Of a stretch of DNA of 64,000 nucleotides, positions 1-64,000 are shown piece after piece. A program made the position numbers and the translations under genes. Source of the DNA: Amycolatopsis sp. EV170708-02-1 (lineage in GTDB: Bacteria > Actinomycetota > Actinomycetes > Mycobacteriales > Pseudonocardiaceae); NCBI RefSeq assembly GCF_022479115.1, contig NZ_CP092497.1:372001-436000 (forward strand), in the 5' to 3' direction. How positions within the stretch are numbered: the first letter of the stretch is position 1; each line of letters begins with the position of its first letter. The notes under the pieces are model-generated. The model did no database searches and was not told the DNA's origin. It saw only the letters and a list, made by a program, of their open reading frames with translations.

Positions 1-1244
1 GTCGGATTCCAGCGCGATCGGGGCGATCGGGCGGTAGTCCTCGCGGCGCTTGATCTTGTTGAGCCGCACCGTGGTGTCCACGGTGAACGGCGCGGCCAGG
101 ATCGACCGGTTGCCCAGCGCCCGCGGGCCCATCTCGTACCGGCCGCGGGCCCAGCCGATGATGTTGCCGTCCTTGAGGTACTTCGCGACCTCACTCGCCA
201 CGAGCGGCCGCGTCTCGTACTTCGCGGGATCCGGGACGACGTCCTCGACGAAGTTCTCCCCCGCGTAGACGTCCCATTCGATGGTCGCCTGTCCGGTGTA
301 GAACCATTGCGCGTCGATGGCCGTGCCCAGCGCGGAACCGCTGTCGTTGGGACACGGCGGCACGAACACCGAGGAGAACAGGCCGCTCTCGCGCCACAAC
401 CGGTTCCAGTCGCAGTTCAGGCCGCAGCCGCCGGAGATCAGCAGCGGCAGGCCTTCGGTCAGGTTCTTCTCCGCGTAGTCGTAGAACCGGTTGAAGATGG
501 CCTGCGAGTGCTTCGCCGCCGCGTTGCGGTATTCCTGCGACCAGACGCCGGCGTTGTACAGATGGGACCAGGACATCTCCTCTTTGGACAGACCGAGGAT
601 GATGCCGTCGCGGTCGAGGATGAAGTCGATGGTCTTCTGCTCGTCCGGCGTGAGCGGGCCCGGCTCGGCGAACCCGGTCAGCGCCATCTGCTTGCCGGCG
701 TCGTTGAACCGGAACTTCCCCTTGCCCAGCGGGAAACCCGGGTCCGCCAGCGCGAAGAGGTACGCGTACTTCGCGCCGGGGTCGGTCAGGACGTGCTGCA
801 GGTGGGTGGCCTCGCCGCGCTCGTCGATCCGGTAGAAGTCACCGATGTTCCCTTCCCACACCAGGGAGTAGTACGCCTGGCCGGGTGCCGCGGGGGCCAT
901 CCCGAGGGAGGTGTAGATATGCGAGCGCTCGTGGGTGGAGGAGAAGTAGCGCACGTCCTTGCCGAAGAACCTGCCCGCCTCATCGGAGATCGCGCCCTCG
1001 CCGACACCGAAGTACCCGGTGCGCGACGGCGGTTCCACCGAGAACTCCCCTTGACCCAGCCGCCGAGCGCGACCACGTCGGGCTGCTTGTCGAGCATGCC
1101 CGCCGCGCGCGCCATCAGCTCGCCGGTGATCCGGTCGTAGCGCGGGTAGTTGTCCTTTTCCGACTCCAGCGCGAACAGCAGCTTGCCGTCCTCGATCGCC
1201 ACGATCCCGCCATCGTGGCCCTCCTTCATCGACAGAATCAGCAT
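1..1244 (-). CDS. NodU/CmcH-family carbamoyltransferase, 3' end outside window, one frameshift
   Basis: Enzymes of this family move a carbamoyl group from carbamoyl phosphate onto a hydroxyl or similar acceptor in natural-product tailoring. The N-terminus (MLILSMKEGHDGG) is the start of the Kae1-like fold, and the C-terminal YrdC-like part contains GRYEMGPRALGNRSI, the family hallmark. About 415 residues are visible and the gene runs off the left edge. The frame breaks at the CCCC run at 1047-1050: after GGWVKG the protein continues only if one G is added (coding strand), giving EFSVEPPSRTGYFGVGEGA and then normal family sequence to position 1. This is probably a sequencing error, not decay. 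Its upstream motif at 1301-1336 matches that of the biosynthetic operon starting at 17621, so it is likely part of that pathway. The acceptor is unknown. Confidence 0.85.
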
Positions 1245-1300
1245 TGTGTCACCGAATTTCGCTCGCCTTCATTCGTCGACTCATTCAAGCCGCGCGGCCC

Positions 1301-1336
1301 GTTGACCGGAAGCGCCGCGCGGCGAGAACAATCAAC
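1301..1336 (-). promoter_or_regulatory. Cluster-specific promoter/operator motif, copy 1
   Basis: TTGACCGGAA (1302-1311) and AGAACAATCAAC (1325-1336) are separated by 13 bases and lie 58 bases upstream of the carbamoyltransferase start. The same two blocks, 14 bases apart, occur at 17677-17712, 56 bases upstream of the other operon start. Read toward the genes, the site is GTTGATTGTTCT, a spacer, then TTCCGGTCAA, with GTTGA/TCAAC ends as an imperfect inverted repeat. It is either a shared activator site or an alternative promoter. The identity of the binder is inferred, not seen. Confidence 0.65.
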
Positions 1337-2789
1337 CTTCGGACGAGCCTCCCGGCAGGGTGCGCACGGCCTCGTGGCGCAGCGATTCGAACGCGTTCTT
1401 CCGCGCCCGGTGGCCCGCCATCGGGACGGCGGCGGCGAACGGTCCGGGCTCCCGCTGCCGTTCGGAGGCGAACGCGCTGACCAACCGGGAGACCGCGTAG
1501 CGGCCGGCGACGTTGGCGCGCTGGAGAAGTCCGGCGTCCACCACGGACTCGAGGAGTTCGTCGGCGGTCTCGATCATGATGCCCATCGCCGCGGCGACGC
1601 CGATCGACGTCGTCCAGCCCGCCCCGCTCTGCCCGAAGTGGTGGACGGCCTCCCGCTCGGTGGGCGAAAGGTGTTCGTACGCCGCGGTGAACCGGTCCCG
1701 CACGTTGACATCACCGACACAGAGGCTGTCCATGAGCCGTTCACGATCGGCGAGCTGGCCCGCCGTGTACGCGATCGCCCATTCCGGGCGGGCGGCGATC
1801 TTGCGGCCGACGATGTTGATCGCCAGCGGGAGATCCCCGCACAGTTCGGCGATCGTGTCGGTGGCGTCGTGCTCCGCCCGCACCCGGGCCGGTCCGGCGA
1901 TCCGGCCGATCAAGGCCATCGATTCCTTGCGGGAAAACGTATCCAGCTCGACACGGTTCGTGTCCTCCAGGCCGAGCAGCCGCGCGCGGCTGGTCACCAC
2001 GACCTGGCTGTGCGGGGCCTGACCCAGCAGCGGCCGCACCTGGCCCTCGTCGCTGACCCCGGCCAGGAGCACGAACAACTTGCGTTCCGCCAGCAGGGAT
2101 CGGTAGAGCCCGATCCGCTGCATCGGGTCGTCGGGCACGAGATGCGCCGGCACGCCGAGCGCGCGCAGGAATCCGCGCACGATCCCGTTGGCCGACCGGC
2201 CCCCGGTTCCGCTGCCGCCCAGATCGGCGTAGAGCTGCCCGTCCGGGAAGTCCGCCGCCACCTCTTCCGCCAGCCGCAAGGCGAAAGCCGTCTTCCCCAC
2301 CCCGATCGGGCCGCTGACGAGCAACGGCACCTTGACCGGGCCGCTCGACCCGATCATCTCCGCGGCGTCGGCGAGATCCCCTTCCCTGCCGACGAAAGTC
2401 CTCGATCCCATCGGCAGCTGGGCCGGACGGGCGAGGCGGATGACGCCGGATGCCAACGCGTGCACGCCATCCGGCGGTGCTTCGGCCGTCGGTGGCGCGG
2501 GCGCGCGTTCCTCGCCGCCACCCCCGGTCTGCCCGGCGACACTCCGCCAGCGCCGTTCCCACGCGGCGCGGTCCCCACCGCACGCGGAGACGAACGCCAG
2601 CGTCACGGCGAGCGTGGGCAGCCGGTGGCCGCTGGCCGCGCTGGACAGCACGGAAGGTGCGAACAGTGCCGTCCTGGCGAGCTCCCGGTAACTCGGGTTT
2701 CCCGCACGGTTCCTCAAAACGCGCAGATCGTGAGCGAATGCGGCGATCGGACCAGTGGAGCCGTCCAACGGTCGCTCGGGTCTGCCCAT
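1332..2789 (-). CDS. NB-ARC (AfsR-like STAND) transcriptional regulator
   Basis: A 485-residue protein. After an N-terminal segment of about 75 residues resembling the helix-turn-helix modules of actinomycete STAND regulators (LRNRAGNPSYRELARTALF), the NB-ARC domain begins near residue 120 with FVGRE and a Walker A GPIGVGKTAFA, followed by LFVLLAG (Walker B-like) and CGDLPLAINIVG (GxP motif). There is no long TPR tail, unlike the 763-residue relative at 56193. The ATG at 2789 was chosen over longer alternatives because GGGGAGGAG lies about 7 bases upstream. It sits between the carbamoyltransferase and the main operon, and a palindrome at 2920-2934 overlaps its likely -35. It is the obvious candidate for pathway-specific control; that role is inferred. 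Confidence 0.8.
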   Translation of the reverse strand: MGRPERPLDGSTGPIAAFAHDLRVLRNRAGNPSYRELARTALFAPSVLSSAASGHRLPTLAVTLAFVSACGGDRAAWERRWRSVAGQTGGGGEERAPAPPTAEAPPDGVHALASGVIRLARPAQLPMGSRTFVGREGDLADAAEMIGSSGPVKVPLLVSGPIGVGKTAFALRLAEEVAADFPDGQLYADLGGSGTGGRSANGIVRGFLRALGVPAHLVPDDPMQRIGLYRSLLAERKLFVLLAGVSDEGQVRPLLGQAPHSQVVVTSRARLLGLEDTNRVELDTFSRKESMALIGRIAGPARVRAEHDATDTIAELCGDLPLAINIVGRKIAARPEWAIAYTAGQLADRERLMDSLCVGDVNVRDRFTAAYEHLSPTEREAVHHFGQSGAGWTTSIGVAAAMGIMIETADELLESVVDAGLLQRANVAGRYAVSRLVSAFASERQREPGPFAAAVPMAGHRARKNAFESLRHEAVRTLPGGSSEG

Positions 2790-2919
2790 GCCATCTCCTC
2801 CCCTGGATGGGGTAACGCAATCGCACTGCGTGACCGTCATCCCTGCAGCCTTCCTGGCCACAACCCTAAAGGACCAATGAACCATGCAGCAGATACAAAT
2901 AGGTGACTCAATGTACAAA

Positions 2920-2934
2920 GTCCAATAGTTGGAC
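2920..2934. promoter_or_regulatory. Palindrome GTCCAA-TAG-TTGGAC between divergent genes
   Basis: A perfect 6-base inverted repeat with a 3-base spacer lies between the NB-ARC regulator (minus) and the gene at 2977 (plus). On the minus strand TTGGAC followed 18 bases later by TATTTG makes a plausible -35/-10 pair for the regulator, so a protein bound here would cover its promoter. Autoregulation is an inference. Confidence 0.45.
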
Positions 2935-2976
2935 GCGGAAATTCACCCCCTTGGTGGCACCGGATAGGGTTCGCCC

Positions 2977-3669
2977 ATGTCTGACCCCCTGCCGCCACTC
3001 GCCGAACTCCGGCGGGCCGCCGAAGTGTTCAACGGCTTCGCGAATGCGGACACCTCGTGGCTTCGACTCAGAGCGGAAACGCGGTCCGCGATCGACCTGT
3101 CACTGCCCGCGCATCGCACAATTCTTCTTCGCTGGCTCAACTCGTGGGGATGCCGAATCCGGTACCCGCGGGAAGGCGAGCCCGCCCCCTTCGACGACGG
3201 GATCCTGGCCTGGTGGGAGACCTGGGGCGCCACCCTGCCCTCGGCCGATCTCGTCGACCTGACGGACGAGGGGATCGACACCGCCGCGAAGGCGTACGCG
3301 GACCTCGCGGGTGTCGTCGTCTCGGCGGGACGGACCAGGCGTACGCTGGGCCAGACCGCCGCGGCCAAGGCACTGTATGCGTTGCGGCCCAACACGATCA
3401 TGCCGTGGGACGCCGCCATCGCGGCCACTCTCCACGGCGCGCGTGACGGCGCCGCGTTCGGGAGACATCTGCGACTCGGCCGCGCGTGGGCCGCCGCGGT
3501 GATCGCGGAGGCGGGAGACGGCGGGGCGGAGATCCCCGCCCTGATGGGCAGGCCCGTGTCACTGGCGAAGATCCTCGACGAATACCTTTACGTCGCCTTC
3601 ACCATGGGCGCCAAGGGTGACTGGGGAACAGACAGCGGAGAATGGTGGAAAAATGGTAACCGGGGATGA
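2977..3669 (+). CDS. Uncharacterised cytosolic protein, 230 aa
   Basis: I do not recognise the family. The 230-residue protein is acidic to neutral, has no membrane segment or signal peptide, and has a tryptophan-rich middle (DDGILAWWETWG) and a conserved-looking central stretch (AAKALYALRPNTIMPWDAAIAA) reminiscent of helical proteins of unknown function. It starts at ATG 2977, divergent from the NB-ARC regulator, and its 3' end overlaps the next gene by 17 bases, which suggests co-transcription with that MmcQ/YjbR-type gene. Both point away from the biosynthetic operon's direction, so membership in the pathway is doubtful. Confidence 0.6.
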   Translation: MSDPLPPLAELRRAAEVFNGFANADTSWLRLRAETRSAIDLSLPAHRTILLRWLNSWGCRIRYPREGEPAPFDDGILAWWETWGATLPSADLVDLTDEGIDTAAKAYADLAGVVVSAGRTRRTLGQTAAAKALYALRPNTIMPWDAAIAATLHGARDGAAFGRHLRLGRAWAAAVIAEAGDGGAEIPALMGRPVSLAKILDEYLYVAFTMGAKGDWGTDSGEWWKNGNRG

Positions 3670-4003
3670 CGTCAGAGAGATCGTTTCGGGGCTCCCCCGC
3701 GCCTATGAGGCGCTGGTCCGGGACCGGGCGAAGTTCCGCGTGGGGCGAATCGTCTTCCTTTCGCTCTCGCCCGACGAAACCGTGATGGGATTCGGCTATC
3801 CCAAAGAGGAGCGGGAAGCACTGGTGGCGGGCGAGCCGGACAAGTTCATGATGCCGATTCCGTCCGATATGCGCTATCAGTGGGTCCGCGCCCGGCTGTC
3901 CGCACTCGATTACGAAGAGTTACGAGAGCTGATCGTCGACGCGTGGCGAATGTGCGTGCCCAAGAAGGTCTGGGCGGAATACCTGGAAAAGAACCCGAGC
4001 TGA
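3653..4003 (+). CDS. MmcQ/YjbR-like protein
   Basis: A 116-residue protein resembling the MmcQ/YjbR group, small double-wing DNA-binding-type proteins of unclear physiological role. The typical layout is present: an opening DDVREIVSGLPRAYE helix, a middle strand pair with ETVMGFGYPKEERE, and a closing LDYEELRELIVDAWRMCVPKK. ATG 3653 was preferred to an in-frame start at 3617 because it gives the usual family length. It overlaps the end of the upstream gene by 17 bases. The downstream gap carries nested inverted repeats. Confidence 0.65.
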   Translation: MVTGDDVREIVSGLPRAYEALVRDRAKFRVGRIVFLSLSPDETVMGFGYPKEEREALVAGEPDKFMMPIPSDMRYQWVRARLSALDYEELRELIVDAWRMCVPKKVWAEYLEKNPS

Positions 4004-4330
4004 ACTACTCCTTTCGGAGTGCGCCGTTCAGCCCTCCCGATTGCCCTTTTCGGTCCCGTGAATTCCCTTTCGGGTGACCGAAAGGCCGGAAGGCGCAGGG
4101 TCGCCGACGAAGATGGCGGGTTCGCGTGATTGAACGGACGACACACGTGTCTGCAAGGACGACACGCGTGATCAGACGGACGACACACGCGAACTCCGTC
4201 CAGTCACGCGTGTCGTCCGTCTGATCACGCGTGTCGTCCGTCTGATCACGCGAGTTCCGGGGCCGAGCACGTGTGAAGGCCCCTTTCCTCGGCTGAGCCG
4301 AGGGAAGGGGGCCTTCACAGGCGAAAGGGG
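4004..4330. repeat. Intergenic gap with nested inverted repeats and a terminator-like hairpin
   Basis: No gene is seen. Positions about 4122-4256 consist of repeated units built on GACGACACGCGTGATCAGACG: the left arm (4157-4191) is nearly the reverse complement of 4205-4239, and further partial units flank both. A second hairpin at 4273-4318 has arms GTGAAGGCCCC and GGGGGCCTTCAC around an inner CTCGGCT/AGCCGAG stem. Both lie between convergent transcription units ending at 4003 and 4331. The same unit recurs at 33471-33622. Confidence 0.8.
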
Positions 4331-4660
4331 CTACTCCGCGACCTCTTCGATGGCCGAGGTGCCGCGAGAGCCGGGGTTCCCGTACCGCTCCCACACCTCG
4401 TTCAGGCGGATCCGCCCGTCCGGCAGGAACTCCGGGGTGTTCGTGCTGTGCCCCGCGATCACCTGCCCGCCGGCCAGGACCATCGTGTAGGCCATGTCGA
4501 TCGTCCCGTCCTCGCCGCACTTCCCGGTCAGCGAGCCGAGCCGCACCCCGCCGCCGCTCAGCTCGGCCCATACCAGGTCGTCCTTCTGCCGGTACAGGGT
4601 GACCGGCGCGTCCGGGTCGCTGCTGACCTTGCGGAACCGTTTCCCGTCGTAGTTGATCAT
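4331..4660 (-). CDS. Small uncharacterised protein, last gene of the biosynthetic operon
   Basis: A 109-residue protein with the start ATG at 4660 overlapping the stop of the glutamate-synthase-like gene (ATGA), so it is translationally coupled. It is predicted to be mostly beta strands (RFRKVSSDPDAPVTLYRQK, DLVWAELSGGGVRLGSLTGK, GTIDMAYTMVLAGGQVIAGHS) ending in an acidic tail. It resembles short proteins often labelled n-acetylglutamate synthase by homology transfer, but I see no acetyl-CoA motif and do not accept that function. Its place as the last coupled gene suggests an accessory role in the pathway. Confidence 0.65.
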   Translation of the reverse strand: MINYDGKRFRKVSSDPDAPVTLYRQKDDLVWAELSGGGVRLGSLTGKCGEDGTIDMAYTMVLAGGQVIAGHSTNTPEFLPDGRIRLNEVWERYGNPGSRGTSAIEEVAE

Positions 4661-5901
4661 CCGTCCTGCTCCGTCCGAGTCGGGAACCAAAGGTCGTCCG
4701 TGGTCAGATCCGCGAGGTCGTACTTCCCGAGCGCGCTGGCGAGCAGCCGCAGTTCGAGTTCGAGGCAGCGCACCAGCCGCACGAGCCCTTCGGTCGCGTC
4801 CTCGTCGACGGCGAGCAGCGCCGCCCGCCCGAGGCCGACCGCGGAAGCGCCCATCGCCAGGCACTTCAGCGCGCGGGCGCCTTCCCAGATCCGTCCCGAC
4901 ACCAGCAGCGACGCGTCGTGTTTGCCGACCCGGCGCAGGCATTCCACCAGCGGCAACCCCACCTGGTCGAGGAACACCGACGGCGCCCAGCCGGTGCCGC
5001 CCTCCGCGCCGTCCACGGTGACGGCGTCCGCTCCCGCCGCCCACGCGACCCGCGCCGCCTCGCCGACGTCGCGGCCCGGGTGCAGTTTCACCCAGGCACG
5101 CGCCCGCGGGTAGTTGTTGCGCATCAGGTGGATCTGCTGGCGCAGGATCTCCCCGGTGAACGTGCCCGGGCTGCTGGACCGCAGCACCATGGCCTGGTCC
5201 CTGCCGAAGGCTTCGTCCACTGTGTACTGTTCGGCGATCTCGCCGGCGGCCGTGCGCGAGAGCACGGTCATCCCGCCGAGCCCCGGCTTGGCACCCTGAC
5301 CGACCTTGAGCTCGAACGCCAGCCGCCCGGTCTCCAGCAGTTCCGTCGCGGACGGGTCGCTGTAGACGAGGTTCCACACCTCCGCGTCGGCGTCTTCGGT
5401 GCTCTGCTGGACGACGACACCGCCCAGCCCGTCCGGAACGGCGCCGGCGTACGCGCGGATCCGGCCGAGCAGACCGTCCTCGACGGTTTCGCCCATCCTG
5501 CCGTAGCCGTGCATGGGCACGACGTTCTCGCCGATCACCATCGGCATCCCGAGCCTGCCCGCCTGCTCGCTCGCGGCGATCCCGAGCCCGCTGCCCGCCA
5601 CCTGCGTGGAGCCGAACGCGCACAGGAACACCGGCGACGGCGCGGTGAACCCGCCGAGCACGGTCGACAGCCCGACGTCGCCGTACACCGGTTCGCGGGC
5701 GAGGTCGAACATCTTCTCCAGGCGCCGCGGGACGAACACCGGCGGCACGATCCGCGCGCGGTCGAGTTCGTCCGGCGGGGTGCCGGCGTCCGCGCCGAAC
5801 AGCGACCGGCCGTATCCCGCGACGTCGGGGAAGATCGCCGCGCTGCCTTCCCGTGCCCTGGCCCGGATCGCATCCTCCGGGAGCTGCCGCGCGGTGATCA
5901 C
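4657..5901 (-). CDS. Stand-alone FMN glutamate-synthase-domain protein
   Basis: A 414-residue protein matching the FMN-binding (beta/alpha)8 Glu_synthase domain of GltB. Hallmarks are KVGQGAKPGLGG in the middle, DGAEGGTGWAPS about 80 residues later, then LLVSGRIWEGARALKCLAMGA and VGLGRAALL for phosphate binding. The glutamine amidotransferase domain is absent, and I see no cysteine triad for the 3Fe-4S cluster of canonical GltB. Relatives of this kind occur as subunits of N-methylglutamate synthase. In this operon it may oxidise or reductively aminate an amino-acid intermediate. Its start overlaps the stop of the AsnRS-like gene by four bases, and its stop overlaps the next start. Confidence 0.8.
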   Translation of the reverse strand: MITARQLPEDAIRARAREGSAAIFPDVAGYGRSLFGADAGTPPDELDRARIVPPVFVPRRLEKMFDLAREPVYGDVGLSTVLGGFTAPSPVFLCAFGSTQVAGSGLGIAASEQAGRLGMPMVIGENVVPMHGYGRMGETVEDGLLGRIRAYAGAVPDGLGGVVVQQSTEDADAEVWNLVYSDPSATELLETGRLAFELKVGQGAKPGLGGMTVLSRTAAGEIAEQYTVDEAFGRDQAMVLRSSSPGTFTGEILRQQIHLMRNNYPRARAWVKLHPGRDVGEAARVAWAAGADAVTVDGAEGGTGWAPSVFLDQVGLPLVECLRRVGKHDASLLVSGRIWEGARALKCLAMGASAVGLGRAALLAVDEDATEGLVRLVRCLELELRLLASALGKYDLADLTTDDLWFPTRTEQDG

Positions 5902-6893
5902 GGCGTCGCGATCCCGGGCAGCTTCGGGTACGCGTTCGCCTGCCAGATCGCGTCGAGCCCGGCGATGTACCGCGTCACCCGCTCCAGCCCCATCCCGAAA
6001 CCGGCGCTCGGCGGCAGCCCCTCGCGCGCGAGGTCGAGGTACCAGGCGTACTTGGCCGGGTTCTCCCCCGTCTCCCGCATCCGCTCGATCAGCCGCCGGT
6101 ACTCGTGCGTGCGCTCACCACCACTGCAGAGCTCGCCGAACCCGTCGGAGGCGATGAGGTCGAAGTTCCGCAGCACCCCCGGTTCGGTGCTGGACTCGCC
6201 GTCGGTGAACCCGCGCGACCCCTTGGGGTAGTCGACGATGAAGAACGGCCGGTTCGTCTGCTCGGAGATGATCCGCTCGCCCTGCCAGTCGATCTCCGCG
6301 TCGGCGCTCTGCCCGTGCCGCAGCCCCTGCAGCCGCGACACCGCCTCGCGGTGCGTCATCCGTTCGAAGTCCTCTTCCAGCAGCGCCGTGAACGCCTCCT
6401 GATCCCGCCCCAGTGTGGCCAAGTCCACTTTGGACTCTCGAAGGGTGTGGGCGACCACGTGCCGCAGCAGTCCCTGCGCGATGTCGAGGACCTCCTCGCG
6501 GCTCGCACGGGCGACCTCGACGTCGATCTGGGTGAACTCGACCAGATGCCGTCCGGTGGTCGAGGTCTCCAGCGGCTCCAGCCGCACATTCGGGGCGACG
6601 TAGAAGATCTTGTCGAACGCGAGCAGCGACGCCTGCTTGTACAGGATGACGCTGGTCATCATCTTGTACTTGTGCCCGTAGTAGTCGACGTCGACCTGTT
6701 TGGCGCCACGGCATCCCGGGTCGGTGACCGGCCCGATCAGCGGCGGCTGCAGCTCGACGAACCCGTTCATGCCGAGGTACTCGCGGGTGCCGGCGGTGAT
6801 GCTGTTCTGGATGCGCAGGGCAGCCTGCGTCACCGGCGACGTCAGATGTTCGCGGGTGCCCGGCGGCAGCGCCGCCTCCGATGGTCCGGTCAT
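5898..6893 (-). CDS. AsnRS-like asparagine synthetase (class II aaRS core without anticodon domain)
   Basis: A 331-residue protein containing only the class II synthetase catalytic core of the AsnRS/AspRS group. It has a motif-2-like stretch (RHLVEFTQIDVEVA), a later FFIVDYPKGSRGF and motif 3 GFGMGLERVTRYIAG. The N-terminal OB-fold anticodon-binding domain of true AsnRS/AspRS is missing, as in the archaeal-type AsnA/AS-AR enzymes that make asparagine from aspartate and ammonia through an aspartyl-adenylate. Here it may amidate aspartate or the 3-methylaspartate made by the neighbouring glutamate mutase, or another amino acid. Substrate assignment is inference. It is coupled on both sides by four-base overlaps. 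Confidence 0.8.
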   Translation of the reverse strand: MTGPSEAALPPGTREHLTSPVTQAALRIQNSITAGTREYLGMNGFVELQPPLIGPVTDPGCRGAKQVDVDYYGHKYKMMTSVILYKQASLLAFDKIFYVAPNVRLEPLETSTTGRHLVEFTQIDVEVARASREEVLDIAQGLLRHVVAHTLRESKVDLATLGRDQEAFTALLEEDFERMTHREAVSRLQGLRHGQSADAEIDWQGERIISEQTNRPFFIVDYPKGSRGFTDGESSTEPGVLRNFDLIASDGFGELCSGGERTHEYRRLIERMRETGENPAKYAWYLDLAREGLPPSAGFGMGLERVTRYIAGLDAIWQANAYPKLPGIATP

Positions 6894-8200
6894 GTCCTAC
6901 TCCCCTGTGTCAGTCGGTTCACGGTCTCGATTCCCGGTAGCCCGTACTTCTCGTCGAACGACCGCTCGACGTACCGGAGCGCGTCCAGCAGGTCGTTCGA
7001 GGTCATCCGCCGGTCGCCGGGCAGGTCGACGAGGTCGCCCAGCGGCATCGCGCCGATCCGCTGCCACTCCAGGCGGCCGTCGCCGGCCAGCCGTCCGCGG
7101 GCGCGGCCGGCGTTGTCCGGATGCAGGCAGAACGGGACGTCCAACTGGCCGCGCGCGAACGCGGTGACCAGCGCCCTGCCGAGGTCGGCGTCGAGCGAGA
7201 GAACGTTGTCCACCAACGCCTTCGCCTGAGCGTGGATCCCGGTGTCGCCGAGCCTGCCGATCCGGGAGACGCCCCGGGCGGCCTCGGCGGCGTGCTCCAG
7301 CGCGGTCACGTTCTCCGCCACGGTCGGCAGCCGGTGCGCTTCGGCGGTGGTCTTGACGATCAGCCTGCTCGCCCCGGAGCGGGCGGCCAGCCGCGCGGAC
7401 TCGGCGATCAGCTCCAGCGCGCCGCCCGGTGTCCTCGGGTAGACGCCCATGTAGCCGTAGATCACCACGTGCGTCCGCGCGTGCGGCACGTATTCCCTGA
7501 TCAGCGCGTGCAGCGCGGCGACGGCCTCCTCGTCCTGCCCGGCGTGGGTCTGCTGCGCGTAGCTGAAGGACAAGCAGCGGATCCCGTGCCGCCAGAAGAA
7601 CATCCCCTCCAGCACGCTGAGCGCGACCAGCAGCGCGGGCGGGCACAGCTGGCCCATCATGCAGCCGCCGAACGTCTCCAGATGCGGCTCCAGCTCGGGA
7701 CCGCGGGCCTCGGCCAGCGTCTCGCAGGAGCGCCGCCAGTTGTCGACGGCCGCCGAAAGCGGCATCCGGCTGTACGGCAGGCAATACGACACCGGGCCGC
7801 CCTCGGTCGCGTGCAGCCCGAAGTCCAGCAGCGCCCGCACGATCCGGCGGGGATCCGCCGAACCGTGCCGCACCTGCACCGGGAAATCCCCGGTCAGCAC
7901 CCCGTCGAGCAACGCCGTCGTCGTCACGGGGTCGTGGTCGACGAGCGGATACCCGTTGAGGTCGGCGCGCGCCGCCAGCGCCGCGCGCGCCGCCTCGTGG
8001 TCGCCGACCCTGGTGTAGCTGTCGATCGTGATCGTGCCGACCGTCGCGGCCCGCGCCGACCGTGTCGCCAGCAGCCCCCTGGCCATCCGTCCCGGATCGG
8101 CGAACCCCATCCTGGGCTGGACGACCAGTTCCCCCTGCGCGTGGTGGCGTGCGACCACCTCGCCGAACGAAAGTCCCCGCGGCGGGGCGAGCACGTTCAT
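6890..8200 (-). CDS. Glutamate mutase large (epsilon) subunit-like protein
   Basis: A 436-residue protein of the coenzyme-B12-dependent glutamate mutase E family, which with the small subunit rearranges L-glutamate to 3-methylaspartate. Features are PRMGFADPGRMARGL near residue 30, GTITIDSYTRVGDHEAA near 60, GFPVQVRHGS-like substrate-barrel segments and SFSYAQQTHAGQDEEA near residue 230. It is somewhat shorter than the usual ~480 residues. The start at ATG 8200 overlaps the small-subunit stop by four bases. In actinomycetes this pair usually supplies 3-methylaspartate to a natural product, which fits its place here. Confidence 0.85.
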   Translation of the reverse strand: MNVLAPPRGLSFGEVVARHHAQGELVVQPRMGFADPGRMARGLLATRSARAATVGTITIDSYTRVGDHEAARAALAARADLNGYPLVDHDPVTTTALLDGVLTGDFPVQVRHGSADPRRIVRALLDFGLHATEGGPVSYCLPYSRMPLSAAVDNWRRSCETLAEARGPELEPHLETFGGCMMGQLCPPALLVALSVLEGMFFWRHGIRCLSFSYAQQTHAGQDEEAVAALHALIREYVPHARTHVVIYGYMGVYPRTPGGALELIAESARLAARSGASRLIVKTTAEAHRLPTVAENVTALEHAAEAARGVSRIGRLGDTGIHAQAKALVDNVLSLDADLGRALVTAFARGQLDVPFCLHPDNAGRARGRLAGDGRLEWQRIGAMPLGDLVDLPGDRRMTSNDLLDALRYVERSFDEKYGLPGIETVNRLTQGSRT

Positions 8201-8661
8201 CCCGCGCCCAGCGGGACACCGGGGGCGCGGACGGACAGCGTGCGAAGGAACGTGCGGAACGGGGTCAGCCCGGCGGAGTCCTCGAACACCGCGTCGAAGC
8301 CGGCCTCCAGCAGCCGGGCCGCGTTGCTGCCGCCCGTGACGTCGAGCTTCCCGCCGATGACGACCGGCGTGGTGACCAGCTCCGGCCGGGCGCGGAAGGC
8401 CTCCATCAGCCGGACGCCGTCCTGACGGCCGTGCCCGTTGAGGCTGCTGATCACCAGCAGATCCGGCCGCCGGGTGACGCATTCGCGCACGATGGTCGCG
8501 TCCGGGACGCAGGCGCCGAGGTTGGTGACCCGGCAGCCCAGTTCCTCCAGCAAGAGCTCCAGGTACACCAGGTTCCAGGTGTGCGCGTCGGACGAGAGTC
8601 CGGTGACGATCACGTCGAGGCCGGCGTCCGGGAGCGTGGGCTGGACGGCTTCGATGGTCAT
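8197..8661 (-). CDS. Glutamate mutase small (sigma) subunit-like, B12-binding
   Basis: A 154-residue Rossmann-type cobalamin-binding protein. The base-off/His-on motif is seen at residues 25-30 as DAHTWN: D25 and the cobalt-ligating H27 are kept, but the usual glycine of DxHxxG is N30. The downstream SSL (72-74) and GG (103-104) motifs are present (VISSLNGHG, VVIGGKL). ATG 8661 overlaps the preceding ATP-grasp stop. It pairs with the large subunit at 6890-8200. The N30 change may alter cofactor binding, but the rest of the domain looks intact. Confidence 0.85.
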   Translation of the reverse strand: MTIEAVQPTLPDAGLDVIVTGLSSDAHTWNLVYLELLLEELGCRVTNLGACVPDATIVRECVTRRPDLLVISSLNGHGRQDGVRLMEAFRARPELVTTPVVIGGKLDVTGGSNAARLLEAGFDAVFEDSAGLTPFRTFLRTLSVRAPGVPLGAG

Positions 8662-9938
8662 GGTGCGGCGTTCTCCCTCTCTCCTCGGTCCGGCCGCACG
8701 TCGATCTCGATCAGCGCGACCGCCTCTTCGGCCAGGCGCGACGCCTCCGCCGGGCTGTCCGCGGTCACCATCAGATCGCCGACGCGGTCCCACGAACTGC
8801 GCAGCCCGTCGAACCGGTCACCCGCCGAGACACTGACGTCGCACATGAACACGCCTTCGGCCTGCGACGCCTTCTCCACCCCGCGCACGTCCTCGATACG
8901 GCCGGGCTCGATCGACAGGAAGCGGACCGCGGCACCGCGTTCGGCCTTGCGCGGCAACACGTCCACGACCGGCTCGTCCTTCATCACCGAGAAGTAGGCG
9001 CGGTTCAGCTCCACCGGATAGGCGCGCTGGATCAGCTCGATGATGCCGTCGCCCGCGAACCGGCCGGCGCATTCGACCAGGTACGGCACGCCGTCCGAGA
9101 CGATCCACTCGCAGTGGACGATCCCGGTGCGGAACCCGGCCGCGTCGGTGAGCCGCCTCGTCTCCTCGGTCAGCGTCGCGGTCAGCTCGTCCGGGATGTC
9201 GGCGGGGACGATATGCGCGAGTTCGATCGGACGCGGCCCGGGGAACAGCCGTTTACCGGTGACGTTGGCGAACAGCGGCTCGCCGTCCCGCAGCAGCATC
9301 TCGACGCTGAACTCGTCGCCCTCGACGAAGCTTTCGGCGAGCATCTTCAGGTCCATCGCGCGGTCCGGGACGAAGATCCCCTCGTCCTGCACGACACAGT
9401 TCGTCCACGCCTGCTCGGCCTCGGCCGGGTCGGTGAGCACCTGCGTCCCCACCGAAGCCTGCCGGTTCGACGGCTTCAGCACGATCTTCCCCGGATGCCG
9501 CGCCATGAACTCCCGGACCTGCTCCGGGCTCTCGACGCGCGCCGACGCCGGGTTCGCGATCCCCGCCGCCCGGCTGACCAGGCGCAGCACCGCCTTGTCC
9601 CGCAGGATCTGCGCCGCGCCGAACCCCGCTCCCGGCAGGCCGTAGCGTTCCGCGAGCCGGGCCGCGAACGGCGTCGCGTACTCGGTCAGCGGGACGACGG
9701 CGGCCGGGTCGAGGTCGTGGTGGACGTGGTAGAACTCGTCCGCCTTGCCGGGCAGGTGGAACTCCCACTCGATGAGCTCGCGCACCAGCGCCGAACCGGC
9801 CACCGTCTTCCGTGCTTCGCGTTTGCGGACGACGTCGGGTTCTTCGACGAAGATGACCGAGCCGTCCGGCTGGAAGTCCTTGATGGACGAACCCAATGCC
9901 GCGGCCACGAACCCGACCAGCACCACCGGGCGTGTCAT
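8658..9938 (-). CDS. ATP-grasp carboxylate-amine ligase (second of two)
   Basis: A 426-residue protein with an ATP-grasp fold: an N-terminal Rossmann-like part (PVVLVGFVAAALGS), then KIVLKPSNRQASVG (ATP loop), FVEGDEFSVEMLL, and the metal-binding VPYLVECAGRFAGDGIIEL. Such stand-alone enzymes join an amino acid carboxylate, through an acyl phosphate, to an amine, usually another amino acid. The gene lies between the SBP-like protein and the glutamate mutase, coupled to both by ATGA overlaps. It is a candidate for the amide or hydrazide bond in the product. The actual substrates cannot be read from the sequence. Confidence 0.8.
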   Translation of the reverse strand: MTRPVVLVGFVAAALGSSIKDFQPDGSVIFVEEPDVVRKREARKTVAGSALVRELIEWEFHLPGKADEFYHVHHDLDPAAVVPLTEYATPFAARLAERYGLPGAGFGAAQILRDKAVLRLVSRAAGIANPASARVESPEQVREFMARHPGKIVLKPSNRQASVGTQVLTDPAEAEQAWTNCVVQDEGIFVPDRAMDLKMLAESFVEGDEFSVEMLLRDGEPLFANVTGKRLFPGPRPIELAHIVPADIPDELTATLTEETRRLTDAAGFRTGIVHCEWIVSDGVPYLVECAGRFAGDGIIELIQRAYPVELNRAYFSVMKDEPVVDVLPRKAERGAAVRFLSIEPGRIEDVRGVEKASQAEGVFMCDVSVSAGDRFDGLRSSWDRVGDLMVTADSPAEASRLAEEAVALIEIDVRPDRGERENAAP

Positions 9939-11686
9939 GACCCCTCCTCGACGTAGTACCAGTTCTCAGGGTTGATCAAGCCGTACGGGTTGATCGGCGA
10001 GAAGCCGCGCAGGTTCCCCGCGACCTCGAACAACCGCCGCGGGAACGTCGGCATGAAGATCACCGGTGCCTGCTCGGCGATGTACTCCTGGTACTCGTAG
10101 AGCGCTTCGAGCGAGTCGGTGGTGACCGTCTTCGCGATCAGCTCGTCCGCCTTGGCGTCGCGCCAGTTGCTGAAGTTGCAGGCGGCGCCGCTCTGGAAGA
10201 GGTTCTCCCCGGTCGGGTAGTTGTAGACCCAGCCGCCGCCCCAGCAGGACAGCTGCCACATCCGCTTCTCGCCCGGACCGTCCTCCGCCACCAGGACCGA
10301 ACCCATCACCTCTTCGAGGCGGATCTCGATCCCGGCCTTGGCCGCGTCGTCCCGGAACTGCGCCATGAGCCGCGCCAGCGACGGCCGCCCTTCCCAGTAA
10401 CGCAAGGAGAAGCTCAGTTCGGTGCCGGCGGGGATGCCTTCACCCGCTTCACCGGGGCCGGTTCCGGGCCGCACGCATACCGCGGGCGAGGTGGTGACGT
10501 CCCAGCCGTTGTCGGCGAGCAGCTGCCGCGCCTTCTCCAGGTCGAACGGCCAGAACCCGCCGCGCTCGGTGATCTTCGGCGAGACCAGGTCGCTCTTGGG
10601 CAGCACCGGGATCGACCCCGTCTGGCTCCAGCCGTAACCCTGGTAGACCTCGCGAGCCCCGTACTCCTGGTCGAAGCAGCTCTGGAGGGCCTGTCGGACG
10701 TACGGCTGCCGGATCATGTTCCCCGCGACGGTCGGGTTGCTGAAGTTGACCGCCATGAAGTTGATGTTGAACAGGATCTGCGGTTCCAGCTGGAAGCCGT
10801 CGCCCAGCGGGTTCGGACCGCCCTTCGTCGGGTCTCCGTCCGGCTGGACGCCCATCCCCGGTGGCAGGAAACCGACCTGGACGTCACCGGACTGCAACAG
10901 CTCGTACTGCTGCTCGTCCGACGTCGTCGAGACCTGGCGAAGCTCGTCGAGATGCGGCGGGTTGGGCCCGCTGTAGTGCTCGTTGGGGACGAAGGTGACG
11001 ACACCTTCCTCGGTGTAGCTCTTGAGCCGCCACGGCCCGTTCACGACACTCCACACCGGACTGTCGGCCCACCGTGTGCGGTGCGAGTTGTCCTCTTCGA
11101 CGACGTCGCCGTTTTCCGCCATCAAGAACTCGTAGACCGCTTCGGCCTGCTCGATGTCGTGCGTCGCGTCGGCCGGGCCGTCCGCGGTGCGGTCCCACGC
11201 CTTCGGCATCGGTGTGATCATGGTGAGCTGGTTCAGCAGCACCCAGTTCTTCGAATACGCCTTGTCGAAGGTGAAGCTCACCTTGTCATCGGCGACCTTT
11301 TCGAACGACACCAGGTTGTCCGGGAAGTAGCCCTCGGAGTACGCCCCGAATCTCGGCCCCTTCACCTTCAGCATGTTCATCCAGAAGATGACGTTGTCCG
11401 CGCAGAGCGTCTCGCCGTTGGACCATTTCCACGGTTTGATCCGGACCACGCAGGTGCGGCCGGTCTCGTCCCACACCGGCTCCTCGCCGACGCTGAGGTC
11501 CCAGTCGATCTCCGGCGCGCCGTCCCGGCCCAGCCAGTAGAGCGGCCGGTACATCAGCATCTGGAACTCGTAGAGGCTCCGCACGCCGAAGCGTTCGCCC
11601 GGGGTGAAGGGGAAGATCACCGCGGGCGGGAACCCGGGCAGGCAGGCCCAGGTGGCGACGCCACCCTTGATCGGCTTGTCCGTCAT
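9935..11686 (-). CDS. Family 5 (OppA-like) substrate-binding-fold protein lacking a signal peptide
   Basis: A 583-residue SBP_bac_5 protein. It contains PLYWLGRDGAPEIDWDLS, VRIKPWKWSNGETLCADNV (the family signature region), FDKAYSKNWVLLNQ and a C-terminal QEYIAEQAPVIFMPTF. It begins MTDKPIKGGVATWACLPG: no hydrophobic leader, no lipobox and no Tat motif, and it is translationally coupled to a cytosolic ligase. No permease or ATPase gene accompanies it. It is therefore probably cytosolic and may serve as an enzyme or carrier for pathway intermediates instead of an uptake receptor. Its start lies 31 bases after the MFS stop. Confidence 0.8.
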   Translation of the reverse strand: MTDKPIKGGVATWACLPGFPPAVIFPFTPGERFGVRSLYEFQMLMYRPLYWLGRDGAPEIDWDLSVGEEPVWDETGRTCVVRIKPWKWSNGETLCADNVIFWMNMLKVKGPRFGAYSEGYFPDNLVSFEKVADDKVSFTFDKAYSKNWVLLNQLTMITPMPKAWDRTADGPADATHDIEQAEAVYEFLMAENGDVVEEDNSHRTRWADSPVWSVVNGPWRLKSYTEEGVVTFVPNEHYSGPNPPHLDELRQVSTTSDEQQYELLQSGDVQVGFLPPGMGVQPDGDPTKGGPNPLGDGFQLEPQILFNINFMAVNFSNPTVAGNMIRQPYVRQALQSCFDQEYGAREVYQGYGWSQTGSIPVLPKSDLVSPKITERGGFWPFDLEKARQLLADNGWDVTTSPAVCVRPGTGPGEAGEGIPAGTELSFSLRYWEGRPSLARLMAQFRDDAAKAGIEIRLEEVMGSVLVAEDGPGEKRMWQLSCWGGGWVYNYPTGENLFQSGAACNFSNWRDAKADELIAKTVTTDSLEALYEYQEYIAEQAPVIFMPTFPRRLFEVAGNLRGFSPINPYGLINPENWYYVEEGS

Positions 11687-11717
11687 GACTTTCGCTTCCT
11701 CCGCATGTCGGCCGCGC

Positions 11718-12974
11718 TCAGGCGGCGGTCGCCTCGAGAACCTCGGCCGGCCGCTTCTCCTGCGCCGACAGCGGTTTCGCCAAGCTGAAGTAGGTACCGA
11801 TCACGATCGCGCCCTGCAGGATCGCCAAGCCCCAGAAGGCGTAGGGCACGGTGGTCGCGTCCGCCAGCGAGGACAACGCGACCGTCGCGCCGACGCCGAG
11901 CCCGAGACCGAGGGCCTGCGTGCCGCCGAAGATCCGGCCGACCCGCTCCTCCGGGCTGGCCCGCATCAGCAGCGTGCGGGCCGCGATCCGGCCCTGCGCG
12001 AAGCAGAACCCGGCGAACGGGATCGCCGCCATCAGCGCGATGTAGTGCAGCGGCTGGATCGCGAGGCAGATCAGATTGCCGAGCGTGCCGAACACGGCCA
12101 GATGGATCCCCTTGAACCGCTTGCTGACCTTGCCGTACGCCGCGGCGCCGACGATGAACCCGACCCCGGCCAGCGCGTCGACCACGCCGATCATCCACGC
12201 GCCCTGATTGAACGTCTGCAGGATCAGCGTCGTCAGGATGACGTTGGCGACCATCAGGCCGATGTTGCCGTTGGCGTACAACAGCGCGAGCCGCTTGATG
12301 GGCTGGCGCACGGGGGCTTCGACCGGCGCCGACGGGTCGGTGGCCGTGGTCTCCTCGATCACCGGGGCCTTGGCGGGTTTGCGGCCGATCGCGTAGACCA
12401 GCACGGCCGAGAGGACGAAGCTCAGCGAGTTGAACACGAACAACGGCGTGGCGCCGAACCAGATCACCAGGAAGCCGGCCAGCGAAGACGCCAGCAGCAT
12501 GCCGGCGTTGCTCGCCATCTCGAAATGCGAGTTGAACTTCCCGAGCCGCTCGTCGCGGATCCGTTCCTTGATGAGCCCGTTGCTCGCGGGCATGAACAAC
12601 GCCGCGGTGCAGGCGAGCATGAAGTTCGCTATGTAGGAACCGAGGTTCGCCGGGCCGCCGATCCACAGCCACACCGGCAGCGCGAACGCGGTCATCGCGC
12701 TCACGAGGTCCGCCGCCACGCACAGCATCCGGCGGTCGACCTTGTCGACCAGCTTGCCGAACAGGACCGCGAGCGCGACCTGCGGGATGGACACCGCGAT
12801 GAACAGCCAGCCGACCGCCAGGGTGGTCTGCTCGGCGTGGAAGACCAGGATCGCGGCGGCGGTGATCTGGAAGGCGTTGCCCGCGGTGGTGATGAATCCC
12901 GCCGGGACCAGCAGGCGTTCGGCGAGCCGGGAACTCCGGATCGCGTCGGTGGACAAGGTGCTGTCGAGTGACAT
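11718..12974 (-). CDS. MFS exporter of the biosynthetic operon
   Basis: A 418-residue major facilitator protein with about twelve hydrophobic segments in two halves, joined by a hydrophilic loop near residues 205-235 (KAPVIEETTATDPSAPVEAP). It has the MFS_3/enterobactin-exporter-like look, with FGKLVDKVDRRML between TM2 and TM3 (motif A) and RASPEERVGRIFGG in the second half. It is the only membrane transporter in the operon and the natural candidate for export of, and self-resistance to, the product. It starts 6 bases after the MetRS-like stop. Confidence 0.85.
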   Translation of the reverse strand: MSLDSTLSTDAIRSSRLAERLLVPAGFITTAGNAFQITAAAILVFHAEQTTLAVGWLFIAVSIPQVALAVLFGKLVDKVDRRMLCVAADLVSAMTAFALPVWLWIGGPANLGSYIANFMLACTAALFMPASNGLIKERIRDERLGKFNSHFEMASNAGMLLASSLAGFLVIWFGATPLFVFNSLSFVLSAVLVYAIGRKPAKAPVIEETTATDPSAPVEAPVRQPIKRLALLYANGNIGLMVANVILTTLILQTFNQGAWMIGVVDALAGVGFIVGAAAYGKVSKRFKGIHLAVFGTLGNLICLAIQPLHYIALMAAIPFAGFCFAQGRIAARTLLMRASPEERVGRIFGGTQALGLGLGVGATVALSSLADATTVPYAFWGLAILQGAIVIGTYFSLAKPLSAQEKRPAEVLEATAA

Positions 12975-12980
12975 GGTGGG

Positions 12981-14606
12981 TCAGACCTCGCTCGTCAGGG
13001 GGAATTCCAGTGAGGGCACAGGGAAGGCCGTGGTGTGCGTGACGTCGAACGCGGCCGGGGTGATCCGGAGGGCGAACCCGCCCGCCGCGGCGGCGCGTGC
13101 GGCGAGGTCGATCAGGATCGGCGAGGCACAGCCGATCAACGCCCGCAGTTCGAGGAAGAGGTCGCCGAGCCGCGCGCGGAGCATCTCCTGGTCGAGGTTG
13201 CCCTTCAGGGTGCGTTCCGTCGCCGCCCGCAGGCGTTCGACGTGCTGCACGATCAGATCGGCGGCCCGGCTCAGGCTGAAGTCCTCCAGCTCGTAGTTCA
13301 GGGCGAACCGGGACACCATCGCCGCGGCCCGCTCCGTGGCCTCGGTCGACACCGGGAGCGAGCCGTTCTCGCCGCCGACCTCGGCGGTGAGCTTGGCCAG
13401 TGTCTCGGCGAGCTCGTTCCACGGCGTGACGAGCCGCTCCCCCGCGACCTTCTCCAGCGCGGCGCGGGAGAAGTTGGTCCGCGCGAACTCGGGGGCGGTG
13501 AGGTTGAGGTGGAACCGCGCGATGTCGCGGGGCACCTCGGCCGCCAGCTCACGGGCCCAGACCACGTGGCCCTTGCTGGTGGAGAACTTCTCGTTCTCCA
13601 GTTCGTAGAACTCGTTGACCAGCAAGGTGTCCGGCAGGACGTAGCGGCCTTCGAGGGCCATCAGCTCCGCGACGTGGACGACGCCCCAGGTGAAGAGGGG
13701 GTCGAAACCCATGAACACCACGACCCGTGCGTCGTTCTCCGCGAGCCAGGCGTCGTCGTCGGCGGCTTTCGGCTTCCCGTTGCGCCGCAACGCGTACTCG
13801 GTGCAGTACATCGAGGCGGGCATCCCCTCGACCCACGCGTTGAGCCGTTGCCCCGGCGTCTGGAGGAACGGAGCCGGCAGCCCCCACTTCACCGGGTACG
13901 TGATCGCGAAGTCGGGCAACGGCCCGGCGAGCAGTTCCCGCATCAGCCCGAGCACGTGCGGCCGCCACGCCGGCCCGCGTTCTTCGTAGTAGGCCAGGAG
14001 CTGCTCGCGGTACTCCGAAACCGGGAAGACCATGATCTCGGTCTCCCGGTAGGTCACCTCGTCGGCCGGGTCGAGCACCGAGTACGGCTCGATGAGCGCG
14101 TCGAAGTCGATCGGATGCCCGCAGCCCTCGCAGAATCCGCCGCGGCTGTCGGCGAGGCAGGTCGGGCAGCCACCGCCGACGAAACCCTCGACCAGGAACT
14201 CGCCCTTGCACTCGTTGTAGGGCAGCCGCACCTTGCGCAGGCGCAGCTTTCCCTTGTCGTACAAGCGCTTCACGTAGTCGTAGACGAGCGCCTTGTAGCC
14301 GTCGTCGGTCGGCGAGAAGCCGTCGACCTCGACCCCCATCGCCTCGAACGTGCGCTGGATGTTCTCCGTCGACTGCTCCACCAGTTCGGGCGGCGTCAGC
14401 CCGACCCTGGCCGCGCTGGTGACGAGGTAGGTCTGGCTGTCGTCGGTGCAGGAGGCGAACACGGCCTCGCGGCCCGCCGCGCGCAGGTACCGGCGGTGCA
14501 CGTCGGCACCGAGGTACGGGCCCGCGATATGCCCGATGTGCAGATCCCCGTTGGACGTCGGCGGGCCGCCGATGATCACCACCGGTCGCTTGTCGGCCAT
14601 CCTCAT
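12981..14606 (-). CDS. MetRS-like amino-acid-activating domain of a hydrazine (N-N) synthetase
   Basis: A 541-residue class I methionyl-tRNA-synthetase homologue with HIGH at 23-26, a zinc knuckle C147/C150/C159/C162, WGLPAPF near 241 and KFSTSKG (KMSKS equivalent) at 340-346. In the s56-p1, triacsin and pyrazomycin/formycin pathways a cupin-MetRS fusion joins an N-hydroxylated lysine to a second amino acid to form an N-N bond. Here the cupin is the immediately upstream gene (ATGA overlap), followed upstream by the N-monooxygenase, so this looks like a split version of that enzyme. It presumably activates the partner amino acid as adenylate or ester. A housekeeping or resistance MetRS is less likely given this operon. 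Confidence 0.85.
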   Translation of the reverse strand: MRMADKRPVVIIGGPPTSNGDLHIGHIAGPYLGADVHRRYLRAAGREAVFASCTDDSQTYLVTSAARVGLTPPELVEQSTENIQRTFEAMGVEVDGFSPTDDGYKALVYDYVKRLYDKGKLRLRKVRLPYNECKGEFLVEGFVGGGCPTCLADSRGGFCEGCGHPIDFDALIEPYSVLDPADEVTYRETEIMVFPVSEYREQLLAYYEERGPAWRPHVLGLMRELLAGPLPDFAITYPVKWGLPAPFLQTPGQRLNAWVEGMPASMYCTEYALRRNGKPKAADDDAWLAENDARVVVFMGFDPLFTWGVVHVAELMALEGRYVLPDTLLVNEFYELENEKFSTSKGHVVWARELAAEVPRDIARFHLNLTAPEFARTNFSRAALEKVAGERLVTPWNELAETLAKLTAEVGGENGSLPVSTEATERAAAMVSRFALNYELEDFSLSRAADLIVQHVERLRAATERTLKGNLDQEMLRARLGDLFLELRALIGCASPILIDLAARAAAAGGFALRITPAAFDVTHTTAFPVPSLEFPLTSEV

Positions 14607-14968
14607 GCCTCCGCTTCATGGCGAGCGGCGAACTTCACCGTCATGTCGGAGTCCCACCAGATCGCGTACATCTCGAAGTCCTCGGCACCGTCGTTGAGGA
14701 TGCGGTGCTCGGTGCCGGGTTTGTGGAACTCGATGTCGCCGGGCCGGAACGCGCGGCGCTCTCCACCGGACTCGACGACCGCCTCGCCGCTGACGGCGAT
14801 GAAGATCTCGTACTCGTGGTGGGAATGCGCACCCGTCGCGCCGTGCGCGGGCACCGTGACCCACGCGCCTTCGAACGGCGCGTTCAGCGCCGCCCACGGC
14901 AGGAGCCGCTGGCCGTAGGCACCGTTCTCGAAGACCATCTTTTCCCGCTCGAGCGGCCGGATCTCCAT
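14603..14968 (-). CDS. Cupin subunit of the split hydrazine synthetase
   Basis: A 121-residue single-domain cupin. Motif 1 is seen as GAHSHHEYEIFIAVSG (H48, H50/H51, E54) and motif 2 as PGDIEFHKPGTEH (H82, H88), giving a normal His/Glu metal site. In fused hydrazine synthetases the cupin domain carries out the intramolecular rearrangement that makes the N-N bond after the MetRS domain forms the ester between N-hydroxy-lysine and the partner amino acid. Its stop overlaps the MetRS start (ATGA at 14603-14606), which favours equimolar translation. It lies 23 bases after the N-monooxygenase gene. Confidence 0.85.
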   Translation of the reverse strand: MEIRPLEREKMVFENGAYGQRLLPWAALNAPFEGAWVTVPAHGATGAHSHHEYEIFIAVSGEAVVESGGERRAFRPGDIEFHKPGTEHRILNDGAEDFEMYAIWWDSDMTVKFAARHEAEA

Positions 14969-14991
14969 GACTTTCTCTTCCTTCTCGTTGG

Positions 14992-16305
14992 TCAGCGGGT
15001 GGCGACGATGGGGGCGGTTTCCGAAGTCGGCTGCGGTGGCACCGAAGGGGTCTCGCCGCGGTGGGCGAGGATGTCCTGCAGGATGTCGTTGGCACGCGGG
15101 GCGAGGACGCTCAGCAGCGAGTCCGCGATCCCGTGCGTCGCCTCGTTGACGCCCTGGAGGTAGACGGCCGCGGTGGCGGGCTGCTCGATCTCCAGCCGGT
15201 AGTCGCGGGTCACCTTGATCTCCGACAGCCCGATCGACTTCGCGATCTCCTGGACCATTCTCGGCATCTCCGGGGAGAAACCGGTGCCGAGCAGCACGAG
15301 ATCGGTGCGCAGTTCCTGGACCTCGCCGGTGCGCCGATCCGTCAGTTCCAGCACGATCTCGTCGCCCTCGTCGCGGGCGTCGGTGATGTCGTTCATCGTG
15401 ATCATCGACAGCCGCGAACGGCCGGAGAGGCGGTCGAGGTAGATCGAGCGGTAGAGCGCGTCCATCGTGCCCGGGGCGAGCCCGGAGTAGTTCGTGTGGT
15501 GCATCTCCTTGAGCATCTGCTCGCGCGCTTCGGGCCGCGCTTCGAAGAACTTGTCCACATGGGACGGGAAGAACAGCTCGTTGTTGAACTTGCTGCTCTC
15601 GTAGTAGTTCAGGCCGATCGACCGCATCACCATGGTCGGCTTGCATTCGGGCAGGTCGTTCTGCACCGCGCTGAACAGTTCCGCCGCGCTCTGCCCGGCG
15701 CCGATCACCGCGACGCGGTACGGGAGATCCTTGCGCAGCTTGGCGATCCTCGGCAGGTACTGCGTGCTGTGGATGACGCGGTCCTGGTTCACCGTGCGGA
15801 GCCGGTCCGGGATCCGCGCGTCGCGGCCCGCGCCGACGACCAGGTACCGGCTGCGGATGGTCTCGCCGTCGGCGACGTGGGTGTCCCAGCCGGTGAGCGT
15901 GCCGTCCGTCCACACGGGAGTGATTTCGAGGCATTCGCGGCCGCGCTGCAGGTCCACCAGCGACAGCGAGTCGGCCGTCCACTTGAGATAGTCGGCGAGC
16001 TCCACCCGGTACGGGACGAAGCTGCCCATGTTCACGAACTCGTTGAGCCGGTTCGTGGCGTGCAGGTAGTTGAGGAACGAGAAGCGGCTGCGCGGGTTGC
16101 GCAGGGTCACCAGGTCCTTGAGGAACGAGACCTGCGAGAGGGCCTCGGGCAGGAGCATCCCCCGCTGCCAGGAGACCTCTTCGTCGCGTTCGAGCAGGAC
16201 CGATTCGCGGGCCAGGCCGGGCGCGAGCTCTTCCAGCGCCACGGCCAGTGCCAGGTTCGACGGTCCTGCTCCGACTGCGAGCAGCTCGACATCACGGTTC
16301 GCCAT
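14992..16305 (-). CDS. Lysine/ornithine-type N-hydroxylating monooxygenase
   Basis: A 437-residue flavoprotein of the siderophore N-monooxygenase family (IucD/SidA/PvdA type), which hydroxylates the side-chain amine of lysine or ornithine using FAD, NADPH and O2. The FAD motif is AVGAGPSNLALA (about residues 10-21), the NADPH motif VIGAGQSAAELF lies mid-protein, and LLGTGFSPEMP sits near the C-terminus. The ATG at 16305 has GGAG 7 bases upstream, and a longer reading frame upstream is not coding. With the cupin and MetRS genes downstream, the likely role is supplying N6-hydroxylysine (or N5-hydroxyornithine) for N-N bond formation, not a siderophore: no NRPS or NIS synthetase is present. Confidence 0.9.
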   Translation of the reverse strand: MANRDVELLAVGAGPSNLALAVALEELAPGLARESVLLERDEEVSWQRGMLLPEALSQVSFLKDLVTLRNPRSRFSFLNYLHATNRLNEFVNMGSFVPYRVELADYLKWTADSLSLVDLQRGRECLEITPVWTDGTLTGWDTHVADGETIRSRYLVVGAGRDARIPDRLRTVNQDRVIHSTQYLPRIAKLRKDLPYRVAVIGAGQSAAELFSAVQNDLPECKPTMVMRSIGLNYYESSKFNNELFFPSHVDKFFEARPEAREQMLKEMHHTNYSGLAPGTMDALYRSIYLDRLSGRSRLSMITMNDITDARDEGDEIVLELTDRRTGEVQELRTDLVLLGTGFSPEMPRMVQEIAKSIGLSEIKVTRDYRLEIEQPATAAVYLQGVNEATHGIADSLLSVLAPRANDILQDILAHRGETPSVPPQPTSETAPIVATR

Positions 16306-16364
16306 TTGTTCGCTCCGCCATCTTTGTGAGTGCTGGGAAGGTGTTCTGTGGTACCGGTGCGCGG

Positions 16365-17621
16365 TCAGCCACCGGCGGCCACCGAGGGCAGCAGGGGGTG
16401 CGCGGTCAGCCGGACCTGGGCCATGGCCTTGTCCAGCACCGCTTCGCAGTCGTCGGGGTCGGCGCCCGCGCAGATCACGTACGCGTGGCGCGAAATGAAC
16501 TCGGCAGGCGGCAGCCGCAGACGCGAACCCGGCTCGACGAGCCGGTCCGCCGCGAGGATTCCATTGTTCCGCAAGGAATCCGGCACGGACACGGACTCGA
16601 CGACGCAGTCCTGTCTCGGGTAGCCGAACCGGACGCCGACCCACCGGGGCTCCGCCTCGTGCGGGATGTGGGGACGCATGCCGAGCGCGACGTCGACCGC
16701 GGCCGCGCCGGGGTCGATCCCGGTCGCGAACTTGGCGAGCAACGGGATCAGGTCGCCGCCGAGCCTGCCATTGATTTCCACGATCACCGGCCCCCGCTCG
16801 GTGAGCTTGAGCTCGGTGTGGGTGATGCCGTACCGGAAGTCGATCGCGCCGTGCGCACGGGCCAGTGTCGAGCGCAGGGCCGGGTCGGCGAGCAGTTCGT
16901 CCGCGGAACTGACCAGGTGGCCGAGCTCCTCGAAGTACGGATGCATGCCGACCGTTTTGCGGGCGACGAACATCGGCGTGTACTCACCGTCGACGACGGC
17001 GCCGTCCACACTGATCTCCGGGCCGCTCAGGTACTCCTCGACCAGCGCCCCGCCCTTGTAGGCGGGAGAGCCGTTGAAGCTGGCGTCCTCCGCGGTCCGG
17101 AACGCCTTCCGCACCGCCTCGGCGTCTTCCGCGAGGCTGACGCCGATGCTGGCCCCGCCGCCGCGCGGTTTGACGACGACCGGATACCCGATCCGCTCCG
17201 CCACGCGGACCGCCTGCTCGTCGTCGTGCACGAACCCGAAATCGGGCTGCGCGACGCCGGCCGCCGTGAGCGTCCGGCGGCTGAACCATTTGTCACGGCA
17301 GCCTTCGATCGCGGAGACCCCGGCGCCCGGCACGCCGAGTTCGTCCGCGACGTGCGCCGCCGCCACGATCAGCGCCTCGTCCCAGCACACCACGCCGAGC
17401 ACCGGCGTGGTGGCGTGGAGCGCTCGGGCCGCGGCCAGCACGGCGTCCTGGTCCTGCGTGTCCAGCACGGTCGCGCCGGTGATGTAGCGCTCCTGCCAGG
17501 TCGGTTCGGTCCCGTTGAACAACCACAAGGGATGCCGGTGCCCGGCCGACGCCAACAGGTACTCCCGGTACGGCCGCATCCCGCAGCCGATCACCAGGAC
17601 AACACCCTCCGCTGAGCTCAT
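16365..17621 (-). CDS. ATP-grasp ligase, first gene of the biosynthetic operon
   Basis: A 418-residue ATP-grasp enzyme of the carboxylate-amine ligase type. An N-terminal Rossmann segment (VVLVIGCGMRPYREYLL) is followed by YPVVVKPRGGGASIGV (ATP-binding loop), ALVEEYLSGPEISVDG and the Mg-binding VIVEINGRLGGDLIPLL. ATG 17621 follows GGGGAGAGGG. It shares fold but little obvious sequence with the other ligase at 8658-9938, so two successive amide bonds are possible. The shared motif at 17677-17712 lies 56 bases upstream, making this the promoter-proximal gene. Substrates are unknown. Confidence 0.8.
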   Translation of the reverse strand: MSSAEGVVLVIGCGMRPYREYLLASAGHRHPLWLFNGTEPTWQERYITGATVLDTQDQDAVLAAARALHATTPVLGVVCWDEALIVAAAHVADELGVPGAGVSAIEGCRDKWFSRRTLTAAGVAQPDFGFVHDDEQAVRVAERIGYPVVVKPRGGGASIGVSLAEDAEAVRKAFRTAEDASFNGSPAYKGGALVEEYLSGPEISVDGAVVDGEYTPMFVARKTVGMHPYFEELGHLVSSADELLADPALRSTLARAHGAIDFRYGITHTELKLTERGPVIVEINGRLGGDLIPLLAKFATGIDPGAAAVDVALGMRPHIPHEAEPRWVGVRFGYPRQDCVVESVSVPDSLRNNGILAADRLVEPGSRLRLPPAEFISRHAYVICAGADPDDCEAVLDKAMAQVRLTAHPLLPSVAAGG

Positions 17622-17676
17622 TCCCTCTCCCCACCAGCCCGTCACTTCGTCGCGGGCTACTACATCCCGGGGCGGG

Positions 17677-17712
17677 TTGACCGGAACCCTTGATTCGGGA
17701 AGAACAATCAAC
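17677..17712 (-). promoter_or_regulatory. Cluster-specific promoter/operator motif, copy 2
   Basis: TTGACCGGAA (17677-17686), a 14-base spacer, then AGAACAATCAAC (17701-17712). It is almost the same distance from the start codon (56 bases) as copy 1 (58 bases). The spacer sequences are unrelated, so the conserved blocks are unlikely to be leftover duplication. A divergent gene starts at 17769, so the site could also influence that gene. Confidence 0.65.
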
Positions 17713-17768
17713 GAGATGCGTGGTGCCGAGACGGATGCCATGAGGAATGCGACCGGCAGGAGGCCGTG

Positions 17769-18320
17769 ATGCTCGAACCCCAGACCGCGGACGGGAAGGT
17801 GCTCTGGCACTTCACGATGTCGCTCGACGGCTTCGTCGCGGGCCCGGGCCACAGCATGGACTGGATGACCGGCACCACCTTCCGGCCGGACCTGGTCGGC
17901 GAATACGCCACGACCACCGGCGCCGTCCTCGGCGGCCGCGACGGCTGGGACGCCTACCCCGACCCGAGCGGCATCTACGGGGGCGCCTGGAAAGGGCCGC
18001 TGTTCGTCCTCACCCACCACCCCGAGGACGCCACACCGGCCCCCGGCGTCACGTTCCTGAACTGCGGTGTCGAAGACGCCGTCCGGATCGGCCTGGAAGC
18101 GGCGAAGGGGAAGAACCTCGAAGTGTTCTCGCCGGACATCGGCAGGCAACTGCTCGCCTTGGGGTTGATCGACGAGATCGACCTGCACATCGCGCCGGTG
18201 CTGCTCGGCGACGGCGTCCGGCTGTACGACCATCCTGGCGGGGCGCCGATCCACCTGCTCGGCGTCGGCCGGGAAGACCCACGCGCTGCGATCGACGTCC
18301 GGTTCCGGCCGGACCGGTGA
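17769..18320 (+). CDS. Dihydrofolate-reductase-like (RibD C-terminal family) protein
   Basis: A 183-residue member of the RibD_C/DHFR-like reductase family: KVLWHFTMSLDGFVAG at the N-terminus, TGAVLGGRDGWDAYP, and a C-terminal GLIDEIDLHIAPVLLGDGVRLYD. Such proteins are NADPH-dependent reductases or unassigned relatives common in actinomycetes. ATG 17769 follows AGGAGG with a 5-base spacer. It is divergent from the biosynthetic operon with 147 bases between; there is no sign that it belongs to the pathway. Confidence 0.8.
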   Translation: MLEPQTADGKVLWHFTMSLDGFVAGPGHSMDWMTGTTFRPDLVGEYATTTGAVLGGRDGWDAYPDPSGIYGGAWKGPLFVLTHHPEDATPAPGVTFLNCGVEDAVRIGLEAAKGKNLEVFSPDIGRQLLALGLIDEIDLHIAPVLLGDGVRLYDHPGGAPIHLLGVGREDPRAAIDVRFRPDR

Positions 18321-18368
18321 GCCGAGTGCACCCGATGCCATATCGGGCGCACTCGACTCGCCGGGGAG

Positions 18369-18776
18369 CTAGGATTGGATGACGTTCACCATCCACGAGA
18401 TGCCGAACTTGTCGGTGCAGGCACCGAATTCGTCACCCCACATCTGCTTTTCGAAGGGCACCGAAACGGTACCTTCGGCGGAGAGTTTCTCCCAGTATCC
18501 GCGCAATTCCTCACCGTCGTCACCGCTGAGGCTGACCGACACGTTGGTGCCCGGCCGGTGCCCCATTCCCGGCGGCGTGTCCGACGCCATGATCGTGTAA
18601 CCGCTCGGGGAATCGAGCTGGCTGTGCATGATCTGATCCTCCGCCGGCGTTCCCGCCATACCGGACTCACCGAACGTATTCAGCGTCAGTTCTCCGCCGA
18701 ACACCGACTTGTAGAACTCCATGGCCTGCCGGGCGTCGCCGGCGAAGCTGATGTAGGGATTGAGACGAGAAGCCAC
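18369..18776 (-). CDS. PhnB/VOC-superfamily (glyoxalase-like) protein
   Basis: A 135-residue protein of the PhnB-like branch of the vicinal oxygen chelate fold: RLNPYISFAGDARQAMEFYK at the start, FGGELTLNTFGESG, and QMWGDEFGACTDKFGISWMV at the end, the typical terminal motif. Function within this branch is generally unknown. GTG 18776 was chosen because AAGGAG lies 7 bases upstream. It ends convergently with the DHFR-like gene. Confidence 0.85.
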   Translation of the reverse strand: MASRLNPYISFAGDARQAMEFYKSVFGGELTLNTFGESGMAGTPAEDQIMHSQLDSPSGYTIMASDTPPGMGHRPGTNVSVSLSGDDGEELRGYWEKLSAEGTVSVPFEKQMWGDEFGACTDKFGISWMVNVIQS

Positions 18777-18935
18777 TGGAACGCTCCTTCTGTTCGGGTC
18801 ACGAGCATCCTGGCAGACACCCCCTGCCGCGACAACGGACGGACTACGGCCGGGTGAATCCTTCGCGCAACGAAAATTCAACCCCGTTCGCCGAATACGT
18901 GAGCGATTTCCCGAGCGCCGCTTTAATGTCGGCAC

Positions 18936-19526
18936 ATGCCCGCCTTCCGGATCCACCCCGCGACGGCCGACCGGTTCGGCGACGTCGCGACGATCCTCAA
19001 TCCGAACGGGAACGACCGCGCCTGCTGGTGTCTCGCCTACCGCGCGAAACCCGCCGACTACAGCCGGCTGCGCGGTGACGAACGCGCCGAACACGTCCGC
19101 GCCCTGTGCGCGGCGGATCCGGCGCCCGGCGTGCTCGCCTACCACGGCGCCACCCCGGTCGGCTGGTGCGGCGTCGGCCCGCGCGCGCAGCTGCACCGGA
19201 TGACGCGGTCGCGCACGATGCCGCCGATCGACGACGTCCCGGCGTGGACGGTCATCTGCTTCGTCGTCCGGGCGGGCCATCGCCGGAAGGGCGTGGCGCA
19301 CGCGCTGCTGGACGGCGCCGTCTCCTACGCGCGGTCGCACGGCGCCCCCGTCATCGAGGGCTATCCCGTCGACCCCGGCGAAGGGCGGATCAACTCCTCC
19401 GCCGCCCACGTGGGGACCATCGGCCTGTTCTCGGCCGCGGGGTTCGAACTGGTCGAAGAGACCAAGGCGCGGTCGGACCGGAAACCGCGCTGGCTCATGC
19501 GGCTGGACCTGCGCTCCGGCCCTTGA
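18936..19526 (+). CDS. GNAT N-acetyltransferase
   Basis: A 196-residue GNAT-fold protein. The acetyl-CoA loop region is FVVRAGHRRKGVAHALLDGA (the R/QxxGxG/A equivalent is RRKGVA), followed by GAPVIEGYPVD and a C-terminal GLFSAAGFELVEE. A Cys/Trp-rich N-terminal NDRACWCLAYR is typical of a common actinomycete subgroup. The substrate is not predictable. It stands alone, with a hairpin-rich gap downstream. Confidence 0.8.
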   Translation: MPAFRIHPATADRFGDVATILNPNGNDRACWCLAYRAKPADYSRLRGDERAEHVRALCAADPAPGVLAYHGATPVGWCGVGPRAQLHRMTRSRTMPPIDDVPAWTVICFVVRAGHRRKGVAHALLDGAVSYARSHGAPVIEGYPVDPGEGRINSSAAHVGTIGLFSAAGFELVEETKARSDRKPRWLMRLDLRSGP

Positions 19527-19887
19527 GCGGCGCGGCGCGAAGCCTCGGACTCCCACCGCCGCAGGGACAGCAGCGTTGCGAAAGCGGCTTTCGCAACCCT
19601 CCCCCAAAGCGCCGCGCCCCGGCCGGAAACCCGCGCTGGCTCGTGCGGCTGGTGCTGGGCGCCGGTTCGTGAGCGGCGACCGGCCCGGCCCAGGGTGTCG
19701 CGAAAGCCACTTTCGGGACACCAGATCTCCCGAAAGTGGCTTTCGCGACACCACCCCACGAGCCACCCGACCACCGCGGGCCGAAGGGGCCTTTCACCGC
19801 GTCAGATGCGGCGAAGGACGCTTTCAGCCCACCGCGCCTCGATAGCTACCGATTGACTTTCGATAGATAACGCGCGAAACTCGATGC
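19527..19887. repeat. Gap with three palindromic hairpin elements
   Basis: No gene is seen. Positions 19575-19597 form a perfect palindrome (GTTGCGAAAGC and its complement). Positions 19694-19718 and 19728-19752 are a perfect 25-base inverted repeat with a 9-base loop, built on the same GCGAAAG core. Positions 19783-19831 hold an imperfect GGCCTTTCACCGC/GCGGCGAAGG unit related to those at 25756 and 58497. The last 50 bases are AT-richer, with a repeated CGATAG, and probably hold the promoter of the gene at 19888. Confidence 0.8.
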
Positions 19888-20367
19888 ATGATCACAGGTC
19901 AACGGGCGGTCGCGCCCCTGCGGGTGTTCCTCGTGCTGCTCTTCGGGATCCTGGTCCTCTTCCAGACCATGTCCCTGCCAGGGCAGTTCGCGCATATGGC
20001 TCGGCAGGATCCGGAGATGGCGTACCTGCGCTGGCCCGCGACGGCGGTCTCCGTCTTCTGGGTGCTGTGCGTCCAGGTCGTGATCGTCGCCACCTGGCAA
20101 CTGCTCTCCCTGGTCAAGAAGGACCGGATCTTCACCGAGGCGTCCTTGAGATGGGTGGACGCGATCGTGTGGGCGATCCTCGCGGGCTGGGTGGTGCTCG
20201 CGGGCGTGTTCCTCTACGTCGGCTTCAACGCCGACGACCCCGGCCTGCCGCTGTTGTTGTTCCTGGCGTTGATCGGCGTCGCCGTGCTCGGCCTGCTCAT
20301 GATCGTGCTGCGCACCCTGCTGCGGCAGGCCACCACCCTGCGCTCCGACCTCGAACAGGTGATCTGA
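19888..20367 (+). CDS. DUF2975 membrane protein
   Basis: A 159-residue protein with four hydrophobic segments (about residues 10-30, 48-70, 88-112 and 120-142) and a cytosolic LLSLVKKDRIFTEASLRWVDAI loop, the DUF2975 pattern. These proteins are regularly encoded next to a small XRE regulator, as here, with the stop and next start sharing one base (TGATG). The pair resembles membrane-linked regulatory switches of unknown signal. Confidence 0.8.
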   Translation: MITGQRAVAPLRVFLVLLFGILVLFQTMSLPGQFAHMARQDPEMAYLRWPATAVSVFWVLCVQVVIVATWQLLSLVKKDRIFTEASLRWVDAIVWAILAGWVVLAGVFLYVGFNADDPGLPLLLFLALIGVAVLGLLMIVLRTLLRQATTLRSDLEQVI

Positions 20368-20579
20368 TGCCGATCGTCGTCCGCATCGACGTCGAGCTGG
20401 CCAAACGCAAGATGAGCGTCGGCGAGTTCGCCGAACTCGTCGGGCTCACCCCGGCGAACGTCGCGGTGCTGAAGAACGGCCGCGCCAAGGCCGTCCGGTT
20501 CAGCACTCTCGAGGCGATGTGCCGGGTGCTCGAATGCCAGCCCGGAGACCTGCTCGAATGGGTCGAAGACGAGCCTTAA
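20367..20579 (+). CDS. Small XRE-family (YozG-like) regulator
   Basis: A 70-residue helix-turn-helix protein, little more than the DNA-binding domain: LAKRKMSVGEFAELVGLTPANVAVLKNG with the recognition helix around VAVLKNGRAKAVRF and the closing LECQPGDLLEW seen in this group. It is translated with the DUF2975 gene. It is probably an autoregulator whose activity depends on the membrane partner. It ends convergently with the P450 at 20576, overlapping by four bases. Confidence 0.85.
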   Translation: MPIVVRIDVELAKRKMSVGEFAELVGLTPANVAVLKNGRAKAVRFSTLEAMCRVLECQPGDLLEWVEDEP

Positions 20580-21889
20580 GCCGCCGAGAACCTCAGGTGG
20601 AAGTTGTCCAGCGTCGCGGGCAACGGCCGCTCCGGCCCGAGGACGGCACCGGAGGCCAGTTCGAAGCGGCGATCCTTGATCAGGTGCGCCAGCATCGTGC
20701 TCGCGCAGAACAGCACCAGATCCCGGCCGGGGCAGATGGCGGGCCCGGCACTGAACGGGACCAGCGCCGGATTCGCCGCCGCGCTGCCGTCCAGCCAGAT
20801 CCCGGGTTCGAACCGGTCGGCATAGGGCAGCGATTCGGGATCGCGGTGGAAGAACGGGGTGAAGATCAGCACAGTGGTCCCCGCGGGTCCCCACGCCGTC
20901 TCGGCCGTGCTCTCACGCAGCAGCGCCGGAGTGGTCGGCCACAGCCGGACCGATTCGAGGGCGCAGGCGCGCAGGTACGGGAACCGGCCGGGCAGGCTGA
21001 GGTCGGCGGCCGCGACCTCCTCGTCGGCGCGTTCCCGTGCGGCCGGATGGGTGGCCAGCAGCGCGAGCGCGCGGTAGGTGACGATCCCGGCGGCGTCGAA
21101 CGCGAAGAGCCAGTGGGCGACCTGGTCGGCGACGACCTCCATCGTCCGCTCGCCCGCCGGGCCCGCCGAGGCGATGGCTTCGGCCAGGCTCCCCGGCTCG
21201 GCCCGTTCCAGATGGCCGATGAGCCGGGTGCGGAATTGATCGTGGAGCCGGTCGCGCCGAGGGCGCGCGTACGCCCAGTTCGCGTCCTTCCGCAGCCGGG
21301 CGAGCATGTCGGTGAGGCCGTCGTCGCCCGCCGCGGACTCGCCGAGCGTGACCCGGCGGACGATCCGCCACCAAGCGACGTTGAAGGTGTCCCAGTCCAG
21401 CGTGCCGCCGTCCCAGAGCGACGCCGTTTCCTCGCCGATCGCCGCGGCGAAGGGGGCGGCGAGGTCGTGCAACGGCTTGCCAGGTTCGAGGACCTCCTCG
21501 TTGAAGCCGCGGCGCGGCGCCCGCTCCACCGCGTCCGACACGAGTACGCCGTGGGGCTGGAAATGTCCCAGCGCCGCCCGCTTCTCCTTGGTCGACGGGC
21601 TGAACGGGACCGGCGCGGCGGCGAGCACGTCACCGACGTCGTCCCCGGACAGCGCGAGGTCGATCGCCCGGCCGGGCACCCGCAGGCGCAGCGGCCCGGG
21701 GCCGTACTGGGACCGGAGCCGGCACAGCAGCCGCACCGCGGGGCGGTCCAGCTGGAGTTTCTGCGCCACGGCCAGCCCCAGCGGCCGCCGTTTGATCACC
21801 CCGCCCGCGAGCGTGGGCAGCACGACCCGCAACGCGACACGCACGGTGTCCTGAACGGAAGCGATGGCTGGTTCGGTCGTAGTCGCCAT
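20576..21889 (-). CDS. Cytochrome P450
   Basis: A 437-residue P450. The heme ligand sits in PFSAGPAICPGRDL, the K-helix ExxR is ESVR, and the I-helix carries FDAAGIVTYRA, so the oxygen-activating threonine is present. The N-terminus (TVRVALRVVLPTLAGGVIKRRP) is longer than in soluble CYP105/107 enzymes and mildly hydrophobic, as in the class with bacterial long-chain P450s. No ferredoxin or reductase gene is adjacent. Substrate is unknown; it is not linked to the biosynthetic operon. Confidence 0.85.
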   Translation of the reverse strand: MATTTEPAIASVQDTVRVALRVVLPTLAGGVIKRRPLGLAVAQKLQLDRPAVRLLCRLRSQYGPGPLRLRVPGRAIDLALSGDDVGDVLAAAPVPFSPSTKEKRAALGHFQPHGVLVSDAVERAPRRGFNEEVLEPGKPLHDLAAPFAAAIGEETASLWDGGTLDWDTFNVAWWRIVRRVTLGESAAGDDGLTDMLARLRKDANWAYARPRRDRLHDQFRTRLIGHLERAEPGSLAEAIASAGPAGERTMEVVADQVAHWLFAFDAAGIVTYRALALLATHPAARERADEEVAAADLSLPGRFPYLRACALESVRLWPTTPALLRESTAETAWGPAGTTVLIFTPFFHRDPESLPYADRFEPGIWLDGSAAANPALVPFSAGPAICPGRDLVLFCASTMLAHLIKDRRFELASGAVLGPERPLPATLDNFHLRFSAA

Positions 21890-21960
21890 GGCGAGGGGCT
21901 ACCCGCCGCGGCGCGCACGTAACCGGTTTGCCCCACGGCCGGGCGGGGAATCCGGCGGCC

Positions 21961-22581
21961 ATGGCGACCAAGGCACCCGGGGCGGATCCGCCCGAGACCG
22001 CCGACCTGGGCGAGCTGCGTTCGGCGGCGTCCGGGTGCCGCGGCTGCGACCTCTACCGTGATGCCACCCAGACCGTCTTCGGCGAAGGCCCGCGCGCGGC
22101 GGAGACCATGGTGATCGGCGAACAACCCGGTGACCAGGAGGATCGCCAAGGCGCCCCGTTCGTCGGACCCGCGGGACGGCTGCTCGACCGGGCCCTCGGC
22201 GAAGCGGGCTTCGACCGCCGGAAGATCTACGTCACCAACGCGGTCAAGCACTTCAAGTTCAAACGGGACGAGCGCGGCAAGCGGCGGATCCACAAGACGC
22301 CGTCGAAGACCGAGATCGTCGCCTGCCGTCCGTGGCTGCACGCCGAGCTGGCGGCGGTCCACCCGGATCTGCTCATCTTCCTCGGCGCGACGGCGGCGAA
22401 GGCGCTGCTGGGCGACGATTTCCGCATCACCCGAAGCCGCGGCGAGCGGATCGGCCTCGCCGAGTTCGCCGCCACCGCGGTCGCCACCGTGCACCCGTCC
22501 GCGGTACTGCGCGCGCCGGATCGCGACGAGGCCTACCAGGCCTTCGTCGCGGATCTCGTGGCGGCGCGTGGTGCCCGCTGA
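21961..22581 (+). CDS. UdgX-type uracil-DNA glycosylase
   Basis: A 206-residue family-4-like uracil-DNA glycosylase. Motif A is GEQPGDQEDRQGAPFVGPAG (53-72), and the family-specific loop KRRIHKTPSK (107-116) contains H111, equivalent to the histidine that in mycobacterial UdgX forms a covalent bond with uracil-containing DNA. Motif C is TVHPSAVLR. Iron-sulfur cysteines C26, C29 and C122 are visible; I cannot assign a fourth ligand. ATG 21961 gives the family length. The enzyme acts in repair of uracil in DNA. Confidence 0.85.
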   Translation: MATKAPGADPPETADLGELRSAASGCRGCDLYRDATQTVFGEGPRAAETMVIGEQPGDQEDRQGAPFVGPAGRLLDRALGEAGFDRRKIYVTNAVKHFKFKRDERGKRRIHKTPSKTEIVACRPWLHAELAAVHPDLLIFLGATAAKALLGDDFRITRSRGERIGLAEFAATAVATVHPSAVLRAPDRDEAYQAFVADLVAARGAR

Positions 22582-22582
22582 A

Positions 22583-22774
22583 TCAAGCCACTTCGGAGCT
22601 GCGGCCGCTGTCGTGCAGGCCGAGCATGTCCAGCAGGGTCGCGCAGTCTTCGGGGCTCTTGGCCCGCGAAGCCACGGCGAGGGCCGCCTTACGCCGGATG
22701 GCCTCTTGCTCCGGCGTGTCCTGGCCGTCCGGCAGCAGGTCCGGTACCGGATGAAGGCCGAGATCGTTGTGCAT
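22583..22774 (-). CDS. Small conserved protein, paralogue of 54112-54312
   Basis: A 63-residue soluble protein with no known function. Its C-terminal half, AKSPEDCATLLDMLGLH, matches ARDATDCRMLLEMLGLH of the small protein at 54112-54312. The N-terminus (LGLHPVPDLLPDGQ) differs. ATG 22774 follows GGGGGAA. A SigB/F-type promoter (GTGT, 16 bases, GGGTAC) lies at 22812-22837. The shared cysteine and leucine-rich block suggest a small helical binding module. Confidence 0.6.
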   Translation of the reverse strand: MHNDLGLHPVPDLLPDGQDTPEQEAIRRKAALAVASRAKSPEDCATLLDMLGLHDSGRSSEVA

Positions 22775-22811
22775 CGGTTCCCCCTTGGCTGAAGGATGAG
22801 GTGTCTGTCTG

Positions 22812-22837
22812 GTACCCGCGCTCGCGGGTTTGCACAC
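22812..22837 (-). promoter_or_regulatory. SigB/SigF-type promoter
   Basis: On the minus strand GTGT (22837-22834), a 16-base spacer and GGGTAC (22817-22812) lie upstream of the small gene at 22774. This agrees with the GNNT-N14-17-GGGTAY class. Confidence 0.5.
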
Positions 22838-22892
22838 AGGTGTCCCCGTTCGGGTGCGCGGAGACGCAGCGCTCCTACTCCGTGCGGGTGAA

Positions 22893-23855
22893 TCAGCTCC
22901 GCAGCGCCGGGAGCAGCGTGTCCTCGGCGAAGCGCAGGAATCCTTCCTGCTGGTCGCCGCCGATCTGGATCAACGCCAGATCGGTGAACCCGGCCGCCTC
23001 GAACTCGCCCGCCCGCTTCACGATCCCGTCCACGTCGGGACCGCACGGGATCGCCGCGGCGACGTCGTCCGGCGTGACGAACTGCGTGGCCCCGGCGAAC
23101 CCCGACGGCCCCGGCAGTTCGGCGTTGACCTTCCAGCCACCGCCGAACCAGCGGAACTGCTCGTGCGCCCGCCGGATCGCGGCGTCGCGATCCTCGCCCC
23201 AGGACACCGGCAGCTGCGCGATCTTCCTGGTGGGCGGGCCGAGTTTGGTGGCGTCCCACTCCCGGCTCAGGGATTCGTCCGGCTCCACCGCGATCATCGC
23301 GTCGGCGATGGGCGCGAAGCGGGTCACCGACTGCGGCCCGGACACCGCGACCGCGAGGGGGACGCGCTGCTCCGGAAGATCCCAGAGCTTCGCCGAGTCC
23401 ACCCGGAAGTGGTCACCCTTGTAGTTGAAGTAGCCGCCGTCGAAGAGCCCGCCGATGATCTGGACCGCTTCGGCGAGCATCTCGTGGCGGACGTTCGCCG
23501 GCGGCCAGCCGCGGCCGACGACGTGCTCGTTGAGGTTCTCCCCCGCGCCGAGCCCGAGGGTGAACCGGCCGTCCGACAGCGCCTGGACGGTCGCCGCCTT
23601 CTGCGCCACCACCGCCGGGTGATAGCGCATGGTCGGACACGTCACGAACGTCATCAGTTCGACCCGTTCGGTGCTCTGGGTGACCGCTCCCAGCACGCTC
23701 CACGCGTACGGCGAATGCCCCTGCTCGTCGAGCCACGGCGAATAGTGGTCGCTCATCACCTCGAAGTCGAAGCCCGCCTTCTCGCCCCCGGCGGCGTGTC
23801 CCACCAGGTCCTTCGGTCCGGCCTGTTCGGTCATGAGTGTGTAGCCGATGCGCAT
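22893..23855 (-). CDS. F420-dependent LLM-class oxidoreductase (TIGR03557-like)
   Basis: A 320-residue luciferase-like (beta/alpha)8 protein of the F420-dependent group close to Fgd: MSDHYSPWLDEQGHSPYAWS, FVTCPTMRYHPAVVAQKAAT and LGLGAGENLNEHVVG correspond to the F420-binding segments. It lacks the phosphate-binding residues typical of glucose-6-phosphate dehydrogenase, so the substrate is unknown. A SigB/F-type promoter precedes it at 23884-23908, back to back with that of the gene at 23967, suggesting a role in stress redox balance. Confidence 0.85.
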   Translation of the reverse strand: MRIGYTLMTEQAGPKDLVGHAAGGEKAGFDFEVMSDHYSPWLDEQGHSPYAWSVLGAVTQSTERVELMTFVTCPTMRYHPAVVAQKAATVQALSDGRFTLGLGAGENLNEHVVGRGWPPANVRHEMLAEAVQIIGGLFDGGYFNYKGDHFRVDSAKLWDLPEQRVPLAVAVSGPQSVTRFAPIADAMIAVEPDESLSREWDATKLGPPTRKIAQLPVSWGEDRDAAIRRAHEQFRWFGGGWKVNAELPGPSGFAGATQFVTPDDVAAAIPCGPDVDGIVKRAGEFEAAGFTDLALIQIGGDQQEGFLRFAEDTLLPALRS

Positions 23856-23883
23856 CGAAGCCTCCTTCGCGTCCGACCCCCGC

Positions 23884-23940
23884 GTACCCGCCCGTTCCCG
23901 GGGTCAACCGGACGTTTATCCGGCGAATCGAACGGGGTAC
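23884..23940. promoter_or_regulatory. Divergent pair of SigB/SigF-type promoters
   Basis: Plus strand: GTTT at 23914-23917, 17 bases, GGGTAC at 23935-23940, serving the gene at 23967. Minus strand: GTTG at 23908-23905, 15 bases, GGGTAC at 23889-23884, serving the LLM gene starting at 23855. Because the sigma-factor operon follows the plus-strand gene closely, this promoter may also drive the sigma factor (autoregulation). Confidence 0.6.
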
Positions 23941-23966
23941 CTGACCCGAGAAGGAGAGGAGCCGCG

Positions 23967-24299
23967 ATGCCACAGCAGGCTTGGAGCGACAAACGAGAAC
24001 GTCAGTACGAGCACATCAAGGATTCGGCGAAGGACCGGGGCGCGAGCACCGACCGCGCCGAGGAGATCGCCGCGCGGACGGTCAACAAGAACCGCGCACA
24101 GGCCGGCGAGTCCCGCGAGGCGAGCCGGACGTCGCTGAAGGACATGTCACCGCAGCGGCGTGGCGGCAAGCGATCCGGAAACCGGCTGGGCCCGAACGGC
24201 CCGACGAAGGACCAGCTCTACAACGAAGCGAAACAGCGCAACGTCAAGGGCAGGTCGAAGATGTCCAAAAAGGAGCTTCAACGAGCTCTGGGCCGTTGA
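23967..24299 (+). CDS. Small Rho-N-domain/plasmid-stabilisation-like protein
   Basis: A 110-residue, strongly basic, hydrophilic protein. The first half (WSDKRERQYEHIKDSAKDRG, AEEIAARTVNKNRAQAGES) resembles actinomycete stress proteins often called plasmid stabilisation protein; the C-terminal PTKDQLYNEAKQRNVKGRSK followed by MSKKELQRAL is a Rho-N/SAP-like nucleic-acid-binding helix pair. ATG 23967 follows AAGGAGAGGA. It has a clear SigB/F-type promoter and sits directly upstream of the anti-sigma/sigma pair. Confidence 0.75.
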   Translation: MPQQAWSDKRERQYEHIKDSAKDRGASTDRAEEIAARTVNKNRAQAGESREASRTSLKDMSPQRRGGKRSGNRLGPNGPTKDQLYNEAKQRNVKGRSKMSKKELQRALGR

Positions 24300-24363
24300 G
24301 CACGCGTCACGCGGCGGACCCCCGTCGCGGTCTTCCCACGGCCATGGACGGATGGACTCAGTA

Positions 24364-24815
24364 ATGGATGCATACGGGCGGGGCGGCCTGACCCCGCAGA
24401 CCCGGTCCCAGTCGGACGGCCTGTCCGACCGGGTCGAACTGCGTCTGCCCGCCGAGGCGGAGCAGATCCCACTCGTCCGCACGCTAGCCCACGGTCTCGT
24501 GGCCCGTGCGGACTTCGGCTTGGACGCCATTTCAGACGCGAAGATGGCCGTCGACGAAGCCTGTTCCCAACTTGTCCAGCCCGCAGAACTGGGAGCCGTT
24601 CTTTGTTGTGTCTTTCACGAGATACCGGAAGGAATAGCCGTCTCGATCTCCACGCGGACGAGCAGGCCCTACCTGCCGAGCGAGACGACCTTCGGCTGGC
24701 ACGTCCTGACGACCTTGACCGGGTCGGTGACCGCGCGATGCGAACCGATCCCCGGCGAGCTGGGGGCACGACGACGATCGAGCTCGTCCTGACCCCGGGA
24801 ACGAGCGACGGGTGA
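24364..24815 (+). CDS. RsbW-like anti-sigma factor (one frameshift near its end)
   Basis: A HATPase_c_2-type anti-sigma factor of about 150 residues: VELRLPAEAEQIPLVRTLAHG at the start and DAISDAKMAVDEACSQLVQPA, the N-box helix, mid-protein. As read, it ends in ARRRSSSS at 24792. In the neighbouring frame the same region reads GTTTIELVLTPGTSDG to 24815, the usual family ending. One extra G in the run at 24762-24766 joins the two and places the stop in a GTGA overlap with the sigma-factor start. The frameshift is thus probably a sequencing error. It should bind and inhibit the sigma factor encoded next to it. Confidence 0.75.
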
Positions 24816-25600
24816 GTGGCGAGCGCAAGACACTCACCCGGCAGGCGGACGACTACGCCCATTGCGAACCCCTCTTCGAAGAACTGTCGTCACTGCCGGA
24901 GGACTCTCCGCGCCGCCAAGAACTGCGTGCCCGCCTCGTCACCGAGCTCCTGCCGCTCGCCGAGCACATCGCCACCAGGTTCTCCGGCCGGGGAGAACCC
25001 CGCGAGGACCTGGTGCAGGTGGCGCGGATCGGCCTGATCAACGCGGTCGACCGGTTCGACCCCGGCCGTGGGCACGATTTCCTCTCGTTCGCCGTGCCCA
25101 CGGTGATGGGCGAGGTCCGGCGTCACTTCCGGGACACCGGCTGGTCGGTGCGGGTGCCGAGGCGGCTCAAGGAACTCCACGTCTCGCTCAGCCAGGGCAC
25201 GGCCGCGCTGTCCCAGCGGCTCGGCCGCGCGCCGACGCCCACCGAACTCGCCGAATACCTCGGGCTCGAGGTCAACGACGTACGCGAGGGGCTGCTGGCC
25301 GGCCAGGCGTACCAGACGCTGTCGGTCGACAAACCGGTCCACGACAACGCCACCGAGGCCCTCTCGCTCGCCGACACGATCGGCGAGGAGGACCACGAGA
25401 TGGCCTTGGTGGAAACCCACGAGGCGCTGCAACCGCTGCTGCGGGAACTCCCGAAGCGCGAACGCGCGATCCTCGTCATGCGCTTCTTCGGCGGCTACAC
25501 CCAGACACAGATCGCGGAACGGATCGGCATCTCGCAGATGCACGTTTCGCGGCTCCTGTCGCAGACGCTGGAACAGCTGCGCGGGAAGCTCTCGGAGTAG
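24812..25600 (+). CDS. SigB/SigF-family (group 3) RNA polymerase sigma factor
   Basis: A 262-residue alternative sigma factor with regions 2, 3 and 4. Region 2 includes GEPREDLVQVARIGLINAVD and FLSFAVPTVMGEVRRHFRD; region 3 RLGRAPTPTELAEYLGLEV; region 4 ERAILVMRFFGGYTQTQIAE with the helix-turn-helix GISQMHVSRLL. GTG 24812 overlaps the corrected anti-sigma stop. In actinomycetes this family governs general, osmotic or oxidative stress and, in some, sporulation. Promoters of the matching GNNT/GGGTAY type cluster around it in this window. A 25-bp perfect hairpin lies downstream. Confidence 0.9.
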   Translation: MSGERKTLTRQADDYAHCEPLFEELSSLPEDSPRRQELRARLVTELLPLAEHIATRFSGRGEPREDLVQVARIGLINAVDRFDPGRGHDFLSFAVPTVMGEVRRHFRDTGWSVRVPRRLKELHVSLSQGTAALSQRLGRAPTPTELAEYLGLEVNDVREGLLAGQAYQTLSVDKPVHDNATEALSLADTIGEEDHEMALVETHEALQPLLRELPKRERAILVMRFFGGYTQTQIAERIGISQMHVSRLLSQTLEQLRGKLSE

Positions 25601-25605
25601 CGGCC

Positions 25606-25745
25606 CTCAAGTCCGAACTCGCGTGCCTGCAAGCGTAACTCGCGTGCTTGGAGCCGTAACTCGCGTGCCTGGAGGCGGAACTCTCACATCCGGCTTCAAG
25701 CACGCGAGTTACGGCCCCGAGCACGCGAGTTACGGCTTCAAGCAC
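25606..25745. repeat. Nested inverted repeats built on GTAACTCGCGTGCTTG
   Basis: Several units on one side (AACTCGCGTGC at 25617, 25637 and 25658) face reverse-complement units (GCACGCGAGTTACGGC at about 25700 and 25721). The design is the same as at 4122-4256 and 33471-33622, though the unit sequence differs apart from the CGCGTG core. Located between convergent genes. Confidence 0.75.
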
Positions 25746-25755
25746 CGGACCTGAA

Positions 25756-25810
25756 GTACACAAAGGCCCCCTTCACCGCGTCTAGCGCGGTGAAGGGGGC
25801 CTTTGTGTAC
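25756..25810. terminator. 25-bp perfect hairpin between convergent genes
   Basis: Arms 25756-25780 and 25786-25810 are exact reverse complements (ends GTACACAAAGG, inner CTTCACCGCG) with a 5-base loop TCTAG. It lies between the sigma factor and the DUF3140 gene, only 5 bases from the latter's stop. No long T tract follows, so action as a bidirectional terminator is inferred from structure and place. Confidence 0.7.
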
Positions 25811-25815
25811 AAGGG

Positions 25816-26145
25816 TCACGCGGGTTTCAGCGGATCGTGCCCCACCGACATCAGCTTGTGCCGCCAGTGCGCCTCGCCCGCGACCGGCTCCAGATCGTCG
25901 CGTCGCTCCGCCTCGACCCGCCGCACGACCGAGCGCATCACCCGCTCGTCCTCGGCGGTGAGGTCGGTCCGGCGTTTGCCGAGAATGCCCAGCACATGCC
26001 GCCCGGTCGGCGTACCCGCCTGGTCCGGCAGTGCTTCGTCCTCGGCGTCGGCCGACCGCGTGCGCAGCCAGTCGGCCAGTTCCCGCGAGGTCATGTTGAC
26101 CACGCGATGGAAGTCTTCCCAAAGTTCGTCATCGATCTCGTGCAC
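25816..26145 (-). CDS. DUF3140 protein
   Basis: A 109-residue protein of the DUF3140 family, recognisable by DDELWEDFHRVVNMTSRELADWL at the N-terminus and VLGILGKRRTDLTAEDERVM in the middle. The family is an actinomycete DNA-binding-type protein of unknown role. GTG 26145 was chosen for the AGGAGG 7 bases upstream. It follows the small membrane protein gene by 28 bases and shares its SigB/F-type promoter. Confidence 0.85.
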   Translation of the reverse strand: MHEIDDELWEDFHRVVNMTSRELADWLRTRSADAEDEALPDQAGTPTGRHVLGILGKRRTDLTAEDERVMRSVVRRVEAERRDDLEPVAGEAHWRHKLMSVGHDPLKPA

Positions 26146-26173
26146 GGCGAAACCTCCTGCCAGCACTCGACTT

Positions 26174-26638
26174 CTACGGCGTCGTGTACGGCGCCTGCTG
26201 TTCGATGGACGGGCTCGCCGCAGGGTAACGGCCGTCCTGCCCGGGCACCGGCGTCACGGTCGTGCCCTGCTGCTCGGGCTCAACGCGCTGCCTGGGGCGG
26301 TTGATGACCGCTTCGGCCTCCTGCTCACCACGGATCCGCGAAAGCACGCTGAGCGTGATCGCGTGGGCGATGGCCAGTACCAGCAGCAGAACACCGAGCC
26401 TGCCCACCACACCGGGAAGATCGCTGCCCCCGATGTCGATGGTCGACAGTAGCGCCAAAACTCCCAGCGTCGCGAGGTGGAACAGCACCGTCACGAGCCA
26501 CGTCATGGACGCGCCGGCGGCCGGATCGCCGTGGGAACCCCGCAGGTAGCGCTTACCGCTCTGGTAGATGATCAGACCGTCGAGCATGACCAGGGCCACC
26601 CCGATGACGAGGAAGGCCACGTATGCGTTGGTAGTCAT
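26174..26638 (-). CDS. Small integral membrane protein
   Basis: A 154-residue protein with three predicted membrane segments (about residues 5-25, 45-65 and 76-98) and a hydrophilic, proline- and glutamine-rich C-terminal tail (PRQRVEPEQQGTTVTPVPGQ). No recognised domain. It is the first gene of a two-gene unit with DUF3140, preceded by a good SigB/F-type promoter (GTTT-N15-GGGTAT, 26678-26702). It is likely a stress-induced envelope protein. Confidence 0.7.
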   Translation of the reverse strand: MTTNAYVAFLVIGVALVMLDGLIIYQSGKRYLRGSHGDPAAGASMTWLVTVLFHLATLGVLALLSTIDIGGSDLPGVVGRLGVLLLVLAIAHAITLSVLSRIRGEQEAEAVINRPRQRVEPEQQGTTVTPVPGQDGRYPAASPSIEQQAPYTTP

Positions 26639-26677
26639 GCCGGAACGCTCCCTTCGTAATGGACCTCACCCCTTGAC

Positions 26678-26702
26678 ATACCCGGGACCTCCCCAGGAAA
26701 AC
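26678..26702 (-). promoter_or_regulatory. SigB/SigF-type promoter within a hairpin
   Basis: Minus strand: GTTT (26702-26699), a 15-base spacer, GGGTAT (26683-26678), 40 bases upstream of the start at 26638. It overlaps an inverted repeat (arms about 26682-26698 and 26712-26729, CCCGGGACCTCCCC and complement) that probably ends transcription of the upstream SRPBCC gene. Confidence 0.6.
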
Positions 26703-26733
26703 GCCGTATTCCAGGGGAGGTCCCGGGCGGTGG

Positions 26734-27195
26734 TCAGCTGCCGGGGCGGTCCACGTCACCGCGCCACGCGCCGGACTCGCGGCCGCGGCTCTCGATGAAT
26801 TCCTTGAACCGCTTCATATCGCCCTTGATCCGGCGATCGAGCACGCCGAGTTTGTCGGCGACGTTCTCGGCGAAGCCTTCCGGGTCGATCTCCATCTGCG
26901 CCGTGACCCGGGTCTTGTTGTCGTCCAAGCGATGGAAAGTGATGACGCCCGCGTGGTCGGGGCCGGAGTCCGACGTCCACGCGACACGTTCGTCGGGATG
27001 TTGCTCGGTGATCGTCGCGTCGAATTCCCGGCTCACCCCACCGAATTTGGTCACCCAGTGGGTGTGCGTCGCGTCGATCTGACGGATCTCCTCGACACCT
27101 TCCATGAACTGCGGGAAGCTCTCGAACTGGGTCCACTGGTTGTACGCGGTCTTCACCGGGACTTCGACGTCCACCATTTCGGTGATCGTGCTCAT
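26734..27195 (-). CDS. SRPBCC (polyketide cyclase-like) protein
   Basis: A 153-residue START-like fold protein: VDVEVPVKTAYNQWTQFESF and PQFMEGVEEIRQIDATHTHW at the N-terminus and VTFHRLDDNKTRVTAQME-like strands later, ending in a helix with RRIKGDMKRFKEFIESRG. This subgroup is frequent in actinomycete stress regulons; the ligand is unknown. A SigB/F-type promoter lies at 27241-27266. Confidence 0.8.
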   Translation of the reverse strand: MSTITEMVDVEVPVKTAYNQWTQFESFPQFMEGVEEIRQIDATHTHWVTKFGGVSREFDATITEQHPDERVAWTSDSGPDHAGVITFHRLDDNKTRVTAQMEIDPEGFAENVADKLGVLDRRIKGDMKRFKEFIESRGRESGAWRGDVDRPGS

Positions 27196-27240
27196 GCATC
27201 CTCCTGTCGGTTGGGTGCTTCTCGAGCCGGCACTCCCCGG

Positions 27241-27299
27241 CTACCCGGCGCTCAGTGGAGCGAAACACGCTGTGATTGACCCGCCGGACGGCCGGGTAC
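27241..27299. promoter_or_regulatory. Divergent SigB/SigF-type promoters
   Basis: Minus strand: GTTT (27266-27263), 16 bases, GGGTAG (27246-27241), for the SRPBCC gene. Plus strand: GATT (27274-27277), 16 bases, GGGTAC (27294-27299), for the holin-like/DUF3618/DUF4235 operon. The plus-strand -35 fits only the looser GNNT form. Confidence 0.5.
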
Positions 27300-27331
27300 C
27301 CGGCGGGCAGAACGCTCCGAGGAGGTGCCCC

Positions 27332-27745
27332 ATGATCGAAGAGACCCACCGGAAGCCACCCGAGGAACGGTCGGTCGGCGAACTGGTTTCCGATCTCAGT
27401 GATGAGGTCAAGCACCTGGTCCGCGACGAGATACGGCTCGCCGTGTTCGAGTTGCAGGGCAAGGGGAAGAAAATGGGCGTCGGCGCCGGATTGTTCGGCG
27501 CGGCGGGTATTTTCGTGCTCTTCGGCCTGGCGACCCTGATCGCCGCGGTGGTGCTGGCCCTCGCCTTGGTCATGCCGGCGTGGCTGGCGGCCGTGGTGAT
27601 CGGCGCGGCGCTGCTGCTGATCGGCGGCCTTTCCGCGGTCGTCGGCAAGAAGGAGGTCACCAGCGCGACGCCGCCGGTGCCGGAAGAGGCCATCGAGGGT
27701 GTCCGCGACGACGTCGACACCGTCAAACAGGGAGTGCGCTCATGA
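27332..27745 (+). CDS. Actinobacterial holin-like membrane protein
   Basis: A 137-residue protein of the Phage_holin_3_6-like family: an amphipathic N-terminus (VGELVSDLSDEVKHLVRDEI) followed by two hydrophobic segments (about residues 52-76 and 80-103). Despite the name, chromosomal copies are regular parts of actinomycete stress operons, not phage genes. ATG 27332 follows GAGGAGG. It is coupled to the next gene by ATGA. Confidence 0.8.
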   Translation: MIEETHRKPPEERSVGELVSDLSDEVKHLVRDEIRLAVFELQGKGKKMGVGAGLFGAAGIFVLFGLATLIAAVVLALALVMPAWLAAVVIGAALLLIGGLSAVVGKKEVTSATPPVPEEAIEGVRDDVDTVKQGVRS

Positions 27746-28044
27746 CCGATTTCCCCAAGAACGCCGAAGAAGCCCGCGCCGACCGCGACGTGACGCGCGA
27801 AGAACTCACCGAGACCCTCGACGCGCTGGGCAAGAAGATGGACGTCAAGACGAGGGTGAACGACAACCTCGACGCGAAGGTCGATCAGGCCAGTGCCGCG
27901 ATCTCGGACAAGGTGTCCGAACCGGCGGCCGAAAAGTTCCGCCAGGGCACCGAAGTCGTGCGTGCCAATCCCCTGCCGATCTTCGCCGGTGTGCTCGCGT
28001 TGCTCGTCACGATCCGGCTGATCCTGCGAAAGAGGTCGTCGTGA
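27742..28044 (+). CDS. DUF3618 protein
   Basis: A 100-residue protein of the DUF3618 family: EEARADRDVTREELTETLDAL, then KKMDVKTRVNDN, a coiled region, and one C-terminal membrane segment (PLPIFAGVLALLVTIRLIL). It is membrane anchored with a cytosolic coiled N-terminus. Overlaps of four bases with both neighbours show one translational unit. Confidence 0.8.
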   Translation: MTDFPKNAEEARADRDVTREELTETLDALGKKMDVKTRVNDNLDAKVDQASAAISDKVSEPAAEKFRQGTEVVRANPLPIFAGVLALLVTIRLILRKRSS

Positions 28045-28307
28045 ACAAGGTTCTCTACAAACCGCTGAACATGGTCGTCAGCGCCGCGGGCGGTGTGCTC
28101 GCCGGGATCGCGTTCAAGCAGATCTGGAAACGCGTGAGCGGTGAGGAGGACGCGCCGAACGCCACCGACCGGGATTTCACCTGGACCCAGGTGATCGTCG
28201 CGGCCGCCGCGCAGGGCGCGATCTTCGGTGCGGTGAAGGCGGCCACGGAGCGCGCGGGCGCGGTCGGCTACCGCAAGGCGACCGGCGACTGGCCCACGGA
28301 GGACTGA
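28041..28307 (+). CDS. DUF4235 protein
   Basis: An 88-residue DUF4235 protein with two hydrophobic stretches (PLNMVVSAAGGVLAGIAF and QVIVAAAAQGAIFGAVKAA). It commonly completes the holin-like/DUF3618/DUF4235 triad. GTG 28041 overlaps the DUF3618 stop. The next gene (NDH-2) begins 2 bases later, extending the operon. Confidence 0.8.
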   Translation: MNKVLYKPLNMVVSAAGGVLAGIAFKQIWKRVSGEEDAPNATDRDFTWTQVIVAAAAQGAIFGAVKAATERAGAVGYRKATGDWPTED

Positions 28308-28309
28308 CG

Positions 28310-29605
28310 ATGCGGGTTGTGATCATCGGGGGCGGCTTCGCCGGATACAACGCGGCGAAGACGCTTCTCAAGTCGGTCGGCGACGACACCGAGATCGTGG
28401 TGCTGAACCCGACCGACTACTTCCTCTATCTCCCCCTGCTGCCCGAAGTCGCCGCCGGAATCCTGGAACCGCGGCGGATCTCGGTGTCCATTCCCGGCAC
28501 GCTGCGCGGTGTGCGCCTCGTGCTCGGCACCGCGACGTCGGTCGACTTCGATGGCCACACCGTGACCTACACCGACCCCGAGGACCGCGAGCACCACCTC
28601 GGCTACGACCGCCTGGTGGTCGCCGCGGGCAGTGTCAACAAGCTGTTGCCGATCCCCGGCGTGCCGGAGTACGCCCACGGCTTCCGTGGTCTGCCGGAAG
28701 CCTTGTACCTGCGGGACCACGTCACCCGGCAGATAGAGCTCGCCGCCTCCGCGAAGGATCCGGCCGAACGCGACGCTCGCTGCACGTTCGTCGTGGTCGG
28801 CGCTGGGTACACCGGCACGGAGGTCGCCGCGCAGGGTCCGGCGTTCACCGCCGCGCTCGCCGCCCGGCACTCCGAACTGAAGGAGCAGAAGATCCGGTGG
28901 CTGCTGCTGGATCTGGCCGACCGGGTCCTGCCGGAACTCGACCGGCGGCTCGGCTCCACCGCGGACGAGGTGTTGCGCGCACGCGGCGTCGAGGTGCTGA
29001 TGAAGACGTCGATCGAGAACGCCGGCGAGAAGGGCGTCACCCTGACCTCCGGCGAATCCGTGCCGACACACACCTTGGTGTGGTGCGTCGGCGTCCGGCC
29101 GGATCCGCTCATCGAGGACCTGGGGCTGAAGACCGCCAAGGGCAGGCTGGTCGTGACGGCACAGCTGAACGTTCCCGGGCGGCGCGACGTCTACGCGTGC
29201 GGAGACGCCGCGGCCGTGCCGGATCTGACCAGGCCCGGCGAGTACACGCCGATGACGGCCCAGCACGCCGAGCGGCAGGGCAAACTCGCCGGACGGAACG
29301 TGGCGGCGTCACTCGGACACGGTTCGCACGGCACCTACCGGCACCACGATCTCGGCTTCGTCGTCGACCTCGGCGCCCACCAGGCCGCCGCGAATCCCTT
29401 GCACATCCCGCTTTCCGGCTTCGCCGCGAAGACGGTCACCCGTGGCTACCACCTGCTGGCCATGCCGGGCAACCGGCTGCGGACCGCCACGGACTGGGCA
29501 TTGGAAGCGGTGACGAAACGGCAGACCGTCCAATTAGGACTCGTACGCTCGGGTTCCGTGCCGCTGGACACGGATTCCCCCGAGCTCCCCCGCACGAACC
29601 GCTAG
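28310..29605 (+). CDS. Type II NADH dehydrogenase-like flavoprotein (NDH-2)
   Basis: A 431-residue two-dinucleotide-binding flavoprotein. The FAD motif is VIIGGGFAGYNAAKTL at the N-terminus, the NAD(P)H motif VVVGAGYTGTEVAAQG lies near residue 160, and the second FAD segment is VYACGDAAAVPDLT. NDH-2 enzymes pass electrons from NADH to quinone without pumping protons. The C-terminus (NPLHIPLSGFAAKTVTRGYH) is of the membrane-associating type. Being in a stress operon, it probably offers a by-pass for excess NADH. Substrate could also be another quinone or NADPH. Confidence 0.8.
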   Translation: MRVVIIGGGFAGYNAAKTLLKSVGDDTEIVVLNPTDYFLYLPLLPEVAAGILEPRRISVSIPGTLRGVRLVLGTATSVDFDGHTVTYTDPEDREHHLGYDRLVVAAGSVNKLLPIPGVPEYAHGFRGLPEALYLRDHVTRQIELAASAKDPAERDARCTFVVVGAGYTGTEVAAQGPAFTAALAARHSELKEQKIRWLLLDLADRVLPELDRRLGSTADEVLRARGVEVLMKTSIENAGEKGVTLTSGESVPTHTLVWCVGVRPDPLIEDLGLKTAKGRLVVTAQLNVPGRRDVYACGDAAAVPDLTRPGEYTPMTAQHAERQGKLAGRNVAASLGHGSHGTYRHHDLGFVVDLGAHQAAANPLHIPLSGFAAKTVTRGYHLLAMPGNRLRTATDWALEAVTKRQTVQLGLVRSGSVPLDTDSPELPRTNR

Positions 29606-29615
29606 AGGAGACGCC

Positions 29616-30119
29616 ATGACCGCCGAATCCGATCCCGTCCGCGCCGAAGGTCCCTCCGTGGTCACCGAAGGCGGCGACGAAGCGGCCAAGCTGCTGGTGC
29701 TCGACCCCGCCGGAGAGGGCAAGCACGGCGAACTCCCGGCGACATGGCGGCCGCTCGCGGCCCAGCGTCAGGTCATCTGGTGCAGACTGCCCGTCGACGG
29801 CGCGCTCAGCCAGGCCGAAGACGTCCTCGGCGACGCGGAACCCGGCGGCCCGCCGATCGACGTGGTGGCCGCCGGCGGCTCGGCCGCGGACGCGCTGCGC
29901 CTGGCCGAACGCCATCCCGGCGCCGCGGCCCATGTCCTGCTGGTCGACCCGGTGCCGGACGAGTCCTCCGCACTGGCCGAACGGGTGCGCTCCGCAGGGA
30001 CCGCCGTGGACTCGCTCCCGCACAGCACCGGCGAGCCGTACAACCGGGTCCCGCCGCCGCTGACGCTCGGGCATCCGGACGTCGTCGCGGGGATCACCAA
30101 GATCCTCGAGGACGTTTAG
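29616..30119 (+). CDS. Uncharacterised protein, alpha/beta-hydrolase-like fragment
   Basis: A 167-residue protein. The segments KLLVLDPAGEGKHGELPATW, VVAAGGSAADALRLAERHPG and HVLLVDPV resemble strands and the nucleophile-elbow region of an alpha/beta hydrolase, but the catalytic GxSxG is replaced by AGGSAAD and there is no clear His/Asp pair. It may be a degenerate hydrolase used as a binding protein. ATG 29616 follows AGAGGAG, 10 bases after the NDH-2 stop. Confidence 0.55.
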   Translation: MTAESDPVRAEGPSVVTEGGDEAAKLLVLDPAGEGKHGELPATWRPLAAQRQVIWCRLPVDGALSQAEDVLGDAEPGGPPIDVVAAGGSAADALRLAERHPGAAAHVLLVDPVPDESSALAERVRSAGTAVDSLPHSTGEPYNRVPPPLTLGHPDVVAGITKILEDV

Positions 30120-30139
30120 CCGCCGGACCGGGGCGGTAT
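30114..30139 (+). promoter_or_regulatory. SigB/SigF-type promoter, near-leaderless
   Basis: GTTT (30114-30117), 16 bases, CGGTAT (30134-30139). The TPP enzyme starts at 30149, so the transcript would have almost no leader. The first base of the -10 differs from GGGTAT. Confidence 0.45.
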
Positions 30140-30148
30140 CCGGCGCCC

Positions 30149-31939
30149 ATGAGCGAAACCGTTGCGGACCATGTTCTGACCAGGCTGCGCGAATGGGACG
30201 TGGAGCAGGTCTTCGCCTATCCCGGTGACGGCATCAACGGACTGGTGACCGCGTTCGGCGCGGCGGACGACAAGCCACGTTTCGTGCAGACACGCCACGA
30301 GGAGATGGCGGCGTTCGCGGCCGTCGGGTACGCGAAGCTGAGCGGACGGCCCGGTGTCTGCATGGCCACCTCCGGCCCGGGGGCGATCCACCTGCTCAAC
30401 GGCCTCTACGACGCCAAGCTCGACCATGTGCCGGTGGTGGCGATCGTCGGGCAGACGGCGCGCAGCGCGATGGGCGGCAGCTACCAGCAGGAAGTGGACC
30501 TGCAAGCGCTGTTCAAGGACGTCGCGAGCGAGTACCTCGTCGAGGTCAACGTTCCCGAACAGCTGCCGAACGCCCTCGACCGCGCCCTCCGCACGGCCAT
30601 CGCCCAGCGCGCGCCCACGGCGCTGATCATCCCCGCGGATCTGCAGGAGGAGCCCTATCAGCCGCCACGGCACGAGTTCAAGCACGTGCCGTCCTCCCCG
30701 CCCGATCATCCGCGGGCCAGTGTCATCCCGCCGTCGGACGAGGTCGCCCGCGCGGCGGAGGTGCTGAACGCGGGCGAAAGGGTCGCGATCCTGGTCGGCC
30801 AGGGCGCGCGCAACGCCGTCACCGAGGTGCGCGAGGTCGCCGACCTCACCGGTGCCGGAGTGGCGAAAGCATTGCTGGGCAAGGATGTCCTGCCCGACGA
30901 CCTGCCGTACGTCACCGGATCCATCGGGCTGCTCGGCACCCGGCCGACGTACGAGATGATGCGGGACTGCGACACGCTCCTGATCGTCGGCTCGAACATG
31001 CCGTACGCGCAGTTCCTGCCGGAATTCGGCCAGGCCAGGGCAGTCCAGATCGACATCGATCCACGGTTCCTCGGGCTGCGTTATCCGACCGAGGTCAATC
31101 TGCTCGGCGACGCGAAGGGCACCTTGCAGCAGCTGATCCCGTTGCTGGCAGGGAAAACCGAACGCGGCTGGCGGGAAAAGATCGAGAAGAACGTCGGCGA
31201 CTGGCAGGAGACGCTGACCCGCCAGGCGATGCTGGACGCGGATCCGGTCAACCCGATGCGGATCGTGCACGAGCTGTCCGAGCGGATCCCCGAAGACGCC
31301 ATCGTCACCGCCGACTCCGGTTCCGCCACCAACTGGTACGCCAGGAACCTCCGGATGCGCGGCCGGATGCGGGGCACGCTTTCCGGCACCCTCGCGACGA
31401 TGGGTTCCGGTGTCCCCTACGCGATCGGCGCGAAGTTCGCCCATCCCGACCGGCCGGTGATCGCACTGGTCGGCGACGGCGCGATGCAGATGAACGGGAT
31501 GGCGGAACTGCTGACCATCGCCCGCTACCGCGAACTGTGGACGGACCCGAGGTGCGTCGTCTGCGTGTTCCACAACGGTGATCTCAACCAGGTCACCTGG
31601 GAACTGCGCGCGATGGGCGGCGCGCCGAAGTTCGAGCCGTCGCAGACCCTGCCGGAAGTGTCCTATTCGGACTTCGCGCTGGAGATCGGCCTCGGCGGGA
31701 TCGCCGTCGACGATCCCGCCCAGCTCGGCGAGGCGTGGGACGTCGCGCTGTCGACCGACGTGCCGACCGTGCTCGACGTCCGCTGCGATCCCGAGGTGCC
31801 GCCGATCCCGCCGCACGCCACCTTCGACCAGGTGAAGGCCATGACCGAAGCCGTCCTCAAGGGCGAACCCGACGCCTGGCACCTGCTGACGCAGGGCATC
31901 AAGACGAAGATGCAGGAGCTGCTGCCGTCGCGCCGCTGA
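30149..31939 (+). CDS. Thiamine-pyrophosphate-dependent enzyme (pyruvate oxidase/acetolactate synthase family)
   Basis: A 596-residue three-domain TPP enzyme. The N-terminal PYR domain includes QVFAYPGDGINGL and the cofactor-activating glutamate in TRHEEMAAFAAVGYAKLSG; the middle domain has VAILVGQGARNAV; the C-terminal PP domain has the TPP motif GDGAMQMNGMAELL ending in HNGDLNQ. It is closer to pyruvate oxidase-like/unassigned members than to biosynthetic IlvB: no regulatory subunit gene is adjacent. Its SigB/F-type promoter and the NDH-2 neighbour suggest a membrane-linked oxidative pyruvate shunt under stress, which is inference. Confidence 0.8.
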   Translation: MSETVADHVLTRLREWDVEQVFAYPGDGINGLVTAFGAADDKPRFVQTRHEEMAAFAAVGYAKLSGRPGVCMATSGPGAIHLLNGLYDAKLDHVPVVAIVGQTARSAMGGSYQQEVDLQALFKDVASEYLVEVNVPEQLPNALDRALRTAIAQRAPTALIIPADLQEEPYQPPRHEFKHVPSSPPDHPRASVIPPSDEVARAAEVLNAGERVAILVGQGARNAVTEVREVADLTGAGVAKALLGKDVLPDDLPYVTGSIGLLGTRPTYEMMRDCDTLLIVGSNMPYAQFLPEFGQARAVQIDIDPRFLGLRYPTEVNLLGDAKGTLQQLIPLLAGKTERGWREKIEKNVGDWQETLTRQAMLDADPVNPMRIVHELSERIPEDAIVTADSGSATNWYARNLRMRGRMRGTLSGTLATMGSGVPYAIGAKFAHPDRPVIALVGDGAMQMNGMAELLTIARYRELWTDPRCVVCVFHNGDLNQVTWELRAMGGAPKFEPSQTLPEVSYSDFALEIGLGGIAVDDPAQLGEAWDVALSTDVPTVLDVRCDPEVPPIPPHATFDQVKAMTEAVLKGEPDAWHLLTQGIKTKMQELLPSRR

Positions 31940-31942
31940 GGC

Positions 31943-32716
31943 TCACGCGCTGGCGCCGCCGTCGAGGACGATGTCGTGCCCCACGACGAACGCGGACTCG
32001 TCCGACGCCAGCCACAGGACCGCCGCGGCGATCTCGTCGACCGCGCCGATCCGGCCGAGCGGGATGACCGCGCCGAGCCGGGCGGCGCGATCGGCCTCGG
32101 TCTCGCCGGGCCGGAACGACATGCCGGTGTCGGTGGCGCCGGGGCTGACCGCGTTGATCCGGATGCCCTCGGCGATGTGGTCGCGGGCGGCGGTCCTGGT
32201 CAGCACGTCCACGGCGGCCTTCGAGGCGGCGTAGGCGGCCATCCCCGGCAGACGGGTGTGCGAGCCGACGTTGGACGACATGTTGACGATGGCGCCCCCG
32301 CCGGTCTTCCTCATCTGGGCGATCTCGTGCTTCATGGACAGCCAGGTGCCGGTGAGGTTCGTCCGGACGACGGCGTCGAAGCCGTCTTCGTCGAGATCCG
32401 CCGCCGGGGCCGGGCTGCCGAGGATGCCGGCGTTGTTGAACGCGATGTCGAGTTTGCCGTGCCTCCGCACGGTCTCGGCGACGAGGCGCTCGACTTCCGC
32501 GCCGACACTCACGTCCGCGGTCACCGCGTCGGCCGTTCCGCCATCCGTCTCGATCTCCTTCACGGTCTGGCGCAGCTTCTCGCCGTCCCGCCCCGAAACG
32601 ACGACCTGGGCGCCTTCGCGTGCGAAGGCCGCCGCCGTGGCGCGCCCGATCCCGGAGCCGCCCCCGGTGACCAGGACGACCTTGCCGCTGAATCGCTTCC
32701 CCACAGTTTTATCCAA
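31943..32716 (-). CDS. Short-chain dehydrogenase/reductase
   Basis: A 257-residue classical SDR: cofactor motif VTGGGSGIGRA (TGxxxGxG), NNAG at the expected place (DIAFNNAGILGSP), catalytic serine in NMSSNVGS, YAASK for the Tyr/Lys pair and a C-terminal LASDESAFVVGHDIVLDGGAS typical of the family. Substrate unknown. The TetR gene at 32741 lies just upstream in the same orientation, and both upstream regions contain a similar CCGATCG palindrome, so regulation by that TetR is likely. Confidence 0.9.
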   Translation of the reverse strand: MDKTVGKRFSGKVVLVTGGGSGIGRATAAAFAREGAQVVVSGRDGEKLRQTVKEIETDGGTADAVTADVSVGAEVERLVAETVRRHGKLDIAFNNAGILGSPAPAADLDEDGFDAVVRTNLTGTWLSMKHEIAQMRKTGGGAIVNMSSNVGSHTRLPGMAAYAASKAAVDVLTRTAARDHIAEGIRINAVSPGATDTGMSFRPGETEADRAARLGAVIPLGRIGAVDEIAAAVLWLASDESAFVVGHDIVLDGGASA

Positions 32717-32740
32717 CTTTCTGGTCCGATCGTTCCATTA

Positions 32741-33337
32741 TCACTGTTTGCGAGCGGCTTCGAGGACCGCGATGGCCTGCCTCGCCGTCGCCTTGGCCCG
32801 CGCCGCGGGGTCCGGCCCCTTGCTCAGCACCCGCATGCCCTGCAGGACGGTGAGCAGGAATCCGGCCAGCTCTTCGGGATCGGCGGTGGCGTCGAGTTCG
32901 CCCTGCGCCTTCGCCCGGCTCAACGCCATCCGCACCGCCAGCTCGAGCGCGTCCCAGCTGCGCTCGATCACCCGCACGACCTCGGGATCCTTCGGCATCA
33001 TCTCCATGGCGGCGTTGACCACGAAACAGCCCTTGCGCCCCGATTCGCCCAGGATTTCGGCGAGATAGCGATCGATGAGCCGTCGCACTCCCGCGAGCGC
33101 CGGCCCCGGCCCGGCGAAGTCCTCGACGAACCGCTCGTTGCCCCGGGCGATGTAGCGATTCAAGGCCGTCAGGTACAGCTCGTGCTTGGTACCGAAGGTC
33201 GCGTACAGGCTCGCCTTGCCGATGCCGAGCTCGGCGACCAGGTCACTGACGGAGGTGGCTTCATAGCCCTGCCGCCAGAACAGTTCCAGCGCGGCCTCGC
33301 AGGCCGCGTCGACGTCGAATTCCTTCACCCTGGACAC
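32741..33337 (-). CDS. TetR-family regulator of the adjacent SDR
   Basis: A 198-residue TetR protein: N-terminal helix-turn-helix VSDLVAELGIGKASLYATFGTKHELYL-type segment with recognition helix KASLYATF, and a C-terminal domain of the TetR_C group with SGRKGCFVVNAAMEMMPKD, common in regulators of oxidoreductases responding to electrophiles. It precedes the SDR gene by 24 bases. An operator-like palindrome lies upstream. Confidence 0.85.
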   Translation of the reverse strand: MSRVKEFDVDAACEAALELFWRQGYEATSVSDLVAELGIGKASLYATFGTKHELYLTALNRYIARGNERFVEDFAGPGPALAGVRRLIDRYLAEILGESGRKGCFVVNAAMEMMPKDPEVVRVIERSWDALELAVRMALSRAKAQGELDATADPEELAGFLLTVLQGMRVLSKGPDPAARAKATARQAIAVLEAARKQ

Positions 33338-33734
33338 GACGGAAGCTTAGCCACATCTGGACCGATCGGTCAAATAAGCGGCGGTTAGCTACCTGGTCTC
33401 GTGAGTGGTGAGGACGGTCAGAGCCAAGGGCGGCTTAGGTATCTACCGCCGGTGCGCCGGCGGCGGGTTCGCGTGACTGACCGGACGACACGCGTGGCTG
33501 GATGGACGACACACGTGATCAGACGGACGACTCGCGGCGGAACCCGGCCGCGGTCGTGTCGTTCCTCCAGCCACGCGTGTCGTCCGCCGGATCACGCGTG
33601 TCGTCCGGTCGGTCACGTGACATCGCCGGTCGAGCTTCCTCGACCGAGCCGAGGTGTCCCTCACGCGCCACCCGCTGGGACCAGTGGCGTCGCCGAGGTC
33701 GCGGGGGCGACCGCGTAGTCCGTGAGGAAGCCGC
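33338..33734. repeat. Gap with TetR operator and nested GACGACACGCGTG inverted repeats
   Basis: No gene is seen. Beside the operator at 33358-33373, positions 33471-33622 hold repeat units (CCGGACGACACGCGTGGCTG, then ACGACACACGTGATCAGACG) facing reverse-complement units (CCACGCGTGTCGTCCGCCGG and ATCACGCGTGTCGTCCGGTC). The unit is the one seen at 4122-4256. A half copy of the GTGAGTGxxAGGACGGT element of 54052-54103 lies at 33400-33420. Confidence 0.75.
33358..33373. promoter_or_regulatory. TetR operator-like palindrome
   Basis: GGACCGATCGGTC, with the perfect palindrome GACCGATCGGTC, sits about 20 bases upstream of the TetR start. A related imperfect site, GGTCCGATCGTTCC, is at about 32721-32734, immediately upstream of the SDR start. 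Confidence 0.6.
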
Positions 33735-34103
33735 TCAGCTACCCGAGTCGTAAGCCGACCGCGCCTCTTCCACCTTCGGCAGGTTCTCCGTCGACCAGTC
33801 CGCGAGGGTCGCGAACAGCGGCGCCAGGCTCCGGCCGAGGTCGCTGATCTCGTACTCGACCCGGGGCGGCACCTCGGCGTGATAGGTCCGGGTGATCAGA
33901 CCGTCGCGTTCGAGTTGCCGCAGCCGCTGCGTCAGCACCTTCGGCGTGATCGAGCCGATGCGACGCTCGAGTTCGACGAACCGCTGCCTGCCGAACTCGT
34001 TGAGCGCCCACAGGATCGGCGTGGTCCAGCGGCTGAAGACGAGGTCGACCACGGGGGCGATCGGGCAGGCTTGGTCAGGGGCGATCGAGGCGTCGGCGCG
34101 CAT
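33735..34103 (-). CDS. HxlR-family regulator
   Basis: A 122-residue winged-helix regulator of the HxlR group: the N-terminal cysteine in DQACPIAPVVDLVFSRWTTP, FVELERRIGSITPKVLTQRL as the recognition part and YEISDLGRSLAPLFATLADW at the end. Such proteins sense redox or electrophile stress, often through that cysteine. ATG 34103 is used; an in-frame ATG at 34136 is also possible and neither has a good ribosome site. It is divergent from the GNAT gene at 34182. Confidence 0.85.
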   Translation of the reverse strand: MRADASIAPDQACPIAPVVDLVFSRWTTPILWALNEFGRQRFVELERRIGSITPKVLTQRLRQLERDGLITRTYHAEVPPRVEYEISDLGRSLAPLFATLADWSTENLPKVEEARSAYDSGS

Positions 34104-34181
34104 GAAGCCAAGGTACGCGGGTTGCCGAGTTGTCATGATCCGGACACCCCATGGCCCCACCGGTGCGCGTAACGTTCTGTT

Positions 34182-34706
34182 ATGGACTTGACCACCGAGA
34201 GGCTCGTCGTCCGTGATTGGTCCGAGGACGACGCCGAAGCCGCGCTGGCGATCTACGGCACCACAGACGTGACCCGTTGGCTCACCCCGGCGATGGACCG
34301 GGTGACCGACGCGGCGGCCATGCGTTCGGTTCTGCAGGCCTGGCAGCAGGCGCAGCCGAATCTCGTGCCACCGCGCGGAAGATGGGCGGTGCAGCGCAAG
34401 GAAGACGGCATGGTCGTCGGCGGGCTGGGCATCCATCTGCTGCCACCGTTCGAAGAAGACCTGGAGATCAGCTGGCAGCTGCACCCGGACGCCTGGGGCG
34501 AGGGTTACGCCTCCGAGGCCGCCCGCGCGCTGATCGGCTGGGCGTTCACCCAGGACACGGACGAACTGTTCGCCGTCGCCCGGCCGAACAACACGCGCGC
34601 CATCGCGACCGCGAAACGGCTCGGGATGGTCTGGGTCGGGGAAACCGACAAGTACTACGGGCTTCGCCTGCAGGTGTACCGGATCCGGCACACGGACACG
34701 GTTTAG
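34182..34706 (+). CDS. GNAT N-acetyltransferase (RimJ/RimL-like)
   Basis: A 174-residue GNAT protein of the Acetyltransf_3 type: TTERLVVRDWSEDDAEAALA at the start, EISWQLHPDAWGEGYASEAA containing the acetyl-CoA loop, and VARPNNTRAIATAKRLGM, the classic terminal motif. It may modify a protein N-terminus or a small amine. TAACGT at 34170-34175 is placed as a -10 for a leaderless ATG at 34182. It converges with and overlaps the TetR gene by four bases. Confidence 0.85.
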   Translation: MDLTTERLVVRDWSEDDAEAALAIYGTTDVTRWLTPAMDRVTDAAAMRSVLQAWQQAQPNLVPPRGRWAVQRKEDGMVVGGLGIHLLPPFEEDLEISWQLHPDAWGEGYASEAARALIGWAFTQDTDELFAVARPNNTRAIATAKRLGMVWVGETDKYYGLRLQVYRIRHTDTV

Positions 34707-35778
34707 GCACTGTCCACACGGGACACTTCGCCCGAGACCGCGTAGCCCGCGCCGCGCCCGTCCGCCGTGGCGACGATGCGGCCCCGCTCGACCCGGATCG
34801 CGGCCTCGGTCTCGTCGCTGACCGCGAGCACCCCTGCCGCGGCCGCCAGTGTGCCGGTCGTGTCGCACACCACGCGCACCCCGGCCACGACGAGTCCGGG
34901 AACGCCTGCCGCAGGCCACCGCACACTTCCGCGACGATCAGCCGGGTCAGCGGCACCAGCTCGTCGGGATCACTGGTCACGGCGACGACCGTGACGTCGC
35001 GACCCGAGGCCCGGACGGCCTCTTCCGCGGCGGCCAGCCGGTGGGTGCCCAGGACGACGACCACGCCGTCGCCGGGCACGAAGGATTCGGCGCGCACGAG
35101 GTCGACGGCCCCGGGCGGTGACCACGGCCGGTCGGCGGCCTGCGCCGTCGGCGTGATCACCGGTGGCGCCCACCAGTCGTTGAAGGCCAGCCCCGCCAGC
35201 CGTTCGCACGCGCTCACGACGTCGAAGGGCTCGACGAGCCCTGGCGCGGTAGCCGCCAGCTGGCCGGCGCCGTGCAGCGTGGTCAGCACGGTCTCCGCGA
35301 GCCGGACACGCCGCGGGATCGGCGATCCCGCCGGCCGTTCCGGCGGGTCGAGCCGCTCCAGCGCGAGCCCGAGGAGCAGCCCGCTGAGCTTCACCAGCTG
35401 GGCGAACGGGCGCCGGACGTGCTCGTCCGCGAGCACCTCGGGCATCAGGTCGCGGGTGAGCCCCGCCTGGTCCTCGTCCAGGGGAAACGCCGCCACCCGA
35501 GCCCTGGCCAGCGCGCCCAGCGCACCCTGGAGCGTCTCCCCCGGCACGGCGTGCGGCGCTCCGGCGGACCGTTCGGCCAGCTCGGCGAGGACGGCGAAGT
35601 ACAGCGCGCGTTTCCCCGGGAAATTCGAGTAGACCGCGCCGCGGGTGAGCTCCGCCCGTTCGGCGATGACGTCGATCTTGGCGTCCCGGAAACCCTGCTC
35701 CGCGAACTCGTCGCGCGCGGCGGCCAGCACCTTCGCACGATTGCGCTCCTGCGTCTCCGCCCTGCTCAGCCGGACCAT
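34703..35778 (-). CDS. TetR-family regulator with long C-terminal domain (one frameshift)
   Basis: The N-terminus is a TetR helix-turn-helix (ETQERNRAKVLAAARDEF, IAERAELTRGAVYSNFPGKR). The frame runs to RQAFPDSSWPG at about 34895, then loses sense; the adjacent frame continues LVVAGVRVVCDTTGTLAAA to the stop at 34703. One additional C (plus strand) in the CCGGG at 34896-34900 joins the two into a protein of about 357 residues whose last 100 residues (VVVVLGTHRLAAAEEAVRAS onward) are not typical of TetR. It is divergent from the P450 at 35886, with a palindrome in between. The frameshift is probably an error in the sequence. Confidence 0.75.
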
Positions 35779-35836
35779 CGGCCTCCCGTCAGCCAGCACG
35801 ATTGCTCTCGGACCCGGATCAAGATACCTTGACCAT

Positions 35837-35857
35837 TCAGATGATGAGAACATCTGA
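35837..35857. promoter_or_regulatory. Operator-like inverted repeat between TetR and P450 genes
   Basis: TCAGATG (35837-35843) and CATCTGA (35851-35857) form a perfect 7-base inverted repeat with a 7-base spacer. TTGACC just upstream (35829-35834) could be a -35 for the P450 gene, so a bound repressor would block it. Likely the TetR site; inferred. Confidence 0.55.
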
Positions 35858-35885
35858 TTTGAACATCCGAACTGGGAGAGCCACC

Positions 35886-37075
35886 TTGTCCGACGTTCCC
35901 GAGATCCTCCTGACCGACCCCGAGGTCCTGCGCGACCCGTTCACCGCCTACGGCCCCGTCCGCGAGCGCTCCCCGATCGCCAAACTCGCCGCGCCGGGGT
36001 TCTCGATGTGGGCGGTCCTGCGCCACGAAGAGGCACGGAAGATGCTGAGCGACCCGCGGTTCGCCCTGAGCGCGAACAGCTACCAGCGGATGGACATCCC
36101 CGACCACTGCCGCCCGTACATGCGGACGATGCAGGAGGTCGAGGGCCCGGAGCACCTCCGGCTCCGGCGGCTCGTCGCCCCGCGTTCACCCCGCGCAAGG
36201 CCGCCGCGCTCCGCGAGGGAATCGAGCGGCTCGTGAACGATCTCCTCGACGAACTCGCCGGAGAAGACCGGATCGACCTGGTCACCGCGTTCGCGCGCCC
36301 GCTGCCGGTGGACGTGATCTGCGCACTGGTCGGCATCCCCGAGGCCGACCGTCCGCGATGGCGTGAATACGGCGCCTTGGTCTCGGCCGGCGACGGGACG
36401 GGGCTGGCGAAGGCGGTCCCGGGGATCGTCGAGGGCGCGCTCGCCGCCATCGCGGACCGGAAGCTCGATCCGGCCGAGGACGTCGTGTCGCAGCTGCTTC
36501 AGATCCAGGCCGAAGACGGCGACAGGCTGAGCGAAACCGAACTGGTCGCCCTCGTCTGGCAACTCGTACTGGGCGGCCAGGTCCCCGGCAATCTCATCGC
36601 CAACGCCGTCGAAATCCTGCTGTCCCATCCCGAACAGCTGGCCGAGCTTCGCGAAGACCCGGCGCTCATGCCCGGTGCGATCGAGGAGGTGATGCGCTGG
36701 CAGAGCCCGCAGCTGCTGACGATCCCCCGGTTCGCGACCACGGACGTCCGCATCGGCGACACCCTCATCCCCGAAGGAGAACCTGTTACCGTCGCGATCG
36801 CCGCGGCGAACCGGGATCCCAGTGCGTTCCCCGACGCGGACGTCTTCGACATCCGGCGCGCGGCGGGACCGGCGTGGCATCTCGCCTTCGCCCACGGGCC
36901 GCACTTCTGCCTCGGCGCTTCACTGGCCAGGGTTCAGGTCGAGGTCGCGCTCACCGCCCTGCTGCGCAGGTTCCCCGATCTCGCCCTCGCCGACGGCCTC
37001 CTGCGGATCCCGGATCCGGGCACCTGGCGGCTGAACGCCCTGCCGGTCACGCTGCACGCGACGGTTGCGAACTGA
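35886..37075 (+). CDS. Cytochrome P450 (one frameshift)
   Basis: A CYP105/107-like soluble P450 of about 396 residues. The N-terminal part reads to RLRRLVAP at 36180; then one missing G after CCCCG (36178-36183) shifts the frame, and AFTPRKAAALREGIERLV continues in the next frame to 37075. Downstream hallmarks are intact: LGGQVPGNLIANA in place of the AGxxT region (no clear catalytic Thr in the I-helix), EEVMR (ExxR) and FAHGPHFCLGASLAR around the heme cysteine. TTG 35886 follows GGGAGAG; ATG 35841 lies inside the operator palindrome and is less likely. Confidence 0.8.
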
Positions 37076-37086
37076 AACACGTTCTA
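37073..37086. promoter_or_regulatory. KstR-box-like site
   Basis: TGAAACACGTTCTA fits TNNAACNNGTTNNA, the operator of the cholesterol-catabolism repressor KstR. It overlaps TAATAG (37085-37090), a plausible -10, just before the LLM gene at 37102. A second matching site is at 45329-45342. Confidence 0.5.
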
Positions 37087-37101
37087 ATAGCGTGACCGCC
37101 T

Positions 37102-37959
37102 GTGAGACACGGGATTGTGCTGTTCACCAGTGACCGGGGCATCAGTCCGGCGGCCGCCGCGCGGGCGGCCGAAGCCGCGGGCTTCGACGCCTTCCACGTG
37201 CCCGAACACACGCATATCCCGGTCAAACGGGAGGCTCCGCATCCGCGCACCGGCGACTCGTCGCTCCCCGACGACCGCTACCTGCGCACGCTGGACCCGT
37301 GGGTCGCGCTGGCCACGGCGGCCTCGGTGACCACGCGGATCCGGCTCGCGACGGCGGTGGCCCTCCCGGTCGAGAGCGACCCGATCACGCTGGCGAAGAC
37401 GATCGCCAGCCTCGACCATCTCTCGGCCGGGCGGGTCACGCTCGGCGTCGGCTTCGGCTGGAACGTCGACGAGCTGGCCGATCACGGCGTCCCCGGCGGC
37501 AAACGCCGCACGGTGCTGCGCGAGTACCTGGAAGCGATGCGCGCGCTCTGGACGCAGGACGAAGCCTCGTACGCGGGCGAGTTCGTCTCGTTCGGCGCCA
37601 GCTGGGCATGGCCGAAACCGGCTCAAGCGCATATCCCGGTGATCGTCGGCGCGGGCGCGACGGAGAAGACGTTCCGCTGGATCGCGAAATCGGCCGACGG
37701 GTGGCTCACCACACCCGGCGACACGGACATCGAGGACAAAGCGCGGCGGCTGCGCGAGATCTGGCACGAAGAGGGCCGCGCCGGGGAGCCGGAGATCTCG
37801 GCGCTCGGCGTCCGCCCGGATCCGGACAAACTGGCCGAACTGGAAGCGGCCGGGGTCACCGAGACGATCTTCGGTCTCCCGGACCGCTCCCCCGACGAGG
37901 TCGAGGCCTGGCTTCAGCGCCTCGCCGGGAAACTCAACCTGCCCGCTGGGAGTCGATGA
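37102..37959 (+). CDS. F420-dependent LLM-class oxidoreductase (TIGR03619-like)
   Basis: A 285-residue luciferase-like monooxygenase-fold protein: GIVLFTSDRGISPAAAARAA, HVPEHTHIPVKREAPH, LATAVALPVESDPITLAKTI and TLGVGFGWNVDELADHG are the conserved blocks. The group uses F420 or flavin; substrate unknown. GTG 37102 would be almost leaderless from the TAATAG at 37085-37090. Its KstR-box-like site suggests a role in steroid or lipid breakdown. Its last 26 bases overlap the convergent kinase gene. Confidence 0.8.
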   Translation: MRHGIVLFTSDRGISPAAAARAAEAAGFDAFHVPEHTHIPVKREAPHPRTGDSSLPDDRYLRTLDPWVALATAASVTTRIRLATAVALPVESDPITLAKTIASLDHLSAGRVTLGVGFGWNVDELADHGVPGGKRRTVLREYLEAMRALWTQDEASYAGEFVSFGASWAWPKPAQAHIPVIVGAGATEKTFRWIAKSADGWLTTPGDTDIEDKARRLREIWHEEGRAGEPEISALGVRPDPDKLAELEAAGVTETIFGLPDRSPDEVEAWLQRLAGKLNLPAGSR

Positions 37960-39331
37960 GGTACCGGCCGTCCTTCTGGACCAGGACGAAGGTCTCCCGC
38001 CCCGTCGTGGTCCCGCCGGAGGCCCGCACATAGGTGAGCGTCGCCGTCACCGTGTTGCCGGATTCGGTCACGTTCGACACGGTCACCGCGCTGAACTGCC
38101 TCCAGTAGTTCGAATACCGCTCGAAGCTCTGGTTCCTGGTCTGCTTGAAGTTGTCGCTCAGGGTGGCGAACCCCGCCTGGAGATTCCCCGGGATGAGGGC
38201 GTAGTAGGCCGAGAGCGCCTGCCCCGGTGTCTGCGCGGGCGGCGGCGCGACCGAGGAAGACGAGGACGGCGGCGGCGTCGAAGGCGGCGCGGAGGACGGC
38301 GAAGGCTGCACCGGCTCCGAGGTGGCCGGGGCCACGGACTGCGACTGGGAAGCCGGCGGCGGAGCCTGCCCCGCCGGGGCGTCGTCGTCGCGGTTGAGCA
38401 CCACGACCACGGCCGCGGCGGCGGCCGCCGCGAGCACGAGGAACACCGCGAGCACGCCGATCAGCATTCCCTTGCGCGCCTTCGGCGGCGGCTCCTCGGC
38501 GACGAGCGTCGTCGGCTCCCCCGCCGCCAGCGCCCGCAGCTCCCGCTCGGTCTCGGACATCGTCGGCCGGCTGTCCGGCCGGACGTCGAGCAGCCGGTTC
38601 AGCAGCGGTGTCAGGATCCCGGACCTGGTCGGCGGCGTGATCTCGCCGCTCGACGCGCGGTACAGCAACGCGATCGGGTTCTCCGCCGTGCCGTAAGGCG
38701 TGCCGCCTTCGAGCGCGGTGTACAGCGTCGCGCCGAGTGAGAAGACGTCGGAAGCGGACGTGGCGTCCTCACCACGGGCCACCTCGGGCGCCAGGAACGC
38801 CGGGGTCCCGGAGATCTCGCCGGTCGCGGTGAGCTGCACGTCGCCCATCGCCCGCGAGATCCCGAAGTCGGTGATCTTGACGGTATCGTCGTCGCCCAGC
38901 AGGACGTTGCCGGGCTTGATGTCGCGGTGGACGATGCCCGCCCGGTGCGCGGCCGCCAGCGCCGAGCAGAGCTGGATGCCGAGACGGATGACGTCGTCGA
39001 CCTCCATCGGCCCTTCACGCAGCTTCTCCGCGAGGCTGGTCGAGGGCAGGTACTCCATGATGATCCACGGGCGGTCCTGCTCGTCGATCACGCCGAAGAC
39101 GGTGATGGCGTGCGGATGCACCAGCCGCGCCGCGATCCTGGCCTCGCGCAGCGCGCGGTTCTTGGCCTCGTCGGCCTTCTGCTCCCCGGCGCCGTGCGGC
39201 AGAAGGAGTTCCTTGACCGCGACCGTGCGCTCCAGATTCTCGTCGCGCGCCCGCCACACGGTGCCCATGGAGCCACCGCCGACAGGCTCGATGAGATCGA
39301 ACCGATCGGCGAGGCGGCGGATCTCCTCCAT
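37934..39331 (-). CDS. Receptor-type Ser/Thr protein kinase
   Basis: A 465-residue Hanks-type kinase of the PknB group. The kinase domain (about 10-270) has VGGGSMGTVW (Gly loop), AVKELLL (ATP Lys), HRDIKPGN (catalytic loop), DFGISRA and GTPAFLAPE (activation segment). A membrane segment follows near residues 288-312, then a Pro/Ser linker and an extracellular domain of about 95 residues (YYALIPGNLQAGFATLSDNF, ending in GRYLIDSQ) resembling an NTF2-like sensor. No PASTA repeats are seen. The external signal is unknown. Confidence 0.9.
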   Translation of the reverse strand: MEEIRRLADRFDLIEPVGGGSMGTVWRARDENLERTVAVKELLLPHGAGEQKADEAKNRALREARIAARLVHPHAITVFGVIDEQDRPWIIMEYLPSTSLAEKLREGPMEVDDVIRLGIQLCSALAAAHRAGIVHRDIKPGNVLLGDDDTVKITDFGISRAMGDVQLTATGEISGTPAFLAPEVARGEDATSASDVFSLGATLYTALEGGTPYGTAENPIALLYRASSGEITPPTRSGILTPLLNRLLDVRPDSRPTMSETERELRALAAGEPTTLVAEEPPPKARKGMLIGVLAVFLVLAAAAAAAVVVVLNRDDDAPAGQAPPPASQSQSVAPATSEPVQPSPSSAPPSTPPPSSSSSVAPPPAQTPGQALSAYYALIPGNLQAGFATLSDNFKQTRNQSFERYSNYWRQFSAVTVSNVTESGNTVTATLTYVRASGGTTTGRETFVLVQKDGRYLIDSQRAG

Positions 39332-39560
39332 TATCGACGTCCCCCTGGAGCTGTGGTGTTCGCGCGAACCTTGCCAGCATGCCAGGAACGCGCCGGGACG
39401 CCGGACCCGGCAGGGTGGTTCGCGACGCGGTGTCGGTCACGTCGGCGAAGGGGCCGTTCAGCGGAACCCCGCCCGATCGGCTGCCCGGAAGTTCGTATCC
39501 CGGCCGGGTGGGGGCGCACTTTACTTCTCCGGTGTGGCCTGTTTTCGGGAAAGGGCGGCG

Positions 39561-40253
39561 ATGCGGGAAACCATGGGCGGACGCGGCGTGCTCGAAGGCG
39601 CGTTCGCGTTGCTCGAAGCACTCAACGAGCACGGCGGGCAGGCCGGGCTGACCCAGCTCGTGCGGACCACCGGGCTCCCGAAGACCACCGCGCACCGGCT
39701 GCTGGACCAGCTGGCCGACCTGGGCGCGGTGGAACGGGCGGGCCGCGGCTACCGGATCGGTTCGCGGGTGTTCCGGCTCGGGCGGCACTGGCAGCCCGAA
39801 CTACGGGACCTGGCCAAGGAATGGCTGCCGGCGCTTTCGGCGCGGATGCGCGCGAGCCTGGTGCTCGTGGTCCCGAGGGAGGGGCGCGCGCTCGTCGCGG
39901 CCGGGGCCGTCCTGCCCGCGGACGACGTCCCGGTGTGGCCGGGCAGCCCGCTGCCGCCCGGGACCGCCGCCGGACGGCTCCTCGCCGCCCATCACCCGGC
40001 GCTCGCCGAACCGGACACCGACGCGCTGGAGATCCGCGCGGCCGGGTTCGCGGCGGAGTCGGAGACGATCACCGAGGGGCTCGGCTGTGCCGCCGTCGCC
40101 GTCCGGACCCCGGACGGCCGGGTCGGCGCGGCACTCGCCGCCGTCCTGCCCGCCCGCCGCGACCCGCTTTCCGCGGTCACCGCCCTGACGAGCACCGCCC
40201 GTTCCTTCGGTGCCGCGCTCGCCGAATGTTCGCGCCAGAACCGGGCCGGATGA
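39561..40253 (+). CDS. IclR-family regulator
   Basis: A 230-residue protein with an N-terminal winged helix (LTQLVRTTGLPKTTAHRLLD and LGAVERAGRGYRIGSRVFRL) and a shortened C-terminal IclR effector domain (GTAAGRLLAA, ETITEGLGCAAVAVRT). ATG 39561 is chosen; ATG 39573 is possible. The downstream amidase could be its target, 286 bases away, but no repeat typical of IclR operators was recognised. Upstream 39332-39560 separates it from the divergent kinase and holds nothing I can name. Confidence 0.8.
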   Translation: MRETMGGRGVLEGAFALLEALNEHGGQAGLTQLVRTTGLPKTTAHRLLDQLADLGAVERAGRGYRIGSRVFRLGRHWQPELRDLAKEWLPALSARMRASLVLVVPREGRALVAAGAVLPADDVPVWPGSPLPPGTAAGRLLAAHHPALAEPDTDALEIRAAGFAAESETITEGLGCAAVAVRTPDGRVGAALAAVLPARRDPLSAVTALTSTARSFGAALAECSRQNRAG

Positions 40254-40538
40254 TCGGCGAACCCCGAACAATCCCCGACCAACGCGGGCACCGGGCGATC
40301 GATCGAATACGGGCGGAATATTTCCGACGAAATCCCGGGAATCGCCTCACCGTGCGTCCACGACCGGTGCCACCCCGTGCAGAACCGTTGGGCCACCGGC
40401 TGTTTGCGTGACCGGCCGCCTACCGGCCGAGGCGTTCGCGAGGCGATTAAATCACCGTCCCGCCACCTTTTCCGGCACTTCCGAAACGGGGTGACACACG
40501 TACTGTTCAGGAATTCTTTCGACCAAGGAGGGAATTCC

Positions 40539-42155
40539 TTGACAAGACATTCCTTGAAAAGACGTGGCGCGGCCGTGGCGGCGTTCCTCGCCATGGTGTC
40601 CGTGGCGTCCGCCACCACGGCCGTCCCGGCATGGGCCGCGGAACGGTCCGGGCGCCCCGTCGTGGCCGGGATCGACCTGGAGCGGGCGACGATCCCCGAT
40701 CTGCAGCGGGCGATGCGCTCCGGGCGGCTGTCCTCGGTCGAGCTGACCGCCTTCTACCTGCACCGGATCCGCAAGCTGAACCCGACGCTGCACGCGGTGC
40801 TCTCCACGAACCCGGACGCGCTGCGGCTCGCCGCGGAGAGTGACCTGCGGCGGCACCGGCACCGCTCGAAGGGCCCCATGGACGGCATCCCGGTGCTGCT
40901 CAAGGACAACATCGACACCGCGGACCGGCAGCCGACCACCGCGGGCTCGACCGCGCTGCTGGAGTCGCGCCCGTACCGTGACGCCGGCGTGGTCGAGAAC
41001 CTGCGCGAGGCCGGGGCGGTCATCCTCGGCAAGGCCAACCTTTCGGAGTGGTCGAGCTACCGCTCCACCAGCTCGTCGAACGGCTGGAGCCCGCTCGCCG
41101 GCCAGACCGCGAACCCCTATGTCCTCGACCGCAACCCGTGCGGCTCGTCGTCCGGCCCGGGGGTCGCCGTCGCGGCACACCTGGCGACCGTCGCCGTCGG
41201 GACCGAAACGGACGGTTCGATCAGCTGCCCATCCGGCGCCAACGGCATCGTGGGCGTCAAGCCGAGCCTCGGGCTCGTCAGCCGCAGCGGGATCGTGCCG
41301 GTGTCGAAACAGCAGGACACCGCGGGCCCGATGGCGCGCAACGTGGTCGACGCCGCGATCCTGCTCGCGGCCCTCAACGGCGCCGACCGTCGTGACCCGA
41401 TCACCGTCGACGCCGCGAGACAGTCTCTCGACGACTACACGAAGTTCCTGCGTCCCAACGCTTTGCACGGGAAACGGATCGGTGTCTGGCGCGAGGTCTA
41501 CACCCCGGACGACACGACGAAGGCGGCGTTCGAGCAGGCGTTGACCAGGCTGCGGAAGCTCGGCGCGACCACGGTCGAGATCACCATCCCGTACCTGGAC
41601 GTCATCGCGGCCAACGAGTTCCCCGCGATCAGGACCGAGTTCAAACACGACATCAACGCCTACCTCGCCTCCACCGGCGGCAAGCATCCTGCCGACCTCG
41701 CGGGGCTGATCCAGTACAACCTGGACCACGCGGCCGTCGAAATGCCGTACTGGACCCACAATCTCTGGGACCGGTCGCAGGCCACCACCGGTGATCTGAA
41801 CGATCCGGCGTATCGCGCGATGCGGGAAGCCGCGACGAGCGCCGCCCGGCGAGGCCTCGACGAGACGCTGCGCGGCGCGAAACTGGACGCGATCGTCGCG
41901 CCGACGAACAACGCCGCGTGGAAGACACAGCTCGGGGTCGGCGACGGCGCGCTGCTGATCGACTCGTCCGGCCCGGCGGCCGTTTCGGGCTACGCCAACA
42001 TGACCGTCCCGATGGCGTACGCCGGGCCGTTGCCACTGGGACTGTCGATCATGGGCGGGCGGTTCAGCGAACCGTCACTGCTGGCCGTCGCCTACGCCTT
42101 CGAGCAGGACACGAAGGTCCGGCGGCTGCCGACGTTCATCCCGTCGATCGGCTGA
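40539..42155 (+). CDS. Secreted amidase-signature enzyme
   Basis: A 538-residue amidase-signature protein. A Sec signal peptide (TRHSLKRRGAAVAAFLAMVS to the AWA-AE cleavage near residue 33) is followed by the catalytic domain: the Lys in VLLKDNIDT, the nucleophile region NPCGSSSGPGVAVAA and TETDGSISCPSGANG supply the Ser-Ser-Lys triad. TTG 40539 was chosen for AAGGAGG 7 bases upstream, giving a proper leader. It hydrolyses an extracellular amide of unknown kind. The gap 40254-40538 shows only a possible TTCCGA/TACTGT promoter. Confidence 0.85.
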   Translation: MTRHSLKRRGAAVAAFLAMVSVASATTAVPAWAAERSGRPVVAGIDLERATIPDLQRAMRSGRLSSVELTAFYLHRIRKLNPTLHAVLSTNPDALRLAAESDLRRHRHRSKGPMDGIPVLLKDNIDTADRQPTTAGSTALLESRPYRDAGVVENLREAGAVILGKANLSEWSSYRSTSSSNGWSPLAGQTANPYVLDRNPCGSSSGPGVAVAAHLATVAVGTETDGSISCPSGANGIVGVKPSLGLVSRSGIVPVSKQQDTAGPMARNVVDAAILLAALNGADRRDPITVDAARQSLDDYTKFLRPNALHGKRIGVWREVYTPDDTTKAAFEQALTRLRKLGATTVEITIPYLDVIAANEFPAIRTEFKHDINAYLASTGGKHPADLAGLIQYNLDHAAVEMPYWTHNLWDRSQATTGDLNDPAYRAMREAATSAARRGLDETLRGAKLDAIVAPTNNAAWKTQLGVGDGALLIDSSGPAAVSGYANMTVPMAYAGPLPLGLSIMGGRFSEPSLLAVAYAFEQDTKVRRLPTFIPSIG

Positions 42156-42232
42156 CCCCAGGCTCGTGGTCACGACGCCCCGCGGCTACCCGACGTGATC
42201 GGGGACGCGCGAGTGTCACCGCAGGTGAGGGG

Positions 42233-42348
42233 TGTGTGGAGATAGGGACGTTCAACGTCCCGATATCCACACACCCCGCCGCGACCGGACCGGTCACGCG
42301 GGACCGTGTGGATTCCTGGTCATCCAACGCACCGAAATCCACACAGTC
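42233..42348. repeat. Two TGTGTGGA-bounded hairpins
   Basis: Positions 42233-42273: TGTGTGGA and TCCACACA ends with an inner GGGACGTT/AACGTCC stem. Positions 42302-42348: CTGTGTGGATTT-type ends around a loose centre. They lie between the convergent amidase and TetR genes and may terminate both. Confidence 0.65.
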
Positions 42349-42387
42349 GTTCGAGCTACCCCGACATGACCGTTCCCACGTCCTCGG

Positions 42388-42927
42388 CTAATGGACCAGA
42401 AGCCCGAGGCTGCGCTCAGCCTCCGCCACAGCGGAATCGCGCTCGACGTGACCGTCGATCACGAGCGTGGCGAGCCCATGAAGCAGGCACCAGAGCGTGA
42501 CGGCGAAGCCGCCCGGATCGTTCCGCTCCCCCACCCGATCGGCCAGTACCGCACAGGTCGCCCGGTGCGCCTCGGCCAGTTCCGGATACGCGGCACGGTC
42601 ACCGATCCCGGCGCCCGCCATCAAGCGATACAGCGCGGGATTCTCCAGGGCGAAGCCCAGGTAGGAATGCCCGAGCGCGGTGACCGTCCCGTCGCCGCTG
42701 CCCCGCAGACACTCCTGCAACCCGGCATGCCCTTCCAGCGCGACCGCCACCAGCAGCGCGTCCTTGTCGCGGAAATGCCGATATGGCGCCGCGGTGGACG
42801 CACCCACCTTCGCGACGGCGGCGCGCAAACTCACCCCCTCCGGACCTCGTTCGACCAGGAGCTCCCGTGCGGCGAGGACGAGCGCACGACGAAGATCCCC
42901 GTGGTGATAGGCACGTTTGATGATCAT
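42388..42927 (-). CDS. TetR-family regulator of the DUF1772 gene
   Basis: A 179-residue TetR protein: YHHGDLRRALVLAARELLVE, recognition region SLRAAVAKVGASTAAPYRHF and a TetR_C_33-like C-terminal domain with AYPELAEAHRATCAVL. ATG 42927 is used, 126 bases from the divergent gene at 43053. Two GACA-N3-TGTC sites lie in between, nearer the other gene, and are its likely operators. Confidence 0.85.
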   Translation of the reverse strand: MIIKRAYHHGDLRRALVLAARELLVERGPEGVSLRAAVAKVGASTAAPYRHFRDKDALLVAVALEGHAGLQECLRGSGDGTVTALGHSYLGFALENPALYRLMAGAGIGDRAAYPELAEAHRATCAVLADRVGERNDPGGFAVTLWCLLHGLATLVIDGHVERDSAVAEAERSLGLLVH

Positions 42928-43010
42928 GGCGGACCCCCCAGCCCTTGATGCCACGCGAACGCCTCACCTTAACGGAGGCCTTCACGGACTGGCCCGACAG
43001 CAATAAATCA

Positions 43011-43060
43011 GACACGTTGTCAGACTTACTCGATCCGGCTATGTTTGACAGAATGTCAAA
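43011..43060 (+). promoter_or_regulatory. Promoter with two GACA-N3-TGTC operators, leaderless start
   Basis: TTGTCA (43017-43022), a 17-base spacer and TATGTT (43040-43045) form a near-consensus promoter whose start point falls at about the ATG at 43053. GACACGTTGTC (43011-43021) overlaps the -35 and GACAGAATGTC (43047-43057), flanked to give TTTGACA/TGTCAAA, covers the start. The two sites are 36 bases centre to centre. Binding by the adjacent TetR is inferred. Confidence 0.65.
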
Positions 43061-43544
43061 GATAAGGTCAGATCTCGTCACCGGCGTCGCCCTCCTGTCG
43101 ACCGGACTGCTCGCGGGGGCGTTCGGCTACGGCGTGGTCAACGTCGCCGCCACGTTCGACGTCGTCCCGCTCGACGTGCGGTTGACCTTCCACACGGCGC
43201 TGATGCAGCGGAACGGCGTGGTCATGCAGTCCGCGATGGCGCTCGCGGCGATCAGCTCCCTCGCGCTCGCCCTGCTGAGCCGCGGGCGGCCGCGATGGCT
43301 GGCAGGCGCGGCCGCGGCCCTGGTCGTGACGTCGTTCCTGGTCACCCGCTTCGGCAACGTCCCGATCAACGGCCGGATCAAGGTCTGGGCGGTCACCACG
43401 GCCCCCGCCGACCACGCGGCCATACTCGATCGCTGGGAGACCTACAACGTCATCCGGACCGTCGCCGCCCTCACCGCTTTCGCGCTCGTCATCGCCGTTT
43501 CACGACTCAAGCTCCCGGATCGCGCCCGTCAGCTCGAAGCCTGA
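43053..43544 (+). CDS. DUF1772 (anthrone oxygenase-like) membrane protein
   Basis: A 163-residue protein with four hydrophobic segments and the DUF1772 pattern: GVALLSTGLLAGAFGYGVVN, QRNGVVMQSAMALA, FGNVPINGRIKVW and a closing WETYNVIRTVAALTAF. The family includes fungal anthrone oxygenase-like proteins, but bacterial members are mostly uncharacterised. ATG 43053 fits a leaderless transcript; ATG 43041 lies in the -10. Its 3' end overlaps the convergent KstD-like gene by 16 bases. Confidence 0.8.
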   Translation: MSKIRSDLVTGVALLSTGLLAGAFGYGVVNVAATFDVVPLDVRLTFHTALMQRNGVVMQSAMALAAISSLALALLSRGRPRWLAGAAAALVVTSFLVTRFGNVPINGRIKVWAVTTAPADHAAILDRWETYNVIRTVAALTAFALVIAVSRLKLPDRARQLEA

Positions 43545-45271
43545 TCGGCGAGATCGTTCGCCGCGACGTAACCGAAGGTCATCGCCGGCCCGATCGTCGA
43601 CCCCGCGCCCGCGTAACTGTTGCCCATCACCGCCGCGCTGGCGTTCCCGGCGGCGTACAGCCCGGGGATGACCGACCCGTCCGCCCGCAGGACCCGCGCC
43701 CGCGCGTCGGTGCGCATCCCGCCCTTGGTGCCGAGGTCGCCCGGCACGATCTTGAACGCGTAGAAGGGCGGCTCCCAGAGCGGGGCGAGGCACGAGTTCG
43801 GCAGGACGTACGGGTCGGTGTAGTAATGGTCGTAAACACTGGCGCCCCGATGGAAGTCACCGTCCACACCGGACAGTGCCTGCCCGTTGAACCGGTTGAC
43901 GGTGGCGCGCAACGCCTGCGACGGGACACCGATCGCGGTGCCGAGCGATTCCACGGTCCACGCCTTCTTGACCGCGCCCGCCGAGTACCACTCGTCGGGA
44001 AACGGCAGCAGCGGCGCGACGTCGCGGAAGAGATACCGGTTGCGGTAGTGCTGATCGACGACCAGCCACGCGGGAATGGTGGGCGACGTCGGGTTCCGGT
44101 CGTACATCGTGTGCACGACATCGCTGTACGGGGCAGCTTCGTTGACGAACCGCCTGCCCGCCGCGTCCACCATCAGCCCGCCGGGCAGGGTCCGCTCGGC
44201 GAGGCAGAAATACGGTTCGCCGGGCAGCGGGATCGCCGGGCCCCACCAGGCGTCGTCCATCAGGTCCAGCGCCGCCCCGGCGCGCTTTCCGGCCAGGATC
44301 CCGTCGCCGGTGTTCGACCGGGCGCCGACAGTCCATTGTGTACCGATCGGCTGGCGCTGGTATTCGGCCCGCATGGCGGCGTTGTGCTCGAACCCGCCGG
44401 AGCCGACGATGACCCCGCGCCGTGCCTTCACCACACCCGCCGCGACGGTCACCCCGGCGACTTTCCCGTTCTCGATGACGAGATCGGTCAACGGCGTGTT
44501 CAGCCAGACCGGGACACCGGCGCGCTGCAGCCCGGCCCGCAGTCCCGCGGCCAGCGACTGGCCCATGGTGAGCGGTTTCTGCCCGGCGAGCGCCGCGGCG
44601 GTGCCGCGGGCGAGGCAGGCGGCCGCCACCGCGGCGCCCTTCGGGTTGACCGCGGCCAGCGCGAGCCATTTGTAGTCCGCGCTGAAGACGACCATGCCCG
44701 CGGGTGTGGCGAGATAGGGCGGGTTCAGATTGGCCAGTTCGGCGCCGAGGATGTTCCCGTCCAGCTGGTCGGGTTCGATCGAGCGGCCGTCCGGCATGCC
44801 GCCGGGCAGTTCCGGGTAGTAGTCGCTGTAGCCCTCCATCCACCGGAACCGCAGCGGGCTGTTGGCCATCACGAAGGACAGCATCGCCGGGCCGTTGGCG
44901 AGGAACGCTTCTTGCCGCGAGGCGGGGATCGACGGGCCGACCACGGCGGCCAAGTACCGTGCGGCCTGTTCCGGGGTGTCGCGGACGCCGGCCTGTGCCA
45001 GCACCGAGTTGCACGGAATCCAGATCCCCGCCCCGGACCGGGCGGCCGAACCACCGAATTTCGCCGCCTTCTCCAGCACCACGCAGCTGAGGCCCCGCTT
45101 GGCCGCCGTCAGCGCGGCGGTCATCCCCGCCGCGCCCGCCCCGACCACGACGACGTCGTACTCGCCGACCACCGAGGAGGCGGCCGAAGCCGTCCCGGCG
45201 AACGGCAGCCCCGAAGCGAGCGCGAGCCCGGTGCCGCGCAGGACCTGACGGCGGGACAGATCGGGACCCAT
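43529..45271 (-). CDS. 3-ketosteroid delta1-dehydrogenase-like flavoprotein with Tat-type leader
   Basis: A 580-residue FAD dehydrogenase of the KstD/fumarate reductase family. FAD motif VVVGAGAAGMTAALTAAKRG near residue 40, and the C-terminal GNASAAVMGNSYAGAGSTIG then GPAMTFGYVAA, the KstD signature. KstD introduces a C1-C2 double bond into the A ring of 3-ketosteroids. Unlike typical cytosolic KstD it begins with SRRQVLRGTGLALASGLPFA and an ASA-A cleavage-like site, suggesting export by Tat. A KstR-box-like site at 45329-45342 is upstream. Steroid substrate is inferred from similarity. Confidence 0.8.
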   Translation of the reverse strand: MGPDLSRRQVLRGTGLALASGLPFAGTASAASSVVGEYDVVVVGAGAAGMTAALTAAKRGLSCVVLEKAAKFGGSAARSGAGIWIPCNSVLAQAGVRDTPEQAARYLAAVVGPSIPASRQEAFLANGPAMLSFVMANSPLRFRWMEGYSDYYPELPGGMPDGRSIEPDQLDGNILGAELANLNPPYLATPAGMVVFSADYKWLALAAVNPKGAAVAAACLARGTAAALAGQKPLTMGQSLAAGLRAGLQRAGVPVWLNTPLTDLVIENGKVAGVTVAAGVVKARRGVIVGSGGFEHNAAMRAEYQRQPIGTQWTVGARSNTGDGILAGKRAGAALDLMDDAWWGPAIPLPGEPYFCLAERTLPGGLMVDAAGRRFVNEAAPYSDVVHTMYDRNPTSPTIPAWLVVDQHYRNRYLFRDVAPLLPFPDEWYSAGAVKKAWTVESLGTAIGVPSQALRATVNRFNGQALSGVDGDFHRGASVYDHYYTDPYVLPNSCLAPLWEPPFYAFKIVPGDLGTKGGMRTDARARVLRADGSVIPGLYAAGNASAAVMGNSYAGAGSTIGPAMTFGYVAANDLADQASS

Positions 45272-45328
45272 GAATCCTCCTCGCGTGGGAAACGAGCGAG
45301 GTCATGTTCTCCGGACGGCGGGCGAAAG

Positions 45329-45342
45329 TGAAACAAGTTCTA
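45329..45342. promoter_or_regulatory. KstR-box-like site upstream of the KstD-like gene
   Basis: TGAAACAAGTTCTA matches TNNAACNNGTTNNA and lies 58 bases upstream of the KstD-like start. It is nearly identical to the site at 37073-37086. Confidence 0.55.
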
Positions 45343-45402
45343 CCCGCTTGGAGCAGGCGTCCGCCGTCGCGCTCGGCCGGTCACCTCAACCGGCGCGGGC
45401 AT

Positions 45403-46443
45403 TCAGCCCAGCGCCCGGACCAGGTCCAGCGCGCGTCCCAGGGTCGTGAGCCGGTCGGCGACCGTCTCCCCCGCCGGATACAGCCGGACCGTGTCGACGC
45501 CGGCGTCCCGCCAGACACGCAGCCGTCGCGCCACCATCGGTTCGGTGCCGATCAGCGTCGTGCCGAGCACCATCTCGTCGGTCACCAGCGCGGCCGCGCC
45601 CTCCCGGTCGCCCGCCTGCCAGCGTTCCCGCACCGCCGCGGCGGCCTCGGCCCAGCCTTGCCTGCTGTAGGCGTTGTTGTAGAAGTTCGTCTTCGCCGAG
45701 CCCATCCCGCCGAGGCTGAACGCGAGCTCGGCCTTGCGGCTCGCGACCATCCCGCGCAACTCGTCCTCGTCTTTAGCGAAGGCGACCTCCGCGCCTTGGC
45801 AGACTTCGAGGTCCGCCCGCGATCGGCCCGCCTTCGCGAGGCCTGCGTCGAGATGCGAGAAGTAGGCCTGCGCCCCTTCCGGCACGAAACTGGTCCCCAG
45901 CCAGCCGTCCGCGATCTCACCGGTCAGCTCCAGCAGCTTCGGCGAAAGCGTGGCCAGATGGATCGGGATGTCCGGGTTCGGCGCCGTCGAAAGCCGCATC
46001 GGCCTGCTCTCCCCCGGCAGCGGGATCTCGAACTCCTTGCCGGAGAACGCGATCTTCTCCCCGGCGAACGCCTGACGGATGATCGCGACCGTCTCCCGCA
46101 TCCGCGTCAGCGGCCGGGCGAACGGAACACCGTGGAGCCCCTCGATCACCTGCGGCCCCGAGGCACCGAGCCCGAGGACGAACCGGCCTTCGGAAAGCTC
46201 CGAGAGCGTCAGCGCGGCCTGCGCGATCGCCACCGGGGTCCGGGTGCCGAGCTGGATGATGCCCGAGCCGAGCCGGATCCGCTCCGTCCGCGCCGCGAGA
46301 TAACCGAGCACCGACGGCGCGTCCGAACCCCACGCCTCGGCCACCCAGCACTCGTCGAGACCGAGTTTTTCCGCCTCCAGCACGAAATCCAGCGTCTCCC
46401 GAGAGCCACGGGAAGCCTCGACCGTGGTCGCCGTCCGCATCAC
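45403..46443 (-). CDS. F420-dependent LLM-class oxidoreductase (TIGR03857-like)
   Basis: A 346-residue luciferase-like protein: CWVAEAWGSDAPSVLGYLAA, LGSGIIQLGTRTPVAIAQAA, FVLGLGASGPQVIEGLHG and AYSRQGWAEAAAAVRERW are family features, and the F420-type IxQxGxRTP segment is clear. It is coupled to the SRPBCC gene by an ATGA overlap, suggesting a shared substrate, possibly a steroid or polyketide-like ligand. The HxlR gene upstream may regulate the pair. Confidence 0.8.
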   Translation of the reverse strand: MMRTATTVEASRGSRETLDFVLEAEKLGLDECWVAEAWGSDAPSVLGYLAARTERIRLGSGIIQLGTRTPVAIAQAALTLSELSEGRFVLGLGASGPQVIEGLHGVPFARPLTRMRETVAIIRQAFAGEKIAFSGKEFEIPLPGESRPMRLSTAPNPDIPIHLATLSPKLLELTGEIADGWLGTSFVPEGAQAYFSHLDAGLAKAGRSRADLEVCQGAEVAFAKDEDELRGMVASRKAELAFSLGGMGSAKTNFYNNAYSRQGWAEAAAAVRERWQAGDREGAAALVTDEMVLGTTLIGTEPMVARRLRVWRDAGVDTVRLYPAGETVADRLTTLGRALDLVRALG

Positions 46444-46958
46444 GCGCCGTCCGCCTCGGCCCGCTCCTTGATCGCGGCGAGAGTGCCGGTCATCGCCTTC
46501 TCGAATTCACGCAACCGGACGAAGACGATCTTCTCCTCTTTGTCCGGCATCCGGTCGATGGCCAGCGAAAGACCCGACCGTCCCGGCCCCAGCTGCATCC
46601 ATTGCCGGAGTTTCGTCCCGCCGTTCTCGGGTTCCAGCGTGAAGCGCCACAGCGCGGTGGGGGTCTCGGCGTCGTGCACGGCCCAGGCGAACACGCGCGG
46701 CTCGTCGCATTCGACGACATGCGACGTGGTCTCCCATTCGCCGAGCGCGTCGTGTTTGCTGCGGCCGACGAACCGCCTGCCGACCGCGGCCGCGCCTTCC
46801 GCGCCGTCACACCATTCCGCGGCTTGGAGCTCCTGGCTCATCTCCGGCATCAGCCGCACGTCGGAGACGATCGACCAGACCCGTTCCGGGACGGCGTCGA
46901 CCCACGCCTCGACCTCGACCGTCGGCTTGTCGGCGTACTTGGCGCCCGTCCACTCCAT
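46440..46958 (-). CDS. SRPBCC ligand-binding protein
   Basis: A 172-residue START-like protein: VEVEAWVDAVPERVWSIVSD, RRFVGRSKHDALGEWETTSH, FTLEPENGGTKLRQWMQLG and a long C-terminal helix (DKEEKIVFVRLREFEKAMTG). It probably binds a hydrophobic small molecule; paired by overlap with the LLM oxidoreductase. It begins 48 bases downstream of the HxlR gene's stop in the same direction. Confidence 0.8.
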   Translation of the reverse strand: MEWTGAKYADKPTVEVEAWVDAVPERVWSIVSDVRLMPEMSQELQAAEWCDGAEGAAAVGRRFVGRSKHDALGEWETTSHVVECDEPRVFAWAVHDAETPTALWRFTLEPENGGTKLRQWMQLGPGRSGLSLAIDRMPDKEEKIVFVRLREFEKAMTGTLAAIKERAEADGA

Positions 46959-47006
46959 CGTGGCCCGCCTCCCATGCTCGTGACCTCGATAGTTGCGTAG
47001 ATGGAC

Positions 47007-47522
47007 TTACCTTGTCAAACCCTCCTGCGCGGCGAAGCGGCGCACCACATCGGGCCGGTCCGCGAGCTTCGGCGGGTAGCCGGGCCCGAGCCGCGCCCGG
47101 GTGTTCTCCCCGGTCAACGGCCCGGCGCACCGCGCGCAGACGACCTCCGCGTGCGTGTCCTGCCCGCAGGTCTCGTGATGAAGGGTGACGGGCGGCCCGG
47201 CCTCCCCGGAGAGCCAGCGGTCGCCCCAGCGCGACATCGCGGCGAGCACGCCGTAGAAATCCGCGCCCTTCTCGGTCAGGACGTAGTCGTAACGGACCGG
47301 GTCGGCCTGGTAGGCGCGCTTTTCCAGCAACCCCTCCCCGACCAGGCGGCGCAGCCGGTCGGCGAGGGTGTTCCGCGCGATGCCGAGCTCCTGCTGGAAC
47401 TCGTCGAACCTGCGGATCCCGTAGAACGCCTCGCGCAGGACCAGCGGCGTCCACCAGTCGCCGAGCAGGTCCATGGTGCGCGCGATCGAACACGGCCACT
47501 GCGCGAACGAAGTCCGTTTCAT
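47007..47522 (-). CDS. HxlR-family regulator
   Basis: A 171-residue winged-helix regulator: FAQWPCSIARTMDLLGDWWT with the family cysteine, RFDEFQQELGIARNTLADRL as recognition part, and a C-terminal extension with a zinc-ribbon-like CGQDTHAEVVCARC. The extension is longer than in simple HxlR proteins. It is followed in the same direction by the SRPBCC and LLM genes, which it may control. Confidence 0.85.
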   Translation of the reverse strand: MKRTSFAQWPCSIARTMDLLGDWWTPLVLREAFYGIRRFDEFQQELGIARNTLADRLRRLVGEGLLEKRAYQADPVRYDYVLTEKGADFYGVLAAMSRWGDRWLSGEAGPPVTLHHETCGQDTHAEVVCARCAGPLTGENTRARLGPGYPPKLADRPDVVRRFAAQEGLTR

Positions 47523-47582
47523 ACCCGCGAGCCTACGCCCGGCGAAATTGATCCGGTCATTCCTCCACCTATTCTCCGGCGC

Positions 47583-48524
47583 TCAGGCACTGGCTCGAAA
47601 GGTTGCGATCCGGTCAAGGATATCTCGCGCATTAATATCGCCGACTCGCTTCCGAACGCTTTCCGACAGGGGTTTCAAACGATCTCGCGTCCGCGCGGAA
47701 CGGATCCCATCCGCGATCTCCATCGCGGCGAGACCGACCTCCGCGGCCCGGTCCAGATCGCCTTCCAGCGCGTGGTCGACGGCGAGCCAGATCATCGTCA
47801 GCGACCGGCTGCGCAGCATGTCCGGGCCGTAGCCGTCGATGGCCCGGGTGAGCGCGGGAATCGCCTCCCGGCAGTGCCGGACGTCGACGAGCCTGGCGAG
47901 TTCGGTCCGCACCGTGCCGATCATCGCGGCCAGGTCGTTGGCCGTGAAGAAGGCGGACCACGAGGGGACGGCGTCGCCGACGGAGTTCGCGAATTGTTCC
48001 GGGGCAAGGGAAAGCTTGTCCAGCGCTTGGCGGACGTCACCGAGCAGCGCGTACGCCCACGCCTCGTTCGCCGAAAGGATCGCCTGCGACAGCGGCCGCC
48101 CCGCGCGGCGCGCCGCGAGCTGGCCTTGTGCGAACTGCTCGAGCGCGTCCGCCGGCGAGCGGTGATGCAGGTACATCCGGCCGAGCCGGTAACGGATATT
48201 CGCGACGAGGTCGTCGTCGCCCGCCTCCGCCGCGAGTTCGAGCGCGCACCGGAAGTGCCGCTCGGCCCGCGCGGGGCGGCCGGAATCGAACTCCGTCCAG
48301 CCCCTGAGGTTGTGCAGATCGGCGACCACGCCCGCCAGCCGCCGGGCCAGCGGCTCGGGCATCATCCCCCGCCGCAGCGCCGCGCCGTAGGGCTCCAGCA
48401 CCTGGAGGAGTTCCCGGCAGGAGCCGCCGCCCTCCCGGTAGTCGCGTGCCCGGAGCGCGGCGATGACACCCTCGAGCCGGTCGATGTCGGCCTGCCCGAC
48501 CCGCATCGGGAGCCGGTCAATCAC
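47583..48524 (-). CDS. TPR-like regulatory protein lacking a DNA-binding domain
   Basis: A 313-residue, mostly helical protein resembling the tetratricopeptide part of actinomycete XRE-TPR regulators (RAERHFRCALELAAEAGDDD, NIRYRLGRMYLHHRSPADAL, ANEAWAYALLGDVRQALDKL, ESVRKRVGDINARDILDR). The usual N-terminal helix-turn-helix is absent in all frames upstream. GTG 48524 overlaps the end of a small gene by eight bases; GTG 48542 is an alternative. It may be a peptide- or protein-binding partner instead of a DNA binder. Confidence 0.65.
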   Translation of the reverse strand: MIDRLPMRVGQADIDRLEGVIAALRARDYREGGGSCRELLQVLEPYGAALRRGMMPEPLARRLAGVVADLHNLRGWTEFDSGRPARAERHFRCALELAAEAGDDDLVANIRYRLGRMYLHHRSPADALEQFAQGQLAARRAGRPLSQAILSANEAWAYALLGDVRQALDKLSLAPEQFANSVGDAVPSWSAFFTANDLAAMIGTVRTELARLVDVRHCREAIPALTRAIDGYGPDMLRSRSLTMIWLAVDHALEGDLDRAAEVGLAAMEIADGIRSARTRDRLKPLSESVRKRVGDINARDILDRIATFRASA

Positions 48525-48678
48525 GGCGACGCCCCTGGACACGGGGCACCGCCGGCGCGGTCACCACACCCGGCGAGACCGGCGCGCAGTTCGGAACCAC
48601 CCGGCCGCGCGGCCCGTGAACCGTGTTCCGCTGCCCGGCGTCCTGCCTGGGAATGGCGACGGTGATGCGTACGCCCAT
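48517..48678 (-). CDS. Small 53-residue protein coupled to the TPR gene
   Basis: ATG 48678 follows AAAGGAG with a 5-base spacer, a stronger ribosome site than that of the TPR gene, and its stop overlaps the TPR GTG start. The product (begins MGVRITVAIPRQDAG, ends VQGRRRD) is basic, rich in Pro, Val and Arg, with one cysteine and no membrane segment. Not recognised. It could be a translated leader that couples the TPR gene or a peptide partner of it. Confidence 0.45.
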   Translation of the reverse strand: MGVRITVAIPRQDAGQRNTVHGPRGRVVPNCAPVSPGVVTAPAVPRVQGRRRD

Positions 48679-49043
48679 TACCGCTCCTTTCCCTATCCGC
48701 AACGACCATGCTCGCCGGGGTCCAGGACGGAGCCACGCCGATCTCCTGGAATACGTGAACGACGCACAATGATGTTAACCACGAGGAAAAGTGATTCACT
48801 CCGCCGAACGGCTGGCTATTCTCATTCACCGGAATATGCACGTGCGGAGTCTCTTTCTTTTGCACGGCTGATCGCATTTACCGGCCGCTCACCGCACGTG
48901 CCCGACGAGAACCGTCCGTGAGCACGTGAGACGCAGCTCTCAGCCGAACGTGTGAACCTTGTCAACTCGGGTCACGAAAAGGCTTCACATTGCGTTATCA
49001 ATAGCTGAAGATCAACAGCAACCGAACGTAAGGGGCTGAAGCG
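48679..49043. other. 365-base intergenic region, AT-richer than surroundings
   Basis: It separates the divergent small-protein/TPR unit and the SsgA-like gene. Base composition is lower in GC than the window, especially 48770-48860 and 48960-49030. TTGTCA near 48958 and AT-rich TTATCAATA near 48995 may belong to the SsgA-like promoter, but spacing is not convincing. No RNA gene, repeat or conserved motif was recognised. Confidence 0.5.
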
Positions 49044-49457
49044 TTGGACAAGGAAAGCGACCTCATCCGGGGGACGATCGTCTTCGGCCTGCGCACTTTC
49101 GGTGCGGATCCGCTCCCCGTCCAAGCCGATCTCGAATACGACCCCGAAGACCCCTATGCCGTCGTGGTGGCCTACCACTCGGGCGGCGGGACGGTCCGGT
49201 GGATGTTCGGCCGTGATCTCCTCGCGGACGGGCTCCTCACCCCATCGGGTGAGGGCGATGTGATCATCAGCCCGGCCGACGACACCTCGATCGTGATTTT
49301 CGCGCTCAGCGCGCCCGACGGCTGCGCGGTACTCGAAGCCCCGGCGCAGGAGCTGGCCGAATTCCTCGACCGTACCTACGACGTCGTCCCCGCCGGGTCC
49401 GAGCCGGAATGGTTCGACTTCGACCAGGAGATCGGCAAACTCGTCACCGAGTCCTGA
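49044..49457 (+). CDS. SsgA-like (SALP) sporulation/cell-division protein
   Basis: A 137-residue SsgA-family protein. Conserved features are VQADLEYDPEDPYAVVVAYH, TVRWMFGRDLLADGLLTPSG, GDVIISP and LEAPAQELAEFLDRTYDVVP. SALPs occur only in morphologically complex actinomycetes and recruit or time division and wall-remodelling machinery during septation. TTG 49044 follows a GGGG-containing ribosome site. Which SALP subtype this is cannot be decided. Confidence 0.92.
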   Translation: MDKESDLIRGTIVFGLRTFGADPLPVQADLEYDPEDPYAVVVAYHSGGGTVRWMFGRDLLADGLLTPSGEGDVIISPADDTSIVIFALSAPDGCAVLEAPAQELAEFLDRTYDVVPAGSEPEWFDFDQEIGKLVTES

Positions 49458-49514
49458 CCACCGGTCTCGACCCGGTGGCGGCACCGCTCGCGCGGTGCCG
49501 CCCGCAACCTCGGG

Positions 49515-50519
49515 TCAGGCGAGTTCGCGCAGCCCCGGGACGACCTGCTCGGAGAACGACCGCAGGAACCGCTCCTGGTCGTGGCCGGGACCGTGGAAGA
49601 CGAGGTGGTTGAAGCCCGCCTCGACGTACGGCTTGATCTGCTCGACGGCGTCGGCCGGGTCGGAGGTCACGATCCAGCGGCGGGCGACCTGTTCGATCGG
49701 CAGCGCGTCCGCGGCCTTCTCCATTTCGGCCGGGTCCTCGATACCCGCCTTCTGCTCCGGCGTCAGTGAGAGCGGAGCCCAGAACCGGGTGTTCTCCAGC
49801 GCCTGCGCCGGATCCGGGTCGTAGGACAGTTTGATCTCGATCATCTTGTCGATGTCGCCGGTGCTGCGGCCCGCCTGCTCCGCGCCTTCCGCGACCGCGG
49901 GCAGCAGCTTCTCGGTGTAGAGCTCCATCCCCTTGCCGCTCGTGCAGATGAAACCGTCACCCTGCTTGCCGACGTACTTCGCCATCACCGGGCCGCCCGC
50001 CGCGATGTAGATCGGCACCCCGCCCTCGGGCCGGTCGTACACGGTGGCGTCGGTGGTCTGGAAGTACTCGCCCTCGAACGTGACGCGCTCCTCGGACCAC
50101 AGTTTGCGCATCAGGTCGATCGCCTCGCGCAGCCGCGCGAACCGCTCCTTGAACGCGGGCCACTCGATACGGGCGACCGCGACCTCGTTGAGGGCCTCAC
50201 CGCTGCCGACGCCGAGCAGGACGCGGCCCGGGTACAGGCTGCCGAGCGTGCCGAACGCCTGCGCGACCACGGCCGGGTTGTAGCGGAAGGTCGCGGTCAG
50301 CACGCTGGTGCCGAGGACCACCCGTTCGGTGCGCTCGCCGACCGCCGCCATCCACGCGAAGGAGAACGGCGCGTGCCCGCCCTGGTGCCGCCAGGGCTGG
50401 AAATGGTCGCTGACCATCACGCTGTCCAGCCCCACCTGCTCGGCGAGCACGGAGTACTCGACGAGGTCGCGCGGGCCGAACTGCTCGGCCGACGCCTTGT
50501 AACCGATCTTCAGTGCCAT
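49515..50519 (-). CDS. fgd: F420-dependent glucose-6-phosphate dehydrogenase
   Basis: A 334-residue protein closely similar along its whole length to mycobacterial Fgd1: [92 protein letters not shown] and [15 protein letters not shown]. It oxidises glucose-6-phosphate to 6-phosphogluconolactone and reduces F420, supplying F420H2 to the LLM enzymes elsewhere in the window. Residues of the sugar-phosphate pocket (SGKG and the flanking K) are present. Confidence 0.93.
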
Positions 50520-50849
50520 CCGGGGTCACCACCTGGGCTCTTGGGTTGTTCCGCTCTTCACCTTGGCACAGAGTCGATCAGCCGCGCCCATGCCTCGGCG
50601 GGGTGAAGATGTCGGGAACACCACTGCGCGCACGGGAATGCGCGTGGAAAGGCCCCGTACCCGCCCTCGCCCTCCGGGACCGGCACGTGGTGATGAACTG
50701 TGCCGTTTGCGCCGTCACCTGTGTGCCGTGCTGGGCGGGTGATCGGGGAGTCGAACCCCACGCTGCCCGCGACGTACCAGGAGGCGGACCGGAATACCGC
50801 CGGTCCTCGGCTTGTGCCCGCTTCCCGGAGGGCTACCTTCTTTCCACGT
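50520..50849. other. Intergenic region carrying a tRNA-like remnant
   Basis: No protein gene is seen between Fgd and the DIP1984 gene. Apart from the tRNA-like stretch at 50732-50821, I recognise no promoter, hairpin or repeat here. Confidence 0.55.
50732..50821 (-). tRNA. Degenerate tRNA-like sequence (3' half well preserved)
   Basis: Read on the minus strand, the last 40 bases look like a tRNA 3' half: a T-arm GTGGGGTTCGACTCCCC, then GATCACCCGC and an encoded CCA. A 90-base model can be drawn from GCGGGCA at 50821, with a hairpin GGACCGG/CCGGTCC and 7-base loop at the anticodon position. However, only five of seven acceptor pairs form, U33 is missing and the D-arm is poor. It is either a pseudo-tRNA or the 3' fragment left by an integrated element. 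Confidence 0.3.
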
Positions 50850-51326
50850 TCAGTCCAGGAGGTCGGTCTCCCAGTTGGTGCGCTGGATCTCGACGTCGAC
50901 CACCCGGATCTCCCCGGCGACGCGGTCCGCGCGGGACCGCAGTTCCGCGACCGGCAGCGCGGAGAGGTAGCGCAGTTCCGAACGGAGCTGGCGGCCGTAA
51001 CCGCCCTGGTTGCGCCCCGCGGCGGCGTCGGCGGCCGCGGTCAGGACACCGTGCCTGAGCCGGAGGACGTCCCGGCGCGCGATCGCGTCGGTGATCGTGC
51101 CCTCCCCGAGCGAGGTCGCGGCGTTGGTCCGGTTGATCCGCCGGATCAGCGATTCCAGTTCGTCCAGCGCGGTTTCGGCTTCGACGAGCAGGGCGGAGGC
51201 GTCTTCCGACGGTTCCTCGCCCTCCTGGTGCCGCGCGTTGTCGACGATGCGGGAGCGCAGTGCCTCCACCTTCTTGGTCGCGTCGGCGCGCAGAGCGAGC
51301 GCTTCGGCCAGCTTGATCCGGGACAT
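50850..51326 (-). CDS. DIP1984-family protein
   Basis: A 158-residue, highly helical protein of the DIP1984 (septicolysin-like) family: IKLAEALALRADATKKVEAL, NARHQEGEEPSEDASALL, LIRRINRTNAATSLGEGT and a closing EIRVVDVEIQRTNWETDLL. Members are cytosolic coiled-coil proteins of unknown function, often near mobile or restriction genes. ATG 51326 gives full family length. Confidence 0.88.
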   Translation of the reverse strand: MSRIKLAEALALRADATKKVEALRSRIVDNARHQEGEEPSEDASALLVEAETALDELESLIRRINRTNAATSLGEGTITDAIARRDVLRLRHGVLTAAADAAAGRNQGGYGRQLRSELRYLSALPVAELRSRADRVAGEIRVVDVEIQRTNWETDLLD

Positions 51327-51369
51327 GCCGGGAAGTATCGCCAAGATCCACGGCGGCCGCACCCGGTTT

Positions 51370-51897
51370 TCAGCCCGCCGGTGAATGTCTGCGGTAGGAC
51401 GAATCGGGCTCGGTGTACTCGATGCCGTTCTCGTCGAGCGCGTTGAAGACGGTGAACCGGCCGTGCGGGAAGACGAAGCCGAGCGCGACCATGCCGTTCG
51501 CCATGTCCCGTGTCGCGCACTCGAGCAGCTCGACGTCTTGGAGCACCTGACCCTCCAAAGCGGACAGTTCCGGGAAGACGTCCTGCCGCCACCGGAGCGG
51601 GCTGGGCTCGGCCGGGTCACCCCAGTCCCATGAGGACTTCCCGTACGGATCGATCGTGTTCCAGGTCAGGGAAAGCTCGTCGAACTTCCAGTGCGTGATC
51701 TCCAGCCGCTCTTCGCCGAAGTCGGCCACGACAGGCGCGTCCGAGAGCCACTCGGCGTACTCGGTGAACCAGGTCAGGTGGACAGCCCGCAACCGCTTGC
51801 CCACCAGGGAACGCAAGCGATCCCCGTGCGCCCTCCGGATCGCCTGGAGCCCGGAGAGCCACACGGGTTCGTAACCCTCGATGTCGAAGAACGCCAC
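51370..51897 (-). CDS. Uncharacterised protein, 175 aa
   Basis: No family recognised. The protein is acidic, tryptophan-rich (LTWFTEYAEWLSD, THWKFDELSLTWNTIDPYG) and without membrane segments. Its layout of alternating strands suggests a beta-rich intracellular protein; actinomycete paralogues of this kind are common. GTG 51897 has no ribosome site; TACT at about 51909 could be part of a -10 for a leaderless start. Confidence 0.55.
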   Translation of the reverse strand: MAFFDIEGYEPVWLSGLQAIRRAHGDRLRSLVGKRLRAVHLTWFTEYAEWLSDAPVVADFGEERLEITHWKFDELSLTWNTIDPYGKSSWDWGDPAEPSPLRWRQDVFPELSALEGQVLQDVELLECATRDMANGMVALGFVFPHGRFTVFNALDENGIEYTEPDSSYRRHSPAG

Positions 51898-51914
51898 CGA
51901 GCGAGTATGCCGGG

Positions 51915-52331
51915 TCAGTCGTAGGACAGGGCTTCCACCAGTTCACCGCTGTCCGGGTTGGGCAGGGCCCTGGCCACGTCGGCCTGCGCCACGATGCCGA
52001 CGAGCTTGTGCCCGTCGATCACCGGCAGGCGCCGGACCTTGTGGTTCGCCATGGTGCGCATGATCTCCTCGGCGTCGTCGTCCGCGCCGATCGTCACCGC
52101 CTCGCCCTGAGCCAGCTCCGAAGCGTGCAGCGCCCTCGGGTCCTTGCCTTCGGCCAGCACCTTCACCACGATGTCGCGATCGGTCAGCATGCCCTTGAGC
52201 TTGCCGTCCTCGCCGCAGATCGGTACCGCGCCCACGGACTCGGCGGCCATCTTCTTCGCCGCGTCGAGCACGGTTTCGGAGGCGGACACACAGGTCGCGC
52301 CCGCGGTCATGATGTCTCGTGCCGTGGTCAT
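51915..52331 (-). CDS. CBS-domain-pair protein
   Basis: A 138-residue protein consisting of two CBS motifs (ARDIMTAGATCVSASETVLD and VPICGEDGKLKGMLTDRDIV; then HKVRRLPVIDGHKLVGIVAQ). CBS pairs bind adenosyl ligands such as AMP or ATP and dimerise; this hypoxic/stress-response type (Hrp1-like) is typical of actinomycetes. ATG 52331 follows AAGGAG. A SigB/F-type promoter is at 52366-52390. Confidence 0.88.
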   Translation of the reverse strand: MTTARDIMTAGATCVSASETVLDAAKKMAAESVGAVPICGEDGKLKGMLTDRDIVVKVLAEGKDPRALHASELAQGEAVTIGADDDAEEIMRTMANHKVRRLPVIDGHKLVGIVAQADVARALPNPDSGELVEALSYD

Positions 52332-52365
52332 CCCATCGCTCCTTCCGTCAGGGTCCATCCACCGG

Positions 52366-52390
52366 ATACCCGGCTTCGGCGGGCCGACAC
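52366..52390 (-). promoter_or_regulatory. SigB/SigF-type promoter of the CBS gene
   Basis: Minus strand: GTGT (52390-52387), 15 bases, GGGTAT (52371-52366), 35 bases before the start at 52331. It overlaps the last codon of the upstream gene. Confidence 0.55.
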
Positions 52391-52391
52391 C

Positions 52392-53585
52392 TCAGGCCGC
52401 CGACGGCTCCAGAAGGATCTTGACGGCACCGTCCTGCTTCTTCTGGAAGATCTCGTAGGCGTGGGGCGCGTCCTTCAGCGGCATCTTGTGCGTCGCGAAT
52501 CCCTCGACGCCGAGCGGATCGGCGGAGTCGGTGATCAGCGGCATGATGTCGTCGATCCAGCGCCGGACGTTGGCCTGCCCCATCCGCAGGGTGAGCTGCT
52601 TGTCGAACAGGTCCATCATCGGCAGCGGGTCGACCATGCCGCCGTAGACGCCGCTCAGCGAGATCGTGCCGCCGCGACGGACGCAGTCGATGGCCGCGTA
52701 CAGCACGCTGAGCCGGTCGATCGCGGCCTTCTCGGTGATCTTCGCGCCGATCGGGTCGGGCAGCAGGGCGACCAGGTTCTGCGCCATTCGCCCGATCGGG
52801 GCACCGTGTGCCTCCATCCCGACGGCGTCGATCACCGAGTCCGCTCCCCGGCCGCCGGTGGTCTCGCGGATGAGGTCGCCGAGGTACTTGTGTTCACGCG
52901 TGTCGAAGGTGATGGCTCCGGCCGCGGCCGCCTTCGCGAGGCGTTCCGGCACCAGGTCGATGCCGATCACCTTGCCGGCGCCGCGGTGTTTCGCGATCCG
53001 GCAGCAGAACTGCCCGATCGGACCCAGCCCGAAGACCACGACCGTGCCGCCTTCCGGGATGTCCGCGTAGTCGACGGCCTGCCAAGCCGTGGGCACGACG
53101 TCGGAGAGGTACACGAACCGCTCGTCCGGCGGGCCGTCCGGCACCTTGATCGGGCCGTAGTGAGCCTGCGGGACGCGCAGGTATTCGGCCTGGCCGCCCG
53201 GGACCTGCCCGTAGAGCTTGGTGTAGCCGAGCAGCGCCGCGCCCTTGCCTCGTTCGGTGACCTGGGTGGTCTCGCATTGCGATTGCAGGCCGCGGTCGCA
53301 CATGAAGCAGTGGCCGCAGGAGATGTTGAAGGGGACGACGACGCGATCGCCGGGTTTCAGGTTCCTCACGCCGGAACCGACCTCTTCGACGATGCCCATG
53401 GGCTCGTGCCCGAGGATGTCGCCCTCGTCGATGAAGGCGCCGAGGACCTCGTAAAGGTGCAGGTCGGACCCGCAGATACCGGTCGAGGTGATCCGCACGA
53501 CCGCGTCGGTCGGTTCGACCAGTTTCGGATCCGGGACGGTGTCGACCCGGACATCGCGTTTGCCGTGCCAGGTGACGGCCTTCAT
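52392..53585 (-). CDS. Zinc-dependent alcohol/formaldehyde dehydrogenase-like protein
   Basis: A 397-residue medium-chain zinc dehydrogenase of the glutathione-independent formaldehyde dehydrogenase type. Catalytic zinc ligands lie in STGICGSDLHLYE and GDILGHEPMG; the structural zinc site is CGHCFMCDRGLQSQC; the NAD motif is VVVFGLGPIGQFCCRIA followed by VIGIDLVPER. Exact substrate is uncertain. ATG 53585; a SigB/F-type promoter at 53623-53647 and the CBS gene downstream place it in the stress group. Confidence 0.85.
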   Translation of the reverse strand: MKAVTWHGKRDVRVDTVPDPKLVEPTDAVVRITSTGICGSDLHLYEVLGAFIDEGDILGHEPMGIVEEVGSGVRNLKPGDRVVVPFNISCGHCFMCDRGLQSQCETTQVTERGKGAALLGYTKLYGQVPGGQAEYLRVPQAHYGPIKVPDGPPDERFVYLSDVVPTAWQAVDYADIPEGGTVVVFGLGPIGQFCCRIAKHRGAGKVIGIDLVPERLAKAAAAGAITFDTREHKYLGDLIRETTGGRGADSVIDAVGMEAHGAPIGRMAQNLVALLPDPIGAKITEKAAIDRLSVLYAAIDCVRRGGTISLSGVYGGMVDPLPMMDLFDKQLTLRMGQANVRRWIDDIMPLITDSADPLGVEGFATHKMPLKDAPHAYEIFQKKQDGAVKILLEPSAA

Positions 53586-53622
53586 GGTGCTCCCTTCGGC
53601 GAGTGGCTCTGCTCCCCGCCGG

Positions 53623-53647
53623 ATGCCCGTCCGCGTATCCGGCAAAC
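53623..53647 (-). promoter_or_regulatory. SigB/SigF-type promoter of the zinc dehydrogenase
   Basis: Minus strand: GTTT (53647-53644), 15 bases, GGGCAT (53628-53623), 38 bases before the start codon. The -10 has C in place of the fourth-position T. Confidence 0.5.
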
Positions 53648-53674
53648 CTCGCCGTTCCGTGCCACCGTGGATGC

Positions 53675-54034
53675 ATGCGCACCCGGATGCTCGCCGTCGC
53701 CGTCGACTGCCGTGAGGCCGAAGCACTGGCCGCGTTCTGGAAGGAAGCACTCGGCTACCCCGAGACCGAGCGGTGGACCGACGGTCATGGCGTGACCTAT
53801 GTCGAGCTGAAGAGCCCCGGCGTGCCGAGCCTGCTCTTCCAGCCGGTGCCCGAGGGGAAGTCGGGCAAGAACCGGCTGCACCTCGACCTCGCGCCCACCG
53901 AACTCGAGCAGCGCGAAGAGGTCGCCCGGCTCGTGTCACTCGGCGCCAGGATCGTCGAAGACCCCGAGTCGGACGACTGGGTCGTCATGGCCGATCCGGA
54001 AGAGAACGAGTTCTGCGTGCTGCCGCGGCGTTGA
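53675..54034 (+). CDS. VOC-superfamily (glyoxalase-like) protein
   Basis: A 119-residue single-module VOC protein: LAVAVDCREAEALAAFWKEA at the start, LLFQPVPEGKSGKNRLHLDL mid-protein, and DDWVVMADPEENEFCVLPRR, the characteristic actinomycete ending. Ligand unknown. ATG 53675. Divergent from the zinc dehydrogenase and followed by a long hairpin. Confidence 0.85.
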   Translation: MRTRMLAVAVDCREAEALAAFWKEALGYPETERWTDGHGVTYVELKSPGVPSLLFQPVPEGKSGKNRLHLDLAPTELEQREEVARLVSLGARIVEDPESDDWVVMADPEENEFCVLPRR

Positions 54035-54051
54035 ACCTCCTGAGCCGTTTG

Positions 54052-54103
54052 GGGCTCGTGAGTGGCAAGGACGGTTCTAACCGTCCTCAACACTCACGAG
54101 CCC
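54052..54103. terminator. Hairpin with GGGCTCGTGAGTG arms
   Basis: Outer arms GGGCTCGTGAGTG (54052-54064) and CACTCACGAGCCC (54091-54103) plus an inner AGGACGGTT/AACCGTCCT stem form a long hairpin between the convergent VOC and small-protein genes, 8 bases from the latter's stop. A half copy is at 33400-33420. Confidence 0.7.
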
Positions 54104-54111
54104 GAATGGCC

Positions 54112-54312
54112 TCAGGCGGCCTCGTCCTCGGTCCGCACCGCCTTTTCGGAATGCAGCCCCAGCATCTCCAGCAGCATCCGGCAGTCCGTCGCGTCGCGGG
54201 CGTTCGCGACCACCGCTTCGGTCGCCTTGCGCAACACCGCCGCCCGCACGGTCGTCGCCCCACCGTCGACCAGTTCCCGCACCGGACGCAATTCCTCGAT
54301 CGGGTTCCCCAT
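54112..54312 (-). CDS. Small conserved protein, paralogue of 22583-22774
   Basis: A 66-residue protein of unknown function: PIEELRPVRELVDGGATTVR, then ANARDATDCRMLLEMLGLHS, the block shared with the gene at 22583-22774, and an acidic tail. A weaker SigB/F-like promoter (GCTT, 14 bases, CGGTAT) lies at 54340-54363. Two copies within one window, both beside stress-type promoters, suggest a real small-protein family. Confidence 0.65.
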   Translation of the reverse strand: MGNPIEELRPVRELVDGGATTVRAAVLRKATEAVVANARDATDCRMLLEMLGLHSEKAVRTEDEAA

Positions 54313-54458
54313 GACCCACCTCCGTCGTCCCTTTCGTTGATACCGGATTCCGGCTGGGAAAGCCCCCGTGTTCTTGCGGTCCGGCGGCGCCTCCGCCGGT
54401 TTCTCCCTAGACTGAAGCCATTCGGACGAGCGGACGGAGCGGGGAACTGACCACCGAG

Positions 54459-54953
54459 TTGCGCGGGGAGATCGTGACACTGACCCCGGTCACCGAGGCC
54501 CACGTCCCGGACCTGCGGCGGATCCGCGGCACGGCCGAGGTCGGGGCGCGCTGGGGTTCGGTCGACGACTCCCCCACCTGGCCGTTCGACGACCCCACGA
54601 CCGCCTGTTTCACGGTACTGGAAGGGAACGTCGTCCGAGGCTTCGTCCAGTACGGCGAGGAGGAGGACCCGATGTACCGGCACGCGTCGGTCGACCTCTT
54701 CCTCGACCCGGCCGCGCACGGCCGGGGGCTGGGCACGGACACCGTCCGCACGATGGCGCGGCATCTCCTGCACGATCGCGGGCACCATCGGCTGGTGATC
54801 GATCCCGCCGTGGACAACGACGCCGCCATCCGCTGCTACAAGGCCGTCGGCTTCCGCGAGGTCGGTGTGATGCGCGGCTACGAACGCGACACCGACGGCG
54901 AGGGCTGGCACGACGGGTTGCTGATGGACTTGCTCGCCGAAGACCTCACGTAG
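54459..54953 (+). CDS. GNAT acetyltransferase, aminoglycoside 6'-N-acetyltransferase-like
   Basis: A 164-residue GNAT protein: LRGEIVTLTPVTEAHVPDLR, VDLFLDPAAHGRGLGTDTVR (acetyl-CoA loop HGRGLG) and VDNDAAIRCYKAVGFREVGV. The pattern is that of AAC(6')-like proteins, but chromosomal copies often have other substrates, so resistance is not claimed. TTG 54459 is the best start. Its last 76 bases overlap the convergent EamA gene. Confidence 0.75.
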   Translation: MRGEIVTLTPVTEAHVPDLRRIRGTAEVGARWGSVDDSPTWPFDDPTTACFTVLEGNVVRGFVQYGEEEDPMYRHASVDLFLDPAAHGRGLGTDTVRTMARHLLHDRGHHRLVIDPAVDNDAAIRCYKAVGFREVGVMRGYERDTDGEGWHDGLLMDLLAEDLT

Positions 54954-55813
54954 CGCGTCAGCGCGACTCCGAGCAGCACCACCGCCATCCCGGCGAGCAC
55001 CCGCGGGCCGAGGTCCTCGCCGAGCACGATCGCGCCCAGCGCGACCGAGACGACCGGCAGCAGGTACCCGACCGTCGCCGCGGAGGTCGCGCCTTCGTCG
55101 GCGATGAGGCGGTAGTTGAGGTAGAAGGTGACGCCGGTGCCGAAGATCCCGAGGACCACGACGGCGAGCACCGCGGTCACGTTCAGCGGCCCGGCCGGTG
55201 CGGCGTCGAAGGGCAGCGCGAGCGCGCTGAGCCCGGTGGCGGTCAGCAGCTGGGCGGCGGAGATCGCGACCGGACCGCCTTCGCCGACGAGTTTCCTTCC
55301 CATGTAAGCGAAAGCGACCGCGTAACTGATTCCGGCGCCGAGCAGGGCCAGCGTCCCCCAGCCCAGCAGGCCGCTCTTCTGCCAGGGCGCGAAGATCAGC
55401 AGGATGCCGGCGAAACCGAGGACGAGCCCGCCAACGCGGACCACCGTGAGCCGTCGTTCGGTGCCGATCCCGATCCCGATCAGCAACGACCACAGCGGCG
55501 TCGTCGCGTTCATCACCCCCGCGACGCCGGAATCCACGGTCAGTTCACCGATACTGAACAACGCGAACGGCAAGGCGTTGCAGAAGAACGCGGCGACGAG
55601 GAGCCTGCCCCAGATCCGGCGGCCGCGCGGGAGGCGTTGCCCGGCCCATCGGCTCAGCACGAGAAGGACGGCCGCGCCGAGGGCGCAGCGGATGACGGTC
55701 ACCTGAACGGGCGGCAGCCCGGTCAGCGCGAGCTTGATCCACAGGAACCCCGATCCCCACGCCCACGCGAGAACGCCCATCCGGGCCAGGGTTCCCGGCG
55801 CGCCGATGTTCAC
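54878..55813 (-). CDS. EamA-family transporter
   Basis: A 311-residue membrane protein with ten predicted segments in two EamA repeats: WGSGFLWIKLALTGLPPVQV, FALFSIGELTVDSGVAGVMN and TPLWSLLIGIGIG in the first half, ISYAVAFAYMGRKLV and YLLPVVSVALGAIVLGEDLG in the second. A drug/metabolite exporter of unknown substrate. GTG 55813 follows AAAGGA. The C-terminal tail (SASKSISNPSCQPSPS) is encoded opposite the GNAT gene. Confidence 0.85.
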   Translation of the reverse strand: MNIGAPGTLARMGVLAWAWGSGFLWIKLALTGLPPVQVTVIRCALGAAVLLVLSRWAGQRLPRGRRIWGRLLVAAFFCNALPFALFSIGELTVDSGVAGVMNATTPLWSLLIGIGIGTERRLTVVRVGGLVLGFAGILLIFAPWQKSGLLGWGTLALLGAGISYAVAFAYMGRKLVGEGGPVAISAAQLLTATGLSALALPFDAAPAGPLNVTAVLAVVVLGIFGTGVTFYLNYRLIADEGATSAATVGYLLPVVSVALGAIVLGEDLGPRVLAGMAVVLLGVALTRYVRSSASKSISNPSCQPSPSVSRS

Positions 55814-56192
55814 TTGGTTCCTTTCGCCGGGCCGCTCGATACCTCTCCAAGCTGCCTCGGGCGACTCGTCAGGACAAGTGAAAAGATCTACACCGACGTT
55901 AAGCGGTCCTACATGTTCCGAAAGGTCCCGGTCGTGGCCGCCGGAACGGGCGGCCACGACCGGTTTCCGAGGAGATCAGCACTCGCCCGGTGTTCGCAAG
56001 GCGGAACAGGGCCTGCTCACATTTCGCGGTCGCGCATGATCCACCTCCCTTTCGACCGGCGCACCGGTGGGGAACGGGCGCGTTCTCGCACAGTTTGGGG
56101 GCAGAGTTCGCGTCCGCGCACACCCGGTGGCCATGTTGTGACCCAGGTAATGGGAAGGTTGTGGCACGATCTGCCGCGAAGCGGGGAGAAAG
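55814..56192. other. Intergenic region with a 15-bp perfect hairpin and a possible minute gene
   Basis: Arms CCGGTCGTGGCCGCC (55928-55942) and complement (55949-55963) form a perfect stem. Just beyond it on the minus strand, AAGGGAGGTG precedes two tiny frames: ATG at 56038 with six codons, and GTG at 56044 with 22 codons (ends RTPGEC) stopping at 55976. A short minus-strand transcript ended by the hairpin is possible. The rest is the upstream region of the regulator at 56193. Confidence 0.45.
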
Positions 56193-58484
56193 GTGCTTCT
56201 GGTGACCGAGAATTCCGGTTCGGCCAGATCCGGGGAGACCGGGAAAGCACGCGCGGAACCGAGGCCGGTTTCGACGGCCGCGTCGACGTTCGGCCGCGCC
56301 TTGCGGCAACGGCGGCAGGCCTGCGGGCTGGCGTTGCGCGAGCTTCAGAAACTCGCCTATGTCGACAAAAGTCTCATCAGCCGGGTCGAACGCGGGCTCA
56401 CCCCGCCGAGCGCGGAATTCGCCGAAGCCTGCGATCGCGCGCTGGGCGCGGGCGGGACACTGATCGTGCTCGCCGAGGCCGCCCGCGCGGAACCGTATGT
56501 GCATCTTCCCCCGCCGCCTGATCATTTCGTCGGCCGCGAAGAACATTTGGCGTTGCTGGACGAAAAGGTCTTCACCGAAAAGGCGAAAGTGGTCTTCGTC
56601 GCCGGGCCGCCCGGGGTCGGGAAGACCGCGCTCGTGCTGAATTGGGCGAACCGGCGCCAAGAAGAGTTCGATTGCGTCCTCTGGTCGGATCTGCGCGGCT
56701 ACGCGGCGGGCTCGCCCGCGCAACCCGCCGACATCCTCGACGACCTCCTTCGCTGTGTCGGCGTCCGCCCCGACCGGGTCCCCGCCGAGGAGCACATGCG
56801 GCTCGCGCTCCTGCGCGGCCTGTTGCGCGGCCAGCGCACCCTCGTCGTACTGGACAACGCCCTCGACTCGCCCCAGGTGCGGCCGGTGCTGCCCGGCACG
56901 CCGGACACCACCGTGCTGATCACCAGCAGGCGGCGGCTTTCCGGGCTGGTCGTCGGCGGCGGCGCGGTCGGGGTTTCCTTGGAGCCGCTGCGAGAGCTCG
57001 AAGCGACGCAGCTCATGGCCGACCTCATCGGCGACGACCGCGCGGCGGGCGATCCCGAAGGCGTCGGCAGGCTCGTCCGGCTGTGCGCGGCACTGCCGCT
57101 CGCGGTGAACATCGCCGCCGAACGGGTCGCCACCCACCCCCATCAGAGCGTCGGCGACCTCGCGCGCGAACTCGTCGCCGAGGGGCGGCGGCTGGAACTG
57201 CTCGCCGTCGAGGACGACACCGTCGGGGTCAAGGCCGCCTTCAGCTGGTCGTATCGCGCGCTGGAGGCCGACACCGCCCGGATGTTCCGGCTGCTCGGTC
57301 TCCATCCCGGCCCGCGGTTCACGGCGGGTGCGGCTTCCGCGCTCGCGGGGCTGCCCGAGCACGACGCGCGAAAGCTGCTGGACCGGCTCGTGCAGGCGCA
57401 TCTCGTCCAGCAGGTCGGCGCGCGGTACTACCGGTTCCACGATCTGCTCCGCGTCTACGCCGCCGAAGAGGCCAACGCCGGGCAGTGGCGGGACGAGCGG
57501 CAGGCGGCGGTCTCCCGGCTGGCCCACTGGTACCTGTACGCGGCCAACGCGGCGAGCTGGACGCTGACCCCGGCCCGCGACCACCACATCGATCTGGGCC
57601 CCGCGCCCGACGGTGTCGAGCCGCTCCGGTTCGCCACGTTCGACGAGGCCTACATCTGGTGCGCGTCGGAGATGCCGAGCATCACCGGCGTCGCCCGGCT
57701 GGCGCTGGACCACGGGCTGTACGAGGTCGGCTGGCGGCTGCCGGTGGAGCTGTTCGACTACCACCTGCTCGGCAGGCCGTGGCAGACGTGGATCTCCAGC
57801 CACGAGGTGGCGATCGAGTCCGCGAAGGCGGGCGATGACCTCGGCGGGCTGGCGTGGTCGGCGATCAACCTCGCCGAGGCGCACCGGCGGCGCGGCGACC
57901 TCGATCGCGCGCGCGATCTGTTCGGCCAGGCCGTCGAGATCTCCGAGGAGATCGGCGAGAATCCGAGCCTCGGCTGGGCGCTGGTCGGGCTCGGCAACAT
58001 CGCGCACGAACGCGAGGACTACGCCGAAGCCGTCCGGCTCGCCGAGCAGAGCGTGGAGGTGAACGCGCGGATCGGGTACCGGCTCGGCGAAGCGACCGCG
58101 CGGGTCCATCTCGGCCGCGCCTACCGCGACCTCGGGGAGCGGGACCTGGCCCTCGATCACGGCCTGCGCGCCTTCGACGCCTACGCGAAGGACGCCGACC
58201 AGCACGGAATGGGTTTCGCGCTGGTGCCGCTCGCCAGGACCTGCCGCCGGTTCGGCGATCTGGACCAGGCGCTCGGGTACTGCGAGCAGGCGCTGACCGC
58301 CTACCGCAACTGCGGCGACGTCTGGGGTCAGGCCGACGCGCTCGACGAACGCGGCTGCGCGCTGGCCGACCAGGGGCACAAAGACGAGGCGATGGCCGCG
58401 TGGCGCGACGCGCTCCAGCTCGTCATGGATCTCGACGACCGGAAGGCGAACGTGCTGCGGGGCCGTCTCGAAGGCGCGGTCTAG
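56193..58484 (+). CDS. XRE/NB-ARC/TPR (AfsR-like STAND) regulator
   Basis: A 763-residue signal-transduction ATPase. An XRE helix-turn-helix (GRALRQRRQACGLALRELQK, LISRVERGLTPPS; about 33-75) leads to NB-ARC with FVGREEHLALLDE, Walker A VAGPPGVGKTALV, LVVLDNALDS and CAALPLAVNIAA, then TPR repeats from about residue 560 (LAWSAINLAEAHRRRGDLDR, WALVGLGNIAHEREDY, ALVPLARTCRRFGDL). GTG 56193 or GTG 56202 may be the start. No target operon is adjacent; the minute gene upstream may be one. Confidence 0.88.
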   Translation: MLLVTENSGSARSGETGKARAEPRPVSTAASTFGRALRQRRQACGLALRELQKLAYVDKSLISRVERGLTPPSAEFAEACDRALGAGGTLIVLAEAARAEPYVHLPPPPDHFVGREEHLALLDEKVFTEKAKVVFVAGPPGVGKTALVLNWANRRQEEFDCVLWSDLRGYAAGSPAQPADILDDLLRCVGVRPDRVPAEEHMRLALLRGLLRGQRTLVVLDNALDSPQVRPVLPGTPDTTVLITSRRRLSGLVVGGGAVGVSLEPLRELEATQLMADLIGDDRAAGDPEGVGRLVRLCAALPLAVNIAAERVATHPHQSVGDLARELVAEGRRLELLAVEDDTVGVKAAFSWSYRALEADTARMFRLLGLHPGPRFTAGAASALAGLPEHDARKLLDRLVQAHLVQQVGARYYRFHDLLRVYAAEEANAGQWRDERQAAVSRLAHWYLYAANAASWTLTPARDHHIDLGPAPDGVEPLRFATFDEAYIWCASEMPSITGVARLALDHGLYEVGWRLPVELFDYHLLGRPWQTWISSHEVAIESAKAGDDLGGLAWSAINLAEAHRRRGDLDRARDLFGQAVEISEEIGENPSLGWALVGLGNIAHEREDYAEAVRLAEQSVEVNARIGYRLGEATARVHLGRAYRDLGERDLALDHGLRAFDAYAKDADQHGMGFALVPLARTCRRFGDLDQALGYCEQALTAYRNCGDVWGQADALDERGCALADQGHKDEAMAAWRDALQLVMDLDDRKANVLRGRLEGAV

Positions 58485-58496
58485 AGCGAGCTGAAG

Positions 58497-58575
58497 GGGA
58501 CTTTCCCCGCATGCGACGCGGTGAAGGACGCTTTCACCGCATGAGATGAGGTGAAGGACGCTTTCAGCCCACGCT
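58497..58575. repeat. Tandem GGTGAAGGACGCTTTC units, hairpin forming
   Basis: Two near-identical units (GGTGAAGGACGCTTTCA) at about 58529 and 58558, preceded by GAAGGGGACTTTCCCCGC, lie between convergent genes. Related units are at 4273-4318, 19783-19831 and 25756-25810. Confidence 0.65.
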
Positions 58576-59794
58576 AGAGCTTCACCGGCAGGTTGTGCAG
58601 GCCGCGCGTGATCGCGCTCGGCCACCACACGAGCCGGTCCTCCGGCACGGTCAGCGTCATCGACGGCGCGCGGCCGAACAACGTCTCCAGTGCCGCGGAC
58701 GCCTGCATCCGCGCGAGCGCGGCGCCGATGCAGATATGCGGTCCGACGCCGAAGGCCACGTGCCGCACCGGCCGCTCGCCCGGCCGGAAGGCGAGCGGTT
58801 CGGGATGGACCGCCGGATCGCGATTGGCCGCCAGCAACGACAACAGGATCGGATCGCCCGGTTCCATCCGCTGCCCGGCGAGTTCCATCGGTTCGGTGAC
58901 GAACCGCCAGCTGGTGTTCTGCAGCGGGGTGTCGCGGCGCAGGACCTCTTCGATGACGAGCGTCAGATGCGCACCGTCGGCGCGGGCGCGGGCCGCCTCC
59001 TCCGGATGCGTGATGAGGGTCAGCGCGGTGGACGCGATGAGGCTGATCGTCGTCTCGTGCCCGGCGATCAGCGACAGGAACGCCGTCGCGGCGACCTCGT
59101 CGTCGGTCAGTTTCCCGGCCGACTCCTGGGTGAGCAGATCGCTGATCAGGTCCGCCCCCGGTTCGGCGCGTTTGCGGGCGACGACGTCGGCGAGCAGCGC
59201 GTCGAGGTCGTCGGTCGCCTTGAGCATCGCCGCCATGTCCGTGACGTCGCCGGCGGCGACCACCAGCGCGGGCGGGCGGACCTCGTCGAGCAGGCTTTCC
59301 GGGATGCCGATCAGCTCGCAGATCGACCGGATTCCCAGCGGGTACGCGAAATCCTCGACGAGGTCGCCTTCGCCGCGGTCCAGGATCGGGTCGAGCAGCT
59401 CGTTCGCGAGCCGGTGCGTGCGGTCGCGCATATGCTGCAGCCGCCGCGGGCCGAAGGCACCGGCGCAGGCCTTGCGCAGCCGCGCGTGTTCCTCGCCTTC
59501 GAAGTTGTTCATATGCCCGATGAGCGTCGGCCGGTGGTCGGCGGGCAGCCCGAGATTGGCCTTGCGCCAGTGCTCCGCGGCGACGGACGGGCATTTGGAC
59601 AACCGGGGGTCGGCCATCGCGGAAACGACGTCCGCGTGCCGGGTCAGCAACCAGGTCCACGTGTCGCCGGGCAGCGGGAGCCGGAACGCCGGGGCGTTGC
59701 TCCGAAGCCATTCGTAGGCGGGCGAGGGATCCCTGTCGAAGTCCGGGCCGAACATCACGGGAACCTCGGCGGCGTCGTATGCGGCGTCAGGCAT
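58574..59794 (-). CDS. Cytochrome P450
   Basis: A 406-residue soluble bacterial P450. I-helix LSLIAGHETTISLI with the catalytic Thr, ExxR as EEVLRR, and the heme loop FGVGPHICIGAALAR. N-terminal MFGPDFDRDPSPAYEWLRSN and PRLSKCPSVAAEHWRKANLG resemble CYP105/CYP107 members. ATG 59794 (or 59806) is the start. No redox partner genes nearby, and no obvious pathway context. Confidence 0.9.
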   Translation of the reverse strand: MPDAAYDAAEVPVMFGPDFDRDPSPAYEWLRSNAPAFRLPLPGDTWTWLLTRHADVVSAMADPRLSKCPSVAAEHWRKANLGLPADHRPTLIGHMNNFEGEEHARLRKACAGAFGPRRLQHMRDRTHRLANELLDPILDRGEGDLVEDFAYPLGIRSICELIGIPESLLDEVRPPALVVAAGDVTDMAAMLKATDDLDALLADVVARKRAEPGADLISDLLTQESAGKLTDDEVAATAFLSLIAGHETTISLIASTALTLITHPEEAARARADGAHLTLVIEEVLRRDTPLQNTSWRFVTEPMELAGQRMEPGDPILLSLLAANRDPAVHPEPLAFRPGERPVRHVAFGVGPHICIGAALARMQASAALETLFGRAPSMTLTVPEDRLVWWPSAITRGLHNLPVKL

Positions 59795-59924
59795 ACGAGC
59801 CACCATGCCAGCCCGCGGCGGAATCGCGTCCGGCGAACGTGGGTATCGGCCTGTCTCACGCGATCGTCAACGCGGTCCCCCTGTCACCCCCTTGTGGTGA
59901 CCCAGCAAGATCGAAGCGGGTGCG

Positions 59925-61433
59925 GTGCGTAACGGGTTGGAGGTGACCCTCGTCAGCGAGTTCGGCAAGCACGACCGTGACGCGGTCTCGGCGCGGCCGC
60001 GCGGTTCGCTCCGGGGTTTCGCCGACACCCTCGGCCTCGCCTCCGCCCGCGTCTGGCGGCTGCGTGGCCGCGCCTGGAACACCCTGCGGCATCCGGCGGG
60101 GTGGGAACTGTGGCGCCTGCCGCCCGCGGCGATCGTCTGGATGCTCGGCACCGAGATCGCGGTCGCGTTCTGGGCGCTCTACAGCGGTTTCACGACCTCC
60201 GCCACGACAACGGATCTCGTCCGCTTCGGCGTGATCGCGGGCTGCACGATCTGGTATCTGGTCCAGACGCAGCATCCGGAGGAGCAACGCCGGGCCGACG
60301 ACCGCCGCGGCGAGCACATCGACCAGACCGCCGTCTGGCTCGGCGGGGCGGCCGTGCTGCTGCCGCCCGCGTTGTCGCTCGCGCTGCTGCTGATGGTGCG
60401 CGTGCAGCGCTACTCCATCGCGCACAAGGCGATGACGACCTTCCTCTTCACCACCGCCGCGCACGCCGCCTCCATCCTCGGCGTGCACACGATCACCCGG
60501 CTGACGTCACTGCGCACCTGGCTCGAATCGGGCACGCTCCCCCAGCGTCCCGGCGACATCGCGGTGGCCGCCGTCGCGCTGGTGGGCGCCGCGCTCTGGT
60601 ACTTCGCGTCCCAGACACTGCTGATCAGCATCGCGCGTGGCCTGGCGTGGGGCGGCTGGCGGCGGCAGAAGCTGATCGGCAGCTGGGCCGACAACGCGGA
60701 CTTCGTCTACGCGCTGCAGCTCGCCGCGTGCACGACGATCCTCGGCGCGGTCAACATCGCGCTGGTGCCGCTGGTGATGATCGGGATCGCGCTGCGCTCG
60801 ACCCGGCTCTCGCAGGCGCTGGCGGACACGATCGCGCGCAGCCAGCGCGACCGGAAGACCGGGCTGCTGACCGAAGACTCCTTCCACGCCCCGGCCGCGC
60901 TCCGGCTGCTCGAAGACCAGACCGGGCGGCGGCCGACGGCGTTCTTGATGCTGGACCTCGACCACTTCAAGCAGTGGAACGACAAGTACGGGCACTCCGG
61001 CGGCGACATCGTGCTCGGCTGTGTCAGCGCCGTGCTGCGGCAGAACACCCGCTCCACGGACGTCGTCGGGCGGTGGGGCGGCGAGGAGTTCTCGGTGCTG
61101 CTGCCGGACACCACGCGCGAGGAGGCGATGCGGATCGCCGAACGGATCCGGGTGGCCGTCGCGAAGACCGCGATCACCGGCCTGACCGAACTCGCCAGCG
61201 GGCACGCCACCAACGAACCCCGTGCGGTGGGGCCGATCCACGGATGCACCGTGTCGATCGGCGTCGGGCTGTCGCCCGAACACTCGACGGACTACGGCGA
61301 GCTCTTCCGCGCCGCGGACGCGGCCATGTACCAGGCGAAACGGAGCGGGCGGAACCGGGTGGTCGTGGCACCCTCGGCGGTTCCGCCTTCGCCGCGGGTC
61401 CCGACGTCGCCGTTGAGCCGGGCCCGGGATTGA
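59925..61433 (+). CDS. Membrane-bound GGDEF diguanylate cyclase
   Basis: A 502-residue protein with an N-terminal membrane domain of about six or seven segments (VWMLGTEIAVAFWALYSGF, TAVWLGGAAVLLPPALSLAL, LVRVQRYSIAHKAMTTFLF and others up to residue 300) and a C-terminal GGDEF domain. The active-site motif is GGEEF in VVGRWGGEEFSVLLP, with LDLDHFKQWNDKYGHSGGD upstream; both look catalytically competent. No EAL domain. It should make c-di-GMP, which in actinomycetes controls development. GTG 59925 or 59943 are possible starts. Confidence 0.88.
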   Translation: MRNGLEVTLVSEFGKHDRDAVSARPRGSLRGFADTLGLASARVWRLRGRAWNTLRHPAGWELWRLPPAAIVWMLGTEIAVAFWALYSGFTTSATTTDLVRFGVIAGCTIWYLVQTQHPEEQRRADDRRGEHIDQTAVWLGGAAVLLPPALSLALLLMVRVQRYSIAHKAMTTFLFTTAAHAASILGVHTITRLTSLRTWLESGTLPQRPGDIAVAAVALVGAALWYFASQTLLISIARGLAWGGWRRQKLIGSWADNADFVYALQLAACTTILGAVNIALVPLVMIGIALRSTRLSQALADTIARSQRDRKTGLLTEDSFHAPAALRLLEDQTGRRPTAFLMLDLDHFKQWNDKYGHSGGDIVLGCVSAVLRQNTRSTDVVGRWGGEEFSVLLPDTTREEAMRIAERIRVAVAKTAITGLTELASGHATNEPRAVGPIHGCTVSIGVGLSPEHSTDYGELFRAADAAMYQAKRSGRNRVVVAPSAVPPSPRVPTSPLSRARD

Positions 61434-61490
61434 CGCATTCGGTCCGCTGAATGCGCTCGGCGGGACTCGACCGGCGTTGTGAAAGCACCG

Positions 61491-61529
61491 ATGTCACGTA
61501 CGGGACCCGAACGGTCCCATACGTGACAT
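61491..61529. terminator. Hairpin ATGTCACGTA...TACGTGACAT
   Basis: Arms of 17 bases (61491-61507 and 61513-61529) with one mismatch and a 5-base loop, between the convergent GGDEF and PAP2 genes. A bidirectional terminator is likely. Confidence 0.7.
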
Positions 61530-61554
61530 TCCGGAGCGCCTCCGAAGACCCGCG

Positions 61555-62502
61555 TCAGCGGCGGGTCACGAGGCGGGTCTCGAGCAGATCGTCGACCACC
61601 CTGGTCTCCACGCCGGTCCGCCGTTCGAACGCGGATCCGCGCAGCGGCCACAGCGCGACCAGCACGACCCCCACCGCGGACAGGGCGGCCAGCACCAGCG
61701 CGGCGACGAACTGGGCGGCGCCGTCGGTGGCCGTGCTCAGCACCGCGAATCCGATCAGGACGATCCCGGTCGGCAGCACGGTGGCCAGCGCGACCAGGTA
61801 GGCGGGCGTGCGGCGCAGGTCGCGGCGCCGGGTGGTCAGCCAGGCGGCGAGCAGGCAGGCGAACGACGCCCCGAGCAGGCAGGCGCCCGCCGTGTCACTG
61901 AGCCGGTGCCAGCCGAGCGCGATGGTCGACGACGCGACCCAGGCGACGGCGACGCCGCCGATCCCGATGATCGCCGGACGGAACCGTTGGGGCAGAACGA
62001 AAGCGAGCGCCATCAGGATGGCCATGGCGGCACTGACGTGACCGCTGGGGAAGCTGTTGTGTCCCGGCCCGCGGCCGCCGTCGGGCAGTTCGGGACGGAC
62101 GAGCACGTAGAGCTTGAGCAGCTGCGCGGCGACGAGCGGGAGCACGAGGACGCTCAGCGCGGGGATCAGGAGGCCGGGTTTGCGCCGCAGCAGCGCCAGG
62201 ACGACGAGCCCGATCCCGGCGGCGCCGATCACGAGCACCATGTCCTGGTCGCGCAGCGGCCCCGCCCAGTCCATTGTGGACCACCGGCCGGACTGCGCGC
62301 TCCGGACGACACCGTTCTCCGCGAGCTGCCCGGCCGACGTGTGCACGAACAGCACGTAGGTCACGACGAACGCGACGGCCAGTCCCAGTCCGGTGGCGAG
62401 CTGGAACACGGCCCTGGACAGGGTGCGCCTGGTCTCGGCGTGCCGTCCCGGCAGCGGACGGCGGGCGGGGGTCGGCTTCGCTTCGTGGATGAGGAGGGCC
62501 AT
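61555..62502 (-). CDS. PAP2-family membrane phosphatase
   Basis: A 315-residue membrane protein with the PAP2 acid phosphatase motifs: KLYVLVRPEL (motif 1), NSFPSGHVSAAMAI (motif 2, with the catalytic His) and LGWHRLSDTAGA (motif 3, nucleophile His; the arginine usual at the motif start is not seen). Such enzymes dephosphorylate lipid phosphates such as undecaprenyl pyrophosphate or phosphatidic acid on the outer face. ATG 62502. Confidence 0.85.
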   Translation of the reverse strand: MALLIHEAKPTPARRPLPGRHAETRRTLSRAVFQLATGLGLAVAFVVTYVLFVHTSAGQLAENGVVRSAQSGRWSTMDWAGPLRDQDMVLVIGAAGIGLVVLALLRRKPGLLIPALSVLVLPLVAAQLLKLYVLVRPELPDGGRGPGHNSFPSGHVSAAMAILMALAFVLPQRFRPAIIGIGGVAVAWVASSTIALGWHRLSDTAGACLLGASFACLLAAWLTTRRRDLRRTPAYLVALATVLPTGIVLIGFAVLSTATDGAAQFVAALVLAALSAVGVVLVALWPLRGSAFERRTGVETRVVDDLLETRLVTRR

Positions 62503-62612
62503 GGGTCCCACTGTCCCCACGCCGTTTAGCCGTGAGGTCCGGACAATGTCATGGTTCTGCTACAAGATCGAGCCGAGTCGCACACGCGCGGAGAGATCCG
62601 AATAATGGCGGC

Positions 62613-63302
62613 GTGGCAAGTGTCCTTGTGATCGAAGACGACGCGTCCGTGCGGGAGGGGCTGGAACTCGCGCTGCGACGGCAGGCGCACACCGTGTACA
62701 CCGCCGAGAGCGGTGAGCTGGGGCTGGAGAAACTGCGGGTGTTCCAGCCCGACATCGTCGTGCTGGACCTGATGCTCCCCGGCATCGACGGCTTCGAGAC
62801 CTGCCGCCGCATCCGCTCGGCGGGTGAGGTGCCGATCATCATGCTCACCGCCCGCAGCGACGACTTCGACATCGTGGCCGGGCTGGAGGCGGGCGCCGAC
62901 GACTACGTCACCAAGCCGATCGAGCCGCGCGTGCTCGACGCCCGGATCCGGGCGGTGCTGCGGCGCGCGGTGAGCGAGAAGCCCGCGAGCGACGACGCCG
63001 CCGGGGAACGGCACGGCGGCCTGGTCATCGACCGGGCCGGGCTGGTGGTCACGAAGAACGGCGAGCCGGTCTCGCTCACCCCCACCGAGCTGAAACTGCT
63101 GCTGGAGCTGTCGCGCACGCCGGGCCAGGTCTACAGCCGCCAGCAGATCCTCTCCGCCGTCTGGGATCACGACTACCTCGGCGACTCCCGGCTGGTCGAC
63201 GCCTGTGTCCAGCGGCTGCGGGCGAAGATCGAAGACGTGCCCGCGAAACCCGAACACGTCCAGACCGTCCGCGGCTTCGGGTACCGGTTCGGCCGTTCAT
63301 GA
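62613..63302 (+). CDS. OmpR-family response regulator
   Basis: A 229-residue two-domain regulator: receiver domain with acidic pocket EDD, phospho-acceptor Asp in IVVLDLMLPGIDGFE and the Lys in YVTKPIEPRV, then a winged helix (LTPTELKLLLELSRTPGQVY, VDACVQRLRAKIEDVP, VQTVRGFGYRF). GTG 62613 gives a normal receiver start (ASVLVIEDD). It is coupled by ATGA to the sensor kinase gene downstream. Confidence 0.92.
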   Translation: MASVLVIEDDASVREGLELALRRQAHTVYTAESGELGLEKLRVFQPDIVVLDLMLPGIDGFETCRRIRSAGEVPIIMLTARSDDFDIVAGLEAGADDYVTKPIEPRVLDARIRAVLRRAVSEKPASDDAAGERHGGLVIDRAGLVVTKNGEPVSLTPTELKLLLELSRTPGQVYSRQQILSAVWDHDYLGDSRLVDACVQRLRAKIEDVPAKPEHVQTVRGFGYRFGRS

Positions 63303-64000
63303 GGCTGCTCTCCGGGCTGCGGCCCCGGCTCATCCTGGCCTTCGCGGCGATGACGATCATCGGGGCGGCGGCCGCGGCGGGGGCCAGCTACGTCTCGGCC
63401 CGGACCGAGATCCTCGAGGCGGTCCAGGACGCGGCGATGAACCAGCTGAAGGACCGGGTCAGCGCCTACGGCCGCCCGCTGTCCACGCCGCCGACCCAGG
63501 ATCAGCTCAACGACTTCGCCGGCAGCCTGCGCTTGAACGCCGTCGCGGTCTACCGCGATATGCGATCGGTCAACGGGCCGGACCTGACCACCTTCTCCCC
63601 CGAGCTACGGCAGACCGTCGCGAGCGACGGCCGTATCCAGTTCCAGCGCGTGGACCGCGGCACCATCCCGGAACTGCTGGTCGGGCTGCCGGTGCTGGCC
63701 CGGCAACCCGACGGGACGATGAGGAACAGCGGCGTCGAGGTGTACTCGCTCACGTCACTAGTGCAGCAGCAACAGGCCATCGACGAACTCGCGAAATCCG
63801 CCTGGCAGACGGCCGCGCTCGTCCTTCCGCTGGCCGTCGCGCTCGCCCTGCTGGCGGCGAGACAGGTGCTCAGGCCGGTCCGGGCGCTCAACACCGCCGC
63901 CGCACAGCTCGGCGAGGGCAGGCTCGACGTCCGGCTGCCTGCCAAGGGCTCCGACGAGCTGGCCGAACTGGTCACGACCTTCAACAACACCGCCGCCGAA
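63299..64000 (+). CDS. Sensor histidine kinase, 3' end outside window
   Basis: The first 234 residues of a two-membrane-segment sensor: TM1 at about 10-30 (LILAFAAMTIIGAAAAAG), an extracellular sensing domain of about 140 residues, TM2 near 172-190 (ALVLPLAVALALLAA) and the start of a HAMP linker (LRPVRALNTAAAQLGEGRLD). The H-box and ATPase domains lie beyond the right edge. ATG 63299 overlaps the regulator stop. The signal is unknown. Confidence 0.88.
   Translation, partial: MRLLSGLRPRLILAFAAMTIIGAAAAAGASYVSARTEILEAVQDAAMNQLKDRVSAYGRPLSTPPTQDQLNDFAGSLRLNAVAVYRDMRSVNGPDLTTFSPELRQTVASDGRIQFQRVDRGTIPELLVGLPVLARQPDGTMRNSGVEVYSLTSLVQQQQAIDELAKSAWQTAALVLPLAVALALLAARQVLRPVRALNTAAAQLGEGRLDVRLPAKGSDELAELVTTFNNTAAE

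Follow-up and report, generated by a model that had tools for sequence, protein, structure and literature searches.

A hydrazine-synthetase-type gene trio and a probable 3-methylaspartate/3-methylasparagine cassette in a putative NRPS-free, ATP-grasp gene cluster of Amycolatopsis

Which product is made by a gene cluster that places predicted enzymes for nitrogen-nitrogen bond formation beside a glutamate mutase and ATP-grasp ligases? The question is raised by a 64,000-nucleotide stretch of Amycolatopsis sp. EV170708-02-1 (contig NZ_CP092497.1, positions 372,001 to 436,000), hereafter the window. Judging from the sequence, we think it rather likely that the product is an NRPS-free peptide assembled by ATP-grasp ligases, with an N-N bond and containing 3-methylasparagine.

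By open reading frames and family profiles, a minus-strand run at 4331-17621 holds 12 genes (Table 1). These checks placed every gene named in an earlier note on this DNA at the position and in the family it had given. Its list had left out the OppA-like and avidin-like proteins; the range it gave for the operon does hold the 12 genes, but the cluster is larger and continues to the left, out of the window. Order and strand of all 12 genes are kept in 14/14 other Amycolatopsis genomes compared (the genus relatives, with a MetRS-like protein at least 92% identical to that of the window), and dN/dS lies between 0.05 and 0.26 for each gene in three comparisons, so the arrangement is more than chance. 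All 12 reading frames are intact and evolve under purifying selection. Outside the genus, the operon genes recur in Kibdelosporangium (12/12), Actinokineospora (12/12), and Dactylosporangium (11/12).

Beyond the left edge of the window, the cluster goes on with genes for a carbamoyltransferase, a DAO-type oxidase, a third ATP-grasp ligase, a DDAH, a transporter, and a 2-oxoglutarate oxygenase. A single cluster of about 18 genes, with the operon as its larger part, is the best explanation. In the three other genera examined, the DAO, third ATP-grasp, DDAH, and oxygenase genes all have coordinates at most about 8 kb from the operon. After realignment, the single stop codon in the Dactylosporangium DAO match lay two residues from the alignment end, and two other reported in-match stop codons lay outside the aligned part.

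Table 1. Features at the left side of the window, in window positions, with the profile matches or remarks that go with them.
Feature	Position	Strand	Match or remark
Carbamoyltransferase, 5' part, running out of the window	1..1244	-	frame broken near 1050
HTH/NB-ARC-type regulator, candidate for the pathway	1332..2918	-	Pfam
109-aa avidin-like beta-barrel protein	4331..4660	-	
Stand-alone glutamate-synthase FMN-type protein (cassette gene 4)	4657..5901	-	PF01645 81 bits; PF01070 47 bits
Asparagine synthetase A-type (AsnRS-like) enzyme, AsnA (cassette gene 3)	5898..6893	-	NCBIfam NF005052 425.8 bits, cut-off 368
Glutamate mutase epsilon subunit, MutE (cassette gene 2)	6890..8200	-	PF06368 266 bits
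Glutamate mutase sigma-like B12-binding subunit, MutS (cassette gene 1)	8197..8661	-	PF02310 46 bits
ATP-grasp ligase 2, L-amino-acid-ligase type	8658..9938	-	PF13535; LAL_C2 80 bits
SBP_bac_5 (OppA-like) protein, no evident signal peptide	9935..11686	-	PF00496 132 bits
MFS exporter (predicted)	11718..12974	-	PF07690 94 bits
MetRS-like amino-acid-activating protein	12981..14606	-	PF09334 218 bits; alternative start 14600
Stand-alone zinc-type cupin	14603..14968	-	Cupin_2
Flavin N-hydroxylase, lysine/ornithine N-monooxygenase family (lysine as presumed substrate)	14992..16305	-	PF13434 285 bits
ATP-grasp ligase 1, L-amino-acid-ligase type	16365..17621	-	PF13535 64 bits; LAL_C2 34.7 bits; in 14/14 genus relatives

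The N-N bond would be made by three neighboring genes, a PF13434 N-hydroxylase gene directly upstream of the cupin/MetRS pair. The MetRS-like protein retains the HIGH and KFSTS (KFSTSK) motifs. It is not a housekeeping copy: its best segment is 26.9% identical to the housekeeping MetRS of the same genome, and in the tree it groups with MetRS paralogues of other such clusters, apart from housekeeping MetRS. The cupin carries the metal set H48-x-H50-x3-E54-x33-H88, including the essential glutamate, with the spacing of the PyrN metal residues H50, H52, E56, and H90 (PMC8664883). The H-x-H-x3-E-x33-H pattern was present in 60/60 extracted cupins, some genes being counted more than once. Among solved structures, the cupin matches 4rd7 and, weakly, 5uqp, the N-N-forming cupin RHS1. 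Altogether, the assignment of the trio to the hydrazine-synthetase type, already proposed in the earlier note, is supported.

The best solved matches of the N-hydroxylase are L-ornithine 5-monooxygenase (3s5w) and MbtG (9nns); the first, an ornithine enzyme, speaks against lysine as the substrate. The same note had set the separate cupin and MetRS genes against the known fusions. As a novelty, the separation had to be dropped: stand-alone pairs were described in 2010 (PMC2922099) and again in 2021, including the two-gene Rhodococcus RHS1 and its MetRS (PMC8664883). The ATGA overlap between both genes is present with the start chosen here, and it depends on that start, with GTGA in most of the 14 relatives and an in-frame ATG shortly after.

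Which amino acid does the MetRS-like protein load? Glutamate, 3-methylaspartate, or an amide of it had been suggested, so that the mutase product would be one half of the hydrazine. We regard this as unlikely, although several observations argue for it. The cassette with the mutase and the hydrazine trio are clustered together in each of two genome groups. Hamadaea, with a MetRS pocket close to that of the window, has the cassette on another contig of its draft genome (L059), and its AsnA is the nearest neighbor of the window's AsnA clade. Moreover, glutamate is a known partner for PyrN and the Rhodococcus enzymes (PMC8664883).

The pocket letters themselves point both ways. We took the pocket positions, at residues presumed to line the pocket, from an alignment of solved MetRS chains, among them 3h97, an E. 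coli variant. In the third pocket stretch, position 306 is T, V, or I in the window's clade of four genera and F in the Deinococcus, Pantoea, Hamadaea, L021, L022, and L142 proteins, and P303 is limited to Amycolatopsis and one Kibdelosporangium. Against the mutase product as partner, the Deinococcus cluster has exactly the same stretch LNAWVEGMPASMYC and Pantoea differs from it by one letter, and the cassette is absent from the stretches examined of both. In the second group that bears the cassette, the pocket is another one (LNAWLELIPAGMYT or a variant of it). Because the pocket letters are largely common to clusters without the cassette, which is itself separable and often sits beside NRPS genes elsewhere, we consider 3-methylaspartate or 3-methylasparagine an improbable hydrazine partner. 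Glycine, the partner in s56-p1-type pathways, was considered by the same comparison of pocket letters.

The mutase, AsnA, and FMN-type genes are a separable four-gene cassette. Among the AsnA loci taken (best 80 of 236 relatives), all four genes were found in 77/80 and were collinear in 73. By motif scan, an NRPS adenylation domain was present in 41/60 of these loci counted as lacking hydrazine genes vs. 1/20 counted as having them; the latter 20 comprise 14 loci with the MetRS inside the stretch and six with MetRS coordinates just beyond. Pfam confirmed NRPS domains in all three proteins submitted. The adenylation codes beside the cassette, which might have told Asp from Asn, were unreadable by motif, and presence alone was counted.

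The mutase subunits keep their characteristic residues. Clostridial GlmS has the motif D-x-H-x-x-G; the D-x-H of MutS is invariant in 66/66 rows. At the G position MutS carries N, a point against the pathway proposed below. In MutE, aligned to GlmE, R30, R64, R111, E133, Y139, Y143, K283, and E287 are invariant in 79/79 rows; these are the presumed counterparts of the catalytic residues of GlmE. The 414-aa FMN protein consists of the FMN part only, with one invariant Cys over 80 rows and no Fe-S Cys cluster, and is not a complete ferredoxin-dependent glutamate synthase.

A close parallel is streptolydigin, where the slgE genes and SlgZ serve a PKS-NRPS tetramic acid. Together with the AsnRS-like SlgZ, the published 3-methylaspartate genes slgE1-slgE2-slgE3 resemble the cassette, by description, in the mutase pair, the AsnRS-like protein, and the glutamate-synthase-type protein (PMC5357945). 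Given this resemblance, the cassette most likely supplies 3-methylaspartate or 3-methylasparagine. The parallel is imperfect since the FMN protein falls short of a whole glutamate synthase and lacks the Fe-S cysteines, and the window differs further in that its cassette lies inside a hydrazine/ATP-grasp operon.

It is very improbable that the AsnA-type enzyme would instead act as a hydrazine/hydrazide ligase, linking (3-methyl)aspartate through its side-chain carboxylate to a hydrazine nitrogen. The gene, nearly always together with the mutase, occurs in 60/80 loci (best 80 of 236) where no hydrazine MetRS was seen within the stretch or just past it, which makes ammonia the simpler nucleophile. 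The precedent for such a ligase is Afn14, which is AsnB-like and belongs to another family than AsnA, and this counts against the idea. In albofungin, the asparagine-synthase-like Afn14, a hydrazine transferase according to a review, does act in this way (PMC11705231).

Even less credible is that two unrelated pathways lie side by side, a hydrazine cluster and an independent supply of 3-methylasparagine. The gene sets can indeed be separated: the cassette was not found in the 19.9-kb stretches of 14/14 more distant hydrazine loci of the genus (14 of the 29 listed). However, it is embedded in the gene run in all 14 relatives, flanked upstream by ATP-grasp 2 and downstream by the small protein, and a second group shows the same association with hydrazine genes. 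Independent recruitment of the cassette on more than one occasion was considered, as the association falls in two groups in both trees, yet a single clade withstood the AU tests (p 0.50 and 0.36), and one old joining may account for it.

For peptide assembly, ATP-grasp_4 and LAL_C2 domains occur in three cluster proteins, the third left of the window. A motif scan of the window and of L156, a 19.9-kb stretch running left from it, found no NRPS adenylation domain. Both observations fit an NRPS-free peptide, as the earlier note had expected. The OppA-like and avidin-like proteins, both found in most cassette-bearing clusters, are apparently cytosolic; for the former, the N-terminus was judged by eye across 13 loci. 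A long shot is that the two hold reactive intermediates, hydrazino and peptide, or the toxic product between the ATP-grasp ligases, in a soluble NRPS-free line that would replace carrier-protein tethering.

The left flank supplies a further candidate enzyme. A DAO-type oxidase (G000:C1:370461-371585; PF01266, 81 bits) lies just left of the window, and a cluster without a hydrazine-cleaving oxidase can be discarded. By its family assignment, it would belong with the oxidase type that splits the lysine-linked hydrazine of s56-p1; DAO-type cleavage is the published logic for s56-p1 and actinopyridazinone (PMC11705231). This strain has a break in the carbamoyltransferase frame, which is open over 522 aa in 5/5 genus relatives compared. 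Reading the whole cluster as an inactive relic on account of this break is next to negligible: the operon frames are intact and show purifying selection, and the carbamoyltransferase looks dispensable because a search at E 1e-60 gave no match in 2/3 other operon-carrying genera.

At the regulatory level, relatives (63-69%) of the HTH/NB-ARC-type regulator stand beside the cassette-free hydrazine clusters L029 and L031-L034. No cobalamin or T-box riboswitch was listed for window positions 1-20000, where the only matches were two to miRNA families, both well short of the gathering score. A promoter and terminator scan did no better than shuffles.

From gene families and context, the pathway to the N-N-bonded, ATP-grasp-assembled peptide may run as follows. 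The flavin enzyme would give N6-hydroxy-lysine, with ornithine as a possible substrate. The MetRS-like protein would activate a second amino acid as adenylate and esterify it onto the hydroxylamine, with no tRNA involved, and the stand-alone zinc cupin would rearrange the ester to a hydrazine. The DAO-type oxidase could then cut a single C-N bond, to give either an alpha-hydrazino acid or a hydrazino-lysine. In a parallel branch, the B12 glutamate mutase of the cassette would form 3-methylaspartate, and AsnA-type amidation would convert it to 3-methylasparagine. Up to three ATP-grasp ligases would couple the building blocks, perhaps with a third, DDAH-derived residue. The 2-oxoglutarate oxygenase and, in some genera, also the carbamoyltransferase would decorate the peptide, and the MFS and CPA2 proteins would export it.

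Compared with known systems, the trio shares the N-hydroxylase, the zinc-cupin ligands, and the intact MetRS adenylation motifs with the cupin/MetRS hydrazine synthetases Spb40, Tri28, PyrN, and the Rhodococcus pair (PMC8664883, PMC11705231), and differs from them in the surrounding genes. Clusters of the s56-p1, triacsin, and azaserine type likewise combine an N-hydroxylase, a hydrazine synthetase, and a DAO-type oxidase. Here, in contrast, an NRPS adenylation domain is missing, by motif scan, from the window and L156, and there are the 3-methylaspartate/3-methylasparagine cassette, three ATP-grasp genes, a DDAH, and two ligand-binding-fold proteins. Neighborhoods of MtRS, cupin, and lysine monooxygenase with ATP-grasps, dimethylargininase, binding proteins, and transporters were predicted in 2010 (PMC2922099); that paper predates knowledge of the hydrazine chemistry, and its main text does not contain "glutamate mutase". 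No paper with this gene set was found in open-licence PMC literature, in line with the earlier note, which knew of no such pathway. While enzyme pairs that join nitrogens in this manner are known, the combination seen here seems not to have been described.

Amycolatopsis is a genus with vancomycin producers. The cluster suggests that this genus and at least three others harbor an unexplored branch of natural products with N-N bonds, which would combine an enzymatic hydrazine, 3-methylasparagine, and ATP-grasp peptide assembly. One building-block cassette would be common to NRPS and NRPS-free systems, and the gene set yields isotope-label predictions for this branch.

The window (G000:C1:372001-436000) lies on the single 9.66-Mb contig of the genome. 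All 12 operon genes listed or spanned by the earlier note were found there on the minus strand, tightly packed, and 11 of them fall in the named families; a Pfam search of the twelfth product gave no match. Of 80 genomes surveyed in the genus, 36 (this one counted) had a match to the MetRS-like protein with E 1e-60 or better, and in 15 a match was at least 92% identical. The 12 genes were collinear in all 14 other genomes at that identity. In three comparisons, dN/dS was 0.05-0.26 for each gene. Another Amycolatopsis genome, G020, holds both a cluster of this type and a second, cassette-free hydrazine cluster (loci L023, L035).

Features in and beside the window (window positions unless a contig is named)
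Position	Feature	Remarks
G000:C1:365800-372000 and 1-1244	leftward extension of the cluster	same strand as operon
left of window	dimethylargininase (DDAH)	same strand as operon; NCBIfam 448 bits, cut-off 300
near 1050	break in carbamoyltransferase frame	one base in a G run
1332-2918	HTH/NB-ARC regulator	relatives (63-69%) beside several hydrazine clusters of the genus that lack the cassette
2977-3669	230-aa protein	unmatched in Pfam; relatives at 51% close to the hydrazine clusters of loci L142 and L152
4136-4252	21-bp repeats	two short arrays just downstream of operon
4331-17621	operon	12 genes, minus strand
4331-4660	small protein, twelfth operon gene	predicted avidin-like barrel
9935-11686	OppA-like solute-binding protein	no evident signal peptide, likewise in other loci (by-eye comparison)

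At the hydrazine core, the cupin displays the metal pattern H48-x-H50-x3-E54-x33-H88, spaced exactly as the metal residues of the synthetase PyrN, whose metal-site Glu is essential (PMC8664883). This pattern was present in 60 of 60 extracted cupins, a set with duplicates of the same genes. Solved relatives include RHS1 (5uqp, E 6.5e-10), a stand-alone Rhodococcus cupin described as forming an N-N bond (PMC8664883). The MetRS-like protein retains the HIGH and KFSTSK motifs and shares 26.9% identity (best segment) with the housekeeping MetRS of the same genome. In the tree it groups with paralogues of similar clusters rather than with the housekeeping MetRS, one of the cases that the earlier note had named against itself. 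The split form is not new, since one paper pointed out stand-alone cupin/MetRS pairs in 2010 (PMC2922099) and another characterised such pairs in 2021 (PMC8664883).

The operon also holds a four-gene cassette: the glutamate mutase pair MutS and MutE, the AsnRS-like enzyme AsnA, and a glutamate-synthase-type FMN protein. Scanning an AsnA alignment against genome contigs, we took the best 80 of 236 relatives. Among these 80, the cassette was complete in 77 loci (collinear in 73) and incomplete at L065, L089, and L091, the last two on contigs of ~4 kb. A hydrazine-type MetRS lay within 14 of the 80; six more (five Kribbella-like, one MAG) had a same-genome match with coordinates just past the compared stretch, on a contig checked by its length to be the same in three of the six. 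An NRPS adenylation domain was detected by motif scan in 41 of the other 60 loci vs. 1 of these 20, and Pfam confirmed NRPS domains in the three proteins submitted. Of the 29 more distant hydrazine loci listed in the genus, 14 were compared, and none of these had the cassette in 19.9 kb. On these counts, the cassette is a separable building-block supply.

In MutE, eight positions were invariant in 79 of 79 rows aligned with clostridial GlmE; we take them to be catalytic, with roles as in GlmE. The alignment makes glutamate mutase function of MutS/MutE credible. Judged by description, the closest published counterpart is streptolydigin, with slgE1-slgE2-slgE3 for 3-methylaspartate and the AsnRS-like SlgZ (PMC5357945). 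Unlike SlgE3, described as a glutamate synthase (PMC5357945), the FMN protein lacks the Fe-S cysteine cluster and is therefore not a complete glutamate synthase.

Does the cassette product enter the hydrazine? In its pocket region the window MetRS reads LNAWVEGMPASMYC; the Deinococcus cluster has exactly these letters, and Pantoea and Hamadaea deviate by one, all three in stretches without the cassette. A second group with the cassette (Kribbella, Kibdelosporangium, Actinocrispum, and two MAGs) has other letters. Letters common to cassette-free clusters and different in the second cassette group argue that MetRS substrate and cassette product differ. The earlier note suggested that the partner built into the hydrazine could be the cassette product or glutamate. 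Position 306 fits that version: the four-genus clade of the window has T, V or I there, and Deinococcus, Pantoea, and Hamadaea have F; moreover, the Hamadaea draft genome does carry a cassette, on a different contig (L059), with the AsnA nearest to that of the window's clade. We consider that version unlikely; the MetRS substrate and the cassette product probably differ. The related clusters of Deinococcus ficus (L143) and Pantoea ananatis (L144) are plasmid-borne, with N-hydroxylase, cupin, MetRS, FAD oxidoreductase, ATP-grasp, and binding protein. Second-group clusters apparently have two N-hydroxylase genes (L151; L149 with L062).

A DAO-family oxidase stands beside or near MetRS in second-group relatives and several other related clusters. 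None lies within the window; in this genome one lies 0.4 kb to its left. Read leftward, the cluster continues with carbamoyltransferase and DAO, followed by a third ATP-grasp and DDAH and then by a CPA2 transporter and a clavaminate-synthase-like (2-oxoglutarate) oxygenase. In Kibdelosporangium, Dactylosporangium, and Actinokineospora, coordinates place DAO, third ATP-grasp, DDAH, and oxygenase within ~8 kb of the operon in all three, in varying order, and one of the three has a carbamoyltransferase match (E 1e-60). The carbamoyltransferase frame, broken here, is open across 522 aa in five of five genus relatives compared. The DAO-type enzymes Spb39 and Apy10 show that hydrazines of this sort can be cleaved on one side or the other (PMC11705231), so by analogy a hydrazino acid or a hydrazino-lysine may be part of the product.

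Our literature search of open-licence PMC papers found no published cluster with such a gene set. The cluster is of the hydrazine-synthetase type, with a predicted 3-methyl-Asp/Asn cassette and ATP-grasp assembly; this kind of cluster is already known, and the gene combination appears to be new.
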